From a virus, in the IMG/VR virus record IMGVR_UViG_3300015264_000033, positions 1 through 44,765 of that record: a DNA stretch of 44,765 nucleotides; one strand, written 5' to 3'. The notes below the pieces were generated by a model. That model was not told the origin of the DNA. It was given only the letters and a program-made list of their open reading frames with translations, and searched no databases. How positions within the stretch are numbered: the stretch's first letter is position 1; each line of letters opens with the position of its first letter. A program made the position numbers and the translations under genes. Below are positions 1 through 44,765 of the stretch, piece after piece.

Positions 1-26
1 CACAGTCACCTGAGGAGAGCGAGCCG

Positions 27-218
27 ATGAACCTCAACGGCAAAGAAATCAAAGTCACGATCATCGCGGCCAAGCAGGCCGACGGTAAGTTCCATTTTCT
101 CCCCAAGGGCTTTCCCACCTTCTTCGTGAAGCCTTGGGAGAACTGGAGCATCAACGGCTGGAAAAGTAAGCACAGTGCAATCGCTGCCGGTCGTCGCGAG
201 TTCGCGAACTTTTTATGA
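27..218 (+). CDS. Small phage protein, unrecognised
   Basis: A 63-residue basic protein with several aromatic residues (WENWSINGW near residues 37-45). I do not recognise the family. The ATG is preceded by an AGGAGAG ribosome binding site about 8 bases upstream. Its stop lies only 5 bases before the tRNA-like gene, so the two are probably co-transcribed. The first visible gene of the accessory arm; the operon probably starts outside the window. Confidence 0.6.
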   Translation: MNLNGKEIKVTIIAAKQADGKFHFLPKGFPTFFVKPWENWSINGWKSKHSAIAAGRREFANFL

Positions 219-223
219 AATTT

Positions 224-299
224 CCGGGGTTAGCTCAAACGGTAGAGCACCGCCAGTACATGGCGGAGGTTGGGGGTTCGAACCCTTCACCCTGGACCA
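224..299 (+). tRNA. tRNA-like gene, nominal anticodon UAC (Val), with G at position 33
   Basis: A full cloverleaf can be drawn. The acceptor stem is 224-230 with 289-295 (one G-U pair). The D arm is GCTC/GAGC with an 8-base loop containing GG. The anticodon stem is CCGCC/GGCGG (250-254, 262-266), the T stem GGGGG/CCTTC with loop TTCGAAC, the discriminator is A, and CCA is encoded (297-299). The 7-base anticodon loop reads AGTACAT, giving UAC, which would read GUA valine codons. However, position 33 is G instead of the nearly invariant U, and the stem can add an A-T pair to close a 5-base loop. C1-G72 is also unusual for tRNA-Val. It may be a diverged phage tRNA, a tRNA with unusual decoding, or a remnant. 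Structure is confident; amino-acid identity is not. Confidence 0.7.
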
Positions 300-316
300 T
301 ATTTTCACACCAGAAG

Positions 317-682
317 TTGGGACTTTCCGAGTGTCCGTATCTTGAGCGCTGGGTCGTCAACTTCCGGTTGTTTTCGATTCGCCTTCATCACTGGATGGCG
401 TCCGATGATCAGCGGCACTTTCACGATCATCCGTGGTGGTACGTCTCTTTCGTTTTGAGCGGCTCCTACATCGACCGATCCCTGGACGGAGATGTGCCGC
501 GCGCGACGCATTCAATCGCCGCCTATAAAGCCACGCATCGCCACAGCGTCATCATTGACCGCCCGTGTTGGACGCTGCTTTTCACCGGGCGTGAACGCCG
601 CGTATGGGGCTTCTGGGTCAACGGCCGCTTCCGCAAACGCAGCAAGTATTTCTTCATCTTTGGTCATCATCCTTGTGAGTAA
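317..682 (+). CDS. Cupin-like phage protein
   Basis: The protein carries the pattern of small phage cupin-fold proteins. A WMASDDQRHFHDHPW segment with clustered His is followed by a THRHSV segment and a WTLLFTGRERRVWGFW strand. These histidines probably bind a metal. The function is unknown. The open frame extends back through the tRNA, but the conserved part begins after it, so I chose the in-frame TTG at 317. An ATG at 260 would lie inside the tRNA and is unlikely. The start is the weakest part of this call. Confidence 0.6.
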   Translation: MGLSECPYLERWVVNFRLFSIRLHHWMASDDQRHFHDHPWWYVSFVLSGSYIDRSLDGDVPRATHSIAAYKATHRHSVIIDRPCWTLLFTGRERRVWGFWVNGRFRKRSKYFFIFGHHPCE

Positions 683-689
683 AAAGTTC

Positions 690-887
690 ATGAAAACTAA
701 TCTGCTTGACGCTAATTCCACCGCGCTCAGTTTGGCATCCCGCCGTGCTGGCGAAGCGTGTGCCAGAAAATTATTCAACGCGCGCGGTAATCACAGCGAA
801 GTGCACCTCAACGAATATGAGCTTGCGCTGGCCTGTGCCGCGGCGGCCGAAGTCGCGGTTCAGATGGCGACCAAGGAGGCCGCATGA
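690..887 (+). CDS. Small Ala-rich phage protein, unrecognised
   Basis: A 65-residue helical protein rich in Ala and Glu. Its stop overlaps the ATG of the next gene (ATGA at 884-887), the coupling seen throughout this arm. The start is ATG 690. A GTG at 675 in the same frame, overlapping the previous stop, is the alternative and would add five residues. No family recognised. Confidence 0.6.
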   Translation: MKTNLLDANSTALSLASRRAGEACARKLFNARGNHSEVHLNEYELALACAAAAEVAVQMATKEAA

Positions 888-1150
888 GCGCCGTCACCAA
901 CGCGCCCTCCGTCATCACCAACGCGATGATCGCCGCCCAGCGCCTCGAGGTCACCGCGCAGATCGACAAGTTAGGCGCGACCGCGCTCCTGATCCGCGAC
1001 CAGCGCGACATCGCCGTCGCCGCCCTTCGCGACATTCACTTCGGCGCGCAGATGCAGTTGGATTCGGGGGTGTGGACCGGTGCCGCCTTGGGGCTCATCA
1101 AGGAGTTCAAGCGGGTGGCGCTGGCGGCGCTCAAGGAGACGGATGTATGA
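884..1150 (+). CDS. Small phage protein, helical, unrecognised
   Basis: An 88-residue mostly helical protein, preceded by a strong AAGGAGG ribosome binding site (about 872-878). Start and stop are coupled to both neighbours by 4-base overlaps. No motif points to a function. Confidence 0.65.
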   Translation: MSAVTNAPSVITNAMIAAQRLEVTAQIDKLGATALLIRDQRDIAVAALRDIHFGAQMQLDSGVWTGAALGLIKEFKRVALAALKETDV

Positions 1151-1860
1151 GCCCCATGCTCGCCGAACGCTTTGCCGAACTGGAGGCGCTACACCTGTCC
1201 GCCGGCAATCACGCGGATTTCGACAAGGGGATGTGCATCATGGAAGCGGTCGCCTATATCGCGGGCGAGCCCTGGTCCGATCACCCCACCTGCGCGTGCC
1301 CCGTGCTCACCTCCTTCCTGATGGCATGGAACGATGGGCTGCCCTCGGATGCGGAGCGCGATCGGTTGCTGAAACCCCTGGTGGAGCAACTGGTCGACAC
1401 GCGCTCCACGTCCGCCGTCGAAGAGCGCCGCTCCTACATGGCCTTGGACTGGCTCATTCGCGTGCATACACCGAAGTGGCTCGATCTCGTGCCCGCACTC
1501 GCTTCGCACGCCAAGGCGTTGCGCGATCTTGATGAGATCGTCGATCTGGCCGGCGCGACAGCAGCCGGCAAAATTACTAACGCTGCGTGGGACGCTGCGC
1601 GGGCCGCTGCGTGGGACGCTGCGCGGGCCGCTGCAGCCGCTGCGCGGGCCGCTGCGTGGGACGCTGCGTGGGACGCTGCGCGGGCCGCTGCGCGGGCCGC
1701 TGCGCGGGCCGCTGCGGGGACCGCTGCGTGGGACGCTGCGCGGGCCGCTGCGGGGACCGCTGCGCGGGCCGCTGCGGGGGAATTTTTAAAGCCGACGACT
1801 GAATGGCTACAGGTGAGCGCGCTCGACTTGGTTGCGCGAATGATTCGGGTGCAATCATGA
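1147..1860 (+). CDS. Conserved phage protein with C-terminal AAWD/AARA tandem repeats
   Basis: 237 residues. The N-terminal half (about 1-135) has Trp-rich and Cys-rich segments (CIMEAVAYIAGEPW, then HPTCACP, then a second Trp-rich helix WLIRVHTPKWLDL). It resembles a widespread domain of unknown function found in phages and bacteria. Residues about 146-211 are a 4-residue repeat (AAWD, AARA, AAGT) encoded by 12-base tandem repeats, then a short unique tail ends the protein. Proteins of this type commonly carry such Ala/Trp repeats, which would form a helical or coiled extension. Function unknown. Starts at ATG 1147, coupled to the previous gene. Confidence 0.75.
   Translation: MSPMLAERFAELEALHLSAGNHADFDKGMCIMEAVAYIAGEPWSDHPTCACPVLTSFLMAWNDGLPSDAERDRLLKPLVEQLVDTRSTSAVEERRSYMALDWLIRVHTPKWLDLVPALASHAKALRDLDEIVDLAGATAAGKITNAAWDAARAAAWDAARAAAAAARAAAWDAAWDAARAAARAAARAAAGTAAWDAARAAAGTAARAAAGEFLKPTTEWLQVSALDLVARMIRVQS
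1582..1780 (+). repeat. 12-base tandem repeat (minisatellite) inside a coding region
   Basis: Fifteen 12-base units of three main types (GCTGCGTGGGAC, GCTGCGCGGGCC, GCTGCGGGGACC), plus one 9-base unit (GCTGCAGCC) and a partial last unit. Every unit is a multiple of three bases, so gain or loss of units keeps the reading frame. The units encode AAWD, AARA and AAGT. The order of unit types is irregular, which fits repeated slippage or unequal exchange. Confidence 0.95.
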
Positions 1861-2054
1861 AACTCCTCGCCTCCCTCGGCTGGCAGCTGGCCCTCTTGGC
1901 CGCCATCGCGACGCTCTTCGGCATCTTCCTGCTCGCGATCGCGGTCGAGGCGCTCTCGAAGCCGTGGCGGAAGCGGCGGCAGCGTGAGCGCGACATGGCG
2001 CGGTTCAGTCTCAACGCCTTCAAGCCCGTCAACCGCAACTGGTGGGAGGCGTAA
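1857..2054 (+). CDS. Small single-pass membrane protein
   Basis: 65 residues. One strong hydrophobic segment (about residues 4-31, LLASLGWQLALLAAIATLFG onward) is followed by a highly basic stretch (KPWRKRRQRER), so the C-terminus is probably cytoplasmic. The ATG overlaps the previous stop by 4 bases. Function unknown. Confidence 0.65.
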   Translation: MKLLASLGWQLALLAAIATLFGIFLLAIAVEALSKPWRKRRQRERDMARFSLNAFKPVNRNWWEA

Positions 2055-2257
2055 TGAACGACCTGCTGTCTTTGGCCGACATCGCCACCATCAAAGTCGC
2101 CTTAGGCATCGCCCGCCTGCAATTCCCCCACGACGAGCGCTACGCCAAGACCTTCAAGCGCGTCTCGGTGCAGTTCGCGTTGAGCGTCGCGACCTCGACG
2201 ACGGCGGAGATTATTGAGGCGTCGCGGCTGCCGGTGCTGACCCGGAGACAAGCGTGA
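2054..2257 (+). CDS. Small phage protein upstream of the recombination genes
   Basis: 67 residues, no recognised family. ATG 2054 has a GGGAGGC ribosome binding site just upstream and overlaps the previous stop by one base (TAATG). A GTG at 2042 in the same frame is less likely. The stop overlaps the GTG of the exonuclease gene, so it belongs to the recombination operon. Confidence 0.6.
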   Translation: MNDLLSLADIATIKVALGIARLQFPHDERYAKTFKRVSVQFALSVATSTTAEIIEASRLPVLTRRQA

Positions 2258-3105
2258 CCATCCAATCCCGCGTGCCCCGCACCGAGTACGACGCTGTCGA
2301 GGCGCTCAACATCACGCGCTTAAAGTACCTGCTGCGCTCGCCGCAGCACTACCAGTACGCGCTAGAGCACAAGCGGGCGTCTGCGGTGATGACGTTAGGG
2401 ATCGCGACCCATGTCGCCACGCTCGAGCCCGAGCGCTTCACCAAGGAATTCGCCATCTGGAGCCGCCGCAGCGAGGCCGGAAACGCCTGCCCGCGCAAGG
2501 GCCAGTGGTGGGACGCCTTTCAACTCGAGCACAAGGGCCAGACCATCTTGACCGAGGATGAAGGCGCCCTCTCGCAGCAGATCGCGCGCGCCGTGCGCTT
2601 CGATGAGACCGCGAACAAATACTTGGCCATCGGCGACCCTGAAGTCACCTTCGAGTGGGAGATTGTGGGAGGCCGGCCCGCGAAGGGCCGTGTCGACTGG
2701 CTCACCACGCACGAGGGCTGCCCGACCATCGTGGGGCTCAAGACTTCGCGCGACTGCCGGCATTTTCAATTCGGCAGCCAAGCGGCGAAGCTGGGCTACC
2801 ACCTGCAGTGGGCCTTTTATCACGACGGATTCGAAGCGATCACCGGCAAAAAGCCGCATATGGTCGAGGTCGTCGTGGAGTCCGATGCACCGCACAGCGT
2901 CGCGACCTACATCATCTCCTCGGACATTATTGAGCAAGGCCGAGAGGAATATCAACGCCTGTTGCAAATCCTCGAGCACTGCGAGGCCACCGACGAGTGG
3001 CCGGGGCCGCAGCCCAACGAACAATATTTGACGCTGCCCACCTGGGCGTATCCCAACACCGAGGACGACCTCGGGGACCTTGAATTGGAGCCCATCGCAT
3101 CATGA
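2254..3105 (+). CDS. PD-(D/E)XK exonuclease-like protein (recombination), with altered acidic residue
   Basis: 283 residues. The fold features of phage PD-(D/E)XK exonucleases are visible: an N-terminal TRLKYLLRSPQHYQYAL helix, TLGIATHVATLEPERF, then KGRVDWL with D148. Next comes IVGLKTSRD with K163, and a GYHLQWAFYHDGF helix carrying the usual QxxxY pattern. Such enzymes resect dsDNA ends, paired with a single-strand annealing or binding protein. Oddly, position 161 is Gly (GGG) where the family has Asp or Glu just before the catalytic Lys (expected DLK, seen GLK). Either activity is lost or an acidic residue elsewhere substitutes. The GTG start overlaps the previous stop. The next gene, coupled at 3102, is a likely partner. 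Confidence 0.75.
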   Translation: MTIQSRVPRTEYDAVEALNITRLKYLLRSPQHYQYALEHKRASAVMTLGIATHVATLEPERFTKEFAIWSRRSEAGNACPRKGQWWDAFQLEHKGQTILTEDEGALSQQIARAVRFDETANKYLAIGDPEVTFEWEIVGGRPAKGRVDWLTTHEGCPTIVGLKTSRDCRHFQFGSQAAKLGYHLQWAFYHDGFEAITGKKPHMVEVVVESDAPHSVATYIISSDIIEQGREEYQRLLQILEHCEATDEWPGPQPNEQYLTLPTWAYPNTEDDLGDLELEPIAS

Positions 3106-3560
3106 TGAACGAAGAAGTCAAAAAGCATCCACGGCCGACCGTGTACGACCAATTATACCCAGGCCGCTTCATCAAAGCGGGCGAGCTCTTGGGCAAAAAG
3201 GTCACGCTCACGATGACCGATATCGAGCTTGAGGACCTGCAGGGCGATGACGGCGTGAAAAAGGTCAAGTGCATCGTCTCCTTCAAGGAGACCGATAAAA
3301 AGCTCGTCGCCTGTAAAACCAACGGCTTTTGTATCAAGGAGATGTTCGGGCCGCAGTTGACCGCCTGGGTCGGCAAGCGCGTCACGCTCTTCGAGGATGT
3401 GTGGAACGGCGAGCCCTGCACGCGCATCTGGGGGTCTCCCGATATCACGGAGGACCTCGAAGTGACGGTGGCCCTTCCGCGCCGGCGGCCCTTCAAAAAG
3501 ATCATGCACAAGATCGAGATCGCCGCGAAGAAGAGCCGCGAACCTGGGGAGGATGGTTAA
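3102..3560 (+). CDS. Conserved phage protein of the recombination cluster
   Basis: 152 residues. Conserved-looking segments include YDQLYPGRFIKAGELLGKKV, TNGFCIKEMFG and WVGKRVTLFED, followed by IRxWGSPDI and a basic Pro/Arg/Lys tail. The beta-rich core is compatible with an OB-like fold, and its place between two exonuclease genes suggests a single-strand DNA-binding or recombination accessory role. That role is inference. It overlaps the previous gene at ATGATGA. Confidence 0.6.
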   Translation: MMNEEVKKHPRPTVYDQLYPGRFIKAGELLGKKVTLTMTDIELEDLQGDDGVKKVKCIVSFKETDKKLVACKTNGFCIKEMFGPQLTAWVGKRVTLFEDVWNGEPCTRIWGSPDITEDLEVTVALPRRRPFKKIMHKIEIAAKKSREPGEDG

Positions 3561-4138
3561 TGATCGTCATCGACGCCGAAATCAAAAAGGGCATCTTGAA
3601 CAAAAAAGAGACGCCGATCGACGGCATTGAATACTGCGACGGCTGGCGCGACTTCGCCAACATGGGCGTGTCAGTCGTGTGCACCTACGACATCCACACG
3701 CACCTGACGCGCACGTTTCTGGAAGAGGACTTCGAGGACTTGAAGCTGTATCTGGGCGATCAGCCGACGGCGGGCTTCAACACGCGCCGCTTCGATTTGC
3801 CGCTGCTCAAGCACCACGGCATCACGGTGAACCAGGCGCGGCACTTGGACGCCCTGGAGCGCATCTGGATCACGCTCGGGCTCGATCCCGATCACTTCGA
3901 CTGGCGCACCCATGGCGGCTGGTCCTTGGATGCCATCATGACGGCGACCTTTGGGCTTGCGAAATCGGGGCACGGGGCGATGGCTCCGGTGTGGTGGCAG
4001 CAAGGGCGCAAGGGGCGCGTCATCGACTATTGCGGGCGCGATGTGTGGCTCGAAGGCAAGCTCGTGAGCCACATCTTGGCCGGCATGCCGGTGCATAAAT
4101 CGGTGGGCGATAGTGGCTTAAAGGTCGTCGTCGAGTGA
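3560..4138 (+). CDS. DnaQ-like 3'-5' exonuclease (DEDD family)
   Basis: 192 residues. Exo I: D5 and E7 in VIDAEI. Exo II: GFNTRRFDLPLL with D79. Exo III: DYCGRDVWLEGKL with Y157 and D161. A HxLDALERI helix and GWSLDAI segment lie between. This is the complete acidic set of an RNase H-fold exonuclease that removes 3' nucleotides from DNA using two metals. No DNA polymerase is encoded nearby, so it acts alone or with the host polymerase or the recombination genes. ATG 3560 follows the previous TAA by one-base overlap (TAATG). Confidence 0.8.
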   Translation: MIVIDAEIKKGILNKKETPIDGIEYCDGWRDFANMGVSVVCTYDIHTHLTRTFLEEDFEDLKLYLGDQPTAGFNTRRFDLPLLKHHGITVNQARHLDALERIWITLGLDPDHFDWRTHGGWSLDAIMTATFGLAKSGHGAMAPVWWQQGRKGRVIDYCGRDVWLEGKLVSHILAGMPVHKSVGDSGLKVVVE

Positions 4139-4353
4139 GCTTCGAGGCCGACACTACCGAGGCCCACGAGCGGCGTATCACGCGCTGCAAGACCTGTCGC
4201 GCGCAAATCATCTGGTTCAAGACTGAGGCCGGTCGCAACATGCCGGTCGATGCGGACACGGTTGAGCCCGAGGATGACGAGTACGAGCCGCCTAGGCACG
4301 TCAGCCACTTCGCAACCTGCGCCCAGGCCGGTCAGCACCGGCGGCCGCGATGA
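4135..4353 (+). CDS. Small zinc-ribbon-like phage protein (copy 1)
   Basis: 72 residues with a CKTCRAQIIWFKTEAGRNMPV segment and a HVSHFATCAQAGQHRR end. The Cys and His pairs look like a small zinc-binding fold. A clear paralogue lies at 5475-5726 with the same order (CKSCGANIVWFKT, MPVDAETV, HISHFATCPQAAQHRR). Function unknown. GTG start overlapping the exonuclease stop (GTGA). Confidence 0.7.
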   Translation: MSFEADTTEAHERRITRCKTCRAQIIWFKTEAGRNMPVDADTVEPEDDEYEPPRHVSHFATCAQAGQHRRPR

Positions 4354-4556
4354 ACCGCATCGACGCCACCCGCCAGCTGCTCGCCTGCCAGATCGATTGC
4401 GCCAATCTGCGCGAGATCAACAATAAGTTGCGGGACAAGTTGCTGGAGCTAGCGAAGGAATGTTCCGATTGCGATGGTACCGGCTTGCAGACGATCTTGG
4501 GCGAGCCCGGACCGTGTCCGGCCTGTGAGGACATACGAGAGGTCCTCAATGGGTAA
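4350..4556 (+). CDS. Small coiled-coil protein with DnaJ-type CxxC pair
   Basis: 68 residues. A heptad-like N-terminal helix (about 5-38) is followed by CSDCDGTGLQ and CPAC, a zinc-binding pattern like the DnaJ cysteine-rich module. Possibly a partner-binding protein; no family assigned. ATG overlaps the previous stop. Confidence 0.6.
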   Translation: MNRIDATRQLLACQIDCANLREINNKLRDKLLELAKECSDCDGTGLQTILGEPGPCPACEDIREVLNG

Positions 4557-5229
4557 GTTGCGCCCATCAATGCGAAAAGATCTGACCGGTCAGCGGTTCG
4601 GATTGCTGCTCGTGAAAGCCCCCGGAGAAAATCAGGGACGCAGAACGACATGGGTCTGCGAATGCGACTGTGGTACCGCTGCGATCGCGACAACCGTGTC
4701 TTTGAGGCGGAAAGTGCGTCCGAGGCATTCTTGCGGATGCTTGGTGAGCATCAATAGCAAAATCGCCAATACGATCCATGGAATGAAAGGCACCCCAGAA
4801 TATGGATCATGGCAAGCAATGATGTCGCGATGTAAGAATCCGCGAGTCAAGGAGTACCCCTACTACGGAGGCGCAGGAATTCAAATATGCGCCCGATGGG
4901 AATCTTTCGAAAACTTCCATGCGGATATGGGATCTCGACCAAGCGGTACGACACTCGATCGTATTGACAACAAAGGGAACTACGAGCCTAGCAACTGTCG
5001 ATGGGCGACAGCCCGGCAACAAGCCTGTAATCGTAGTTCCACCGATTTCGTAACGTTGCCAATTGCTGAACTCGAACGTGCACTCGGGTTTAGTCGCGGC
5101 CTTCTTTTCAAACGTCTGGGTAGTGGGTGGGATCTCATCACGGCCATTACTACGCCGACGCAAATACAGTTTTCGCGACCTCAAAAGTCAGCCGGCCTCC
5201 CGCCCGTGCTGCATCTGCCGCGGCGATGA
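4549..5229 (+). CDS. HNH homing-type endonuclease
   Basis: 226 residues. The N-terminal part is the zinc-ribbon-like DLTGQRFG ... WVCECDCG ... HSCGC module that precedes many phage HNH/AP2 endonucleases. The HNH core is YGSWQAMMSRC, followed by a LDRIDNKGNYEPSNCRWAT segment near residues 135-160. A C-terminal LPIAELERALGFSRGLLFKRL helix-turn-helix would give DNA specificity. It cuts DNA and may promote its own spread. Base use is less GC-biased than in neighbours, consistent with recent arrival. It overlaps the previous gene by 8 bases. It sits between two paralogous zinc-ribbon genes. Confidence 0.8.
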   Translation: MGKLRPSMRKDLTGQRFGLLLVKAPGENQGRRTTWVCECDCGTAAIATTVSLRRKVRPRHSCGCLVSINSKIANTIHGMKGTPEYGSWQAMMSRCKNPRVKEYPYYGGAGIQICARWESFENFHADMGSRPSGTTLDRIDNKGNYEPSNCRWATARQQACNRSSTDFVTLPIAELERALGFSRGLLFKRLGSGWDLITAITTPTQIQFSRPQKSAGLPPVLHLPRR

Positions 5230-5233
5230 CACC

Positions 5234-5458
5234 ATGACCGCCGAAGTCACACGACGTGGATTGGTGGATATGCAGGTGTGCGTGCCCGAGGACTGGACCG
5301 ACGCGCAAGCCGAAGAGTTCGCCAATCGCGATACTCCCACCGGCATTTCATCTGACTGGCATTTGCGCGGAGCCGATGATCCGGCGCAGGCCGGCGCACC
5401 GATTCGCGTGCCGTGCCAACAGCGCGCGGGGCACGTGCACATCATGCTGTCGTGCTAA
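5234..5458 (+). CDS. Small phage protein, unrecognised
   Basis: 74 residues, acidic in the middle (CVPEDWTDAQAEEFANRD) with a C-terminal RVPCQQRAGHVHIMLSC. No family recognised. Starts 4 bases after the HNH gene at ATG 5234. Confidence 0.55.
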   Translation: MTAEVTRRGLVDMQVCVPEDWTDAQAEEFANRDTPTGISSDWHLRGADDPAQAGAPIRVPCQQRAGHVHIMLSC

Positions 5459-5474
5459 CAGAAGGGAAAAGTTT

Positions 5475-5726
5475 GTGAGGATTAAATCGTATATGGACGC
5501 CTCAACTCGCACTATTGCCGGCCGCGCAATCAAAAGTTGCAAGTCGTGCGGCGCCAACATCGTGTGGTTCAAGACCGAAAGCGGAAAGGCGATGCCTGTT
5601 GACGCTGAGACGGTCGGATCTGCGGACATGCACTTGGATCTGAAAAAGCACATTTCACATTTTGCAACGTGCCCCCAAGCCGCCCAGCATCGGCGCTCCA
5701 CCTCTGCAAAGGAGTCACAGCCGTGA
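5475..5726 (+). CDS. Small zinc-ribbon-like phage protein (copy 2)
   Basis: 83 residues, paralogue of 4135-4353: CKSCGANIVWFKTESGK, MPVDAETV and HISHFATCPQAAQHRR match that gene segment by segment. Start GTG 5475 has a GAAGGG ribosome binding site 8 bases upstream; ATG 5493 is the alternative. The stop overlaps the next start. Confidence 0.65.
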   Translation: MRIKSYMDASTRTIAGRAIKSCKSCGANIVWFKTESGKAMPVDAETVGSADMHLDLKKHISHFATCPQAAQHRRSTSAKESQP

Positions 5727-5995
5727 TGTGCAATATCTGCCATCGAGAATACAGCAGCCCGTCGTTCGGCGGCCCCGGTGTATGTCCCGCATGCGACTGC
5801 GGAGTGCACCCGGATACGGTGCGCGTGCGCGAACTGGAAGTGGCATTGCGAGGGGCAATTGGACTAATCGAAGCATGGAGCAACGGGCCGCTGTTCAAGA
5901 ATGCGGGCGTGATATGGCCTGAAGGCGGATGTCAGGCACCCGCATTAATCGCAGCTAGAGCGTGCTTTCCTGCGCAAAGAAACTCGCAGCCGTGA
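5726..5995 (+). CDS. Small protein with two CxxC motifs
   Basis: 89 residues. The N-terminal CNICHREYSS and VCPACDCG form a likely treble-clef or rubredoxin-like zinc site, followed by a helix. The AAGGAG ribosome binding site at 5708-5713 supports this start. ATG overlaps the previous TGA by one base. Function unknown. Confidence 0.6.
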   Translation: MCNICHREYSSPSFGGPGVCPACDCGVHPDTVRVRELEVALRGAIGLIEAWSNGPLFKNAGVIWPEGGCQAPALIAARACFPAQRNSQP

Positions 5996-6081
5996 TGCGC
6001 CTCGTCCTCCTACTCTTCACGGCGGTCGTCCTTGTGTACGCGGGCATCGCCATTTACGCGGGGTTTCAGCCGCCATGGTGA
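5995..6081 (+). CDS. 28-residue membrane peptide
   Basis: An ATG overlapping the previous stop by one base (TGATG) opens a frame encoding MRLVLLLFTAVVLVY, then AGIAIYAGFQPPW. It is essentially one transmembrane helix. Phages commonly encode such peptides, but at 28 codons chance cannot be excluded. The coupling and the hydrophobic pattern are the evidence. Confidence 0.45.
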   Translation: MRLVLLLFTAVVLVYAGIAIYAGFQPPW

Positions 6082-6087
6082 AGCGAA

Positions 6088-6486
6088 ATGATCGAAGATA
6101 AAAGCAAAGAGTTCGCCGTGATGGTCTCCAAGGTGCAAGCGATAATCGTAGAGCGCGACGCCCTCGCCGCCGAGCTGGTCGACCGTACGACAGCGAACGT
6201 GCAACTCGCCGCTATTGGTCAGCGCCAGTTCGACCGCATCCGCGAACTGACGGAATCGCTAATGGTGAAAAGCGCCAAGATAGGCGACCTGGAGGCGGCG
6301 CTGCGCGAGATACGTGATGGCTTTCTCCCCGATGGTAGTTACGCGGGGCGTCCGATATACGAGATCGCGCCATTCACTGCGGAAACGCCAGTGAAGTGCA
6401 AAGAGTGCGTCTATGACATTCGCGAGCCGAATATCTGCGAGCGTTGCGGAACGCCGCGTACTTCTGACCGGGCATCGAAGCCATGA
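6088..6486 (+). CDS. Coiled-coil protein with C-terminal zinc site
   Basis: 132 residues. A long amphipathic helix (about 1-85) suggests a coiled coil. The C-terminus has CKECVYDI and CERCG, a four-Cys zinc site. No enzyme motif. Small phage genes with this layout are usually uncharacterised. Its stop overlaps the next ATG (ATGA). Confidence 0.65.
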   Translation: MIEDKSKEFAVMVSKVQAIIVERDALAAELVDRTTANVQLAAIGQRQFDRIRELTESLMVKSAKIGDLEAALREIRDGFLPDGSYAGRPIYEIAPFTAETPVKCKECVYDIREPNICERCGTPRTSDRASKP

Positions 6487-6680
6487 CCAACGAAGATGCA
6501 TATTTCGAGATCTGGTTTCAATTGCAGCGCCGCGATCACTGGAAAAGTCTCTACGGTGACGAACCGATGCACGAAGGATGGGGCGAGGGTTTCAAAGGCG
6601 CGATGAGTAAGGCTTGGCATGCGCGAGCTAGTTTTCACGTAACACCGTCGAGTGAGTTAGAGAAGCATGCTGACCGTTAG
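6483..6680 (+). CDS. Small Trp/His-rich phage protein
   Basis: 65 residues, with W and H clustered (EIWFQLQRRDHW, HEGWGEGF, AWHARASFH). No family recognised. Coupled to both neighbours; it overlaps the next gene by 14 bases. Confidence 0.55.
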   Translation: MTNEDAYFEIWFQLQRRDHWKSLYGDEPMHEGWGEGFKGAMSKAWHARASFHVTPSSELEKHADR

Positions 6681-6876
6681 ACAATTGATCGACCGTCTCA
6701 AGAAGCTCGACCAGGGCGCCGTGGTGGCGTGGCGCGACCATGACCAATCGGAAAACGAAGTCAACGGGTTCGTGCGCTCCATCGAAGAGGCAACCGAGCT
6801 GCTGTTGACTGACACCTACATCGCGAGCGTTTTGGAACGCGACGGCAAGCGGAACGTCGTGGTGTTGGGACCATGA
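6667..6876 (+). CDS. Small conserved phage protein (TVRQLIDRLKKLD type)
   Basis: 69 residues beginning MLTVRQLIDRLKKLDQ and ending with a VVVL strand. This resembles many small phage proteins of unknown function that start with a (T/S)VxELIxxLxxLDPxA helix. Overlaps the previous gene. Confidence 0.6.
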   Translation: MLTVRQLIDRLKKLDQGAVVAWRDHDQSENEVNGFVRSIEEATELLLTDTYIASVLERDGKRNVVVLGP

Positions 6877-7008
6877 GCATGTTTTCGCCGAAATTCCAAC
6901 TATCTTTCCTGCCCGATCAGCGACTTGCGTGCGACTGCTTTACCTCTAGAAATTTCGTCGCCAGACCGAGCATAGTATTGGAATCCTCTGCAATTACAGG
7001 GGTTTTCG

Positions 7009-7176
7009 ATGGACAAGTCTGCATGGATCAGCGTCACCGACCCGGCCGAGGCCGAGGAGCTATTGGAGCGCCGCGGCGAGCTCGACACCCCGACGCTCTA
7101 CGCGCCGAATGGGCTGCTGTGGGCGGTGAGCGACGAGTACAGGGCGTGGAGGGCGGGGCGTGAAGATCATGCTTGA
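7009..7176 (+). CDS. Small phage protein, 55 residues
   Basis: ATG 7009 has AGGGG 6 bases upstream. The frame is codon-biased like its neighbours and encodes MDKSAWISVTDPAEAEELL, then a LYAPNGLLWAV strand and a WRAGRED end. It overlaps the next gene by 17 bases. The 132 bases before it (6877-7008) are AT-richer and hold no clear gene; they could carry a promoter, but I see no convincing -35/-10 pair. Confidence 0.6.
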   Translation: MDKSAWISVTDPAEAEELLERRGELDTPTLYAPNGLLWAVSDEYRAWRAGREDHA

Positions 7177-7819
7177 CTGCTCTCCGGCCAAGATCACCGA
7201 ATACCGGGAGCGGTATGGTGATGCGATCTGGCAGCTGCGGACACCGCTAACGAGCTACGCAAGGGCGCCAGGCGTGCCCTACGGCTTGGACAATGGCTGC
7301 TTCAAGACGTTCGACCGCCAGGAGTGGGACCGACTGCTTGAGCAGGCCGAAGAGGACGCGCCGGTGTTCGCGTGCCTGCCGGATGTCGTCTGTGATGCCC
7401 AGCGCACAGTGGAGCTATTCACCTACTTCAAGTCCCACACGAACGGCATACCGCGCGCCCTGGTGCTCCAGAATGGCATCGAACACGCGACCATCCCCTG
7501 GGACGACCTCGCGGCCGTATTCATCGGTGGAGACGATGAGTTCAAGTTCAGCCCCATTGCAATCCGCGCAGCTCGCACCGCGAAAATGCTCGGCAAGTGG
7601 GTGCACGTCGGTCGCGTGAATACCGCGAAGCGTGTGCGCAACTGGATCGGTCTGGCCGATTCAATCGACGGCAGCGGCATGAGCCGATACGACCACATGC
7701 TAGAGGACGTACTTGAGGCGATCCGCGACGAACATCCGCAGCACGAGCTCTATCGACGGTCTTTCGTATTGGACCCGCTCCCATGCTACGAACCTACTTC
7801 AGGAGCGCCGCATGAGTGA
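7160..7819 (+). CDS. TGT/DpdA-like base-exchange family protein (phage type)
   Basis: 219 residues. Landmarks in order: PYGLDNGCFK (D44), ACLPDVVCDA (D75), ALVLQNG (Q104), VFIGGDDEFKF (GGD 123-125, K129), KWVHVGRVNT (H149, R152) and ADSIDGSG. The spacing and the GG pocket resemble the TIM-barrel tRNA-guanine transglycosylase superfamily. They also resemble phage proteins related to DpdA, which inserts 7-deazaguanines into DNA. This is motif recall, not a search. No preQ0 synthesis genes (FolE, QueD, QueE, QueC) are in the window, so substrate would come from the host. Start GTG 7160; ATG 7169 is possible. Confidence 0.55.
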   Translation: MKIMLDCSPAKITEYRERYGDAIWQLRTPLTSYARAPGVPYGLDNGCFKTFDRQEWDRLLEQAEEDAPVFACLPDVVCDAQRTVELFTYFKSHTNGIPRALVLQNGIEHATIPWDDLAAVFIGGDDEFKFSPIAIRAARTAKMLGKWVHVGRVNTAKRVRNWIGLADSIDGSGMSRYDHMLEDVLEAIRDEHPQHELYRRSFVLDPLPCYEPTSGAPHE

Positions 7820-8075
7820 CGAGCAAGCCGATGCAATCGCACTGGCGAACAAGCTCTTGGATCAGCACTGGGCTGACCCGGATGATGATCTGCGAATGCT
7901 CTCCCGGCAATTGCTTCGCGCGCATGAGCGCATCGCGAGCCGAGACAGTCTATTGCGAGAAGCTCTGCACGAGATGTGTCATACCGTCGCGCCGCGTAAT
8001 TCCTTCACCGACTGCGTGGACAAAATTGACGCGTTGGTGGGCAGTCCCCCTACATCCGCCTCGGAGCCGAAATGA
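7812..8075 (+). CDS. Small phage protein, helical, unrecognised
   Basis: 87 residues, mostly helical and acidic at the N-terminus. ATG 7812 has an AGGAG site at about 7800-7804 and overlaps the previous gene by 8 bases. Function unknown. Confidence 0.6.
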   Translation: MSDEQADAIALANKLLDQHWADPDDDLRMLSRQLLRAHERIASRDSLLREALHEMCHTVAPRNSFTDCVDKIDALVGSPPTSASEPK

Positions 8076-8329
8076 CAAAGCAGGAAGCCTACTCTAGCCT
8101 GATCAAAGTCGCTGCCATCCTGGCTCGCGGCGAAGGCCTCATGTCACCGTACTACGATGATCACAAGTGGTACGTGACCACACCGAAGGCCGAACGGCGC
8201 CGGATCATCAGAGAAGCGGAGAACGTCGATTCGCTGTGCAAGGATTTGGCAATGCGCATCAAGGGCGCTGCCGACATTCTGCGCATCGATCACTTTCAAG
8301 CCAAATCCGGAGCGGATCATGGATCTTGA
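8072..8329 (+). CDS. Small phage protein, unrecognised
   Basis: 85 residues; basic helices (TPKAERRRIIREAENV). ATG overlaps the previous stop (ATGA). No family assigned. Confidence 0.6.
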   Translation: MTKQEAYSSLIKVAAILARGEGLMSPYYDDHKWYVTTPKAERRRIIREAENVDSLCKDLAMRIKGAADILRIDHFQAKSGADHGS

Positions 8330-8564
8330 TACCTTTGAGCAGCGAGCCGCATACATCGAACGTTGCGAGTTGGAGATGCGCGAGTGTCAGGCGAAGGTCG
8401 CAGAGAGCAAACGGCTGCAGGAACAATTTGACCAGACGATGCAACTCTGGCACCTGCAATATGAAATCTGGGTGTGGACGGAACTCGCACCACTGATCTA
8501 TCGCGGCATGTTCGATCCAACGTTCTGCCGTCCCTCTAATCCAAATTGTGATGGTGGCAAATGA
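8319..8564 (+). CDS. Small coiled-coil phage protein
   Basis: 81 residues. Residues about 5-45 form a charged amphipathic helix, then Trp-rich WHLQYEIWVW. Overlaps both neighbours. Function unknown. Confidence 0.55.
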   Translation: MDLDTFEQRAAYIERCELEMRECQAKVAESKRLQEQFDQTMQLWHLQYEIWVWTELAPLIYRGMFDPTFCRPSNPNCDGGK

Positions 8565-8863
8565 TCGCGAAATGTCAGCGCTCCCTTGAGACTACGGAAC
8601 CCACCGGGCCGCAACTCATGATCTACAACCGCACGCGCGAATGGGTTTGGGTTGGACCGATTCCGCCCGATTGGAATGCTCAGTTCGGTCCGACTACAGC
8701 GGACGAGGACAATCGGTTTTTCGCCGAGGTCAAATGGGGTGAGCAATGGGGTAAAGGTCCACCCCTGTTCGTGCGCAAAGTCCCCGAACAGAACTGGCCC
8801 TATCGCGGCGATGTGTGGCTGACGCCGCCCGTTGCTGAACCAGAAGGAAACGACCGTGGCTAA
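8561..8863 (+). CDS. Small phage protein, Trp-rich, unrecognised
   Basis: 100 residues with repeated Trp/Pro segments (REWVWVGPIPPDW, KWGEQWGKGPP, NWPYRGDVWLTPP). Probably a small beta-rich protein. ATG overlaps the previous TGA. Confidence 0.55.
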   Translation: MIAKCQRSLETTEPTGPQLMIYNRTREWVWVGPIPPDWNAQFGPTTADEDNRFFAEVKWGEQWGKGPPLFVRKVPEQNWPYRGDVWLTPPVAEPEGNDRG

Positions 8864-9047
8864 ATGGAGCCCTTTCCGCAAGATTCGGTTTTGGGTGATC
8901 TACGATCCTGCCAAAAAGCAGATCGGGGAACCAACGAAATACAAATATGAACTGCCAAAGCCAAGGCGCGGTAGCGGCAAGATCATCGTGGAAATGACTG
9001 GTTTCTATCCCGCGTCCGCACGTGAAACACCAGGAGAGCTGAAGTGA
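8856..9047 (+). CDS. Small basic phage protein
   Basis: 63 residues, GTG start with AGAAGGAA 7-8 bases upstream. A lysine-rich middle section follows FRKIRFWVIYDP. It overlaps the previous gene by 8 bases. Function unknown. Confidence 0.55.
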   Translation: MAKWSPFRKIRFWVIYDPAKKQIGEPTKYKYELPKPRRGSGKIIVEMTGFYPASARETPGELK

Positions 9048-9232
9048 CGTGCAAGGATCTCGACGAGGATTGTTTTTCGATCCATGCCGAGGGCGGCTGC
9101 TTGGCCTGCTGGCTCTATGATCCAGCGAAAGGCATGTGCCCGTTCCTGCGATCGACGCCGCAGATGTTTTTCACCGTGGTCCAAGATCCGACCAGTTGGA
9201 GCACTGCCGACACAGGTTCAGAGCATGGGTAA
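9044..9232 (+). CDS. Small Cys-rich phage protein
   Basis: 62 residues with five Cys in the first 35 (TCKDLDEDC, GGCLACWLYDPAKGMCPF), so possibly metal-binding. GTG start overlaps the previous TGA (GTGA). Confidence 0.55.
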   Translation: MTCKDLDEDCFSIHAEGGCLACWLYDPAKGMCPFLRSTPQMFFTVVQDPTSWSTADTGSEHG

Positions 9233-9392
9233 GCCAACACGTCGCCAGATCGTTTTCAACTGGTTGATGGCAGAGCCGGATTTTGCGACGAAGTCCGATG
9301 GCTATTGGGGCGGCCAGGAGGACGTTGATCGCATCGATGCTCTGCTCGCCGCTCTGGATTCAGCGAACGATGGAGAGGTGAAACATGGATAG
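9225..9392 (+). CDS. Small phage protein, 55 residues
   Basis: ATG 9225 overlaps the previous gene by 8 bases. MGKPTRRQIVFNWLMAEPDF is followed by an acidic helix. No family recognised. Confidence 0.5.
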   Translation: MGKPTRRQIVFNWLMAEPDFATKSDGYWGGQEDVDRIDALLAALDSANDGEVKHG

Positions 9393-9549
9393 CCAGATAG
9401 ATCGACTTGAAGCCGCTGAAGAAATCTTATATACGGCCTTGCGCGACAGTAGGAACGCATCTGCAATCATTCGCGGCATCGACGAGTACATCAATGCTAA
9501 GTTCGCAATACTTGTTGCGTCACAGTCTGATGCCGAGGTGAAACCATGA
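9385..9549 (+). CDS. Small acidic phage protein, 54 residues
   Basis: A short gene in the same coupled chain: ATG 9385 lies inside the end of the previous gene, with GAGAGG upstream, and TGA 9547-9549 overlaps the next ATG. The product is helical (DSQIDRLEAAEEILYTALRD). Function unknown. Confidence 0.5.
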   Translation: MDSQIDRLEAAEEILYTALRDSRNASAIIRGIDEYINAKFAILVASQSDAEVKP

Positions 9550-9728
9550 ATGATCTGACCGTCCCGGCCAGCACAGCCATCACCTTCGATCAAGGGCCGT
9601 CGGAGCCCGTAGTGCTGGTCATGAAGGACGGCCCAATCCTCTGGCATGGCAAGGAGATCACAACGTTTGAGGAGGCGGTAGGCGTGATTCGTGACATCGT
9701 TAGACTGCTCGGCGAGAGGCCTGCGTGA
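9546..9728 (+). CDS. Small phage protein, 60 residues
   Basis: Beta-rich N-terminus (VVLVMKDGPILWHGKEI) and a C-terminal helix. Coupled to both neighbours (ATGA and GTGA). No family recognised. Confidence 0.55.
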   Translation: MNDLTVPASTAITFDQGPSEPVVLVMKDGPILWHGKEITTFEEAVGVIRDIVRLLGERPA

Positions 9729-10297
9729 GCGATCCCGACCTCGAGTCCTTGGCCGATGAGGTGCGCGCTGAGCACCGGGCTTCGCAAAAGTCCAAAGAAG
9801 GCTTGCGTGGAGCAATCGGATTTTGGCGCAAAGTGGCGCGCGCCGGCCCGGATGAGTGTTGGCCATGGCTCGGCTTCACCAAGTCCAGCGGCCACGGCTT
9901 GACCTCCTACAAGAGCATGCCGATTCACGCCAGCCGCAAGGCCTACATCCTCGCCCACGGGCCGATCTCCTCGAAGGTGTGCGTGCTCCATCGCTGTGAC
10001 AACGCCGCCTGCTGCAATCCATCTCACCTGTATATAGGCACGAGGGCTGACAACATGATTGACCGTTTCGGAAATGTCGCTGCGGCGGACCGCTCGCGCA
10101 CCGGACGCAACCGCGTGCTGACCGATGAGCAGATCGAAGAGTTGTGGCAGATGCGCCGCGAGGGCAAACGGCTCAAGGACTGCGCGACGAAATTCGACGT
10201 GCACATCGCGACGATCTGCCGCTACATCACCGCGCGCCGCAAGCTCGTGCTGGCGAAAATGCAGGCTCGTAGACAGTCTGGACCTTCGCAAAACTGA
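9725..10297 (+). CDS. HNH endonuclease with C-terminal helix-turn-helix
   Basis: 190 residues. FWRKVARAGPDECWPWLG is the usual start of this phage HNH family. It is followed by ASRKAYILAHGPISSKVCVLH (H89) and CDNAACCNPSHLYIGT with the metal-binding Cys/His/Asn set. Residues 125-175 hold a resolvase-like HTH (LTDEQIEELWQMRREGKRLKD, then FDVHIATICRYI), typical for target recognition. It nicks or cuts DNA, probably as a selfish homing element. It is the last gene before the dif-like site. Confidence 0.85.
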   Translation: MSDPDLESLADEVRAEHRASQKSKEGLRGAIGFWRKVARAGPDECWPWLGFTKSSGHGLTSYKSMPIHASRKAYILAHGPISSKVCVLHRCDNAACCNPSHLYIGTRADNMIDRFGNVAAADRSRTGRNRVLTDEQIEELWQMRREGKRLKDCATKFDVHIATICRYITARRKLVLAKMQARRQSGPSQN

Positions 10298-10353
10298 CGT
10301 ATACATCTAGCGGGTTGACTCACCGAATTTTAGAAATTATTTGTAATGAAATC

Positions 10354-10381
10354 AGTACCCTAAATGTATATTATGTAATCT
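10354..10381 (+). other. dif-like XerC/XerD site (candidate attP)
   Basis: The 28-base segment matches the E. coli dif consensus at 20 of 28 positions by my manual alignment. The 14-base run AATGTATATTATGT (10363-10376) is identical and covers the whole 6-base central region TGTATA (10365-10370) and the inner half of the XerD arm. The outer XerC arm (10354-10364) and outer XerD arm (10377-10381) are degenerate, as known for attP sites of some Xer-exploiting elements. It lies in an AT-rich gap (10298-10406) directly before a XafT-like gene. The same AT-rich sequence could also supply that gene's promoter. Confidence 0.6.
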
Positions 10382-10406
10382 GCGAAATAGTGGTATTTTG
10401 GATGAA

Positions 10407-10769
10407 ATGTCCGAACGACCACCGGAAATTTACGGGATACCAATCAGTGAGTTGGCTCGCATTTGTCGAGTGAGCCTAAAGACTGCGGCGCGTTGGAAGG
10501 CTGGCGCAACCTGTCCGCCCAAAAGCGCGCTCATGTTACTGCTGGGCGACCTCGGATGCTTCGATTCAGCATGGGCGGGCTGGCGCGTTCGTAAGGGGGT
10601 TTTGCACTCGCCGGAGGGCTGGGAGATTGGCGTCAATCAGGTGTTGGCAGTGCCCTTGATGCGCGCCCAGATTGCCGCCTACCAGTTAGAGCAACGCAAG
10701 CTCGAGGCGATGCCGCAGCAACCAGAAATCGCCGACTGGCCAGAGTGGGTCTTCGAGAAACTGGCCTAG
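10407..10769 (+). CDS. DUF3653 / XafT-like Xer recombination activation factor
   Basis: 120 residues. An N-terminal HTH (PISELARICRVSLKTAARWK, residues 12-31) is followed by PPKSALMLLLGDLG, AGWRVRKGVLHSPEGWEIG (57-75) and LAVPLMRAQIAAYQLE. This order matches the small phage family (DUF3653, annotated after Vibrio VC1465). That family includes XafT of the TLC phage, which activates XerD-first recombination at dif without FtsK. Other members may simply be regulators. Its place 25 bases after a dif-like site supports the Xer role. Start ATG 10407; TTG 10398 is less likely. Family recognition is from memory of motifs. Confidence 0.65.
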   Translation: MSERPPEIYGIPISELARICRVSLKTAARWKAGATCPPKSALMLLLGDLGCFDSAWAGWRVRKGVLHSPEGWEIGVNQVLAVPLMRAQIAAYQLEQRKLEAMPQQPEIADWPEWVFEKLA

Positions 10770-10799
10770 ACTTATTGATGTATCAAAAAAGGAGGCGAA

Positions 10800-10982
10800 A
10801 TGGAAAACAAATGGGACTTCCCGGCGAGCGGCCCTGAAGTGAATGCGGCGCATAAGGCGCTGACGGCGTGGAGCGAGACGGAGGAAGGCAAAGCGGCGAT
10901 TGCGGCGGTCGGCGGAGTTCACAAATCGACCCCGCTCTGTGTCGCATTTTTGGCTGCCTGGAAGCAGGCTACTTCGCGATGA
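10800..10982 (+). CDS. Small phage protein at the end of the accessory arm
   Basis: 60 residues, helical, with a strong AAGGAGG ribosome binding site before ATG 10800. Function unknown. Its last 14 bases overlap the end of the convergent holin gene, marking the border between the two transcription directions. Confidence 0.6.
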   Translation: MENKWDFPASGPEVNAAHKALTAWSETEEGKAAIAAVGGVHKSTPLCVAFLAAWKQATSR

Positions 10983-11490
10983 TCTTATTGATTGCCGCGC
11001 TCTTGTCCGCGCTCCCCGCGCTGGATCCGAAGTAGTACGCCACAATGCCGGTCCAGGCGGTGCCTAGTGAGCCGATCAACACCAGCATCACATCGCCACC
11101 CTGCTCCGGCTTGCCTTTCCACAGCAGCCATCCCAAGACGCCAAAGAATCCGCAGGTGATGAGATACGCCAAGATCCGCGGCGTCCAGTCGTGGACCGCG
11201 ATCTCGCGCCCTCGAGCGTTGGCCGTATCGGCGTAGGCGAGCTGCTCCTCCTGGATGCCGAGCGTCTTCATCTGCACCGTGAAATCGTTCTCGGCCTTCT
11301 TGAGCGCGAGTAGCTGGTCCGGTGTCGCCGTCAGCAATGCCGCCTCCGCGCCCTTGGCGTCCCCTGGAGCGGTGCCGAGGACAGCCGATATGGCGGTAGC
11401 GGCCAGGGGGCCGAATGGCCCTCCTACGGCGAGCGCAATCGTCGGAGCGACGGTGCGCAGGACCTGCAGAGCTTGAGTACCAAAGTTCAT
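10969..11490 (-). CDS. Holin (GTA-type 3-TM holin family)
   Basis: 173 residues. One hydrophobic segment lies near the N-terminus (about 15-39). Two transmembrane helices near the C-terminus are separated by a short loop (RILAYLITCGFFGVLGWLLW and DVMLVLIGSLGTAWTGIVAYYF). The GSLGTAWTGIVAYYFGSSAGS block is characteristic of the three-helix holin family. It would form the membrane lesion that releases or activates the endolysin. Last gene of the lysis cassette, after the M15 endolysin and two membrane-associated proteins. Confidence 0.8.
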   Translation of the reverse strand: MNFGTQALQVLRTVAPTIALAVGGPFGPLAATAISAVLGTAPGDAKGAEAALLTATPDQLLALKKAENDFTVQMKTLGIQEEQLAYADTANARGREIAVHDWTPRILAYLITCGFFGVLGWLLWKGKPEQGGDVMLVLIGSLGTAWTGIVAYYFGSSAGSADKSAAINKIIAK

Positions 11491-11720
11491 AAGTCGTCCG
11501 TCCCGATGCCCATCTTGTTCAAGAGTCGCTTGATCGCGGTGAAGGTGCGGGAGGCGAAGTTTTTGTAGGTCGCCGCATCATTGCGCACCGTCGCGACTTC
11601 GCTCCCGATGTGGTTTCGCGTCTCCACGTTTTGCTGCTTGACCTCGCGCAAGATCTCCGTCTTGGCAGAGCCGATGGCGTGGAGTACTTCGTCCGTGCGG
11701 TCTATGGGTCCGTCAGTCAC
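11487..11720 (-). CDS. Small coiled-coil lysis-cassette protein
   Basis: 77 residues, a long charged amphipathic helix (EVLHAIGSAKTEILREVKQQ onward) with no membrane segment. GTG 11720 overlaps the upstream stop by 4 bases (GTGA), which favours it over the longer open frame. It could pair with the neighbouring membrane protein, but no spanin features (lipobox, Pro-rich linker) are visible. Confidence 0.6.
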   Translation of the reverse strand: MTDGPIDRTDEVLHAIGSAKTEILREVKQQNVETRNHIGSEVATVRNDAATYKNFASRTFTAIKRLLNKMGIGTDDL

Positions 11721-12076
11721 TTCAGTGCCTTGAGTCCGATGAGCGTGCAGGCCACGCCGATGCCGATTGTCGCAAACTTCTCGAGCAGCCATATGGACGC
11801 CTTCCACAGTCGATTGACGTCCTGGTCCCGCGATTTTGATTTCTCTTCAATCTGGGCATTGACGAGTTCGGCCAGTTTAATGGGCGTGAGATGGGCGACG
11901 TCCTTCCGGAGCCGTGCGAGCAGTTGAATGATGCCCTTGTTGGAGATCTCCGATTGCACCCGCATGCGGTCAAGGGTGGCCAACAACTCAAGCCGCCATT
12001 GGAGCTCCCCCGGCGACTGCGCAATGGTGCGAAGGTGGCGCATGGTGTCGTCGGTCGAGAGCTTGAATTCATCCAC
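11717..12076 (-). CDS. Lysis-cassette protein with C-terminal membrane helix
   Basis: 119 residues. A soluble helical N-terminus is followed by a C-terminal transmembrane segment (ASIWLLEKFATIGIGVACTL). It sits between endolysin and holin, so a role in lysis (second holin, pinholin or envelope fusion) is plausible but unproven. Confidence 0.65.
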   Translation of the reverse strand: MDEFKLSTDDTMRHLRTIAQSPGELQWRLELLATLDRMRVQSEISNKGIIQLLARLRKDVAHLTPIKLAELVNAQIEEKSKSRDQDVNRLWKASIWLLEKFATIGIGVACTLIGLKALK

Positions 12077-12079
12077 ATA

Positions 12080-12481
12080 TCACGCGAGCCCCGCGACGCT
12101 CCGCCAATCTGGCAGTTCGAAGTGTGGGTCTTCCGGGAAACTCGAGCCGTGCGCCCCAAGCCAGGTCAGTCCGGCGGCCTGCCCTAGTTTGCCCATCGTT
12201 TGCCAGACCGGATCCGCGCCCGACCAATCGGGCTTGCCGTTCACCATGGGCACGACGTCGATTGCAAGCCCGTAGTTGTGGGCGCTTTGCCCGGCCTTGG
12301 CGCGCGTGACGATATGCCCTGGCGCGGTGCGTCCTTGCGCATAGAGGGCGGTCTGTTCGGCGCCCGTACGCAGGGTGCATGTCACCAGTACGTCAATACC
12401 CGCATCGATGCAGGAACTTAGGAAGGCGTCCACAAGGGGGCGCACCGCTGGCTTCAGGTCGTCCAAGGATCGCGTGCTCAC
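12080..12481 (-). CDS. Endolysin, M15 / VanY-type peptidase
   Basis: 133 residues, one domain. The M15 zinc ligands are visible as H68 and D75 in SAHNYGLAID and H120 in DPHFELP. The family cleaves peptidoglycan stem peptides (L-alanyl-D-glutamate or D-Ala-D-Ala). No signal peptide, so it needs the holin to reach the wall. GTG 12481 overlaps the stop of the preceding small membrane gene (GTGA). Confidence 0.88.
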   Translation of the reverse strand: MSTRSLDDLKPAVRPLVDAFLSSCIDAGIDVLVTCTLRTGAEQTALYAQGRTAPGHIVTRAKAGQSAHNYGLAIDVVPMVNGKPDWSGADPVWQTMGKLGQAAGLTWLGAHGSSFPEDPHFELPDWRSVAGLA

Positions 12482-12621
12482 GCCAGCCGTCCCGCGATGA
12501 ATCCCACGCCCAATGCCAGGAAGACCGCGATCCAGTTCCAGTGCCGCTCAAGCCAGATGCGCCCGTCCGCTTCGGTGGCCTTCGCTTTGTCGATCAGCTT
12601 TTTGAGTTTGGGGTCGTCCAT
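12478..12621 (-). CDS. 47-residue single-pass membrane protein of the lysis cassette
   Basis: ATG 12621 has an AAGAGGAGA ribosome binding site a few bases upstream. The product has a charged helix followed by one hydrophobic segment (WNWIAVFLALGVGFIAG). The stop overlaps the endolysin GTG. It may be a small holin or antiholin-like protein; this is inferred from context. Confidence 0.65.
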   Translation of the reverse strand: MDDPKLKKLIDKAKATEADGRIWLERHWNWIAVFLALGVGFIAGRLA

Positions 12622-12633
12622 GGAGGTCTCCTC

Positions 12634-15015
12634 TTAAGTTCCGGCCGCCTCAGCCACGGCCCAGGTATTGGTGATCGCGGTATCCAAGGTGAAGCTCGCA
12701 CTCGCGTTCACCACGATGTTGTAGTAGTCCGTGGTGCCATTAGGCACGTCGTAGAACTCCCCGTTCATCGCGAGCGGCTGCCCCGCGGTCGACACCGTCG
12801 CGGCATACAGCAGCCCCACGGCGACGCCGTTCTTGTACAGGCGCAGCGCGTACTGTCCGGTGGCAGCGGCGGCGATATAAATCTGCGCCCGAAACCGCAC
12901 CTGCTGATTGCGCAAGGGAATCCACCCCGTGTTCGCGTTCGAGTACCAGGCCGGGAAGTCCGACACCACGCCGTTGAACGGGATGATGGTGGTGTTGGTC
13001 GCGGTGTAGGAGAGCGCGGCCGAGGTCAAGCGCGTTAAGGGCCGGTCGCCCGGGAACTTGCTGACCGCCCCGGTCACGCCTAAGAAACGCGCGATGCCGT
13101 ACACCGCATTGTTGTCCTGCGACCAGAAGACGGGGCCCACCGGGGAGGTGCCGACGGTGTAGAAGTAGCCGTACTGGAAGCCCGCAACGCCTGAGTACGC
13201 CTGCCCCATCAAGGTTGCGCCGTAGGAGAAGCCGTTGGCGTAGACATCCTGCACATCGATCATCGAGGCGTGCTGCGCGTAGATGAGCGACTGATTGTTG
13301 TTCGCCTGCGCGCCGTAGACGAAGGTCCCGCCGCTGGTGAAGCCGGTGGTGACGTTGGTGAAGCTCACCGAGGTCAAGCTTGAGGCGGTCACGATAAAGC
13401 TGCCGTTGTAGCCCGCCGGCACCATGGTCGAGACCGTGATCTGCGAGCCCACGGGCGGGATTTGCGCCGCGGTGATCGGCTGCGTCCAGTTCAAGGTCGC
13501 AACAGTTCCCGTGCCCGACGCGCCAGTGATGTTGATGACGCTGAAGAAGTTGCCGCTGTTGAACGCCCGCAGGTGTTTGATGGTAAGCCCGGGGTGCGTC
13601 ACATTGCCGCCGGCCGGGGTCAACTGCGAGGAGACCAGCACGAAGCCCGCTTGAATGATGTCCTCCATCAGGCAGCCGATGAAGCTCGCGTGCATCGGGA
13701 AGGGGATGCCGGTGCCGTTGCCGTTGGTATCGCCCTGCGACATGACGATGCCGTAGTTGCAGCCCTGGAAGTAGCAATTGATGAAGGTGGTGTTGGCCGA
13801 CTCGTTGTTGAGGCTCAAGGCGACCGACTGCGGGAAGTAGCCGCTGAACTGGCAGTTGGTGAAGATGTTGTCTTCCGACGCGCTGTTCTGGACCACCGCG
13901 AACTTGGTGAAGTCCATGATCCGGCAGTGGTTCACCTGCATGAGCCAGCAGACATTGTCGAATACCATGCCCTTCGAGAAGCTCGAGATGTAGACGTTGT
14001 CGATTTTCTGCTGACGGGCGAAGTTCGTGTAGTAAGCAGTGCCGACGGCGGCGCCTGCGACGTTGTTGATGAGCGCGATGTCTTCCAAGCCGCCGCGCTC
14101 GACCTGGGCCGCATCGGAGACGCCGACTTGCTGGATCAAGGGGATGTCGGCGACGCTGTATTGCTTCAATACGGTGCTACCGGGGGCGAGTACATAGGTC
14201 AACGGCGTCGTCGCCCAGCTCGCGCCCTTCACGATTTGGCCCGCGAACTTATTTAAAGTCCCGTTGATGCGGTAGGTGCCGGGCGGAATCCACACGGTCG
14301 AGCCCACGCCGCCGACGTTCAAGGCGGCTTGGATAATGGCAGTCGCATCGATGACGCCGGTGGGATCGGGGCCGTAGCGGTCGGCGGAGACGTAGCCCAA
14401 GACTAGATGCGTGGGCACGTAATAGTTCGTGGGGGTGACGCCTGCGGCGAATTCCGCGGCGGTCTGCCCCAATCCTAAGAACGGCACGAGTAGCCCGGTG
14501 GTGATGACCTGCGTGTTCGGGACGCCCGCCGTCGGCAACCCCGTGATGGGATCGAACGCGAGCACCGTGCCGCGCCGCGTGGAGGCGGTGGGCAGCGCCG
14601 GCCATAGCGCCACCTCGTTATCGGGGCCGTGGATGCCGTAGAGGTAGGTCTTACGGTACGTGTCTTGGCTAATGCGCGTGATGCGGTCGAAGAACTCCTC
14701 GTGCAGTTCGGGGAGGTATGAGCCCTGATTCTTGATCGAGGTCAGCTGGGTGAGGGAGATGTTCGAGCGGACGTCGAGCGTGTGGCCGGCGATGCCCGCA
14801 ACGGTGGTGGTGACGGTAGCCCCGGTGTCGACATCGACGTTCTGCACCGTGTAGTCGACGCCAAGCACCAGCGGCGTCGCGATCGGCGGCACCGAGGTGT
14901 CGAGATCGCTCACCGTCAAGTCGGCGGCCGAGAAGATCTTGTTCGGCCATCCCCACTGCGTCGTGGTGCCGTTGCGAAGGTATTGAACACTGCTGACGGT
15001 CGATGCGATAGTCAT
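12634..15015 (-). CDS. Tail spike/fibre, T7 gp17-like N-terminus and pectate-lyase-like beta-helix
   Basis: 793 residues. Residues 1-150 resemble the T7-type virion-attachment domain (VQYLRNGTTTQWGW, LVLGVDYTV, LHEEFFDRITRI). A DRYGPDPTGVIDATAIIQAA block then WIPPGTYRING (about 215-255) is the usual start of a right-handed beta-helix of the pectate-lyase type. A long region rich in N, V, I and G repeats fits helix coils, and the last 130 residues look like a trimerising beta-sandwich. It should bind, and perhaps cleave, host surface polysaccharide. Position after the ejection genes matches T7 gene 17. Catalytic residues cannot be assigned from sequence alone. Confidence 0.8.
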   Translation of the reverse strand: MTIASTVSSVQYLRNGTTTQWGWPNKIFSAADLTVSDLDTSVPPIATPLVLGVDYTVQNVDVDTGATVTTTVAGIAGHTLDVRSNISLTQLTSIKNQGSYLPELHEEFFDRITRISQDTYRKTYLYGIHGPDNEVALWPALPTASTRRGTVLAFDPITGLPTAGVPNTQVITTGLLVPFLGLGQTAAEFAAGVTPTNYYVPTHLVLGYVSADRYGPDPTGVIDATAIIQAALNVGGVGSTVWIPPGTYRINGTLNKFAGQIVKGASWATTPLTYVLAPGSTVLKQYSVADIPLIQQVGVSDAAQVERGGLEDIALINNVAGAAVGTAYYTNFARQQKIDNVYISSFSKGMVFDNVCWLMQVNHCRIMDFTKFAVVQNSASEDNIFTNCQFSGYFPQSVALSLNNESANTTFINCYFQGCNYGIVMSQGDTNGNGTGIPFPMHASFIGCLMEDIIQAGFVLVSSQLTPAGGNVTHPGLTIKHLRAFNSGNFFSVINITGASGTGTVATLNWTQPITAAQIPPVGSQITVSTMVPAGYNGSFIVTASSLTSVSFTNVTTGFTSGGTFVYGAQANNNQSLIYAQHASMIDVQDVYANGFSYGATLMGQAYSGVAGFQYGYFYTVGTSPVGPVFWSQDNNAVYGIARFLGVTGAVSKFPGDRPLTRLTSAALSYTATNTTIIPFNGVVSDFPAWYSNANTGWIPLRNQQVRFRAQIYIAAAATGQYALRLYKNGVAVGLLYAATVSTAGQPLAMNGEFYDVPNGTTDYYNIVVNASASFTLDTAITNTWAVAEAAGT

Positions 15016-15019
15016 GAGG

Positions 15020-18000
15020 TCATCCTATTACTGGCATTTTGAGCGCCTGTACACTCTCGCGTTTTTTATCGACAGTGCCCTGCAATTGCGGGTATTCGGT
15101 GAGGAGCTGCTGCTTCGCGCCCTCACGGTACTGATTCATGATCCCTTTGATCATCTCGGCCTTCATGCCGTCGGGGCCGTCGCTTTTCATCTGATAGATC
15201 GATGACAGCGGCGACGTGCCGGAGACCAGTTGGTTCAACATGTCCTTCGCGCCCAAGCCCCAGGCCGGGTCCTTGTAGGCATTTCCCGCAAGCTCGACGT
15301 AGCGGGAATAGATCGCGGGGTCTTTGCGTAGGTCCACCGTCGCGCCCTGGCCGAAGGACACTTTCGCCGCCGGCATGTTGACGTTCGCGCCTAAGCGCAC
15401 GATCTCTTTATCGATGGGGCTGTCGACGGGGTTGCGCGTCGGGAACGGTGATAGTAGGTCGTACGCCTTGCCCATGCCGGAATCGTGTGGGATGGGTTCG
15501 CCCCAGACGTCACGGCGTGGTGGCAGGGACTCCGAGAGCCCAGGCGTGCGCGCCTTCATCGCATCCATGATCGAGTAGACCTGGCGCTGATACGGGTCCT
15601 GGAGCCGATCGGCGGCGGCGACGCCCGCCGGCACGATGGAGCCGGCGAGCGACTGCGCCTGGTGCTCGCCCTCGGTCTTGGGATTCGTGAGCGTCTCAAA
15701 GAAGCGCGATAGGCCCTCAAGGTACGTTTTGCTGGTGATGTCCTGCGCGATCGCGAGCGTGGTTGCGATCGCGAGTTTCGTCATGTCTGGGTCGTCCCCG
15801 TTGACCGCCGCGTTGTAGCCGTGCAGCGTCTCGACCACATCGGCCGCCATCGCCATGGAGGAGCCGACGGTTTCTAACTTGTTGTACTGGACCCACCGGT
15901 CGCCGACCTTCATCGAGTACGGCAGCCAACCGGTGTTCTGCATGGCACCGCGCTGCGATTTTTCTGGTGGGCCGGAGCCGGTGACCTGACCCGACAGCAC
16001 GGCGTCCGCCGTCGCCAGCATCATTGCGGTACCTAAACCCATCTGCGCCCGCGCTAAGGATTCACGCGCGCCTCCGGCGGCGATGTTGGCTTGATAGGCG
16101 GACATCACGGGCGCCAACGGTGAGCGCTCGAAGGTGAACGACAGGATGCGGGACGGGATCTTGTAGAACGGCAGGATGACTCGCAGCATCGGAAAGTCAG
16201 TGCGTAACTGCTCGATCACGTTCGCCAACTTCCCCGGCGCATCGGTGAAGCTTTGATACGTCATCGCATTGACCGAACCAATGGTGACCGAGGGCGGCGG
16301 GTTCGCGATGATCTCAGCGATGCGCCCGCCCAGTGCGTCCTCGGTGATCTTGCCAGCCGCGACTTCGCCTGTTGCTTGCCGGGTCGCGAGCGCGTTCAAC
16401 TCCATGCGGTAGCCGATGGACCGGAAGAAATCGTGTTCGGCGGTGAGCGCGCGCCCGGGCGAACGGACCAGCCCCCCTAAGTAGTCGACGGCCTGCCCCA
16501 CCCATCCGGACTGGCTGATGTTGAAGGCTTGCGAGGAAACCGCGCCACCGAAGTTATGATCCGCGCCGGCTTCCCCGGTCTCGGACATGCTGTAGGTGCC
16601 GGTCTTGGCCGCCTTGATGGCGTTACTTAGGGGATCGTCTCCGAGAGGGGGTGGACGCTCTTCGTTGAGTACAGCGTTGGCGGCTTTACCGGCGTATCGG
16701 AAAGCGTCTTTAAGACTAGACACCAAACCAGAATACTGAGCGCTAGCTTCACCCACTGCCACGCCATCCGTCTTACCCGTGAGGGCGTCCATCTGGCCGG
16801 CGATCGCCCTCTCACCGATACGTAGCGCTGTGGTAGCTGCATTCGAAACGAAGACCTTGACGTGCGTGGCGGGTGAAGTGAGGAGGCCGTTGGTCCAAGC
16901 CTCGAGCGCCGCATCCCTGGTCGTAGCATACACGCCTTTTTCGCTGAAATTATTAAGGCCGTCGATGTCCCCGGCCGTCTGCAACGCCTTGACGCGCTGG
17001 GCTAAATTCAACGACACCGAGAGGCCATCGGAAGCCGGTCCCGTGTCCTGCTTCAAGGCGTTCATCATCTGCGTCAAGCGTTGATCCTGCGCCCCCGCCG
17101 GGATGCGCCAGGAGGACAGGGCGCGCGCGGTCTCGGTGCGCGCCGCAATCACCTGTTCCTGAATGGCCGCATGGGTCGCCAGCATCTTCCTGAACGCGAA
17201 CAGGTTTTCAGGCGTAGGGTTTTCGGTCGCGATGCCCGCAAGATCGTAGGTTTTCGATGCTGAACTTGCCCACAGTTGCCGCGCGGCCAAGGACTCCTCG
17301 GCGTTCAGCGGCTCGCCCACCCGGCGCGACATCAGCGTGTCCCAGGCATTGACCGCATCGGCGCCCAACTTCGTGTCCTCGAGGGTCTGCACGCCGCGGC
17401 GCGCCGAATCGATGCTGCCCTTGAACGCGCCCGCCATCTCGGACATCGCGCGCTTGATGTCGTCGGGGCCGTCGATCTTGGCGAAGTTCACGTAGACGCC
17501 CGGCTCCTTGGTCTGCGCTTCGGTGGCGCCAGGGGATTCGGGACCCGCCACTTCACCAGGTGCCGCCGGCTCACCCATCTTCTGGACCTGGCCGGGCTCG
17601 ATGCCCTCGGCGGTAAACTCCTGGTCGGCGATTTTGGTCTGCGCGTTGTTGAAGCGCGCGGACACCAGCGGCGCATCATCCTTCGCCGCCACATCGCCCA
17701 GCTCTGTCATCGCTTTGGAGGGCGGCCCGATGTCCTCGCCCAAGTCCGCGTTGCCCTCAGCGAGGCCATGTGCGTCCTCGACGGCCGCCTTGGCGACGTT
17801 GGCACTCCGGAGGAATCGCAAGCCGCTCACAAACGCGTCGACCAACTGCCCGCCGATTGTGCCTTCGACCGCAGACTTCAACCGGTTGACCGCATCGGCA
17901 TCGTCGGGCTTGGTCGCAAGGAATGCACTCACCGGGTTTGCAAGTGTGGGGGATGATTGCACCAAGTTCGAGAGGTTCTGTTGCGAGCCGTCGAAGCCCT

Positions 18001-18655
18001 CGAACATGCCGACGAAGCCCTTCAAAGCGGTCGCAGCCCGAGAGGCCACGAAGCTACTGGCTTCTGGCAACCCAAGTGCTTTCAACTGGCTACCGGCCGA
18101 GCGCAGGCTCATGACGAACTGGACGATGTTCTTCTCGATGCCACCGGTCACCGATTCTGGTTTGCGACCAGCCGGAAGCTCCCCGAAGTTCTGGGGCTCG
18201 TTGCCGACCTCCGCCTTGCGTGCCTCGGACCTGGCCGTCACATCGGTTGGAGGCGCCGGCAGATGCTCGCCCGCGAAATCGACCGCCTCCTTGGATAGAT
18301 CGATCATCGACTGGAAGGCATCGCGCGTGCCCTTGAAGGCGGCGCGCGGAGATTGGATGATCCCCATTCCGATATCTTTACCGACTGCTGCAGCCTTCTG
18401 CCCCACGGTGGTCGAGGGCGCGGCTTCAGGCGGCTTCGGCGGCGGTGCCTTCTCGTCCTTCGGCTGCCCGCGCATCATCGCATCGAGTGACTCGACCGCG
18501 GCGGATCCGCGCATGGTGTCGTTGTGCGCCATGTAGGAGTCGCCCAGGTTCGTGGGCGGTGCAACAGCGGTGGGCGGCGGTGCGGCGGGGCCCGGCGATA
18601 CCGGCGGCGCGGCGGGCTTCAGCGCGGCATCGAGCTGATCGGCAGGCGTGCTCAT
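15020..18655 (-). CDS. Large internal virion (ejection) protein, gp16-like position
   Basis: 1211 residues. Pro-rich disordered N-terminus (1-85), then mostly helical with amphipathic stretches. No lytic transglycosylase motif is visible, unlike T7 gp16. Size, helical content and place between the 507-residue protein and the tail spike fit the largest ejection protein, which would help carry DNA across the envelope. ATG overlaps the upstream stop by 4 bases. Confidence 0.65.
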   Translation of the reverse strand: MSTPADQLDAALKPAAPPVSPGPAAPPPTAVAPPTNLGDSYMAHNDTMRGSAAVESLDAMMRGQPKDEKAPPPKPPEAAPSTTVGQKAAAVGKDIGMGIIQSPRAAFKGTRDAFQSMIDLSKEAVDFAGEHLPAPPTDVTARSEARKAEVGNEPQNFGELPAGRKPESVTGGIEKNIVQFVMSLRSAGSQLKALGLPEASSFVASRAATALKGFVGMFEGFDGSQQNLSNLVQSSPTLANPVSAFLATKPDDADAVNRLKSAVEGTIGGQLVDAFVSGLRFLRSANVAKAAVEDAHGLAEGNADLGEDIGPPSKAMTELGDVAAKDDAPLVSARFNNAQTKIADQEFTAEGIEPGQVQKMGEPAAPGEVAGPESPGATEAQTKEPGVYVNFAKIDGPDDIKRAMSEMAGAFKGSIDSARRGVQTLEDTKLGADAVNAWDTLMSRRVGEPLNAEESLAARQLWASSASKTYDLAGIATENPTPENLFAFRKMLATHAAIQEQVIAARTETARALSSWRIPAGAQDQRLTQMMNALKQDTGPASDGLSVSLNLAQRVKALQTAGDIDGLNNFSEKGVYATTRDAALEAWTNGLLTSPATHVKVFVSNAATTALRIGERAIAGQMDALTGKTDGVAVGEASAQYSGLVSSLKDAFRYAGKAANAVLNEERPPPLGDDPLSNAIKAAKTGTYSMSETGEAGADHNFGGAVSSQAFNISQSGWVGQAVDYLGGLVRSPGRALTAEHDFFRSIGYRMELNALATRQATGEVAAGKITEDALGGRIAEIIANPPPSVTIGSVNAMTYQSFTDAPGKLANVIEQLRTDFPMLRVILPFYKIPSRILSFTFERSPLAPVMSAYQANIAAGGARESLARAQMGLGTAMMLATADAVLSGQVTGSGPPEKSQRGAMQNTGWLPYSMKVGDRWVQYNKLETVGSSMAMAADVVETLHGYNAAVNGDDPDMTKLAIATTLAIAQDITSKTYLEGLSRFFETLTNPKTEGEHQAQSLAGSIVPAGVAAADRLQDPYQRQVYSIMDAMKARTPGLSESLPPRRDVWGEPIPHDSGMGKAYDLLSPFPTRNPVDSPIDKEIVRLGANVNMPAAKVSFGQGATVDLRKDPAIYSRYVELAGNAYKDPAWGLGAKDMLNQLVSGTSPLSSIYQMKSDGPDGMKAEMIKGIMNQYREGAKQQLLTEYPQLQGTVDKKRESVQALKMPVIG

Positions 18656-20175
18656 GGTTTCGCCTTCGGGGCGTTGGCCTTAGTTTCCGCTGCCGCATTC
18701 CATTGCTGTAGCAGTGTCGCCTGACGCTGGAATTCGGCATCACTCATCTGGCCAGCATCGTGCGCGACCTTGGTCGCGGCCCATGTCTGCGGGATGTTCG
18801 GCTGCATGCGGCTGCCAACGAGATGCGACGGCACCGGCCCGAAAACGATGGCCTTATCCGCCTGCACCAAGGCATAGTTCTGCGAGATGGTGCGCGCCAT
18901 CTTCATGCCGTCCTCTGGCGTTGCCTTCGGGTTGTCATGAACCCAAATATGGAAATCATCTAGCGCGTTAGCGTAGTCGAGCGCCGCGTCGGGCTTGTAG
19001 AGGAGCGGCGAAGGCTTCAATGCCTGCTCAATGTAGTTGGCACCATTCTTGACGAAGTTGCCGCGCGGGGCTTCGGTCTTCTCGACGAGGCGGGTGAAAT
19101 CCTCTTGCTTCAAGTGGCCAGCGTACAATTCGCTTTGGGCTTCGCTGGTCACATCCTCGCCGTTCATTGAACGCACGAGCAGCGGCGCGAACACATGCGC
19201 ATCCGTCTCGTTCTCCTTGCCCGCGAGTAACTTGTACGCATACTCATAGGCCGGCGGTTCCCACGTCTGATGGTGCTGCTCGATCCACGATGCACTCAAC
19301 TGTCCCTTGCTCTGCATCAGGATCGCGTTCTTCAAGAGCGAGTTCGACGCATCGCGCTGGATCTTGTCGTCCATGGCGATCTTGTGTTCTTCCTGCGCGT
19401 TCAGCATGCGCAGCATCGAATCAGCCGCTTTCGGTTCAATCTCGCCCTTGGCGGAGGCACCGAAGAGGTACGTGCGCGCCGCTGCCGTATTGCCCTCAGC
19501 CGACATCTCCTCGACCACGTTCTGGTGCATCGTGCCCATCGCATCTTTCAAGGTCTGCTGGCGGGTGGTCGCGTCCCAACCCTCGCGGTCGCCCTGCAGT
19601 TGTACCAGGGCGCCTAAGTCAGCTCGCGACTTATTCACCTTGTCGGGATCGCGCCAGTTCAAGGCTGCGCTACTCACCGCCTGCTTGGTGGCATTGGCGT
19701 AGACCGTGTCAGCGAGCTGGTTCGACTGGCCGTACTCATAGCGATTGAGTTCCGTGTTGAGTGCGGCGCGGCCGTTGGCGACATGGTCGCCGAACAGGCG
19801 TTTCTGATCGGCCGTGAGACTCGCCCCGATGCCGGCCGCGACCTTGTCGTATTGCGGCAGGTACCGATCCGGCATGTTGATGGCGTCCATGCCACGGAGC
19901 GAGTACGCCCCGCCGCCCTTGCCGTTGGGGCCGAACAGCATCGCATCACGCGCGGCTTCCAACTGCGTGTTGGCGTCGATGACGCGGGTGTGATCGTTCT
20001 GCTGCTTGAGCTTCGCCTGCTGCTCACTCGCCGCGCCCCCGACCGCCGAGAGACCTTGCGCCACACCACCGCCAAAGGAGGCGGCCGAGACATCATCGCT
20101 CACGCGCGGCAGTGCCCGCCCGGGCAGCGGCTCCTGCTGTACCGTTGGGGTTTCGAGTACCGGGACCGTCGGCAC
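18652..20175 (-). CDS. Internal virion (ejection) protein, gp15-like position
   Basis: 507 residues, helical, Gln/Ala-rich, with the MPTVPVLETPTVQ start and a FGGGVAQGLSAVGGA segment near residues 34-48, typical of podovirus internal core proteins. GTG 20175 overlaps the previous stop by one base (TAGTG). Function inferred from gene order. Confidence 0.65.
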   Translation of the reverse strand: MPTVPVLETPTVQQEPLPGRALPRVSDDVSAASFGGGVAQGLSAVGGAASEQQAKLKQQNDHTRVIDANTQLEAARDAMLFGPNGKGGGAYSLRGMDAINMPDRYLPQYDKVAAGIGASLTADQKRLFGDHVANGRAALNTELNRYEYGQSNQLADTVYANATKQAVSSAALNWRDPDKVNKSRADLGALVQLQGDREGWDATTRQQTLKDAMGTMHQNVVEEMSAEGNTAAARTYLFGASAKGEIEPKAADSMLRMLNAQEEHKIAMDDKIQRDASNSLLKNAILMQSKGQLSASWIEQHHQTWEPPAYEYAYKLLAGKENETDAHVFAPLLVRSMNGEDVTSEAQSELYAGHLKQEDFTRLVEKTEAPRGNFVKNGANYIEQALKPSPLLYKPDAALDYANALDDFHIWVHDNPKATPEDGMKMARTISQNYALVQADKAIVFGPVPSHLVGSRMQPNIPQTWAATKVAHDAGQMSDAEFQRQATLLQQWNAAAETKANAPKAKP

Positions 20176-20633
20176 TAGAACCAGCTCCCCGCGGCGTTCG
20201 ATTCGGTGTAGCCCTTGGCACCGCCCGTCAAGATGGAGCCCAAGGCATTGCCGGTGCCCGCGGAGCGCGCGAACTTCGACTGCTGCTCATCGCTCGCTTC
20301 CTGCACGCGAAAGCCCCAGGCTTTCCGTAAGGCATTGTTGCGGGTCGTGAGCGCATCGAGTTCATTCACGGCCGCGGTGCTCGCGACCACCTGCGCGTTG
20401 GTGCCGCCCTGGGTCAAGTTGTTCGCGCCGATGGCGGCGACCTGCTGGCCCTCCACTTGGCTACCGCGCATGCGCACCATCGACTCGTTAGCCGCGCCCG
20501 CGGCTTCCTCGGACGAGGCCTGACGCGAGGCAATGTCGGCATTGGCATTGAAGAGGCGACTGCGTTCCTGCCCCGCCTCGTATTGCGCGACGCCGCCGTA
20601 GAGGCCGCTGGCTGCGGTTAAACCTGCTGACAT
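20175..20633 (-). CDS. Internal virion protein, gp14-like
   Basis: 152 residues with the pattern of small podovirus internal virion proteins: a Gly/Ala/Tyr-rich start (GLYGGVAQYEAGQERS), a long Ala/Gln helix, and AVNELDALTTRNNALRKAWGF. ATG 20633 follows a CGGAGGG ribosome binding site and overlaps the upstream gene by 16 bases. The frame is open further upstream, but that part is out-of-frame reading of the neighbour. Confidence 0.7.
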   Translation of the reverse strand: MSAGLTAASGLYGGVAQYEAGQERSRLFNANADIASRQASSEEAAGAANESMVRMRGSQVEGQQVAAIGANNLTQGGTNAQVVASTAAVNELDALTTRNNALRKAWGFRVQEASDEQQSKFARSAGTGNALGSILTGGAKGYTESNAAGSWF

Positions 20634-21106
20634 CGGCGCCCTCCGGCGGGTGTGCGGTCTACCAAAATGAACTGCGCGAAGAGCCTGCCACCGCGTTCCT
20701 CGGGTAGCAAAGCGCAAGTACCGCCCATCCAGAGGAGCCAGCGGAGCGCGGGCTTGTCGCCTAAATCGATGAAGTTGGTGGCGAGCGTGCAGTGCTGGAA
20801 GAGTTCCGGCAGGTAGCGGCGCGAGGCGCGCGCAAAGGCAAAGCGGTGCCGGTCGATGGCCGCACTCGAGAAGATCCAGAAGCGCGCGGCACCGCCCAAG
20901 ACCGTCAACGGGGCGAGGCCATACATCACCAAGGGCTCGAACCCCTGGAACATCGTGCGCGCGTAATAGCTCGCCGACAGTGCCTCGCGCATCGCCTCGT
21001 ACGGTTCTCGGCCCCACCCGGCCCGCACCTCCTCCACATCGCGCGGGCGCATGGAGGACGCAATTAAGCGGGCGTGGCGAATGTCGGCATCGGTGAGGTG
21101 CGTCAT
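20618..21106 (-). CDS. T7 gp13-like internal virion protein (acetyltransferase-like fold)
   Basis: 162 residues. ADIRHARLIASSMRPRDVEE, then MYGLAPLTVLGGAARFWIFSS, ATNFIDLGDKPALRWLLWMG and a FAQFILV strand follow the layout of the gp13/DUF2833 family in podoviruses. That family has a GNAT-like fold but a structural or assembly role. Position directly before the gp14-like gene agrees with T7 order. Confidence 0.7.
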   Translation of the reverse strand: MTHLTDADIRHARLIASSMRPRDVEEVRAGWGREPYEAMREALSASYYARTMFQGFEPLVMYGLAPLTVLGGAARFWIFSSAAIDRHRFAFARASRRYLPELFQHCTLATNFIDLGDKPALRWLLWMGGTCALLPEERGGRLFAQFILVDRTPAGGRRCQQV

Positions 21107-22347
21107 ACGACCGTCCGGCGCGGGGAGTTGCGCGGGGTCGAGAGGCCGCTTGCGGCATAGGAGAAGAGCGGCGTGGTCGCAGGCACCTGCAGCATCCAGC
21201 CGTACACGGGATAGGCGGGGTTGCCGGCGGGCACGAAGCTTACGGTGGAGTCCGAGAACTGCGAGGAGTCGACGTCGAACACATCGCCGATGTCTTTCCA
21301 GTCGCCGTTGTAGAATCCGGCCGCCATGGCTTGCACGCGAAAGCTCGGTATGGCGATGCCGCCGATCGAGAACGATGAAAAGCTGCCGCTTAAGGCAAAA
21401 ACGCCGACCTCTCCCGTGATGAACAGATGCCCCGCGAGCCCCACATCCTGGCCGCCTAAGGCGAAGGCACCGGGCACCGCCTCGAGCGCAAACCCTTCGG
21501 CCGCATTGGCGCCGATCATGAAGAAGCTCCCCGGGGAGGCGAGGAGCTGATAGCCCGAGGCGCCGACGAACAGGAGCGCCGTCTGCCCGGTCATCGCGAA
21601 GGCGCCCGGGCTCATCACGAGCCCCTGCCCCATCGTCGCGGGCTGCCCCGTCATCGCGAAGGCACCGTTGACGCCCGTCACGGTGGGGGGATTCAACGCC
21701 GCGAGCGCGATCTGCTGGCCGGTGTAACTTAAGCCCGTGAGGGAGCCCGCGGTGTACTTGCCGCCATTGGTGCCGGTCAATCCGGCGGGTGTGCCCTGAA
21801 AATCGCAGGACACCAGGATTGGGATGTTGGTGACGGCGGTGTTGGAATCGATGCGCACGTTGGCATAGCCGGGAGGTGCGGTGAAACCGGGGAAGGAACC
21901 CTGATAATAGGTATTAGCGACAAACTCGACCACATCGTCACTGGGCGCTGCGGTGACGCCGGTGAGCACGTAGGGATTGATGGGTGAATTGGCAATCGCG
22001 ACCGCAGTGCTTTGCACATCGGTGAAGGGCGACACTGTGTTGCGCCCGGAGTAGATGCGTGCCACCACGGAGGAGAGATTGTTGGAGCTTGACGTGACGG
22101 TGAGCGTGGTTTCCGTGCCCGCCGCGACCTTGTAGGCCAAGGCCATCATGGTGGTCGAAGCGCAGTCCCGATTGCTAAGCCCCGGGATGGTCGTGAAGCC
22201 TGAAGGCAACCCAAAGGTGGCGCCGGCGCCGGTCCACTGCGCCGCCAAAATGATGATGTCATTCGCCTGCGGGATGCCGGTCACATTGACGGCGTTCGAG
22301 GTACTGACCCCGGCGTTGACGTGAGCTGCTGAGCCGCGCAGTGCCAT
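21103..22347 (-). CDS. Virion protein with GAFxMTGQ-type repeats
   Basis: 414 residues. The first 215 residues form a beta-rich domain. Residues about 223-330 contain a series of related short motifs: GAFAMTGQPA, GAFAMTGQTA, GSFFMIGANA, GAFALGGQDV and GVFALSGSFS. These look like turns of a small beta-solenoid or adhesive repeat. The same motif occurs at the start of the neighbouring GH5 protein. Likely a tail-associated structural protein; exact role unknown. Confidence 0.6.
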   Translation of the reverse strand: MALRGSAAHVNAGVSTSNAVNVTGIPQANDIIILAAQWTGAGATFGLPSGFTTIPGLSNRDCASTTMMALAYKVAAGTETTLTVTSSSNNLSSVVARIYSGRNTVSPFTDVQSTAVAIANSPINPYVLTGVTAAPSDDVVEFVANTYYQGSFPGFTAPPGYANVRIDSNTAVTNIPILVSCDFQGTPAGLTGTNGGKYTAGSLTGLSYTGQQIALAALNPPTVTGVNGAFAMTGQPATMGQGLVMSPGAFAMTGQTALLFVGASGYQLLASPGSFFMIGANAAEGFALEAVPGAFALGGQDVGLAGHLFITGEVGVFALSGSFSSFSIGGIAIPSFRVQAMAAGFYNGDWKDIGDVFDVDSSQFSDSTVSFVPAGNPAYPVYGWMLQVPATTPLFSYAASGLSTPRNSPRRTVV

Positions 22348-22350
22348 GGT

Positions 22351-24870
22351 TTATGGGGCCGCGTGCCCCACCGTCCAGGCGGTGTAGATTTTGCCCTCAT
22401 CGGTGGTGACCGCGATGGGCGGTACACCCGTCGGGTAGTAGAGCAATTGGAAGTTCTGTTGCGGCGGTTGAATGGGATTCGCCGACCAGCCGAGCAGATG
22501 CACGGAGCCCGCCTTGGTGGCATTGAGCGCATCGACCTGCGCCACGGCATCGCTGACGAAGGGCTCGACGCCCGTGCCTTGAGTCTGCCCGCCCATCTCG
22601 CCGATGATGACGGGGTAGCCGGCCGCGATGATCGACTGGGCGAGCGCGATCCATTGCCGGTAGCCGTTGGTGGCCGGTGCATTGTCCCCGGAGTACCAGC
22701 GAAAGTAATTGGGATCGGTGAACGCTTGATTGGGATACGCGTGCAAGCCTGCACAGATCTGCTTATCGGTAATCTGGGACTGCACGGTTGAGAGCCAGGT
22801 GGCGCCGCTCGTATCGCCAGTGATCCATTGGGAATTACCGAGCACGCCCGCATACCCCACGCTATTCAGCAGGACGACATTGGTCGCGCCCGTGGCCCGC
22901 ACCGCCGCGAGCAGTTGCACCATGCCGACGCTGGTCCAGGGTGCGTTGATGGGATTGAAGTAAAACTGCGAGCCCACCGGCACGGCGGCGTTGTAATCCA
23001 TGGTCGTGTGGGAAGCGCCATTCGCCCACTCGGCCCATTTCGGGTAGGTCGGCTCATTGACCAAATCAATGATGACGTTCGGGTAGCCCTTGAGGAGTCC
23101 CGCGAGCTTGGTCCAGCCCGCGACGGCTTGCGCATCCGGCATCCACGAGGCGGGGTTCTGGTAGGAATTCCAAATCGGCACCGAGGCGCCGCCGATCGTG
23201 ACTTGCGGGCCCCATAGGTGCATGTCCACGATGGCGTAGCAACCCGCCGCGGTGATCGCATCCAAGGCGGATTTCAACTCCGCCATGTAGGTGCCGTGCG
23301 GGTCGCAATTGACGGTAGGGATACCGGTCAATGAGGCCGGTAAATTATAAGGTCCCGTACCGGTAAAGTCGCTGCCTCTAAACTTGTAGCTCGTCAAGCC
23401 TAAAACCGAATGCAAGTGCACCGGGATGCGAAACACGTTCCATTTGTAGGTCGAGGCCAATTGCGCGAACGGTGGTATCGCGCTCGCCGTCTGCCAGCCG
23501 CCATAGGTCCAGGCGCTTGGGCCGCCATTGGTGTACGTGCCCTCCATGCCGAAGATATTGGCGCCGCGCAAGTTGACGATGGACCCGGCGCTATTAACCA
23601 GCGTGCCATTGGCGGCCACCCGGATCGAGAGCGTCCCGGGCGCGGGCGGAATCCAGGCTTGAATGTTGCTGATGAACTGCGAATAGGGCACGGCATTCGT
23701 CACGGGGTTCGCATGCGACTGCGGGCCCGCAAACACGTAGTAGTGGTAGTTCTTGATGCTGGTATCGAGGAATTTTCCATTCGCATCGGTCTGATTCGTG
23801 CTGATGGTGAACACCGTCACGTCATCGCAATAGAACTTGCAGACCATCCCGATGGGGTCGTAGCTGAACCCGTAGCGATGGAACTGCGTGCGATCGATGG
23901 CGAAGGCGCTGAAATTGCTATAGTTGACGTGCACGCCGCTCGAGGCCGCCCAACTGATGATGGTCGAGAACATCCCCGCGGCGTAGCCGCCTTCATGTAT
24001 ATCGACTTCAAGGTACTGGAGCGTGCCGTTGATCTTCTCCTGCGGATAGAGCGCGATCGCTTCGAAGTGATCCGCATTGCTGTCGGTGATCGCTTCATGG
24101 AATTCGCAGTGAAATCCAGCAAGGGCGACCAAGTACCCTAAGGCGCCCGCGGTGGAATTGGGCATCTGTCCGACGAGAGCGCCGGCCGAGCCATAGGCGC
24201 CGCCGCCTAAGTTATTGAGCGAGAGCACCCCTTGCGCCATGTTCGCGCACGCGGGGTTGATCCACCCCGTCTTCGAGTCGTAGTAGTACTTATTGGAGAA
24301 TTTGAACGTCGGCCCATAGGCCTGGGGAGGCGTGGCACCGGGCCCTAAGCAAATATCAGCCACCTGCGGCGCGATGTTGAACTGGCTCTGGGTGTAGCCC
24401 AAGGCGAGCGCGGCGGCCGGCGGATTGAGCGCAATGACATAGGCCGCCGAGCCCACTGCGCTTTGCCCGAAGCCGAACACAATCGCAATCGCCTTCACCG
24501 TCGCACTCGCGGGCACATTGATGGTGCCCGCATAGGGCGTGCTCGCGGTGGTGGGCGTGGTGCCGTCCGTCGTGTAGTAAATGGAGGCTGTGCCGGTAGT
24601 CGAGCAGCTGATCGTCACGCGCTGGGCGTTAGCGTATGTGGCGCCCGCGGGGCTGAAGGTGGGAGTCGCGGCCGGGAAGGTGCCGCCCACTTGGCCGATA
24701 TTCCCTTGACCGGCGAGCACAAAGGCACCCGGCAGTCCCGTCATGCCAAAGCCTTTGATAGCGCCGCTATTCGGGAGGGCCGCATCGTAGCCCAAGAGGT
24801 TGAAGCTCCCAGGCGCGCACTGCAGCGTGTACGGCTGCGCCGAAAACCCGACGTTAAGACCACGCGCCAT
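22351..24870 (-). CDS. Virion-associated multidomain glycosidase, GH5 family
   Basis: 839 residues. N-terminal GSFNLLG and GAFVLAGQ motifs shared with the next gene. About 69-150: a CHB_HEX_C-type beta domain (PTFSPAGATYANAQRV, IYYTTDGTTPT). About 180-395: a concanavalin/laminarinase-like beta-sandwich. About 410-839: a GH5 barrel with NLRGANIFGMEG, FRIPVHLHSV, YAIVDMHLWG, IIDLVNEPT (acid/base E606 after N605) and VIIGEMGG (nucleophile E758). GH5 enzymes cleave beta-glycans such as cellulose or mannan. Lying in the tail operon, it probably degrades an exopolysaccharide during adsorption. Both catalytic Glu are present. Confidence 0.82.
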   Translation of the reverse strand: MARGLNVGFSAQPYTLQCAPGSFNLLGYDAALPNSGAIKGFGMTGLPGAFVLAGQGNIGQVGGTFPAATPTFSPAGATYANAQRVTISCSTTGTASIYYTTDGTTPTTASTPYAGTINVPASATVKAIAIVFGFGQSAVGSAAYVIALNPPAAALALGYTQSQFNIAPQVADICLGPGATPPQAYGPTFKFSNKYYYDSKTGWINPACANMAQGVLSLNNLGGGAYGSAGALVGQMPNSTAGALGYLVALAGFHCEFHEAITDSNADHFEAIALYPQEKINGTLQYLEVDIHEGGYAAGMFSTIISWAASSGVHVNYSNFSAFAIDRTQFHRYGFSYDPIGMVCKFYCDDVTVFTISTNQTDANGKFLDTSIKNYHYYVFAGPQSHANPVTNAVPYSQFISNIQAWIPPAPGTLSIRVAANGTLVNSAGSIVNLRGANIFGMEGTYTNGGPSAWTYGGWQTASAIPPFAQLASTYKWNVFRIPVHLHSVLGLTSYKFRGSDFTGTGPYNLPASLTGIPTVNCDPHGTYMAELKSALDAITAAGCYAIVDMHLWGPQVTIGGASVPIWNSYQNPASWMPDAQAVAGWTKLAGLLKGYPNVIIDLVNEPTYPKWAEWANGASHTTMDYNAAVPVGSQFYFNPINAPWTSVGMVQLLAAVRATGATNVVLLNSVGYAGVLGNSQWITGDTSGATWLSTVQSQITDKQICAGLHAYPNQAFTDPNYFRWYSGDNAPATNGYRQWIALAQSIIAAGYPVIIGEMGGQTQGTGVEPFVSDAVAQVDALNATKAGSVHLLGWSANPIQPPQQNFQLLYYPTGVPPIAVTTDEGKIYTAWTVGHAAP

Positions 24871-24873
24871 GGG

Positions 24874-25302
24874 CTATTGCAGCGTAAAGATGCCGCTCGC
24901 GATCGACACGGTGAAAGTCTGCCCCGCGGTGAGCGTGACGGACGATCCGTAATCCCACCAGCCGATGAGCGGCTTCAAGGGCGTGGTCGCGGTCGAGTCG
25001 TAGACCACCGCATAGCGAAAGGGGCCCATGCTCCCGGTCGCGGTCCAGGTGGGATTGGCGACGGTCCCCGAGACCGTCTCGACACCGCCCGATTGGCTCG
25101 AGGACTGGCTCGTGACCGCAACGCCGCCGGTCGCGTAGCCGTTACCGCTCGCAAGCTCCGTGCCGCTGATATCGCCATAAAGCGAATTGGTCGCGACCGG
25201 TGCGGTGTTGGTCAGCATGATCTTCATCGTGTCGGAGGACAGATTGATCGTGCCGTTGGCAAGCGTCTGAACGAACGCGTTGAATTTATTGAACGTAGCC
25301 AT
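24874..25302 (-). CDS. Small virion structural protein (unrecognised)
   Basis: 142 residues, beta-rich, beginning MATFNKFNAFVQTLANGTIN and rich in Ser/Thr/Gly. Similar small proteins accompany tail genes in many phages; role unknown. Placed between the nozzle and GH5 genes. Confidence 0.6.
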   Translation of the reverse strand: MATFNKFNAFVQTLANGTINLSSDTMKIMLTNTAPVATNSLYGDISGTELASGNGYATGGVAVTSQSSSQSGGVETVSGTVANPTWTATGSMGPFRYAVVYDSTATTPLKPLIGWWDYGSSVTLTAGQTFTVSIASGIFTLQ

Positions 25303-25329
25303 TTTCTATCCTTGTGTGTTTGAAAGAGA

Positions 25330-28131
25330 TCATGAGACCGGATCGCCGATCATCACTTGCGGGATGTGCATACGAATCGTGATGGGGAGCGGCATGTTCT
25401 GGCGCACGCAGGTGTGGCACTCCGAATCCAAGGTCGACGGGATGCGCGTCCACAAGACGCCTTCCTGCATGCTGATCGGCGATGTGTAGGTCTCGAACGC
25501 GCGCTGCTCGGAGGGGTACATGGTCGTGAAGTCGGTGCCGGCGATGAAGTTCCGCGTTTCGGTGCAGTCCAAGTAAATGACCGGGTTCGACTTCGCGCGC
25601 ATGCGGATGGTCTCTTGGCCCTGCGCATTCAAGGACAGCGTCTCGAAGTCCGACAGATACGGCAGCCCCACCTGGACGACGCCGCCGGCAGCGGGCAACG
25701 TGATCGAACCATCCAAGCCAATCGTCACCTGGCCATTCGGCACAATGCCGGTGGCATCGATACCTAAGGTGGTCGCATCCACCAACGCCACCGCCGGCAT
25801 GCCGGCGATTTGGGTGGCCCCCGTGAACCTCAGGCGCGCGAAGGTCCAAATAGCCGTCGCGATGCCCTGCAGGGTCGCGGGGCACGGGTCTTTGAGTCGC
25901 ACCGAGACTTGCGTGGTGCTCGAGCGCGCGGTGATGAGCAGGCGGCAGCGCGCGCCCGTGGCATCGTAAATCCAGATCTCATTGCCCACATCGGCCGGCA
26001 AGAAGGTTGCCCAACCGGCAGTTCCGGACGCGTTGAGCGTGCCGACATCCCCCGCAAGCCACGACGTGCCGCCGGTCAGCACCATGGTGGTCGCCGACGA
26101 ATTCCGCCCGTCGTAGGTCAGGTTGCAGTCGAGGAACTGATAGTCGTACACCGACTTGACTTCACGGCTCGAGAGCCGCTCGACGTAGCGCATCGTCGCG
26201 CCGTTGATGGTGCGATTGATGATGGCGTAGAGCGCAAAGGCCGTGTTCTCAGGCACCACGCAGATATCCTCGAACGTGCCCTGCGTATCCCAGTGCGCCC
26301 AGCCGGTGACTTGCTGTTCCTTCAAATACGTGCAGCAGAGGAGGCCGCCATCGGAGCGCAAGGCGAAGAGCATCTGCCCGGCGGGATCGGGCTTGTAGGC
26401 AAGCCTTGTCAACTGCGTGCCGAAGGGGATCAGGTGGCGCGAATAGAGGGTGAGTTCATCGCCCTTGAACTTGTCGTACGCGAATTGGTAGATGAGGTCG
26501 CGCAAGCGCCGGCCGTCGAATTCAGCGAAGATCGCCGAGTCACCGAAGAGCACCGAGGCGCAGGTGGGATTCTGGCCGTAGTAGTTTTGCGGATCCGCTT
26601 TGATGGCCAAGGGCCCGAGCGCGGTGCCAGTTGAGCCGGGCCACAGTCGCCAGATGATGTTGGACGTGCCGATCAGCAGGTCCGATAGCGGGATCAGGTC
26701 CGAGATGGCGTTTAACTGCCGCGCATTCAAAAACGCCGCGAAGGCATCCGAGGCCACCACCGGGCTACTCACCTGAAAGTTCTTGTACTGGCTCGTTTGG
26801 CTGCCAAAAACGCCGACCGGCTGCTTCGGAGTCGCAGCAAGGACCAACCGGTCGGGGATGTAAGAGACGGCGGACGGATAGCCCTGATCGGTGCTGAAGG
26901 CGCCGAAGTTCCAGTAGGTCGTCTGCCCCAGTTGCGTGATCTGCCGGATGACGACGGTTGAGCCCACCGTCTGCCCCGCGAGAAAGGTCAAGGTCGTCGC
27001 CGCCACCGAGTACGCGGACGGCGCTTGATAGATGCCGTTCACGGTCACGAAGAACTTGGTCGGATCGGTGGTGGTGACGCCGGTCAAGGGCGTGAAGGCG
27101 GTCTGATTCGCGGTTGCGGTGAAGGTGAAGGGCCCAAACACCGTGATGGGGCCGCCGACGCAAGAGAGTGGCAACAGAGAGGGACCGCCGACGTAATTCG
27201 GCTGCACCACGGCGGTCACATGGGTCGAATCGGTGTAGCCCGTGATGAGCACGACGCCAAACCCTGAGTCCTGGTACTGCCAACTCACGCCGCAGATCGA
27301 CGCCAAGTTCGGGATCGTGCTGCCGTCGCCGTCGGTCTGCGTGCCCTGGGAGTGGCTCGGAATCCACGTGCCCGTCGCCCAGCCAGAGGCCGGTGAGGGA
27401 TTCGTGGTCGCGACGCATTTGTAGTTCTTCAAGCTCGCGCGCCGGTAGAGTCCCACCGGCGTGATCTTGGTGCCGGTATTATCGGTGAAGAGCTTGGAGG
27501 GCTCCCACGGTGGAATCTGCGAGAGATCCTGTTGCGTGAGTTGCACGAGGCCGCCGACCTGGCCCGCGTTGAAGATGGGAGAGGAGGCGGTCAGCGTCAC
27601 GGTGCCGGTGATGGCGCTCGCGAACACAAACGTGGTGCCGTCGGTGTTCTGCGGCAGGAAGGGCCCGTTGATGTAGGCACCGGGCAGACACGTGAAGGAA
27701 TTGGCCGACACCCGCTTGATCTCGTACGGCGGATAGTTCGGGTGCACCACGGTCAGGGTGTCGGTCGATTGCGCAAAGCGCAGGTTGGCTAAGTCCGCCG
27801 CGGCCCATGGCGTCGCGAAAGTCGCGCCCACCACCAGGGAACCGGCTGAGAAGACTTGGGCCGAGAGCGCGCCCACCTCGATGACATAGCTTTGGGTCGC
27901 CTTGAACACGAAGGGGAGCAGGGTCGAGGCTTTGGGCGCCTGCGTGAGGGAAGTGCCGATGAACTTGAACCCCGGGCGATTCGAGACCGGCCCCTCGGGG
28001 CGCACGAAGCCATTACGAAGGGTGCGCAGGCCAGCCGAGTAGGCGGTAAGGTCCACCCGGCCGAACAGGTACGGCGAGACCTCGCCGCGGGCGAAGTTCG
28101 CTTGCAGCGTGTAGACCGGTGTCTCGTACAT
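25330..28131 (-). CDS. Tail tubular protein B / nozzle, gp12-like
   Basis: 933 residues. The start YTLQANFARGEVSPYLFGRVDL, then YSAGLRTLRNGFVRPEGPVSNRPGF, is the hallmark opening of podovirus nozzle-type proteins. The remainder is beta-rich with many phage-nozzle features (LPFVF, VLIxQITQLGQTTYWNFGAF, PDRLVLAATP). It forms the distal tail tube through which DNA exits. Its ATG overlaps the upstream stop by one base (TGATG). Confidence 0.78.
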   Translation of the reverse strand: MYETPVYTLQANFARGEVSPYLFGRVDLTAYSAGLRTLRNGFVRPEGPVSNRPGFKFIGTSLTQAPKASTLLPFVFKATQSYVIEVGALSAQVFSAGSLVVGATFATPWAAADLANLRFAQSTDTLTVVHPNYPPYEIKRVSANSFTCLPGAYINGPFLPQNTDGTTFVFASAITGTVTLTASSPIFNAGQVGGLVQLTQQDLSQIPPWEPSKLFTDNTGTKITPVGLYRRASLKNYKCVATTNPSPASGWATGTWIPSHSQGTQTDGDGSTIPNLASICGVSWQYQDSGFGVVLITGYTDSTHVTAVVQPNYVGGPSLLPLSCVGGPITVFGPFTFTATANQTAFTPLTGVTTTDPTKFFVTVNGIYQAPSAYSVAATTLTFLAGQTVGSTVVIRQITQLGQTTYWNFGAFSTDQGYPSAVSYIPDRLVLAATPKQPVGVFGSQTSQYKNFQVSSPVVASDAFAAFLNARQLNAISDLIPLSDLLIGTSNIIWRLWPGSTGTALGPLAIKADPQNYYGQNPTCASVLFGDSAIFAEFDGRRLRDLIYQFAYDKFKGDELTLYSRHLIPFGTQLTRLAYKPDPAGQMLFALRSDGGLLCCTYLKEQQVTGWAHWDTQGTFEDICVVPENTAFALYAIINRTINGATMRYVERLSSREVKSVYDYQFLDCNLTYDGRNSSATTMVLTGGTSWLAGDVGTLNASGTAGWATFLPADVGNEIWIYDATGARCRLLITARSSTTQVSVRLKDPCPATLQGIATAIWTFARLRFTGATQIAGMPAVALVDATTLGIDATGIVPNGQVTIGLDGSITLPAAGGVVQVGLPYLSDFETLSLNAQGQETIRMRAKSNPVIYLDCTETRNFIAGTDFTTMYPSEQRAFETYTSPISMQEGVLWTRIPSTLDSECHTCVRQNMPLPITIRMHIPQVMIGDPVS

Positions 28132-28826
28132 CAGTTGCGCGCCGTGATCGCCGGGCTATCGGGATAGGGGTCCGGTTGCTGCTCGTTCAAGTCGATGAGA
28201 AGCGCATCGGTCAACGACTCTTTCGCCATCTTGATGGCGTTCTGTTTCGCGACCTGATTGGCGGACAATGGCCCGGCGATGCGCACCGAGAGATTCCAGG
28301 CGACGCAGTCGGTGAAGGCCTGCGTCCAGATGTTGACGTTGGTGGCGTCCGTCACATACACGAACCAGGCGTTGTCCTGATCGGTCAGGATATCGACCGC
28401 GTTGCCCGCGCCCGCCACGTTGATGACGTCGATCGCCTCACGCCACGGCGGCCGGTATGGCCCCCACTGCGGTGCCTGGCTCATGTCGTACCACCAGCTG
28501 CGCGTGAAGGGATTGAGGCGTATGCCGTACTGCGTGGTGACGGCGAGACCGCGCAGGCAGTCGGTGGGCTTTGCGTACACGTAGCGAAAGCCGGGGAAGA
28601 CCAGCGCCGCTTGGGTCGTGATCGTGCTTTGATCTACGAGGAGCGCCAACGCCGCCATCTTGGTGGCGAATCCCCAGTGCGCTTTCTCGAGGACTCTTTT
28701 TCGCGCGAAGTCGAAGTAGCGATTGCAGACGCCAGCCGCCGGGCTGTTGTCGTTCAAACTCTTGACGGTGATGGAGAGGTCTAAGTTCGTGAGCGCGAGG
28801 TTATATACGTCCAGCTGACTGGCCAT
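28131..28826 (-). CDS. Tail tubular protein A / adaptor, gp11-like
   Basis: 231 residues. LDVYNLALTNLDLSITVKSL and CNRYFDFARKRVLEKAHWGFA, followed by PTDCLRGL, are characteristic of the T7 gp11 adaptor family, a helical ring docking under the portal. The nozzle gene follows directly. Confidence 0.82.
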   Translation of the reverse strand: MASQLDVYNLALTNLDLSITVKSLNDNSPAAGVCNRYFDFARKRVLEKAHWGFATKMAALALLVDQSTITTQAALVFPGFRYVYAKPTDCLRGLAVTTQYGIRLNPFTRSWWYDMSQAPQWGPYRPPWREAIDVINVAGAGNAVDILTDQDNAWFVYVTDATNVNIWTQAFTDCVAWNLSVRIAGPLSANQVAKQNAIKMAKESLTDALLIDLNEQQPDPYPDSPAITARN

Positions 28827-28843
28827 GGGCTACGCCCTGCTGG

Positions 28844-29203
28844 TCATACCGCACCCGAGCGCAGTTTCTTCAAGAAACCGGTGACGGTGAGCGCCGTGGT
28901 GCCATCGCCTGCCGTGACATTGGGGCGGATGAACTTCGGATGCTCATTGGCCCCCAAGGCGGCAAACAGGCCCACGGCGGTGAGCGCGGCCGGCGAGAGC
29001 TTCACCCAATTGGTGCCATCGTTCGAGCCCTCCATCTGAATCGAGCCCGCCGCGCCGATGGTTCCCGTGACCTGAAAGAACGCCGTCACCCAATCTTCAG
29101 CCACCCCATCGCCCTGGTTGCCATTGGGGACGGCGGGCCAAATGACGGTGCTCCCGTCCATCGGGAAGGTGAGCGCGTTGGTGGTGTGCGCCGTCGTAGG
29201 CAC
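28844..29203 (-). CDS. Small virion protein, beta-rich
   Basis: 119 residues. GSIQMEGSNDGTNWVKLSP is a pattern seen in phage head or tail decoration-like proteins. Between cement and adaptor genes; function unknown. Confidence 0.6.
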   Translation of the reverse strand: MPTTAHTTNALTFPMDGSTVIWPAVPNGNQGDGVAEDWVTAFFQVTGTIGAAGSIQMEGSNDGTNWVKLSPAALTAVGLFAALGANEHPKFIRPNVTAGDGTTALTVTGFLKKLRSGAV

Positions 29204-29206
29204 AGA

Positions 29207-29638
29207 TCACCCGAACTTCGGACGATTCGTGGACCCTTTGATGGGCGCCTGAATGCGCTCAACCGTCGGTGCCTTGCGCGGCGCGGGCATCTGCAACACG
29301 CGGTCGAACTGCGTGCCGGCGGGATAGATGCCGCACTCGACCGTGTCGGGGACTACTTGCATCCAGCCGAAGCGGTGCGTCTCGCCGCGTTTGGGACCGC
29401 TCCGTAGCACCACTTCGCCGTGATCGGGCGCGTAGTCGCGGTGCACGTGCTCGCCCTTCTTGTCCTTGAAGAGCACGTACTCGCCCTCGCCCGTGTCCTT
29501 GCCCTGCGCGTCGAGCTTTGGCACCCAATCTTCGCGCAACGGGTCTGAGCCATCCTCGTTCTTGAGGAGTTCGAACACCTCGCCCGGATCGCGAATGATG
29601 TTGTCGTAGTACCCGGTCTGCGTTGCGAGCACTTTCAT
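29207..29638 (-). CDS. Head/tail region protein, unrecognised
   Basis: 143 residues; begins MKVLATQTGYYDNIIRDPGEVF, an opening common to small phage structural or head-completion proteins. Charged centre and basic C-terminus. Coupled upstream at ATGA. Confidence 0.55.
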   Translation of the reverse strand: MKVLATQTGYYDNIIRDPGEVFELLKNEDGSDPLREDWVPKLDAQGKDTGEGEYVLFKDKKGEHVHRDYAPDHGEVVLRSGPKRGETHRFGWMQVVPDTVECGIYPAGTQFDRVLQMPAPRKAPTVERIQAPIKGSTNRPKFG

Positions 29639-29820
29639 TTCTCATCCTCCTCGTCATCCTCGGGCTCGGGCTCGGGCTCCGGCTCCGCCGCCGGCTTCGC
29701 GTCCTCCAACGGCGTGTGCACCGACTCGTGGAAATGCTCCTCGGGGATGTCGATTTCGGTATTGGCGCCGTGCCACACCCCCTCGATGTAGCAGGCGCTT
29801 TTGGTGAGGACGCGCATCAC
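29635..29820 (-). CDS. Small protein with acidic Pro/Glu tail
   Basis: 61 residues. A short beta N-terminus is followed by an acidic low-complexity tail (alternating Pro-Glu then Asp/Glu). Overlaps both neighbours by 4 bases. Possibly a capsid or assembly accessory. Confidence 0.6.
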   Translation of the reverse strand: MMRVLTKSACYIEGVWHGANTEIDIPEEHFHESVHTPLEDAKPAAEPEPEPEPEDDEEDEK

Positions 29821-30332
29821 GCCACCAGGAAGCCGGCGGCGTAAATTAAATTGTCCTGAATGTCTCTCGTCAGGAAGCAGTTGACGTTGCCCGCCGTGAA
29901 GGCGGTGGTGACCAGCACGAAATTGACGCCGATGAAGCGCAGCCAGCCCGTGGTCCCGCCGATGCCCGCACGCGGCAACTCGAAGCGCAGCGCAGCGCCC
30001 GTCGCGACTTTCGCATTCGCCGTGACGGTGATCGGGCCGCCGGTCAAGTCCAGCATCACGTTGGGCGAGGTCAAGGCCGCTGCGGCCGAACTCACCAACT
30101 GAATGTCGGCGGTGTTCGCAGCCTGCGCGAGTCCCGTGATGAAGAGCAGGTAAATCCAGGACGGATACCCCATGCCGAAGTCGCGCCCCGCGTTGGTGTT
30201 GGGCGTGTTCTGACCACCCAGGGGCCCCGAGTCGATGACATTGCCCAAGGCGGTCGTGCCGGCGGCGAATGCGGCGACGGACTGGCCCGCAGTGCCGCCG
30301 GTGCTGAATTGATTTTCGTTGTCGATGATCAC
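29817..30332 (-). CDS. Bbp16-like capsid cement protein
   Basis: 171 residues. MIIDNENQFSTGGTAGQSVA, NVIDSG, NAGRDFGMG and a FLTRDIQDN end match the layout of the Bbp16 cement protein family of BPP-1-like podoviruses. That family stabilises the capsid surface. Here the expected acidic linker is replaced by a Gly/Asn-rich loop. It directly follows the major capsid gene, as in that group. Confidence 0.72.
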   Translation of the reverse strand: MIIDNENQFSTGGTAGQSVAAFAAGTTALGNVIDSGPLGGQNTPNTNAGRDFGMGYPSWIYLLFITGLAQAANTADIQLVSSAAAALTSPNVMLDLTGGPITVTANAKVATGAALRFELPRAGIGGTTGWLRFIGVNFVLVTTAFTAGNVNCFLTRDIQDNLIYAAGFLVA

Positions 30333-30369
30333 GGTATTCTCCTAGTGAACGTACATTTGCCTGCGAGCC

Positions 30370-30387
30370 GCCCGGACTGCTCCGGGC
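30370..30387 (-). promoter_or_regulatory. RNA hairpin between capsid and cement genes
   Basis: A perfect 7-base-pair inverted repeat (GCCCGGA / TCCGGGC) with a 4-base loop in the 79-base gap after the capsid gene. No T run follows on the - strand, so it is not a classic terminator. It may be an attenuator or an mRNA-stabilising structure. Confidence 0.5.
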
Positions 30388-30411
30388 TTCGCTTTCGTCC
30401 TGGCGTGCGGA

Positions 30412-31428
30412 CTACGAGACCTGCGCCTCGGTGTTCAACAGCTGATCGCAACGACGGATCGGCACGCCCTCGAACCCGAGTTCGAACTGGTTCAAGGCGG
30501 GCTGCACGGTGACCGCATTGGCGGATTTCGTGAGCCCCTGCAGGCGCAAGAAGCTGTAGACGGTGCGGTTCATGTAGAACACCGGCGTACAGCCTTTCAG
30601 CGACGGGATGCGATCGAGTGACCGGCTCATCAGCGAGATGATGTCGGGCGGCGACGTGTTGGTGGTGAGCGCCGTGACCGACAAGTTCGGGATGCGCACC
30701 GTGTAGCGCCAGTCACGCAAGGCCAGGCCCGGCTCCCACACAAAGCGATCCTGGTAGGCGCGCATGAACCCTGAGGTCATGCCGACCGCAGAGCCCGCAG
30801 CGGCCGTCTGCACCGTCTGCAACCCGTAGTCCTCGTGCGTGAGGCCCGCCTTCGTGCCCTTGGGGAAAATCCCGCACACCGTGTCCTCACCCCAGCCCGC
30901 GAGCCACACCGAGGCCTGGACCGAGCCGCCGGAGCCGCCGCCTGAGATGATGTTCTGCGCGTTGGTGGCGCCCGAGATGACGCCGTAGCGCGGGGACAAT
31001 CCTAAGAACCGTTCGACGTTGACCGCGGTGTTGCCGTAGAAAAGCGTCTGCGTGAACTGCTGGTTCATCGCCTCCAAGAACGGCTTGGCTTCCGACAGCC
31101 GAAGCGCGGCGACATTGCCGTTCAGCTGGGCGAGTTTCTCATCGATGACTGACCAGCCTTCCAAAATGGCGCAGGCGTCATCGACTTGGCCCACGGTGGA
31201 CTTGGACGGCGTGACGCCAGTATTCAGCTGCCGGAAGGCCACGTTGGGAAGGCCGGCGCGCTGGGTCGTGCGCATGCCGGTGGGCAAGTTCCCCTCGACC
31301 CACAGCATGTCGGAGAGGATCTCGTTTTTCTCGTTCAACAGCTCCGCGATGTCCGGGATGCTGCCATCCGGGTCCATGCGCTGCGCAAAGTCCGAGAGGG
31401 TGAAAACTGTACCGCCAATGGTCGCCAT
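30412..31428 (-). CDS. Major capsid protein (BPP-1-like)
   Basis: 338 residues. TLSDFAQRMDPDGSIPDIAELLNEKNEIL is the opening of the BPP-1-like major capsid family. It continues with LPTGMRTTQRAGLPNVAFRQ, LFYGNT, KAGLTHEDYG and a PIRRCDQLL end. HK97-type fold by family. Flanked by scaffold and cement genes. Confidence 0.85.
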   Translation of the reverse strand: MATIGGTVFTLSDFAQRMDPDGSIPDIAELLNEKNEILSDMLWVEGNLPTGMRTTQRAGLPNVAFRQLNTGVTPSKSTVGQVDDACAILEGWSVIDEKLAQLNGNVAALRLSEAKPFLEAMNQQFTQTLFYGNTAVNVERFLGLSPRYGVISGATNAQNIISGGGSGGSVQASVWLAGWGEDTVCGIFPKGTKAGLTHEDYGLQTVQTAAAGSAVGMTSGFMRAYQDRFVWEPGLALRDWRYTVRIPNLSVTALTTNTSPPDIISLMSRSLDRIPSLKGCTPVFYMNRTVYSFLRLQGLTKSANAVTVQPALNQFELGFEGVPIRRCDQLLNTEAQVS

Positions 31429-31440
31429 GAAGTTCTCCGC

Positions 31441-32151
31441 TTAAGTGTTGGGTGCGGTCTTGCCGTACATACGTTCGGCTCGACTCAATTGCGGCGCGCC
31501 GTCGGGTGAGCCACGCGCGGCGCTGTCGCCCGACATGGCCTTGCCGATACGCTCGAACACACGGACAAACTCCAAATTGTTCGCCAATCCCGTCTGATTC
31601 AGCAGAGATCGAAACTCAGGTGTCGTGAACGCGGTCAGGGCGGCATTCACATGCCCCTGCGTGCGTCCATAGTTGAGGCCCCCAATGTCCGGATCCTTCA
31701 TCGTTACTTCCAAGTCCCGCTCCAGCATTCGCGCGGGGAGCTTTCCTTGGAACTCCAAGAACGATTCGGCCACCGTCTGCAACTGCGTCTGCGTGAGGCC
31801 TGCCTTCTTCAAGGCCGGGGTCAACGCGGGCAGCAGATCCGGATTTACCTTGAGGCCGGCATCCAGCATCGCCTTCGGGAGCGCGATGTCGTAGGTCTCA
31901 GGAATGGTGGCAGCCGCCGGAGTCTCGGGCTCCGCGGCTGCGGGCTCCGTGGGCTTCGGCGTCTCGGGCGTCGTCGCAGCAGCGGGTGTCGCTGGCTCGA
32001 CTGGTGCGGCCGGTGCCGCGGGAGGAGTTTCGATTGCTGGCGTGACGGTCGGAACCGCCGGTGCGGGTGCAACAGGTGTTGCAGCCGGTGCCGGTGTTAC
32101 CACTGCGGGCTGATTTGGATTGTCGCTCGGAGTTACAACGGGGTCTGGCAT
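31441..32151 (-). CDS. Capsid scaffolding protein
   Basis: 236 residues. The first about 85 residues are disordered, Pro/Ala/Thr/Glu-rich. The rest is helical and charged (LERDLEVTMKDPDIGGLNYG, then EFVRVFERIGKAMSGD), as in podovirus scaffolds. Start ATG 32151 has GAGAGG upstream. The frame is open to 32301, but no ribosome binding site supports a longer form. Divergent from the + strand HTH gene at 32273. Confidence 0.7.
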   Translation of the reverse strand: MPDPVVTPSDNPNQPAVVTPAPAATPVAPAPAVPTVTPAIETPPAAPAAPVEPATPAAATTPETPKPTEPAAAEPETPAAATIPETYDIALPKAMLDAGLKVNPDLLPALTPALKKAGLTQTQLQTVAESFLEFQGKLPARMLERDLEVTMKDPDIGGLNYGRTQGHVNAALTAFTTPEFRSLLNQTGLANNLEFVRVFERIGKAMSGDSAARGSPDGAPQLSRAERMYGKTAPNT

Positions 32152-32226
32152 CGTGCCTCTCGCCACATCGGTGTGATGCGGCTCGCCTTTCGCGACGGAG
32201 AGTACGACGGGTTTTCTCGTTTCCTT

Positions 32227-32266
32227 TACAATGACCATCCAATTGGCACCATCGGGCACAATTGGA
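32227..32266 (+). promoter_or_regulatory. Candidate operator/promoter of the HTH gene
   Basis: A perfect 8-base inverted repeat, TCCAATTG (32238-32245) and CAATTGGA (32259-32266), with a 13-base spacer. It lies between a -10-like TACAAT (32227-32232) and the ATG at 32273, overlapping the GGAG ribosome binding site. It could be an operator for the HTH protein itself or an mRNA structure. No clear -35 box is seen. Confidence 0.45.
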
Positions 32267-32272
32267 GTCGTT

Positions 32273-32548
32273 ATGGCACGTACACCGGAGATAATGGGCA
32301 TCGGGCGCGCATCACAGTTTCTCGGCGTGAACCGCTACACGCTGCGTCGATGGAGGGATAAGGGCGAGGGTCCGCCCAATACGCGCAAGGGCAAACGGTT
32401 TTACTACGTGAGGGAAGTCCTCAAAGACTGGCTCAAGTCGAACGCCCCTTGCGCAGGCGTTTCAGTGCCGCGGCCTTCGCCTCCTCCGCAGCAATCTTCG
32501 CGGACTTCAATTGCATCTCGAGCCACGCTTGTGGGTTCGCGAGGTTGA
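32273..32548 (+). CDS. Excisionase/MerR-type HTH protein, opposite strand in the head operon
   Basis: 91 residues. The core is an HTH_17/excisionase-like winged helix: IMGIGRASQFLGVNRYTLRRW, then RKGKRFYYVREVLKDWL. The core ends near residue 57, at the stop of the convergent Bbp19-like gene. The last about 35 residues are read antisense to that gene and are low complexity. ATG 32273 has GGAG 5-6 bases upstream. The only + strand gene between 12 and 43 kb. It may control the capsid operon, excision or superinfection; role unknown. Confidence 0.75.
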   Translation: MARTPEIMGIGRASQFLGVNRYTLRRWRDKGEGPPNTRKGKRFYYVREVLKDWLKSNAPCAGVSVPRPSPPPQQSSRTSIASRATLVGSRG

Positions 32549-32798
32549 TTTCCACCAGTAGCTTCTTGCCGATGGCGGCCTTGCCCAACCCGTAGGCCAC
32601 GTTCCCGAAATTCGAGTTCATCGGGTCGGTGAAGATTCCGCACCAGCCCATCACGCGCCACACCAAGTCGCGCACGTTTTCATCCTCCAAGAGCGCGCGC
32701 AGTTGATCGGTCTGCGCCGCCTCGTCCATGGCCTCGACCACGCGCTTGTCGGCGACTTCACGTTCGACCTCGTCGCGTTCCTCGAGAGGGTCCGTCAT
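32433..32798 (-). CDS. Bbp19-like head protein
   Basis: 121 residues. A charged helix, then LVWRVMGWCGIFTDPMNSN, YGLGKAAIGKKLLVEI and AWLEMQLKSAKIAAEE. This arrangement matches the Bbp19 family of BPP-1-like phages, encoded next to the portal. Function unknown, probably head assembly. Its 3' end overlaps the convergent HTH gene by 116 bases. Confidence 0.7.
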   Translation of the reverse strand: MTDPLEERDEVEREVADKRVVEAMDEAAQTDQLRALLEDENVRDLVWRVMGWCGIFTDPMNSNFGNVAYGLGKAAIGKKLLVEINLANPQAWLEMQLKSAKIAAEEAKAAALKRLRKGRST

Positions 32799-32955
32799 GT
32801 TAAAATCGCGCCGTCCCGACGAAATAATCCCGGAGAGACCCGGGCATTTGGGTGATGTAAAAGGCGGAGGCCGTGCCCGTTACGTGCTTGTCTTCCCCGC
32901 AAGGGTTGGAGCCCATCTCTGGGAGTGCTGCGCGACTCGGCTATATCGGGACGCT
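32799..32955 (-). other. Intergenic gap between portal and Bbp19-like genes
   Basis: 157 bases without a convincing gene, although a weakly supported 38-codon - strand frame lies at 32800-32916. It contains a short inverted repeat, CCCGG (32829-32833) and CCGGG (32840-32844), and an AT-richer stretch just before the Bbp19-like start. It may hold a late promoter or processing site; no clear boxes. Confidence 0.4.
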
Positions 32956-34908
32956 TCACGCCGCCTGCTTCTGCTGGCCATTGAGCAACTGATCGAGCGC
33001 GTTGCTACCGCCGACCGGTGTCTGCCCTAGATTCTTCGCCGCTTGGCTTGCCGCCGTAATAGCGTTTTGCTGTTGCTCTTGCTGCTGCGCTGCGGCCTGC
33101 TGCTTCTGGCGCTGATCGCGAATCTGCTTGACCACATCGTCCGCGACAATGCACTCAGGTGGCACCCCTAAGCGGTCCGACATGATGGCGACCGCTTTGT
33201 CGAAGTCGAACTTATCGAGAATCTCGGGCTTCGCTTCCGCGAGCTGCAGAATATACGTCGTGACCTGGTTGATGCCCTGGATCTCGGCCACGCGCACCGC
33301 TTGCGCCAGAATCGAGATGTACTGGATGTCGAGCTTGACGCCCTGCAGTGCGGGCGGTGGGGGCGGCAGATACATCTCCATGCCCTTCGGCACCGCTTCG
33401 TTTCGCGCGATGTGCTGCCACGCGAGACTTGAGCGTTTGACGGCGAGCGAGAACACTTGATCGATCAAGGGCTCGAACCATTCGCCATTCAAGCGATCGA
33501 GCAGCGGCCCGAGTTCAAGGAGCTGCTCCTGCTTGCGCGCATCGATCTCGGTCGCGGTAATGCCGGCCTTCAGCGTGTCGCCCAACGAGCGCATCATCTG
33601 GAAGACATCTTCGTACATGCCCGCTTTGATGCGCTGGCGCGTGTCCTGCAGGTCCTGCAGCATCTCGGCGAGTTCCGGCTTCACTTCGTAGAGCGGCTTT
33701 AAGCCAAAGGTGGTCGCGGAGGTCGACTCCAGCCACGTGATGTCGCCCGGCAGTTGCGACACCGTGGTGCGCTTCATCGCGGCATCGCCGATCAGCGGCG
33801 GCTCGACTTGCTTGTCGATCGCCTGCATCTTGCGCTTCTGCTGCACCATCAATTGCTTGGCATCGCCCAAGCAGTACATCGCGGGCGAATGGCCGTAGAC
33901 GTTATCCGAGTTGGTTTCCCAGCGCGCGACCTTCACCGGATCATCGGGATAGCCCAGCACGCCCAGGAGCGTGTCGGGATCGCCGCCTAATTCGTAATAG
34001 ACACTGCGCGTCTGCATGCCCTTAAGTCCCAGCGCGCCCTGCTCGTACTCCTCATTGGGCTCAATCACGTGGATGACATCAATCCACGTCTCCCAGGTGC
34101 GCGCGCGCCACTGCGCAATCGTCGAGGGCGAGATGTTGCCCCACGTGGGGTCATCGGGATCGTTGGGGTCTTCCACGAACTTTTGGATGACCTGGCGCAC
34201 CGTCCACTTGAATTTGCGAATGAAGGTGTCGACCTTGCCCTCATCGTTCTGCGAGCACCAGTACTCTCCAATGGTGTAGGCGATGACGTTGATGAGTTTC
34301 TGATGCTTCTTTTTAGGGTCATACGGCACTTCGTACACGCCCAACGCCGCGGTACCGAAGGCGCCGATCTCCGAATACGCACTCGGCATCTGGCGGTAGA
34401 AGTTCGACTTCTGCAAGATGCGGTGCACGCCATCGGTCGCCTTCTCGCACCACTCGGCAACGCCCGGCTGATCGTAAATGTCGTCATCCTCGGGGCGCAG
34501 GCGAAACCACGGGCGCGAAGGACTCGTCATGCCCGACATCAACCCGGCCGACATCGTGCGCAGCGCCAAGAGTGGGCAGTTATCGACGATGTACTGCATC
34601 TTCTTGTTGCCGCGATTGGGCACGCCGCCATCGTCCAACCACCGTGAGCGGTACGGGATGAAGTTGTTCTTGATGTCGAGCCAGTGCGAGCGCCAGGTCT
34701 CGCGGTCCAGGTTCATGTAGTTGCGGCGCATCTCGTATTTTGTTTTTGCCGCCTGCTCAATCGGCACATTGTCGAGGCCGCCCTTGCCTGCGCGTCCCTT
34801 GCCGTTGCCGCGTCGCTTATTGCGTGCGCCCTTAGATCCGTCGCGCACATCGGGGGATGCGCCGAGGAGCTCGCCAGCCGAGGGTGCGTTTAGGTCGACG
34901 AAGCTCAA
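32956..34908 (-). CDS. Portal (head-to-tail connecting protein)
   Basis: 650 residues. Family features of the podovirus head-to-tail connector are present: NCPLLALRTMSAGLMSGMTSPSRPWF, YSEIGAFGTAALGVYE and VARWETNSDNVYGHSPAM, followed by DAMKRTTVSQLPG-like and GITATEIDARKQEQ segments. A Gln-rich C-terminus (about 600-650) is typical. The N-terminal 45 residues are basic and low complexity. It forms the dodecameric DNA channel. ATG overlaps the upstream stop by 4 bases. Confidence 0.9.
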   Translation of the reverse strand: MSFVDLNAPSAGELLGASPDVRDGSKGARNKRRGNGKGRAGKGGLDNVPIEQAAKTKYEMRRNYMNLDRETWRSHWLDIKNNFIPYRSRWLDDGGVPNRGNKKMQYIVDNCPLLALRTMSAGLMSGMTSPSRPWFRLRPEDDDIYDQPGVAEWCEKATDGVHRILQKSNFYRQMPSAYSEIGAFGTAALGVYEVPYDPKKKHQKLINVIAYTIGEYWCSQNDEGKVDTFIRKFKWTVRQVIQKFVEDPNDPDDPTWGNISPSTIAQWRARTWETWIDVIHVIEPNEEYEQGALGLKGMQTRSVYYELGGDPDTLLGVLGYPDDPVKVARWETNSDNVYGHSPAMYCLGDAKQLMVQQKRKMQAIDKQVEPPLIGDAAMKRTTVSQLPGDITWLESTSATTFGLKPLYEVKPELAEMLQDLQDTRQRIKAGMYEDVFQMMRSLGDTLKAGITATEIDARKQEQLLELGPLLDRLNGEWFEPLIDQVFSLAVKRSSLAWQHIARNEAVPKGMEMYLPPPPPALQGVKLDIQYISILAQAVRVAEIQGINQVTTYILQLAEAKPEILDKFDFDKAVAIMSDRLGVPPECIVADDVVKQIRDQRQKQQAAAQQQEQQQNAITAASQAAKNLGQTPVGGSNALDQLLNGQQKQAA

Positions 34909-36440
34909 TTGAGCGCCGAGAGGACTTTGCGCATGGCATTAGCGCTGAGGTAAGCCAACTCATTGACGCCCAGTTGCACCGGGTGAATGCCGTCGGCCCC
35001 GATGAGGACATCGGAGTTGCCGCTGCCGTTGGTGGCCGCGGTGGTGCCGGTGCCGGAGATGAAGGATTTATTGGCCGAGATGCCCGCCTGCGGGATGTAG
35101 AGGCAATAGGGATCGTTGAACTGCGCCACCGCGTTGGCGACGGCCTGTTCCATGTTAAGAATCGCCGCGGACGGCCCGGTGTTGCCGGCCTCAGAGCCGA
35201 TGACGATCATGATGGCGCTCGGGAACAATCCCCGCACCGTCTGGTAGTACGCGAGGGCCGCCGCCTGCTCGATGGCGAGCGCCGCAGCACCGGCAGCGCC
35301 GCCGGACGCACCCGTGATCGCGGCCGCGCCGATATCGTTGACGCCGCCGCCTGAAATGAGCACCACGTTCGGAGGAGTGGCGGCGGCGAGCGCTGCCACC
35401 CGCAGAGCGTGCCCGAAAGGCTCCGAGGCTCCCCCGCCTGCGACGTAGCCGGAGCCCGATCCAATGCGATCGATCCAAAAATTGGGGCACCCCAAGTAAC
35501 GCGCGATCTGTGCACCCAAGCTCAACGAGGGCGTGACGGGGTGCTGACCGGAGCCATCAAGGTACGAGGTCCCCACCATGCTCATGGTGAAGGAAATGGG
35601 CGGGGCGGGCGCGGAGACCTTCGAGATGGTGTCATTGATGACGACGCCGTAGAAACTGCCGATGAGGTTGGTCTGTGTCTCCATGGTGATCTGCCGCGGG
35701 CGCCGGTCGGAGAACACCATTTGGAAGAACTGCTGGTTGTTGCTGTAGATCGTCATCCCTAGGGTCACCGGCACGCCGTTGACGAAAATCGTGAGCGAGG
35801 GGGCGATCGCCTGCGCAAGCACAATCTGAAAGGCCGGCGCATCGGTGATGAAGGACACCCCCATGATGAGGCCCTTCTGATCGAAGAGCGTTGAATTGTT
35901 GGTGCCGGTGCCATCCGCGTAACTGCAGCCGTAGTAGAGAAAATTGCTCGAGTCGCTGATGCGCGTCGAACCGATGCCGTAGGTGTTGCCGGTGTTGGCC
36001 CAAAATAACCCGGTGTAGCGATTGGCAAAGGTTTGATTCGAACACGTCGGTGCCAGCGGCGAGGAGGTCCAGGTCGGGCCCCAGTAGTACCAGTTGACCG
36101 TGTTATCGACGATGACCGCACTACCAATGCCGGAGGGGCCGCCGGAGGCCGCTGAGGTGCCGCCGTTGTTGATGGCCACATAGACGTTGCCGCCATTGGT
36201 GACCGCCTGGCCTTGCTGGTACACGGTTGATAAGACCCACGCGGGCGGGGCCGTCAAGGGCTGCGCCGTGACGCCATTGTTGAAAAGCGAGGCGGCCAAG
36301 GCACTTTTGATGGTGCCGACCAGCGATGAGCCGACGCTCGGGATCGTCGAGAGTTCGGTCGCCGCAACAAAGTCGGTGTAGATGCCGCCGACGCTCGTGG
36401 TGCGTTGGGCGAGGACTTTTTGAATGATGTCGGTCGCCAC
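34905..36440 (-). CDS. Virion SGNH/GDSL-type esterase with carbohydrate-binding N-terminus
   Basis: 511 residues. Residues about 65-125 (APPAWVLSTVYQQGQAV, GNVYVAINNGGTS, VDNTVNWYYWGP) resemble the small carbohydrate-binding repeats of phage tail proteins. The C-terminal half is an SGNH hydrolase. Block I is MVGTSYLDG with S292 as likely nucleophile. Block III is GGGVND with N368. Block V is GADGIHP with D483 and H486. Such enzymes remove acetyl or acyl groups from sugars, often surface polysaccharide. It is encoded next to the portal, far from the other tail genes. Confidence 0.78.
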   Translation of the reverse strand: MATDIIQKVLAQRTTSVGGIYTDFVAATELSTIPSVGSSLVGTIKSALAASLFNNGVTAQPLTAPPAWVLSTVYQQGQAVTNGGNVYVAINNGGTSAASGGPSGIGSAVIVDNTVNWYYWGPTWTSSPLAPTCSNQTFANRYTGLFWANTGNTYGIGSTRISDSSNFLYYGCSYADGTGTNNSTLFDQKGLIMGVSFITDAPAFQIVLAQAIAPSLTIFVNGVPVTLGMTIYSNNQQFFQMVFSDRRPRQITMETQTNLIGSFYGVVINDTISKVSAPAPPISFTMSMVGTSYLDGSGQHPVTPSLSLGAQIARYLGCPNFWIDRIGSGSGYVAGGGASEPFGHALRVAALAAATPPNVVLISGGGVNDIGAAAITGASGGAAGAAALAIEQAAALAYYQTVRGLFPSAIMIVIGSEAGNTGPSAAILNMEQAVANAVAQFNDPYCLYIPQAGISANKSFISGTGTTAATNGSGNSDVLIGADGIHPVQLGVNELAYLSANAMRKVLSALN

Positions 36441-36441
36441 A

Positions 36442-36999
36442 TCAGCCTCCCAAGAGAGATTTGCTCGATAACGTTGTTGGGTTCAGCACAGCGCCCTGGA
36501 GACCGCCTGCGGTGCCGGTGGTGGAGTCGAGACCGCCGCGTACCTGCGCCCGCTGGAGGGCTTGTGCGTCGGCCTGCGCCACCGATTGATCGGCGCCCAA
36601 CTGCGTGTGCGGCGCTGGGGGCAAGTTGATGCCGGGGGCACCGCGCGCGAGGGTTGACAGTGCCGAGACGCCGGTCGCGGAACTTGCCGCGTACGATGCG
36701 AGCGTGGCGGCCGAGACATCGCCCACACCCGCCGCAATGCCGGGAAGTGCGGGGGCAACTGCAGCGAGCTCGGCGGCTGTGCCTACGGCAGCAGCAGTCG
36801 TGCCCGCAGCTGTTGCGCCTGCTGCCGCTGTTCCGGCTGCTGTTGCACCAGCGGCGGTGGCCCCTGCAGCCGTAGCACCTGCCGCGGTCCCAGCAGCCGC
36901 CGTCGTCCCAGCGGCCGTTCCGGCGGCAGCGGTGCCTGCACCGGCCGCAGTGAAGTACGTGCCGATATATTCAGCCGCCACTCCTAACGCTGCGGGCAT
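36442..36999 (-). CDS. Ala/Gly/Thr-repeat protein of the head region
   Basis: 185 residues. Residues about 17-70 are almost pure Ala/Gly/Thr in a loose AAGT/AAGA pattern, followed by a normal helical part with NPTTLSSKSLLGG at the end. Probably a virion accessory; the repeat could be a flexible spacer or membrane-active segment. ATG overlaps the upstream stop (TGATG). Confidence 0.6.
   Translation of the reverse strand: MPAALGVAAEYIGTYFTAAGAGTAAAGTAAGTTAAAGTAAGATAAGATAAGATAAGTAAAGATAAGTTAAAVGTAAELAAVAPALPGIAAGVGDVSAATLASYAASSATGVSALSTLARGAPGINLPPAPHTQLGADQSVAQADAQALQRAQVRGGLDSTTGTAGGLQGAVLNPTTLSSKSLLGG
36790..36950 (-). repeat. Degenerate GC-rich coding repeat (Ala/Gly/Thr)
   Basis: Irregular tandem units rich in GCAGCC/GCTGGG-type codons encoding AAG(T/A). 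Boundaries are approximate. Unlike the 1582-1780 array, the units are not uniform at the base level. Confidence 0.5.
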
Positions 37000-37481
37000 C
37001 AGCGGTCCATCACTCCGCCCATCGTCTGGAAGTTATCCCCGGGCCCGTCATCCGGTCCCCAGCTCCCCCCGATGCCGGAGCGGATATTGGCGAGCTTCAC
37101 CGGGGCATCCTGCACCGGCTTCTGACAATCGGTGGGCACGGGAGAGTCGAGCGTTTGTGGCTGCGAGCCCGCACGGTAACCGGCGCTCCTGGAGACGCCA
37201 TCAAACACCACGCCGTTGCCGTTACTCTCCGGCTCATTCATGTTGGTGCCGGTCTGCGTGTCGATGACCGTGCCCATCTTGGTGCCGCGGGAGGCCACGC
37301 GCTTCGCCTGATCGTCGTTGCCGGCACCGGAGTGGTATGGCGTGCCGCCGCCGGGGGTGGCGGACTGACCCGCGTACTGGCCGTTGACGGTGCCTTGAAA
37401 GCCTGAGGGCTTCCCCGTGTTGTCGTAGCCGCCTTGGGAAATGGAACGCACGGGGGTGCCGCGCACTGTGGATGGTTTCAC
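36999..37481 (-). CDS. Gly-rich head-region protein, unrecognised
   Basis: 160 residues, Gly/Ser/Asn/Pro-rich and probably disordered (GGYDNTGKPSGFQGTVNGQY). GTG 37481 overlaps the upstream stop by 4 bases (GTGA). Function unknown. Confidence 0.6.
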   Translation of the reverse strand: MKPSTVRGTPVRSISQGGYDNTGKPSGFQGTVNGQYAGQSATPGGGTPYHSGAGNDDQAKRVASRGTKMGTVIDTQTGTNMNEPESNGNGVVFDGVSRSAGYRAGSQPQTLDSPVPTDCQKPVQDAPVKLANIRSGIGGSWGPDDGPGDNFQTMGGVMDR

Positions 37482-37609
37482 TTTTTGGCTCCATATAACT
37501 TTGAGGAGGTGGATTGCTCGGGCTTGACCGGCCAGAGGCGCGGCGGCTTGTGGACGGGCGGTACTTTCACGGGCTTGGCCGCTTTGAGTTTCTCGCCGTA
37601 CATCGCCAT
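37478..37609 (-). CDS. 43-residue Lys/Pro-rich protein
   Basis: ATG 37609 follows a strong GGAGGCG ribosome binding site. The product is basic and Pro-rich (EKLKAAKPVKVPPVHKPPR). The stop overlaps the GTG of the next gene. First gene after terminase; function unknown. Confidence 0.6.
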   Translation of the reverse strand: MAMYGEKLKAAKPVKVPPVHKPPRLWPVKPEQSTSSKLYGAKK

Positions 37610-37680
37610 AGAATCGCCTCCGCTGATTGAATGCGGGGCCGAGAGTTACCGAAGGGGGCTCAAGCTGTCAAAGCGCAATG

Positions 37681-39132
37681 TCAAGGGCGCGAGAGCGGAT
37701 CGTAATCATGCTTCGTCGAACTCCCGCCAGCGGCGGGACCCAAGTCAAACGGGAACAGCGCCTCACGCGTATCGCGGGTCGCCGCCACCGGAAAGGCGTG
37801 CGTGTAGACCAGCGCATCGGCTAAGTCCGGAGATCGCCCCAACCGCGCCTTGATCATTTTTTTCTCTTCGATGACGATCTTATCGCCCTTGTAGCCGTAG
37901 GTGACGGTCGAGAGTTCGGCCACGATCTCATCGCAATCGGCCGGGAGGCTGGCGCCGGTCATCATGTGCTCGCACGCCGTCCAGTAGCACTCGGCGCGCT
38001 TGTTGAAGAACTTCGGATCATTGGGCTTGCCACTGCCGTACACCGGAATGACCGAGTAGCCCTCCTGGCGCAAGATGGCCATGGGACCTGCGCCGTAGCC
38101 GCCGGACGCGTCCATTTGGATGGAGTCCGCGCCCCACTTGGTCGCCATCTCGCCCAAATGCCCGGCGATGAACACGGAATCCATATTCCTGAGGACAATC
38201 GGCTTGAAGTAGGTTAAGCCCTGGCGCGGGAAGAACACCGTCCGGTCATCGCCCTGGTCCGCGATGTCGGCGCCGATGATCTTGGGGGCCCAGTCATAGG
38301 CGCGCAGGTGGATGTGGCGCCCTAAGCAGTCGCGCACCGCATCGGCTGAGATCAATTGATTCACGCCCTGCGTCGGGAAGCGCGCGAGGATATTGATCAT
38401 CACGAACGGGTTGTCGCGCCCGTACTCCGCAATCTGCTGCCGGCAGTACTCCGCATCGATGCGCGGCGTGCGCTTAAGGTCATCCGGGTCGGCCGTCACC
38501 TCGTAGACCTTCCACATGTGCCGGCGCATGATGACCGCCTCGTACAGGGCGCCCGTGTTCGATGTGGTGTTGCCGGCGAGGATGATATGGGCATCGATGC
38601 CCTTGCCCTGCAGCACCGCTTCGGCGGTGCGCACGATGGGGACCGGAATGCCGCCCGCCTCATCGATCAGGAAGAGAACGTTGTCCGCCCATGTGCCGGC
38701 CAAGGTTGAGCCCAGCTCCTCGGTTGAGGCTGACTGCTGAAAGGTGCGCGCGGTCATGAACCAGGTGTCGGGGCTCGCTTTCAAGCTGATGCGCTCCGCC
38801 GTCCACTCGAATAGCCCCTGCAGCAGCACGCAGACGTTCTGCCACTTCGCCATCTCGGCCCAGAGATTATCCTTCAAGTTCTTGCCGGTGATCGAGAGCG
38901 CGGCGACTTTGGGGTACTTGCGCGTCAGCAGAAAGTTCCACGCGAGCCACGCAAGGACGGCCGTCTTACCCGGGCCCTTGCAGCAGGCCATCGCCTGCCG
39001 TGGGTTGTGCGGGAAGTCGTTCAACACGTCCTGCTGCCACAGGTCGGGCTCGATGTGGAAGAGTTCGCGCACCATCAACAGCGGCGAGTTGCGATACGCG
39101 ATGATCTTGTCGACGGCGAGGGCGAAGGTCAT
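37681..39132 (-). CDS. terL: Terminase large subunit
   Basis: 483 residues. ATPase: an atypical Walker A, CKGPGKT (51-57), and Walker B LIDEA (155-159). RNase H-like nuclease: D289 in IIGADIADQ, D341 in IQMDAS, and D436/D439 in PDLADAL. It pumps DNA into the prohead and cuts concatemers. Start ATG 39132 overlaps the small-subunit stop (ATGA); the longer open frame is out-of-frame reading of that gene. Confidence 0.92.
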   Translation of the reverse strand: MTFALAVDKIIAYRNSPLLMVRELFHIEPDLWQQDVLNDFPHNPRQAMACCKGPGKTAVLAWLAWNFLLTRKYPKVAALSITGKNLKDNLWAEMAKWQNVCVLLQGLFEWTAERISLKASPDTWFMTARTFQQSASTEELGSTLAGTWADNVLFLIDEAGGIPVPIVRTAEAVLQGKGIDAHIILAGNTTSNTGALYEAVIMRRHMWKVYEVTADPDDLKRTPRIDAEYCRQQIAEYGRDNPFVMINILARFPTQGVNQLISADAVRDCLGRHIHLRAYDWAPKIIGADIADQGDDRTVFFPRQGLTYFKPIVLRNMDSVFIAGHLGEMATKWGADSIQMDASGGYGAGPMAILRQEGYSVIPVYGSGKPNDPKFFNKRAECYWTACEHMMTGASLPADCDEIVAELSTVTYGYKGDKIVIEEKKMIKARLGRSPDLADALVYTHAFPVAATRDTREALFPFDLGPAAGGSSTKHDYDPLSRP

Positions 39133-39572
39133 TGAACAGTCGGCTGCTGCACCACCGTCCGCTGATCCGCCGCCGCCAGTAAATCGACGAGCGTGATGCT
39201 GCCGCGCACTTCGATCTTGGAGGTGTAGAGGCCTAACAATTTGCCGAGTTCGCGAGCCGACATAATTCGCGCGATATGCGATGGACCGCCGTCGCATTCC
39301 TGACGCGGGTCCGTCATCACGCGTGCGTGAAAGCTACGGATATCATCGCCGTTGAGTTCGAGGCGCTTTTCTGCTAGGAGGCAACGACGTCGCACCTCGT
39401 CCAGCACCCGAACATTTCTTAACAGGCGCGAGCCCTGCACATCAGCCGTGTCCTCCGAGTATCCGGCTTGCTTCGCAGCTTCCGTCGCATTGAACTCAAG
39501 CAGGTAATGCGCAATGAACTTGCGTTGCTGCGCGCTCAGTGCTTTAGCCACGACCTTGTGCCCCCTCCACAT
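39129..39572 (-). CDS. terS: Terminase small subunit
   Basis: 147 residues. LSAQQRKFIAHYLLEFNATEAAKQAGYS is the DNA-binding helix-turn-helix start of the Terminase_2 family, followed by GSRLLRNVRVLDEVRR. It recognises the packaging site. ATG 39572 has GGAG upstream; GTG 39551 is an alternative. It overlaps the upstream gene by 29 bases. Confidence 0.88.
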   Translation of the reverse strand: MWRGHKVVAKALSAQQRKFIAHYLLEFNATEAAKQAGYSEDTADVQGSRLLRNVRVLDEVRRRCLLAEKRLELNGDDIRSFHARVMTDPRQECDGGPSHIARIMSARELGKLLGLYTSKIEVRGSITLVDLLAAADQRTVVQQPTVQ

Positions 39573-39834
39573 AAATCTCCGCCGCCTTGCCGTTCACCGT
39601 GTCCAACAAATCATCATAGCCCTTGTCGAGATAGTCCTGACGTTGCGCTTCCGTGGCAAGTCCGCGTTCAACGAGGAAGCGCCACATGCCGCGCGTCTCG
39701 GCAATGGCGGCAAGGGCTGCGATGCGCACGTGCTCAATCGCATCGCGCGTGTCCATCATGCCGATCTGGCGCTCAATCGTCATACCGGCGGTGACGGCTT
39801 TCAATTGGCGGGCGCGTTGACGTTCGCGGCTCAT
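39544..39834 (-). CDS. Small phage protein upstream of terminase
   Basis: 96 residues, helical and basic (SRERQRARQLKAV). A start at ATG 39834 overlaps the nuclease stop (ATGA), which favours it over the longer frame. Function unknown. Confidence 0.55.
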   Translation of the reverse strand: MSRERQRARQLKAVTAGMTIERQIGMMDTRDAIEHVRIAALAAIAETRGMWRFLVERGLATEAQRQDYLDKGYDDLLDTVNGKAAEIYVEGAQGRG

Positions 39835-40139
39835 GCCCTCACCCGCTCGACGTGCGCCCACACGTCGGCCTTGGTCTGCACTACCGTGACACAGCTGCCC
39901 CACTCGGCGATGAAGCGGATTTGCGCTGCGTTCAAGCGGCCGTCCGTGGTTTTGATCTCGACGAGTTCGGCGCGCGGGCCGCGCTTCGTTGGGATCTTGA
40001 CCACGATGTCGGGGAACCCACCGCCTTGCCCATGCGTGTCGACGACGGTGCAGTACAGCGCCTCGTACGCCTCAGTGATCTCGCTGTGATTGGCATCGCG
40101 GTTGCCCATCGCGGCGCGCATGGCGGAGCGGCCAGTCAT
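39831..40139 (-). CDS. VRR-NUC-like PD-(D/E)XK nuclease
   Basis: 102 residues. GGGFPDIVVKIP (D44) and AELVEIKTTDGRLN (E61, K63), then AAQIRFIAEWG, form the compact PD-(D/E)XK core of small VRR-NUC/Holliday-resolvase-like nucleases. It may resolve branched DNA before packaging. Coupled to both neighbours at 4-base overlaps. Confidence 0.78.
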   Translation of the reverse strand: MTGRSAMRAAMGNRDANHSEITEAYEALYCTVVDTHGQGGGFPDIVVKIPTKRGPRAELVEIKTTDGRLNAAQIRFIAEWGSCVTVVQTKADVWAHVERVRA

Positions 40140-40498
40140 TGCAGCACGATCTTCGCGGCCGTCTTCGCCACGAGTTCATACACCCGCACCCCGGGCTCTG
40201 GCGCTTCCACGTTGACCTCCACGTCCTGCGGCAAGTCATCGAGTTCTTTGCGCGTGAGCACGAGCCGGCTCACCCCGCGCTGGCGCATCTGAATCGCCGC
40301 CAAGGTGCGGATCTCGCCGCGCAGCGCCTCCGCCAACACCTTGACGTGATCGCGCTCGGCATTCGCGTCCAACACCGCAGTCGCCGACTGCATCAATGCG
40401 TCCTCCTTCGAGACGCGAAAGATGTGCGGACCCAAGATGGTCGCGATCGTGTCCCGCATCTCGCGCGTGAGTTTGTACTCGGGCATGTCAGTTGACAT
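40136..40498 (-). CDS. Small phage protein, unrecognised
   Basis: 120 residues, helical, with LTREMRDTIATILGPHIFRV near the start. ATG 40498 overlaps the upstream gene; ATG 40486 is the alternative. No family assigned. Confidence 0.55.
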   Translation of the reverse strand: MSTDMPEYKLTREMRDTIATILGPHIFRVSKEDALMQSATAVLDANAERDHVKVLAEALRGEIRTLAAIQMRQRGVSRLVLTRKELDDLPQDVEVNVEAPEPGVRVYELVAKTAAKIVLQ

Positions 40499-41051
40499 CC
40501 ACGCGCTCGTGCGCCTTGCGTTCGCGCTTAGGCACCGCCCCACGCGGCTCAAAGTCGAAGTACAGCTGCCCACTCGATTCCATCAGCACGCGCGCTTGTC
40601 GCACCTCGGGACTCGCCTCGCCGTGACGTTGCGCGACTTCATCGAACCAGCCAAATTGGTGGTCGTGCTTGCGCATCAGGAGCTTCGGGCGCCCCACCGC
40701 ATCGCACACCGGCACCGGCTCCTTGGCGCCCTCCTCCTCGTCGGTCTTGACCTCGAGGTGCGTCAACTCGTGGTCGAGCAAGGCGACGCGCTGACGCTGC
40801 GAGAGTGCGAGCCAGCCCGCGCGGTCGACGACGATGGTGGCATCGGCCATGCCTAACGCGCGGTCTTTGAGCGGCGTGATGCGCACGATGGCGCCGGCGG
40901 CATAGCCCTGGTGCTTGAGCACGGGCAAGCTCGATTCCGTGTCGAAGGCGAAGAGGCCCGTGACCGTCACATCGGTCAACCGCTCGTGGTAGGTCTCGCG
41001 CACGGACTCGATGATGGCGTCGACGTCGGGTGCTGGGCTGTAGGTTTTCAT
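40488..41051 (-). CDS. Putative phage metallopeptidase
   Basis: 187 residues. The zinc-peptidase motif HELTH (H94, E95, H98) sits in LLDHELTHLEVK, preceded by an ATIVVDRAGWLALSQRQRVA helix. This arrangement matches a small putative phage metallopeptidase family seen in many temperate phages, whose target is unknown. C-terminus charged, rich in Arg/Lys. Confidence 0.75.
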   Translation of the reverse strand: MKTYSPAPDVDAIIESVRETYHERLTDVTVTGLFAFDTESSLPVLKHQGYAAGAIVRITPLKDRALGMADATIVVDRAGWLALSQRQRVALLDHELTHLEVKTDEEEGAKEPVPVCDAVGRPKLLMRKHDHQFGWFDEVAQRHGEASPEVRQARVLMESSGQLYFDFEPRGAVPKRERKAHERVDVN

Positions 41052-41410
41052 GTGGGCACCCTGCCCGCTACCTTCGGCATCTCGGTGAGGGATTGCTTCA
41101 GCGCGTAGCCCATCAGCGGCCAGATCTTGGCCTTCGCGTTACCGATGGCGATCTTCGCGCCGAGTTCGGCGTCGAAGTTTTCAGGGCTCGCGCAGGCCGA
41201 TTCGCCCGTGACGGTAAAGCCGTTCTTGAGCACGAGCACCGCGATGGTGAGCAGCTTCAGTTCGTCCATGCGCGGCACGCCCTCGCCGAGCGCTGACCAG
41301 GCGGTGAACGCGTACGACGCGGTGATGTTGGCCTCGATGTCGGCCGGCGTGACTCGCGGGGCAGTCAAGCCCTTCGCTTGGATTTCGGATTCGATGGCAG
41401 TGTCGGTCAC
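41048..41410 (-). CDS. Gp49-family phage protein
   Basis: 120 residues. LTIAVLVLKNGFTVTGESACASPENFD and AKAKIWPLMGYAL are the signature of the Gp49/Gp66 family of phage proteins of unknown function. Overlaps the metallopeptidase start by 4 bases. Confidence 0.8.
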   Translation of the reverse strand: MTDTAIESEIQAKGLTAPRVTPADIEANITASYAFTAWSALGEGVPRMDELKLLTIAVLVLKNGFTVTGESACASPENFDAELGAKIAIGNAKAKIWPLMGYALKQSLTEMPKVAGRVPT

Positions 41411-41470
41411 GTAATTCCCCTGGGGTTGGTTAGTGGATCGCGTTCAAATGCTTTCAGATTTCCGATTGAC

Positions 41471-41749
41471 TCATCGCCACCGCCTTTGGTACGCCGAGCG
41501 CGGCTTTTTCGGCCGTGCGGTCGCGATGGCTTTGGCCTGCGCGGTGAGCCAGTCGGGGGCATTGGGCTGGGGCTTGCTCGCGCTTCTTGCTCCCGCTTCC
41601 GCTTCCGTTGCTCCCGCTTCCGCCGTACTGCTCCCGCTTCCCCTGGGGGTTTCACCCCCATAGGGGTAGCAGGAGCAAGTACCCAGAGCAGTTTCCGGGG
41701 TAGTGAGAGCAGATTCTTGGGTAGTGGGAGCAGGTAGCGGGAGCATCAT
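41471..41749 (-). CDS. Small protein after the primase-helicase
   Basis: 92 residues, Pro/Thr/Ser/Glu-rich with a basic end (PNAPDWLTAQAKAIATARPK). ATG 41749 overlaps the primase stop (ATGA), which favours this frame over three others open here. The DNA has repeated TGCTCCCGCTTCC-like units and a strong hairpin, so the coding call is moderate. Confidence 0.45.
   Translation of the reverse strand: MMLPLPAPTTQESALTTPETALGTCSCYPYGGETPRGSGSSTAEAGATEAEAGARSASKPQPNAPDWLTAQAKAIATARPKKPRSAYQRRWR
41640..41666 (-). other. Strong two-part hairpin inside the gene after primase
   Basis: Inner stem GGGGGT/ACCCCC (41645-41650 with 41654-41659) with a 3-base loop; outer stem CCCCT/AGGGG (41640-41644 with 41662-41666) with a 2-base bulge. 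Eleven base pairs in total, GC-rich. No T run on either side. It might be a regulatory RNA structure, a replication-linked site or a transferred repeat. Confidence 0.5.
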
Positions 41750-43635
41750 TTTGACCCTCTCACGAGCCCTGACTTGACCTGCCGATTGGCGAACTTGCCG
41801 ACGGGGCCATCCGTCACCCGGCCATCGAGCCGCAGTCGTCCCAAAGCCTCCGCCAACTCGCGCGGGGAGAAGTCCTGTGTGAGCTTGTCCTGGCGCATTT
41901 TCTTCGGCAGGTAGTCCGGCGACGTGCGCGAGTCCGTGGTTCGAACATCCACAGCCACGAATTTATCGAGCGCCTTAAGAATGACCTCCTCCGCCGCCTC
42001 ATTACGCCGCCCGAAGGTATACCGATCGCTGAACGAACCGGGCTCCAGGGCGGCTTCGAACACGCCCTGCCGATAGATCAGCTTGCGATAATCCTTGATG
42101 GTGTAATTGGTCTTGCGCTTCGCGATGTAGCGCACATCCGGATCCGCCTCTTCGCCGCCACCCTCCTCCGTCTGGTCGGGGAGCTTCATCCCCATGTACC
42201 AGCGCATCCGCATCGAATTTTCCCAAGCCGTCGAGCCTGAGAATTCGGAGTCCTCCTGCTTGCCGGGATGCGCGAGCAGCACCGTGCTATGCAGCCGGCC
42301 GTGCGCAAGTCCTGTCATGCCATTGACGAAGGAGGTCACATGGTGGCGGTCGTTCTCCTTACCACCGAAGGTCTGCCCGATGTTGTCGATCAGGGTCACA
42401 TCGGCCTGATAGTCATTGACCTGAGCGACGAGCTCGCCGTAGAGGCCGGTCCACTTGGGCGCCCCGTACTCGGCGTAGAAGAGGGTATTGTCCAAACCTG
42501 AGCGCGGCTCGATCACGAGCTTGCCCTCAAGATCGGCGAGGGTCGCGCCCAAATAGCGGCAGATCGCAATCTGTCGACGCCAGAGTTCATCATGGTCGTC
42601 CTCGCAGGCCCAGAAGAGCACCTTGAGCGGCGTCTCGATCGCGTCCAGGAAATTCTTGCCCAAAGCCATCGCGGTCGCGAGCGTCTGGGCGAGCAAGGTC
42701 TTGCCGATGCCGCCGCGGCCGGCCAAGAGCGTGGTGCCCGCGCCCAGCCAATGAGCCACCGCCCACGGCCGATCGGGGGGCGTGCTCGCCTCGAGGTCCA
42801 GCCAACGCATGATTTGCCGAATCTTGACCGGAGCCGCCGGCGCCAAGAGCCATGCCGAGACGTCGCGCTTCTCGGCGAGCGCATCCGCCAGATCCCAGCC
42901 GCCGGGAAGATCGGCCGCGAGCGTCGCGGGGTCCACAATGCGTGCGGACTTCGCCACGTCCTTCAAATGCTGCTGCATCCAGGCCATCGCCTTGCGGCCC
43001 GCGATATCGCAGTCGGGCACCAAAATCACCTCGCGCCCTTTGAGCGGCATCAAATCCGTCTGCCCAGTCGAGGCGGCGCCCCCGGGCCAGGTCGTTGCCA
43101 AGTGAGAGGGAAAGAGCTTCTGTGCGGCCACCGCCGTCTTCTCCCCTTCCACGATAATCACCGGCAAATTGGGCTCGTTGGTCAAGCGGTCGAGTTGAAA
43201 GAGCGGCCGCGGATTCGGGTGATGTCCCCATTTCCAGCCATCGACGGTCTTGGTGATGGGGCGGATTGTCTTCTTGCCCCCCGGCTGCTCCCAGCGGCAG
43301 ACCCGCATGATGAATGCGCCAGCCGCGTTGTGGTAATCCCAATACGAGTGATACGGCCCGAGTTCGAAGTGCTCGGTGAAGACATCGCTCCTGTCCCGGT
43401 AGCCATTCAGATAAGCGCCCTTGGCCTCGAGCGCCTGGGCGATTGACTTGTAGTCGCACCCGGCATAGCAGCGCAACGCGAGCCCATCGTCCCCATCGGC
43501 GAGAAACAAGGATGGATCCTTGTCCTCGTGCGCCGGACAGCAGGCCTTCCATCCTGTCGGCGAGCGTTTGGCCTTGTTGAGAAGCCCTGCACATTGCTCG
43601 GCCGTCCAGGTTGCCTGTTGCATTCGCGTGTTCAC
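41746..43635 (-). CDS. Primase-helicase (zinc finger, TOPRIM, RecA-like ATPase)
   Basis: 629 residues. N-terminal CHC2-like zinc site (C33, H36, C56, C60). TOPRIM domain with VIIVEGEKTA (E163) and ILVPDCDIAG (D208, D210). RepA/RecA-type ATPase with Walker A GRGGIGKT (306-313) and VTLIDNIGQTFGG as Walker B region; AHPGK later. The C-terminal 100 residues are helical, HTH-like. It primes and unwinds the phage origin; it is the only replication protein seen. GTG 43635 overlaps the preceding stop (GTGA) and was preferred over ATG 43623. Confidence 0.85.
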   Translation of the reverse strand: MNTRMQQATWTAEQCAGLLNKAKRSPTGWKACCPAHEDKDPSLFLADGDDGLALRCYAGCDYKSIAQALEAKGAYLNGYRDRSDVFTEHFELGPYHSYWDYHNAAGAFIMRVCRWEQPGGKKTIRPITKTVDGWKWGHHPNPRPLFQLDRLTNEPNLPVIIVEGEKTAVAAQKLFPSHLATTWPGGAASTGQTDLMPLKGREVILVPDCDIAGRKAMAWMQQHLKDVAKSARIVDPATLAADLPGGWDLADALAEKRDVSAWLLAPAAPVKIRQIMRWLDLEASTPPDRPWAVAHWLGAGTTLLAGRGGIGKTLLAQTLATAMALGKNFLDAIETPLKVLFWACEDDHDELWRRQIAICRYLGATLADLEGKLVIEPRSGLDNTLFYAEYGAPKWTGLYGELVAQVNDYQADVTLIDNIGQTFGGKENDRHHVTSFVNGMTGLAHGRLHSTVLLAHPGKQEDSEFSGSTAWENSMRMRWYMGMKLPDQTEEGGGEEADPDVRYIAKRKTNYTIKDYRKLIYRQGVFEAALEPGSFSDRYTFGRRNEAAEEVILKALDKFVAVDVRTTDSRTSPDYLPKKMRQDKLTQDFSPRELAEALGRLRLDGRVTDGPVGKFANRQVKSGLVRGSK

Positions 43636-43784
43636 CGTCGTCCATACCGACGAACCTTGGCGTAGACATTCAGCACCCAGATGGGGAGCCAATTCGCATT
43701 GCGCCGAATCCAATTGGGATATCGCGTATCGATGTCGGCCGTGCCGTTGGTGCTCCAGCGTTTCACGTCAGCCCCATCCGACAT
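43632..43784 (-). CDS. 50-residue Trp-rich protein preceding primase
   Basis: ATG 43784 opens a frame for MSDGADVKRWSTNGTADIDT, then YPNWIRRNANWLPIWVLNVYAKVRRYGRR without its last part being disordered. Trp and Arg content and the GTGA overlap with primase suggest a real gene, although no clear ribosome binding site is seen. Function unknown. Confidence 0.5.
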   Translation of the reverse strand: MSDGADVKRWSTNGTADIDTRYPNWIRRNANWLPIWVLNVYAKVRRYGRR

Positions 43785-43943
43785 GCGGACACGGCGCGCA
43801 CGCCTACCGCACAGAGGACTTGACGGCTAGGCTGACACTTGGGCGGGTGCAGCCCTACCCCTCCCCGGCCCCGAAAGGCGCCCGCCCCGCCCCGTGCTAG
43901 ATTTGTAGCGCGAACATCAAACTTCACACAGGGAGAGCGGGCA
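43785..43943 (+). promoter_or_regulatory. Divergent intergenic region before primase operon and moron
   Basis: 159 bases between divergently transcribed genes. It must carry signals for both, but no convincing -35/-10 pair is seen. There is a TTGACG at 43820-43825 with no partner at 17 bases, and a very GC-rich run at 43860-43895. Confidence 0.35.
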
Positions 43944-44213
43944 ATGAACGGACTGAAACTGATTGCGGCGGGACTTTGCGGCAGCGCGCTGACACTGGGA
44001 CTGACGACGTGGGCGCAGGCGCCGAAGAAACCGGCATGGGAAGCCGCACCGATCGTGGCATGCCCAGATACCGGGACGACCCTGTTCCACCTCGAGCGGG
44101 ACGTATCGAAAATGTCTGAGAAACTGGACGTCATCGCTGCGGACCAGAAATCAACGCTGCAATGGGCGCAGTGGGTCAGTGGCGACCTGGCAGAGCTCAA
44201 GATGCGCCGGTGA
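43944..44213 (+). CDS. Small exported protein (moron), unrecognised
   Basis: 89 residues. The first about 25 form a signal peptide (MNGLKLIAAGLCGSALTLGL, then an Ala-x-Ala-like TWAQA cleavage region). The mature part is a charged helix. GGGAGAG ribosome binding site precedes ATG 43944. It lies opposite to all flanking genes and is followed by its own terminator, the usual layout of a lysogenic-conversion moron. A periplasmic role, for example superinfection exclusion, is speculative. Confidence 0.65.
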   Translation: MNGLKLIAAGLCGSALTLGLTTWAQAPKKPAWEAAPIVACPDTGTTLFHLERDVSKMSEKLDVIAADQKSTLQWAQWVSGDLAELKMRR

Positions 44214-44229
44214 CGAATTTGACGTAACC

Positions 44230-44249
44230 CGCCTGTTTCTAGGCGTTTT
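44230..44249 (+). terminator. Intrinsic terminator after the moron
   Basis: Stem CGCCT/AGGCG (44230-44234 with 44241-44245), 6-base loop and TTTT on the + strand, 17 bases after the stop of the exported-protein gene. Confidence 0.65.
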
Positions 44250-44298
44250 GTCGCATTCGGTGCCGTGACCACGGCTCGGTCGGCATACTGCACAGGCG

Positions 44299-44765
44299 TT
44301 AAGCAGCGGTTTCGGCAGGATAAAGATCGGGGCGAAGTTCTGACCGCGGCACACCGCTGAAGCGTTCAACCTCCAAGACGCGCTCGGCCGGTAGCCGATT
44401 CGAAGCACGCCATTTCTGGACCGCCTGATATCGCACGTTGCATAGCTTCGCGAGTTCCGCGATGCCGCCGAGGGCACCGATCACATTGGAGGCTTCCAGC
44501 GGCATCAGGATCACCTTCTGGTTCGGCGCGGTGGCGAGCGCCTGCAGCGCCTCGACGTATTTGGTGCCGAGGAAGTAGTTGATCGCCTGCACGCTGCCCT
44601 TGGAGATCGCGTCGGACACGACCTCGGTCGCCTTCGCTTCCGCTTCCGCCTGGCGTTCGCGGGCTTCCGCCGCGCGGAACGCGGCTTCGCGCTTGCCTTC
44701 GGCGGAGAGGATCGCCGATTGCTTCTCGCCTTCGGCCTTCAGGATGGCGGCCTGGCGGAAGCCTT
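44299..44765 (-). CDS. SPFH (QmcA/stomatin-like) C-terminus fused in frame to a Cro/YdaS-like HTH; runs off the window
   Basis: No stop occurs from the window edge to TAA at 44299. The part from 44765 to about 44446 reads as the end of a stomatin/QmcA-type SPFH protein: repeated AILKAEGEK-like helix, VQAINYFLGTKYVEAL, NQKVILMPLEASNVIG. From about 44445 it reads as a phage Cro/YdaS-type HTH: LCNVRYQAVQKWRASNRLPAERVLEVER and a PRSELRPDLYP end. The switch lies in a segment (44446-44475, ALGGIAELAK) that would suit both proteins. It may be a junction between host DNA and the phage cro gene, natural or assembled. Confidence 0.7.
   Translation of the reverse strand, partial: GFRQAAILKAEGEKQSAILSAEGKREAAFRAAEARERQAEAEAKATEVVSDAISKGSVQAINYFLGTKYVEALQALATAPNQKVILMPLEASNVIGALGGIAELAKLCNVRYQAVQKWRASNRLPAERVLEVERFSGVPRSELRPDLYPAETAA

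What the first reader, a model, noticed from the sequence alone, without database searches (positions are those of the whole stretch)
10354..10769. Possible Xer-exploiting phage: dif-like site beside a XafT-family gene
The sequence 10354-10381 contains a 14-base identity to the dif core, including the complete central region, with weak outer arms. The next gene, 25 bases on, looks like the DUF3653/XafT family. The known XafT of the TLC satellite phage activates XerD-first recombination at dif. No integrase is visible anywhere. On the circular map, the site lies between the end of the accessory arm and the lysis genes, where lambda-like phages keep attP. Together this suggests a podovirus with a BPP-1-like head and T7-like tail that integrates through host XerC/XerD. 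I am not aware of that combination being described.
Basis: partly seen in the sequence, partly recalled or inferred. Interest (0 to 1): 0.85.

Follow-up and report, generated by a model that had tools for sequence, protein, structure and literature searches.

The report
Tailed phages borrowing host XerC/XerD
This soil phage and 28 other viral records, several clearly tailed phages of unrelated types, carry a small cassette: a copy of the bacterial chromosome's dif site just in front of a gene related to one that a cholera satellite phage uses to activate the host's XerC/XerD enzymes, which suggests that they insert into bacterial chromosomes without an integrase of their own.

Summary
Window 10354-10381 is the only dif-like site (20/28 to E. 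coli dif; next best 16). The gene 25 bases on is a DUF3653 protein, homologous to the DUF3653 protein beside TLCphi's chromosomal junction.

It is not a coincidence. The window and 28 related IMG/VR records carry the same site upstream of the gene, mostly at 23-25 bp. They include at least four unrelated portal families, so this is a portable module. Tyrosine and large serine integrases are absent from 21 of 22 records searched. A near-identical contig joins the window's ends: the genome is circular, and the joining stretch has repressor-like genes and no integrase.

In chromosomes, 28 of 32 loci found with the phage protein profile have a dif or hybrid dif within about 1.5 kb (0.003 expected each), including elements inserted at dif.

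Most relatives keep XerC arm and core with a degenerate XerD arm, as TLC does. The window is the inverse: XerD arm kept, XerC arm degenerate. Five chromosomal elements, one a PM2-like prophage, show that inverse form integrated.

Not shown: a tailed prophage at dif, or biochemistry. Xer-based lysogeny is the best explanation (0.8).

The parts
10354..10381 (+). predicted attP, a dif mimic: XerC-side arm 10354-10364 (degenerate), core 10365-10370 TGTATA, XerD arm 10371-10381
   Evidence: same kind of site at the same place in 28 related phage records
10407..10769 (+). XafT-like gene, 120 aa: HTH plus DUF3653
   Evidence: PF12375 over cut-off; homologous to TLC DUF3653 protein; model: helices of an HTH, small beta unit, long C-terminal helix
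10346..10374 (+). weak promoter-like match whose -10 hexamer TATTAT overlaps the core/XerD-arm boundary; would drive the XafT-like gene
   Evidence: consensus match only and near chance level (1 found, 0.6 expected); near-fixed spacing from site to start codon
9725..10297 (+). HNH endonuclease with a C-terminal HTH; flanks the degenerate side of the site
   Evidence: PHROG/Pfam HNH; a gene with a similar HTH ends 24-60 bp before the site where resolved in relatives
10969..11490 (-). holin-like gene next to the module (role inferred from sequence character and place)
   Evidence: 59-75% identical in five other phages that carry the module, plus a partial 51% match in G012; no Pfam match
32956..34908 (-). 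portal (head-tail connector) of epsilon15/BPP-1 type
   Evidence: phrog_332 E 4e-140; epsilon15 38% identity
30412..31428 (-). major head protein
   Evidence: phrog_212 E 1e-71
37681..39297 (-). terminase large subunit
   Evidence: phrog_2; Xanthomonas phages 44%
25330..28131 (-). tail tubular B-like protein
   Evidence: phrog_376 E 2e-164
41746..43713 (-). primase/helicase, mosaic replication region
   Evidence: phrog_239; lies in the region replaced in the near-identical contig L260, which diverges from about 41559
44299..44465 (-). YdaS/Cro-like regulator (3' part secure, 5' part joined to a foreign segment)
   Evidence: PF15943 E 5e-13

Best explanation
Window 10354-10769 is the integration module of a temperate tailed phage that has no integrase. 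The circular phage genome carries a dif mimic (attP). During infection the host XerC and XerD bind it and synapse it with chromosomal dif. The phage XafT-like protein, made from the gene 25 bp away, activates the Xer catalysis that normally needs FtsK, and a crossover in the shared TGTATA core inserts the genome at dif. The junction on the xafT side joins the host arm to the phage's better arm and so restores a working dif. The other junction keeps the degenerate arm. Shown: the site, the protein family, the conserved linkage and spacing, no recognised integrase in the window, circularity, and relatives inserted at dif with both site polarities. Inferred: that these tailed phages integrate at dif, that this protein activates XerD (or, in the window's polarity, perhaps XerC), and that excision uses the same route.
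For: Site and gene. TLC DUF3653 protein homologous and beside its dif junction. A site with one good arm plus core lies upstream of the gene in the window and 28 of 29 relatives; the spacing is 23-24 bp in 19 of 24 class A records and 24-30 bp in the five class B records. Eight records brought in later served as a test: seven have the site within about 130 bp. Unrelated portal families phrog_332, 156, 12082 and 1216 carry it. No PF00589 in the window or in 20 of 21 relatives; no large serine integrase; four relatives have long terminal overlaps, so look complete and circular. L260 joins window position 1 to 41559 through a repressor and a Cro-like gene. Chromosomal homologues: 28 of 32 loci have a dif/hybrid site, 0.003 expected each. 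Class A insertions G044, G180, G205, G474, G846 and others; class B insertions G390 (PM2-like), G431, G532, G663, G581. TLC attP layout from the literature: XerC arm and core like dif, XerD arm degenerate (PMC4246890; PMC5357621).
Against: No tailed prophage was found at a dif site: the first genome scan found no member of this subfamily in GTDB representatives, and the second, for the neighbouring holin-like gene, found no module. All tailed records show the free form (one degenerate arm). The host is unknown. One relative (G019) also has a tyrosine recombinase. The window's polarity differs from TLC's. Some tailed phages taken to be lytic (the rV5 group) also carry dif-like sites, so a dif mimic alone does not prove integration.
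Confidence: 0.8

Rival explanations
1. The phage is a plasmid prophage, and the site plus XafT-like protein resolve genome dimers through XerCD (as cer, psi or loxP do for their replicons) rather than inserting it.
For: No integrase and a circular genome. rV5-like phages carry near-perfect dif mimics without being known to integrate.
Against: One arm is degenerate in all 29 phage sites, and the same one-arm layout is seen at real insertion junctions of relatives. TLC's homologue serves integration. No partition gene was noticed in the window, but this was not searched for systematically.
Confidence: 0.1
2. The DUF3653 protein is an ordinary HTH regulator and the conserved 28 bp is its operator/promoter; the likeness to dif is secondary.
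For: HTH domain; near-fixed spacing to the start codon; a promoter-like match overlaps the site.
Against: An operator need not resemble dif arms and core. Relatives found by the protein profile alone sit at chromosomal dif (28 of 32). A promoter role can coexist with attP.
Confidence: 0.06
3. The module is a relic or passenger: the phage is now virulent, or integrates by an undetected recombinase at another locus.
For: No lysogens found; G019 keeps a tyrosine recombinase; the window's right end runs into a band-7-like gene fragment.
Against: Site and gene are kept together at near-fixed spacing across very different phages, a sign of selection. The band-7 junction is not repeated elsewhere in the window, as an att site would be, and the sister contig's join lacks it.
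Confidence: 0.04

Closest known systems
TLCphi satellite phage of Vibrio with XafT (TLC-type IMEX)
   Same: DUF3653 protein with N-terminal HTH beside the attachment site; dif-mimic attP with one good arm plus core and one degenerate arm; no integrase; the gene lies on the good-arm side
   Different: TLCphi is a small satellite without virion genes; these are tailed phages of about 39-70 kb where complete. The window's attP has the opposite polarity (XerD arm kept), and the gene begins rather than ends at the site
VGJphi/CTXphi and other filamentous IMEX
   Same: dif-mimic attP, host XerCD, no integrase
   Different: Filamentous ssDNA phages whose attP differs from dif in the core or works as folded ssDNA, XerC-first; no XafT-like gene is part of those schemes (PMC4246890, PMC5357621)
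PM2-like tailless prophages at dif (NO16 'Asemoviridae', PMC9966536; Corticoviridae-like)
   Same: dsDNA phages with dif-like sites; the element G390:C49 found here has the window's layout plus a XafT-like gene
   Different: Double-jelly-roll capsids and small genomes; not tailed
epsilon15 / BPP-1 podoviruses
   Same: Portal, head and tail genes of the window
   Different: From background knowledge those phages integrate with their own tyrosine integrase; the window has none

Membership tests
XafT family (DUF3653 Xer activators) | DUF3653 domain over curated cut-off | tested here: met
   23.9 bits against 22.4; below cut-off in two of the relatives tested
XafT family (DUF3653 Xer activators) | Homology to the TLCphi DUF3653 protein over HTH and domain | tested here: met
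   hhalign probability 95.3, E 2.2e-8, 32% identity. That this TLC gene is XafT itself is background knowledge; the PNAS paper is not held
XafT family (DUF3653 Xer activators) | Gene adjacent to a dif/attP site | tested here: met
   25 bp in the window; 23-38 bp in nearly all relatives
XafT family (DUF3653 Xer activators) | Activates XerD catalysis | not testable with these tools
   Needs biochemistry
TLC-type IMEX | attP: XerC arm and core as dif, XerD arm degenerate | tested here: not met
   Window is the inverse (XerC 6/11, XerD 8/11); the TLC layout is met by 24 of the 29 records
TLC-type IMEX | No own integrase | tested here: met
   No PF00589 or PF00239; none in the bridging segment
IMEX in general | Found integrated at dif | tested here: inconclusive
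   Not for the tailed phages; yes for related XafT-like elements of both polarities
VGJ/CTX-type IMEX | Core differs from dif near the XerD side, or paired inverted attP sites | tested here: not met
   Core 6/6 identical; single site
epsilon15/BPP-1-like podovirus | Portal, major head protein and tail proteins of that type | tested here: met
   phrog_332, 212, 376; epsilon15 portal 38%
Plasmid dimer-resolution site (cer/psi) | Accessory sequences for PepA/ArgR beside the core site | not tested
   No model of accessory sites was run

The most novel reading that the evidence does not exclude
A portable lysogeny cassette (HTH gene, dif-mimic attP, XafT-like activator at near-fixed spacing) moves between unrelated tailed-phage families and replaces the integrase. 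It exists in two mirror-image forms; the window's form (XerD arm kept, XerC arm lost) works with the same activator family, with the re-formed full dif always on the activator's side.
Probability: 0.6. Interest if true: 0.85.

Novelty: new variant of a known kind. Interest (0 to 1): 0.74.

Why it matters
Hijacking of host XerCD is described for filamentous phages, satellites, islands and tailless phages; no description for tailed phages was found in the held papers, although the library lacks most subscription journals. If true, many tailed phages now called integrase-less or virulent are temperate, with dif as their attachment site. The pair of site classes gives a direct test of what a XafT-like factor recognises and whether it can start recombination from either side of dif.

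Tried and rejected
A direct genome scan for this XafT subfamily found no GTDB relatives. A scan for the neighbouring holin-like gene found no module. tblastn of the window protein and of a relative in isolated phages found nothing. Portal relatives G012 and G015 lack the gene. Chromosomal hits G513 and G487: no dif nearby, element type unclear. Foldseek against PDB: no match at E <= 0.001, only weak HTH-domain similarities. A search for a repeat of the band-7 junction, as a sign of a real att site, found none. Two small order-level searches added one genome (G846). The idea that class B is one lineage was not supported: three changes on the tree, at least two forced.

Full report
What is there. 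The window is a 44,765-base IMG/VR record, 62% G+C, with no end repeat. Its virion genes are those of an epsilon15/BPP-1-type podovirus: portal phrog_332, head phrog_212, tail phrog_376; epsilon15 portal 38% identical. At 10354-10381 lies AGTACCCTAAA-TGTATA-TTATGTAATCT, 20/28 identical to E. coli dif; nothing else in the window exceeds 16/28. The 14-mer in it is absent from 100 shuffles, and 0 of 200 random windows reach 20/28. The 120-residue protein that begins 25 bases on is DUF3653 above the curated cut-off, with an AlphaFold model (mean pLDDT 87) of HTH helices, a small beta unit and a long helix. No PF00589 or PF00239 match is present.

Completeness. IMG/VR contig L260 (record G003) is 99.9% identical to window 1-4604 and 28817-41559 and joins these through 2.65 kb. 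So the genome is circular. The join holds an HTH_3 repressor divergent from a small HTH gene, followed by genes that look like replication genes by position (no convincing family match); no integrase. The window has a primase/helicase and a YdaS-like regulator there instead, an ordinary mosaic immunity/replication region. The last ~300 bases of the window read as the C-terminus of a band-7 protein fused to the regulator. The sister contig's join lacks it and the junction is not repeated, so I take it for a chimera.

The module in other phages. Scans with the protein gave 29 further IMG/VR records. In 28 of these and in the window a dif-like site lies upstream; in the first 22 records it is next to the gene and, with few weak exceptions, the only one in the record. 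The spacing to the start codon (start codons chosen by eye) is 23 bp in 17 and 24 bp in two of 24 class A records, and 24, 24, 25, 25 and 30 bp in the five class B records. The 29th relative (L250) has a site about 800 bp off. The set includes portal families phrog_332, 156, 12082 and 1216; most share no virion gene with the window. Four records (G005, G018, G023, G027) have 118-127-base end overlaps, so are probably complete and circular. In 22 records searched, only G019 has a tyrosine recombinase and only G027 a short resolvase-type gene. A HTH gene ends just before the site on its other side where it was resolved.

Two mirror forms. In 24 records (class A) the arm next to the gene is a good XerC arm, the core is mostly TGTATA, and the far arm is not a XerD arm. 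This is the published layout of attP-TLC (PMC4246890; PMC5357621), and the TLC-Kn1 junction record shows the DUF3653 gene on the XerC side. In five (class B: window, L002, L044, L243, L247) the arm next to the gene is XerD-like and the far, XerC-side arm is degenerate; the core is reversed with it. Class B is not one clade. All five class B proteins have the HTH motif KTAxRWK, against 2 of 24 class A (Fisher p 0.0002; motif read by eye, uncorrected for relatedness).

Evidence from chromosomes. The phage protein profile was searched in about 800 genomes of the class and orders around a Gallionellaceae genome and later hits. Of 32 loci fetched, 28 have a dif or hybrid dif within about 1.5 kb; the same criterion gives one hit in 1.29 Mb of control contigs, 0.003 per locus. 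Where both ends are seen, class A elements show a full dif at the gene side and a site with degenerate XerD arm at the other (G044, G180, G205, G474, G649, G747, G540, G579, G846). Class B elements show a full dif at the gene side and a degenerate XerC arm at the other (G390 10.9 kb, G431 7.9 kb, G532 6.5 kb, G663 8.1 kb, G581 8.1 kb). G390 encodes a PM2-type P2 capsid protein and a protein with a match to packaging ATPases. So the window's site layout is one that relatives have used to enter dif. In both classes the junction beside the XafT-like gene is the one that restores a complete dif.

How it most likely works. Host XerCD synapse attP with dif; the XafT-like protein supplies the activation that FtsK gives in dimer resolution; crossover in TGTATA inserts the circular genome. 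The restored dif would leave chromosome dimer resolution intact, an advantage for the lysogen. The site may also overlap the gene's promoter (weak), so integration could change the gene's upstream sequence and its expression; this is conjecture.

What is not shown. No tailed prophage at dif was found: both genome scans failed to reach one, and every tailed record is in the free form. The host is unknown. Whether the protein acts on XerD or XerC in class B is open. Dif-like sites also occur in rV5-like phages, so the site alone would not be enough; the weight rests on site plus gene plus chromosomal relatives.

Novelty. The principle is known (TLCphi XafT; IMEX). New, as far as the held literature shows, are its use in tailed dsDNA phages, its spread as a cassette over unrelated virion types, and the mirror-image site. 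I rate it a new variant of a known kind.

Noticed in passing
G180:C1:1474429-1477616, G205:C22:8719-9649, G044:C28:122630-124381, G474:C1:84432-85988, G162:C1:2356733-2359657, G846:C84:20407-21923: Tiny class A elements (about 0.9-2 kb, some in tandem) at chromosomal dif that seem to carry little more than a XafT-like gene: minimal Xer-exploiting elements or satellites.
   Followed up: partly
L201 (G390:C49) 309-11234: A 10.9-kb PM2-like (P2 capsid) prophage between two dif-like sites with a XafT-like gene at one end.
   Followed up: partly
window 44446-44765: C-terminal part of a bacterial band-7/stomatin gene fused in frame to the YdaS-like regulator; probably an assembly chimera, absent from the sister contig's join.
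   Followed up: partly
phages collection, e.g. KM190144.1 27593-27619, LN881727.1 1834-1859: Tailed, presumably lytic phages (rV5-like, Av-05 and others) carry near-perfect dif sites (92-93% over 26-28 nt), function unexplained.
   Followed up: no
L098 (Photobacterium sp. DA100) 7819-11452: XafT-like gene between a hybrid dif2-like site and a second dif-like site on the second replicon, an unannotated small element.
   Followed up: partly
L058 (G019) 3695-4636 and 9356-10198: The one relative with a tyrosine recombinase; an IS1595-family transposase gene lies next to the HTH gene of its module.
   Followed up: partly
window 22351-24870: Tail-region protein with a GH5 cellulase domain and a chitobiase C-terminal-like domain.
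   Followed up: no
window 1580-1781: 12/24-bp tandem repeat array coding WDAARAAA-like repeats inside an early open frame.
   Followed up: no
window 41560-44765 versus L260 4605-7257: Two near-identical phages differ by a clean swap of the immunity/replication region.
   Followed up: partly

Follow-up and report, generated by a model that had tools for sequence, protein, structure and literature searches.

A GH5 glycosidase gene in the tail gene cluster of an epsilon15-like podovirus: a putative virion-associated polysaccharide depolymerase

The Erwinia amylovora phage S6 (Schitoviridae) encodes gp095, a cellulase of glycosidase family GH5 with measured activity (PMC9544554). This phage needs the cellulose of its host, which is its first receptor, and homologues of gp095 have been reported in three further podophages (PMC9544554). 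In gp095 N-terminal non-catalytic domains precede a C-terminal GH5 domain, and its gene occupies a part of the genome that is variable between related phages (PMC9544554). In the Erwinia phage pEp_SNUABM_01, a GH5 protein with N-terminal beta-type domains (QEQ94901.1) is encoded among virion-structure genes and, together with a GH48 protein (QEQ94900.1), beside baseplate genes. A further viral GH5 enzyme, an endomannanase on a soil virus contig that was active when expressed, has been read as a carbon-degradation gene (Emerson et al. 2018; PMC6786970); it can be likened to the protein described here by its GH5 domain and viral origin only. The initial annotation of our locus had regarded a GH5 enzyme in a podovirus as unusual, which does not hold given S6 gp095, the three further podophages and also pEp_SNUABM_01. 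Phage GH5 enzymes of a similar kind are thus already known; new are the domain combination including a possible GH16-like second enzyme domain, the phage lineage and the distant GH5 sequence.

The window analysed here is the whole virus record IMGVR_UViG_3300015264_000033 of 44,765 bases. Its minus strand, on which all window features named below are located unless stated otherwise, carries a podovirus structural cluster recognised by Pfam and PHROG matches: a terminase (phrog_2), a head–tail adaptor (PF12236), a protease, the major capsid protein (PF20911, GP7), a tail protein (phrog_394), the tail nozzle (phrog_376), the GH5 gene, internal virion proteins and a beta-helical tail spike. The nozzle (25330–28131, phrog_376 E=2e-164) is homologous to gp12 of epsilon15 (Uetakevirus), with 32% identity over its length (E 3e-129). 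The gp13 homologue (20618–21106) is 24% identical to epsilon15 gp13 (E 1e-14) and 49% identical to a protein of a related virus (L027:13753–14235), and the gp14 homologue, an internal virion protein, is found at 20175–20633. The gene order gp12–gp13–gp14 is therefore the same in both phages. However, gp12 and gp13 of epsilon15 overlap by 1 nt and have no gene between them, whereas in the window three genes lie between their homologues: p142 (24874–25302), which belongs to phrog_644 of unknown function (E=3e-19), the GH5 gene (22351–24870) and p414 (21103–22347). They follow the nozzle gene in this order, separated from the respective preceding gene by 27, 3 and 3 nt, and the gp13 homologue overlaps the stop of p414 by a few bases. 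The position between the nozzle and a gp13-like gene that the initial annotation had given is confirmed. The large open reading frame 20175–21158 was considered as a gp13–gp14 fusion and rejected, as its first ~175 codons are in the wrong frame over gp13. The record of epsilon15 gp13 describes this protein as GNAT-acetyltransferase-like by HHpred, and the gp13 homologues of the window and of L027 belong with it. The window capsid protein was not found in 185 genomes of one class, a search that had no positive control.

The GH5 gene codes from an ATG start for a multi-domain protein of 839 aa, which is matched by PF00150 with 80.4 bits (Pfam cut-off 23.5, E=2e-22). According to Pfam, alignment and fold the catalytic domain comprises the residues 412–839 (22354–23637). 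An AlphaFold2 model of this part, made with an alignment with 20 bacterial relatives, has a core pLDDT of 85–97, and the modelled fold is a GH5 (beta/alpha)8 barrel. VIA-align matches of the model are GH5 enzymes, mostly endoglucanases, with Z-scores of 25–29, among them the endo-beta-1,4-glucanase 8fc0 (Z 28.7, rmsd 3.1 over 315 residues) as well as 5a95 and 1ece (Z about 28); Foldseek aligns the model to GH5 enzymes with E about 1e-12. All eight canonical GH5 active-site residues are present (R481, H551, N605, E606, H710, Y712, E758 and W795) and are conserved across the relatives in our alignment A2. E606 in VNEP (23053–23055), the predicted acid/base, and E758 in IIGEMGG (22597–22599), the predicted nucleophile, are invariant in this alignment. 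Judged from these residues, the active site is intact. Open reading frame, Pfam and fold hence agree with the GH5 glycosidase that had been proposed for a podovirus tail cluster together with its two catalytic glutamates, and the structure prediction with Foldseek search that had been recommended as a check did find the GH5 fold.

The substrate is not readable from the GH5 domain, because its nearest relative is only about 36% identical and the domain has a long branch in the tree described below. The best fold matches, endo-beta-1,4-glucanases, share 16–21% identity with it, which does not fix the substrate since GH5 covers many substrates. Profile A2 yielded weaker PDB matches only, to mixed beta-glucanases, and therefore no GH5 subfamily was assigned. 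The PDB matches of profile A1 (endocellulase E1) were dropped as substrate evidence; this profile consists of three sequences including the SNUABM phage GH5, which probably dominates the match. With weak confidence we suggest that a beta-glucan is the most likely substrate. A mannan- or a xanthan-like polysaccharide of the host, both brought up in the initial annotation, is not specifically indicated.

The N-terminal segment (residues 1–66, 24673–24870) contains two PG[AS]FxLxG repeats and is a candidate for the virion-attachment part. Among all fetched sequences these repeats are confined to this N-terminus and to p414 (window 21448–21666), where PGAFxLxG repeats are located at residues 228–300. 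No homology to a known virion anchor was recognised in the N-terminus. The first 45 residues reach a maximal KD hydropathy of 0.69, whereas a hydrophobic N-terminal segment (1.8–3.0) is present in 14 of the 14 bacterial relatives tested, as judged by a simple hydropathy test and not by a signal-peptide predictor. A CHB_HEX_C_1/Fn3_assoc module follows at residues 74–139 (24454–24651, PF13290 E=3e-18); to our knowledge CHB_HEX_C_1 has no established role in binding. Two extra domains had been announced, and two exist, but the description of both as sugar-binding-type is not supported: one is this CHB_HEX_C_1 module and the other, in the middle of the protein, carries a GH16-type motif.

This middle domain (residues 165–412, 23635–24378) appears from profile comparison to be a GH16-like jelly-roll domain. 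It has no match to a Pfam family, and PF00722 was not reported at E up to 10. By eye the succession EF...EVDIHE...FHRY...DD...ISNIQAW has the GH16 order. The GH16-type catalytic motif EVDIHE (E288-x-D290-x-x-E293, 23992–24009) aligns with EIDIME/EIDVFE of GH16 proteins, a relaxed alignment places it on EIDIME, and FHRY, 42 residues further, is in register with GH16 proteins. Against a profile built from nine GH16 proteins of genomes the domain scores 31.3 in hhalign, with a probability of only 26%. None of 300 shuffles reached this score (maximum 23.6), the reversed sequence scored 11.8, and 13 LamG domains remained at or below 21.6 against the same profile; the score of the middle domain against a LamG profile is 15.2, so that the comparison seems to favour GH16 over LamG. 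An ExDxxE-type motif alone occurs in about 0.1% of the shuffles and with the following HxY in 0.012%, the motif context having been picked after viewing the sequence. Shuffle and control scores count against chance, and they support a GH16-like domain, not membership in GH16. AlphaFold2 models this domain with a pLDDT mostly under 50 and of 36 when it is modelled alone, a confidence at which the fold search is uninformative. The middle domain could be an enzyme and not just a sugar-binding part. A search with this domain alone found no relative in phages, viral contigs or plasmids; likewise, the whole GH5 protein has no relative in phage records, and its exact peptide patterns have no match in viral contigs or genomes.

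We compared the same slot in relatives whose capsid proteins are 76–91% identical to that of the window. In three of them (L004, L017, L026) the gp13-type gene directly follows the nozzle gene, and in three others (L007, L024, L027) the slot holds only a small protein of 96–114 aa, a stand-alone counterpart of the C-terminal ~85 aa of p414. A glycine-rich protein (L006), a protein of 1083 aa followed by CHB_HEX-like sequence (L028) and a protein of 981 aa that weakly matches fn3, NosD repeats and a rhamnogalacturonan lyase (L032) are found in further relatives. Contents that vary in this way mark the slot as a site of exchange, and we propose that p142, the GH5 gene and p414 form an exchangeable insert. 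PF00150 was found in none of the 48 related virus records searched, many of which are fragments. The 981-aa protein (L032:15105–18050) has an fn3-like start and a stretch that reads like a putative glycosidase barrel; it is perhaps another depolymerase in the same slot.

GH5 relatives were found in 18 viral loci. In one of them (L184, IMGVR_UViG_3300047462_000148) a p142 homologue with 72% identity lies directly before a GH5 gene, and the GH5 protein is similar in its first 44 residues, contains CHB_HEX copies that are 69% identical to the window module and has a GH5 domain that is 29% identical. It differs in its length of 1262 aa, in having at least two CHB_HEX copies and in showing no match to the GH16-like domain. 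Behind this gene lie a 598-aa gene and then the genes of a protein carrying PF23148, the GP4 fibre-adaptor domain, and of the terminase. The L184 record yielded no nozzle match, which is no proof that this virus is unrelated. We considered the C-terminal part of p414 as a GP4 gp77-type fibre adaptor but rejected this reading, because its alignment with the L184 protein that has PF23148 is poor. In another locus (L188) the GH5 gene is located two genes before the head-closure protein. Three viral GH5 proteins (L171:3301–4881, L181:5374–6975 and L178:5659–7080) have, unlike the window protein, a hydrophobic signal-like start and may be secreted; collagen-like repeats accompany the signal-like start in L171 and L181. 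In a tree of 96 GH5 domains the virus label changes between six times, as forced by supported branches, and 11 times, and the window domain has a long branch and no supported sister. From these label changes, viruses probably acquired GH5 repeatedly.

Compared to these systems, the window protein resembles S6 gp095 in being encoded by a podovirus, in its N-terminal non-catalytic part and C-terminal GH5 domain, and in the location of its gene at a site that is variable among related phages. On the other hand, S6 is an N4-like phage, and its enzyme has choice-of-anchor D domains at the N-terminus and a GH48 partner, gp094, whereas the window phage is epsilon15-like, its protein has PGAFxLxG repeats and CHB_HEX and GH16-like domains, and no GH48 gene was seen adjoining. 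pEp_SNUABM_01 differs as a large phage with baseplate genes, and its GH5 domain is 26% identical to that of the window (E 0.1).

We consider it probable that the GH5 protein of this epsilon15-like podovirus is a horizontally exchanged, virion-associated depolymerase of polysaccharides, similar to gp095 of phage S6. We infer virion presence, attachment route, substrate and activity. The tight gaps and the place between the gp12 and gp13 homologues argue for a virion-bound protein, as does the lack of a signal-like N-terminus in comparison to the 14 bacterial relatives with such a start, and S6 gp095 is a precedent with measured activity for a depolymerase. Against this reading stand the N-terminus, which shows no homology to known virion anchors, and the only distant similarity of the SNUABM Erwinia phage GH5. 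The N-terminal part with its repeats, perhaps assisted by p142 and p414, would fix the protein to the tail near the nozzle, and the CHB_HEX module would hold the catalytic part at a distance from the tail. The GH5 barrel, possibly with the GH16-like domain, could then cut a beta-linked glucan, of a cellulose-like or a mixed-linkage type, or a related exopolysaccharide of the host, and cleavage of this surface polymer would allow the phage to reach the cell surface and the receptor that the other tail parts, including the beta-helical spike, make use of. The depolymerase role proposed by the initial annotation is supported as a likely one. A GH5 enzyme in place of a beta-helical spike, as the initial annotation may be read, is contradicted by the phage itself, which encodes a separate beta-helical tail spike (12634–15015, PF12708 E=2e-8, N-terminus phrog_1640); the GH5 protein would work beside it. 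A more far-reaching version, which we regard as possible but doubtful, assumes a bifunctional tail enzyme with an active GH16-type glucanase and an active GH5 in one chain, acting on a mixed-linkage or two-component exopolysaccharide, and an adaptor set of p142 and p414 on which the enzyme is mounted and which moves as a module between unrelated podoviruses.

Alternatively, the GH5 protein might be the product of an auxiliary metabolic gene, released to break down plant polysaccharides to the benefit of the infected host, a role proposed for glycoside hydrolases of soil viruses. The soil-virus endomannanase, for which activity was measured, has been interpreted as a carbon-degradation gene (PMC6786970), rumen-virus GH5 and GH9 proteins have been described as cellulases of this type (PMC10465536), and signal-like N-termini do occur in the viral GH5 proteins of L171, L178 and L181. 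Yet the window protein has no such N-terminus in the hydropathy test, its gene is tightly spaced within an operon of tail and internal virion genes, its N-terminal repeats are common to the neighbouring phage gene p414, and the slot is occupied in some relatives by long beta-helix-like proteins; the gene context in particular disfavours the carbon-cycling reading, which we judge unlikely. Enzyme folds are commonly reused by phage receptor proteins. The GH5 and GH16-like domains might accordingly serve mainly to bind a receptor, infection requiring hardly any hydrolysis or none, and a GH5 sequence from which no substrate can be read and the CHB_HEX-type accessory domains would fit to this. Binding alone, however, would need neither the eight GH5 residues, all of which are retained although the domain differs from its nearest relative by about 64%, nor the intact ExDxxE motif, and such a role also seems improbable to us.

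That a host GH5 gene was recently picked up or mis-assembled into the record and plays no role in infection would agree with the lack of PF00150 in the 48 related records. Against this explanation speak the continuous operon on one strand, the fusion to phage-type N-terminal repeats that p414 also has, the same p142–GH5 pairing in L184 and the missing close bacterial relative (best 36%), and we give it hardly any weight. As a virion-associated depolymerase, the protein would add epsilon15-like podoviruses to the N4-like and large Erwinia phages with depolymerases of the cellulase type, with the gp12–gp13 gap as a defined slot for swapping accessory, fibre-like and enzyme genes. If the enzyme is active, the host is predicted to make a beta-glucan-type exopolysaccharide which is used or cleared by the phage. 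GH5 genes of soil phages should be taken as carbon-cycling genes only after gene context and signal peptides have been checked.

Two minor observations concern the record and its nozzle. At its left end the record has a complete tRNA-Val (tac) gene on the plus strand (224–299), which is either phage-borne or a host remnant. In addition, the nozzle homologues of L004, L009, L018 and L027 have an insertion of ~200 bp near residue 100 with respect to the window nozzle, which suggests a variable loop at this position.
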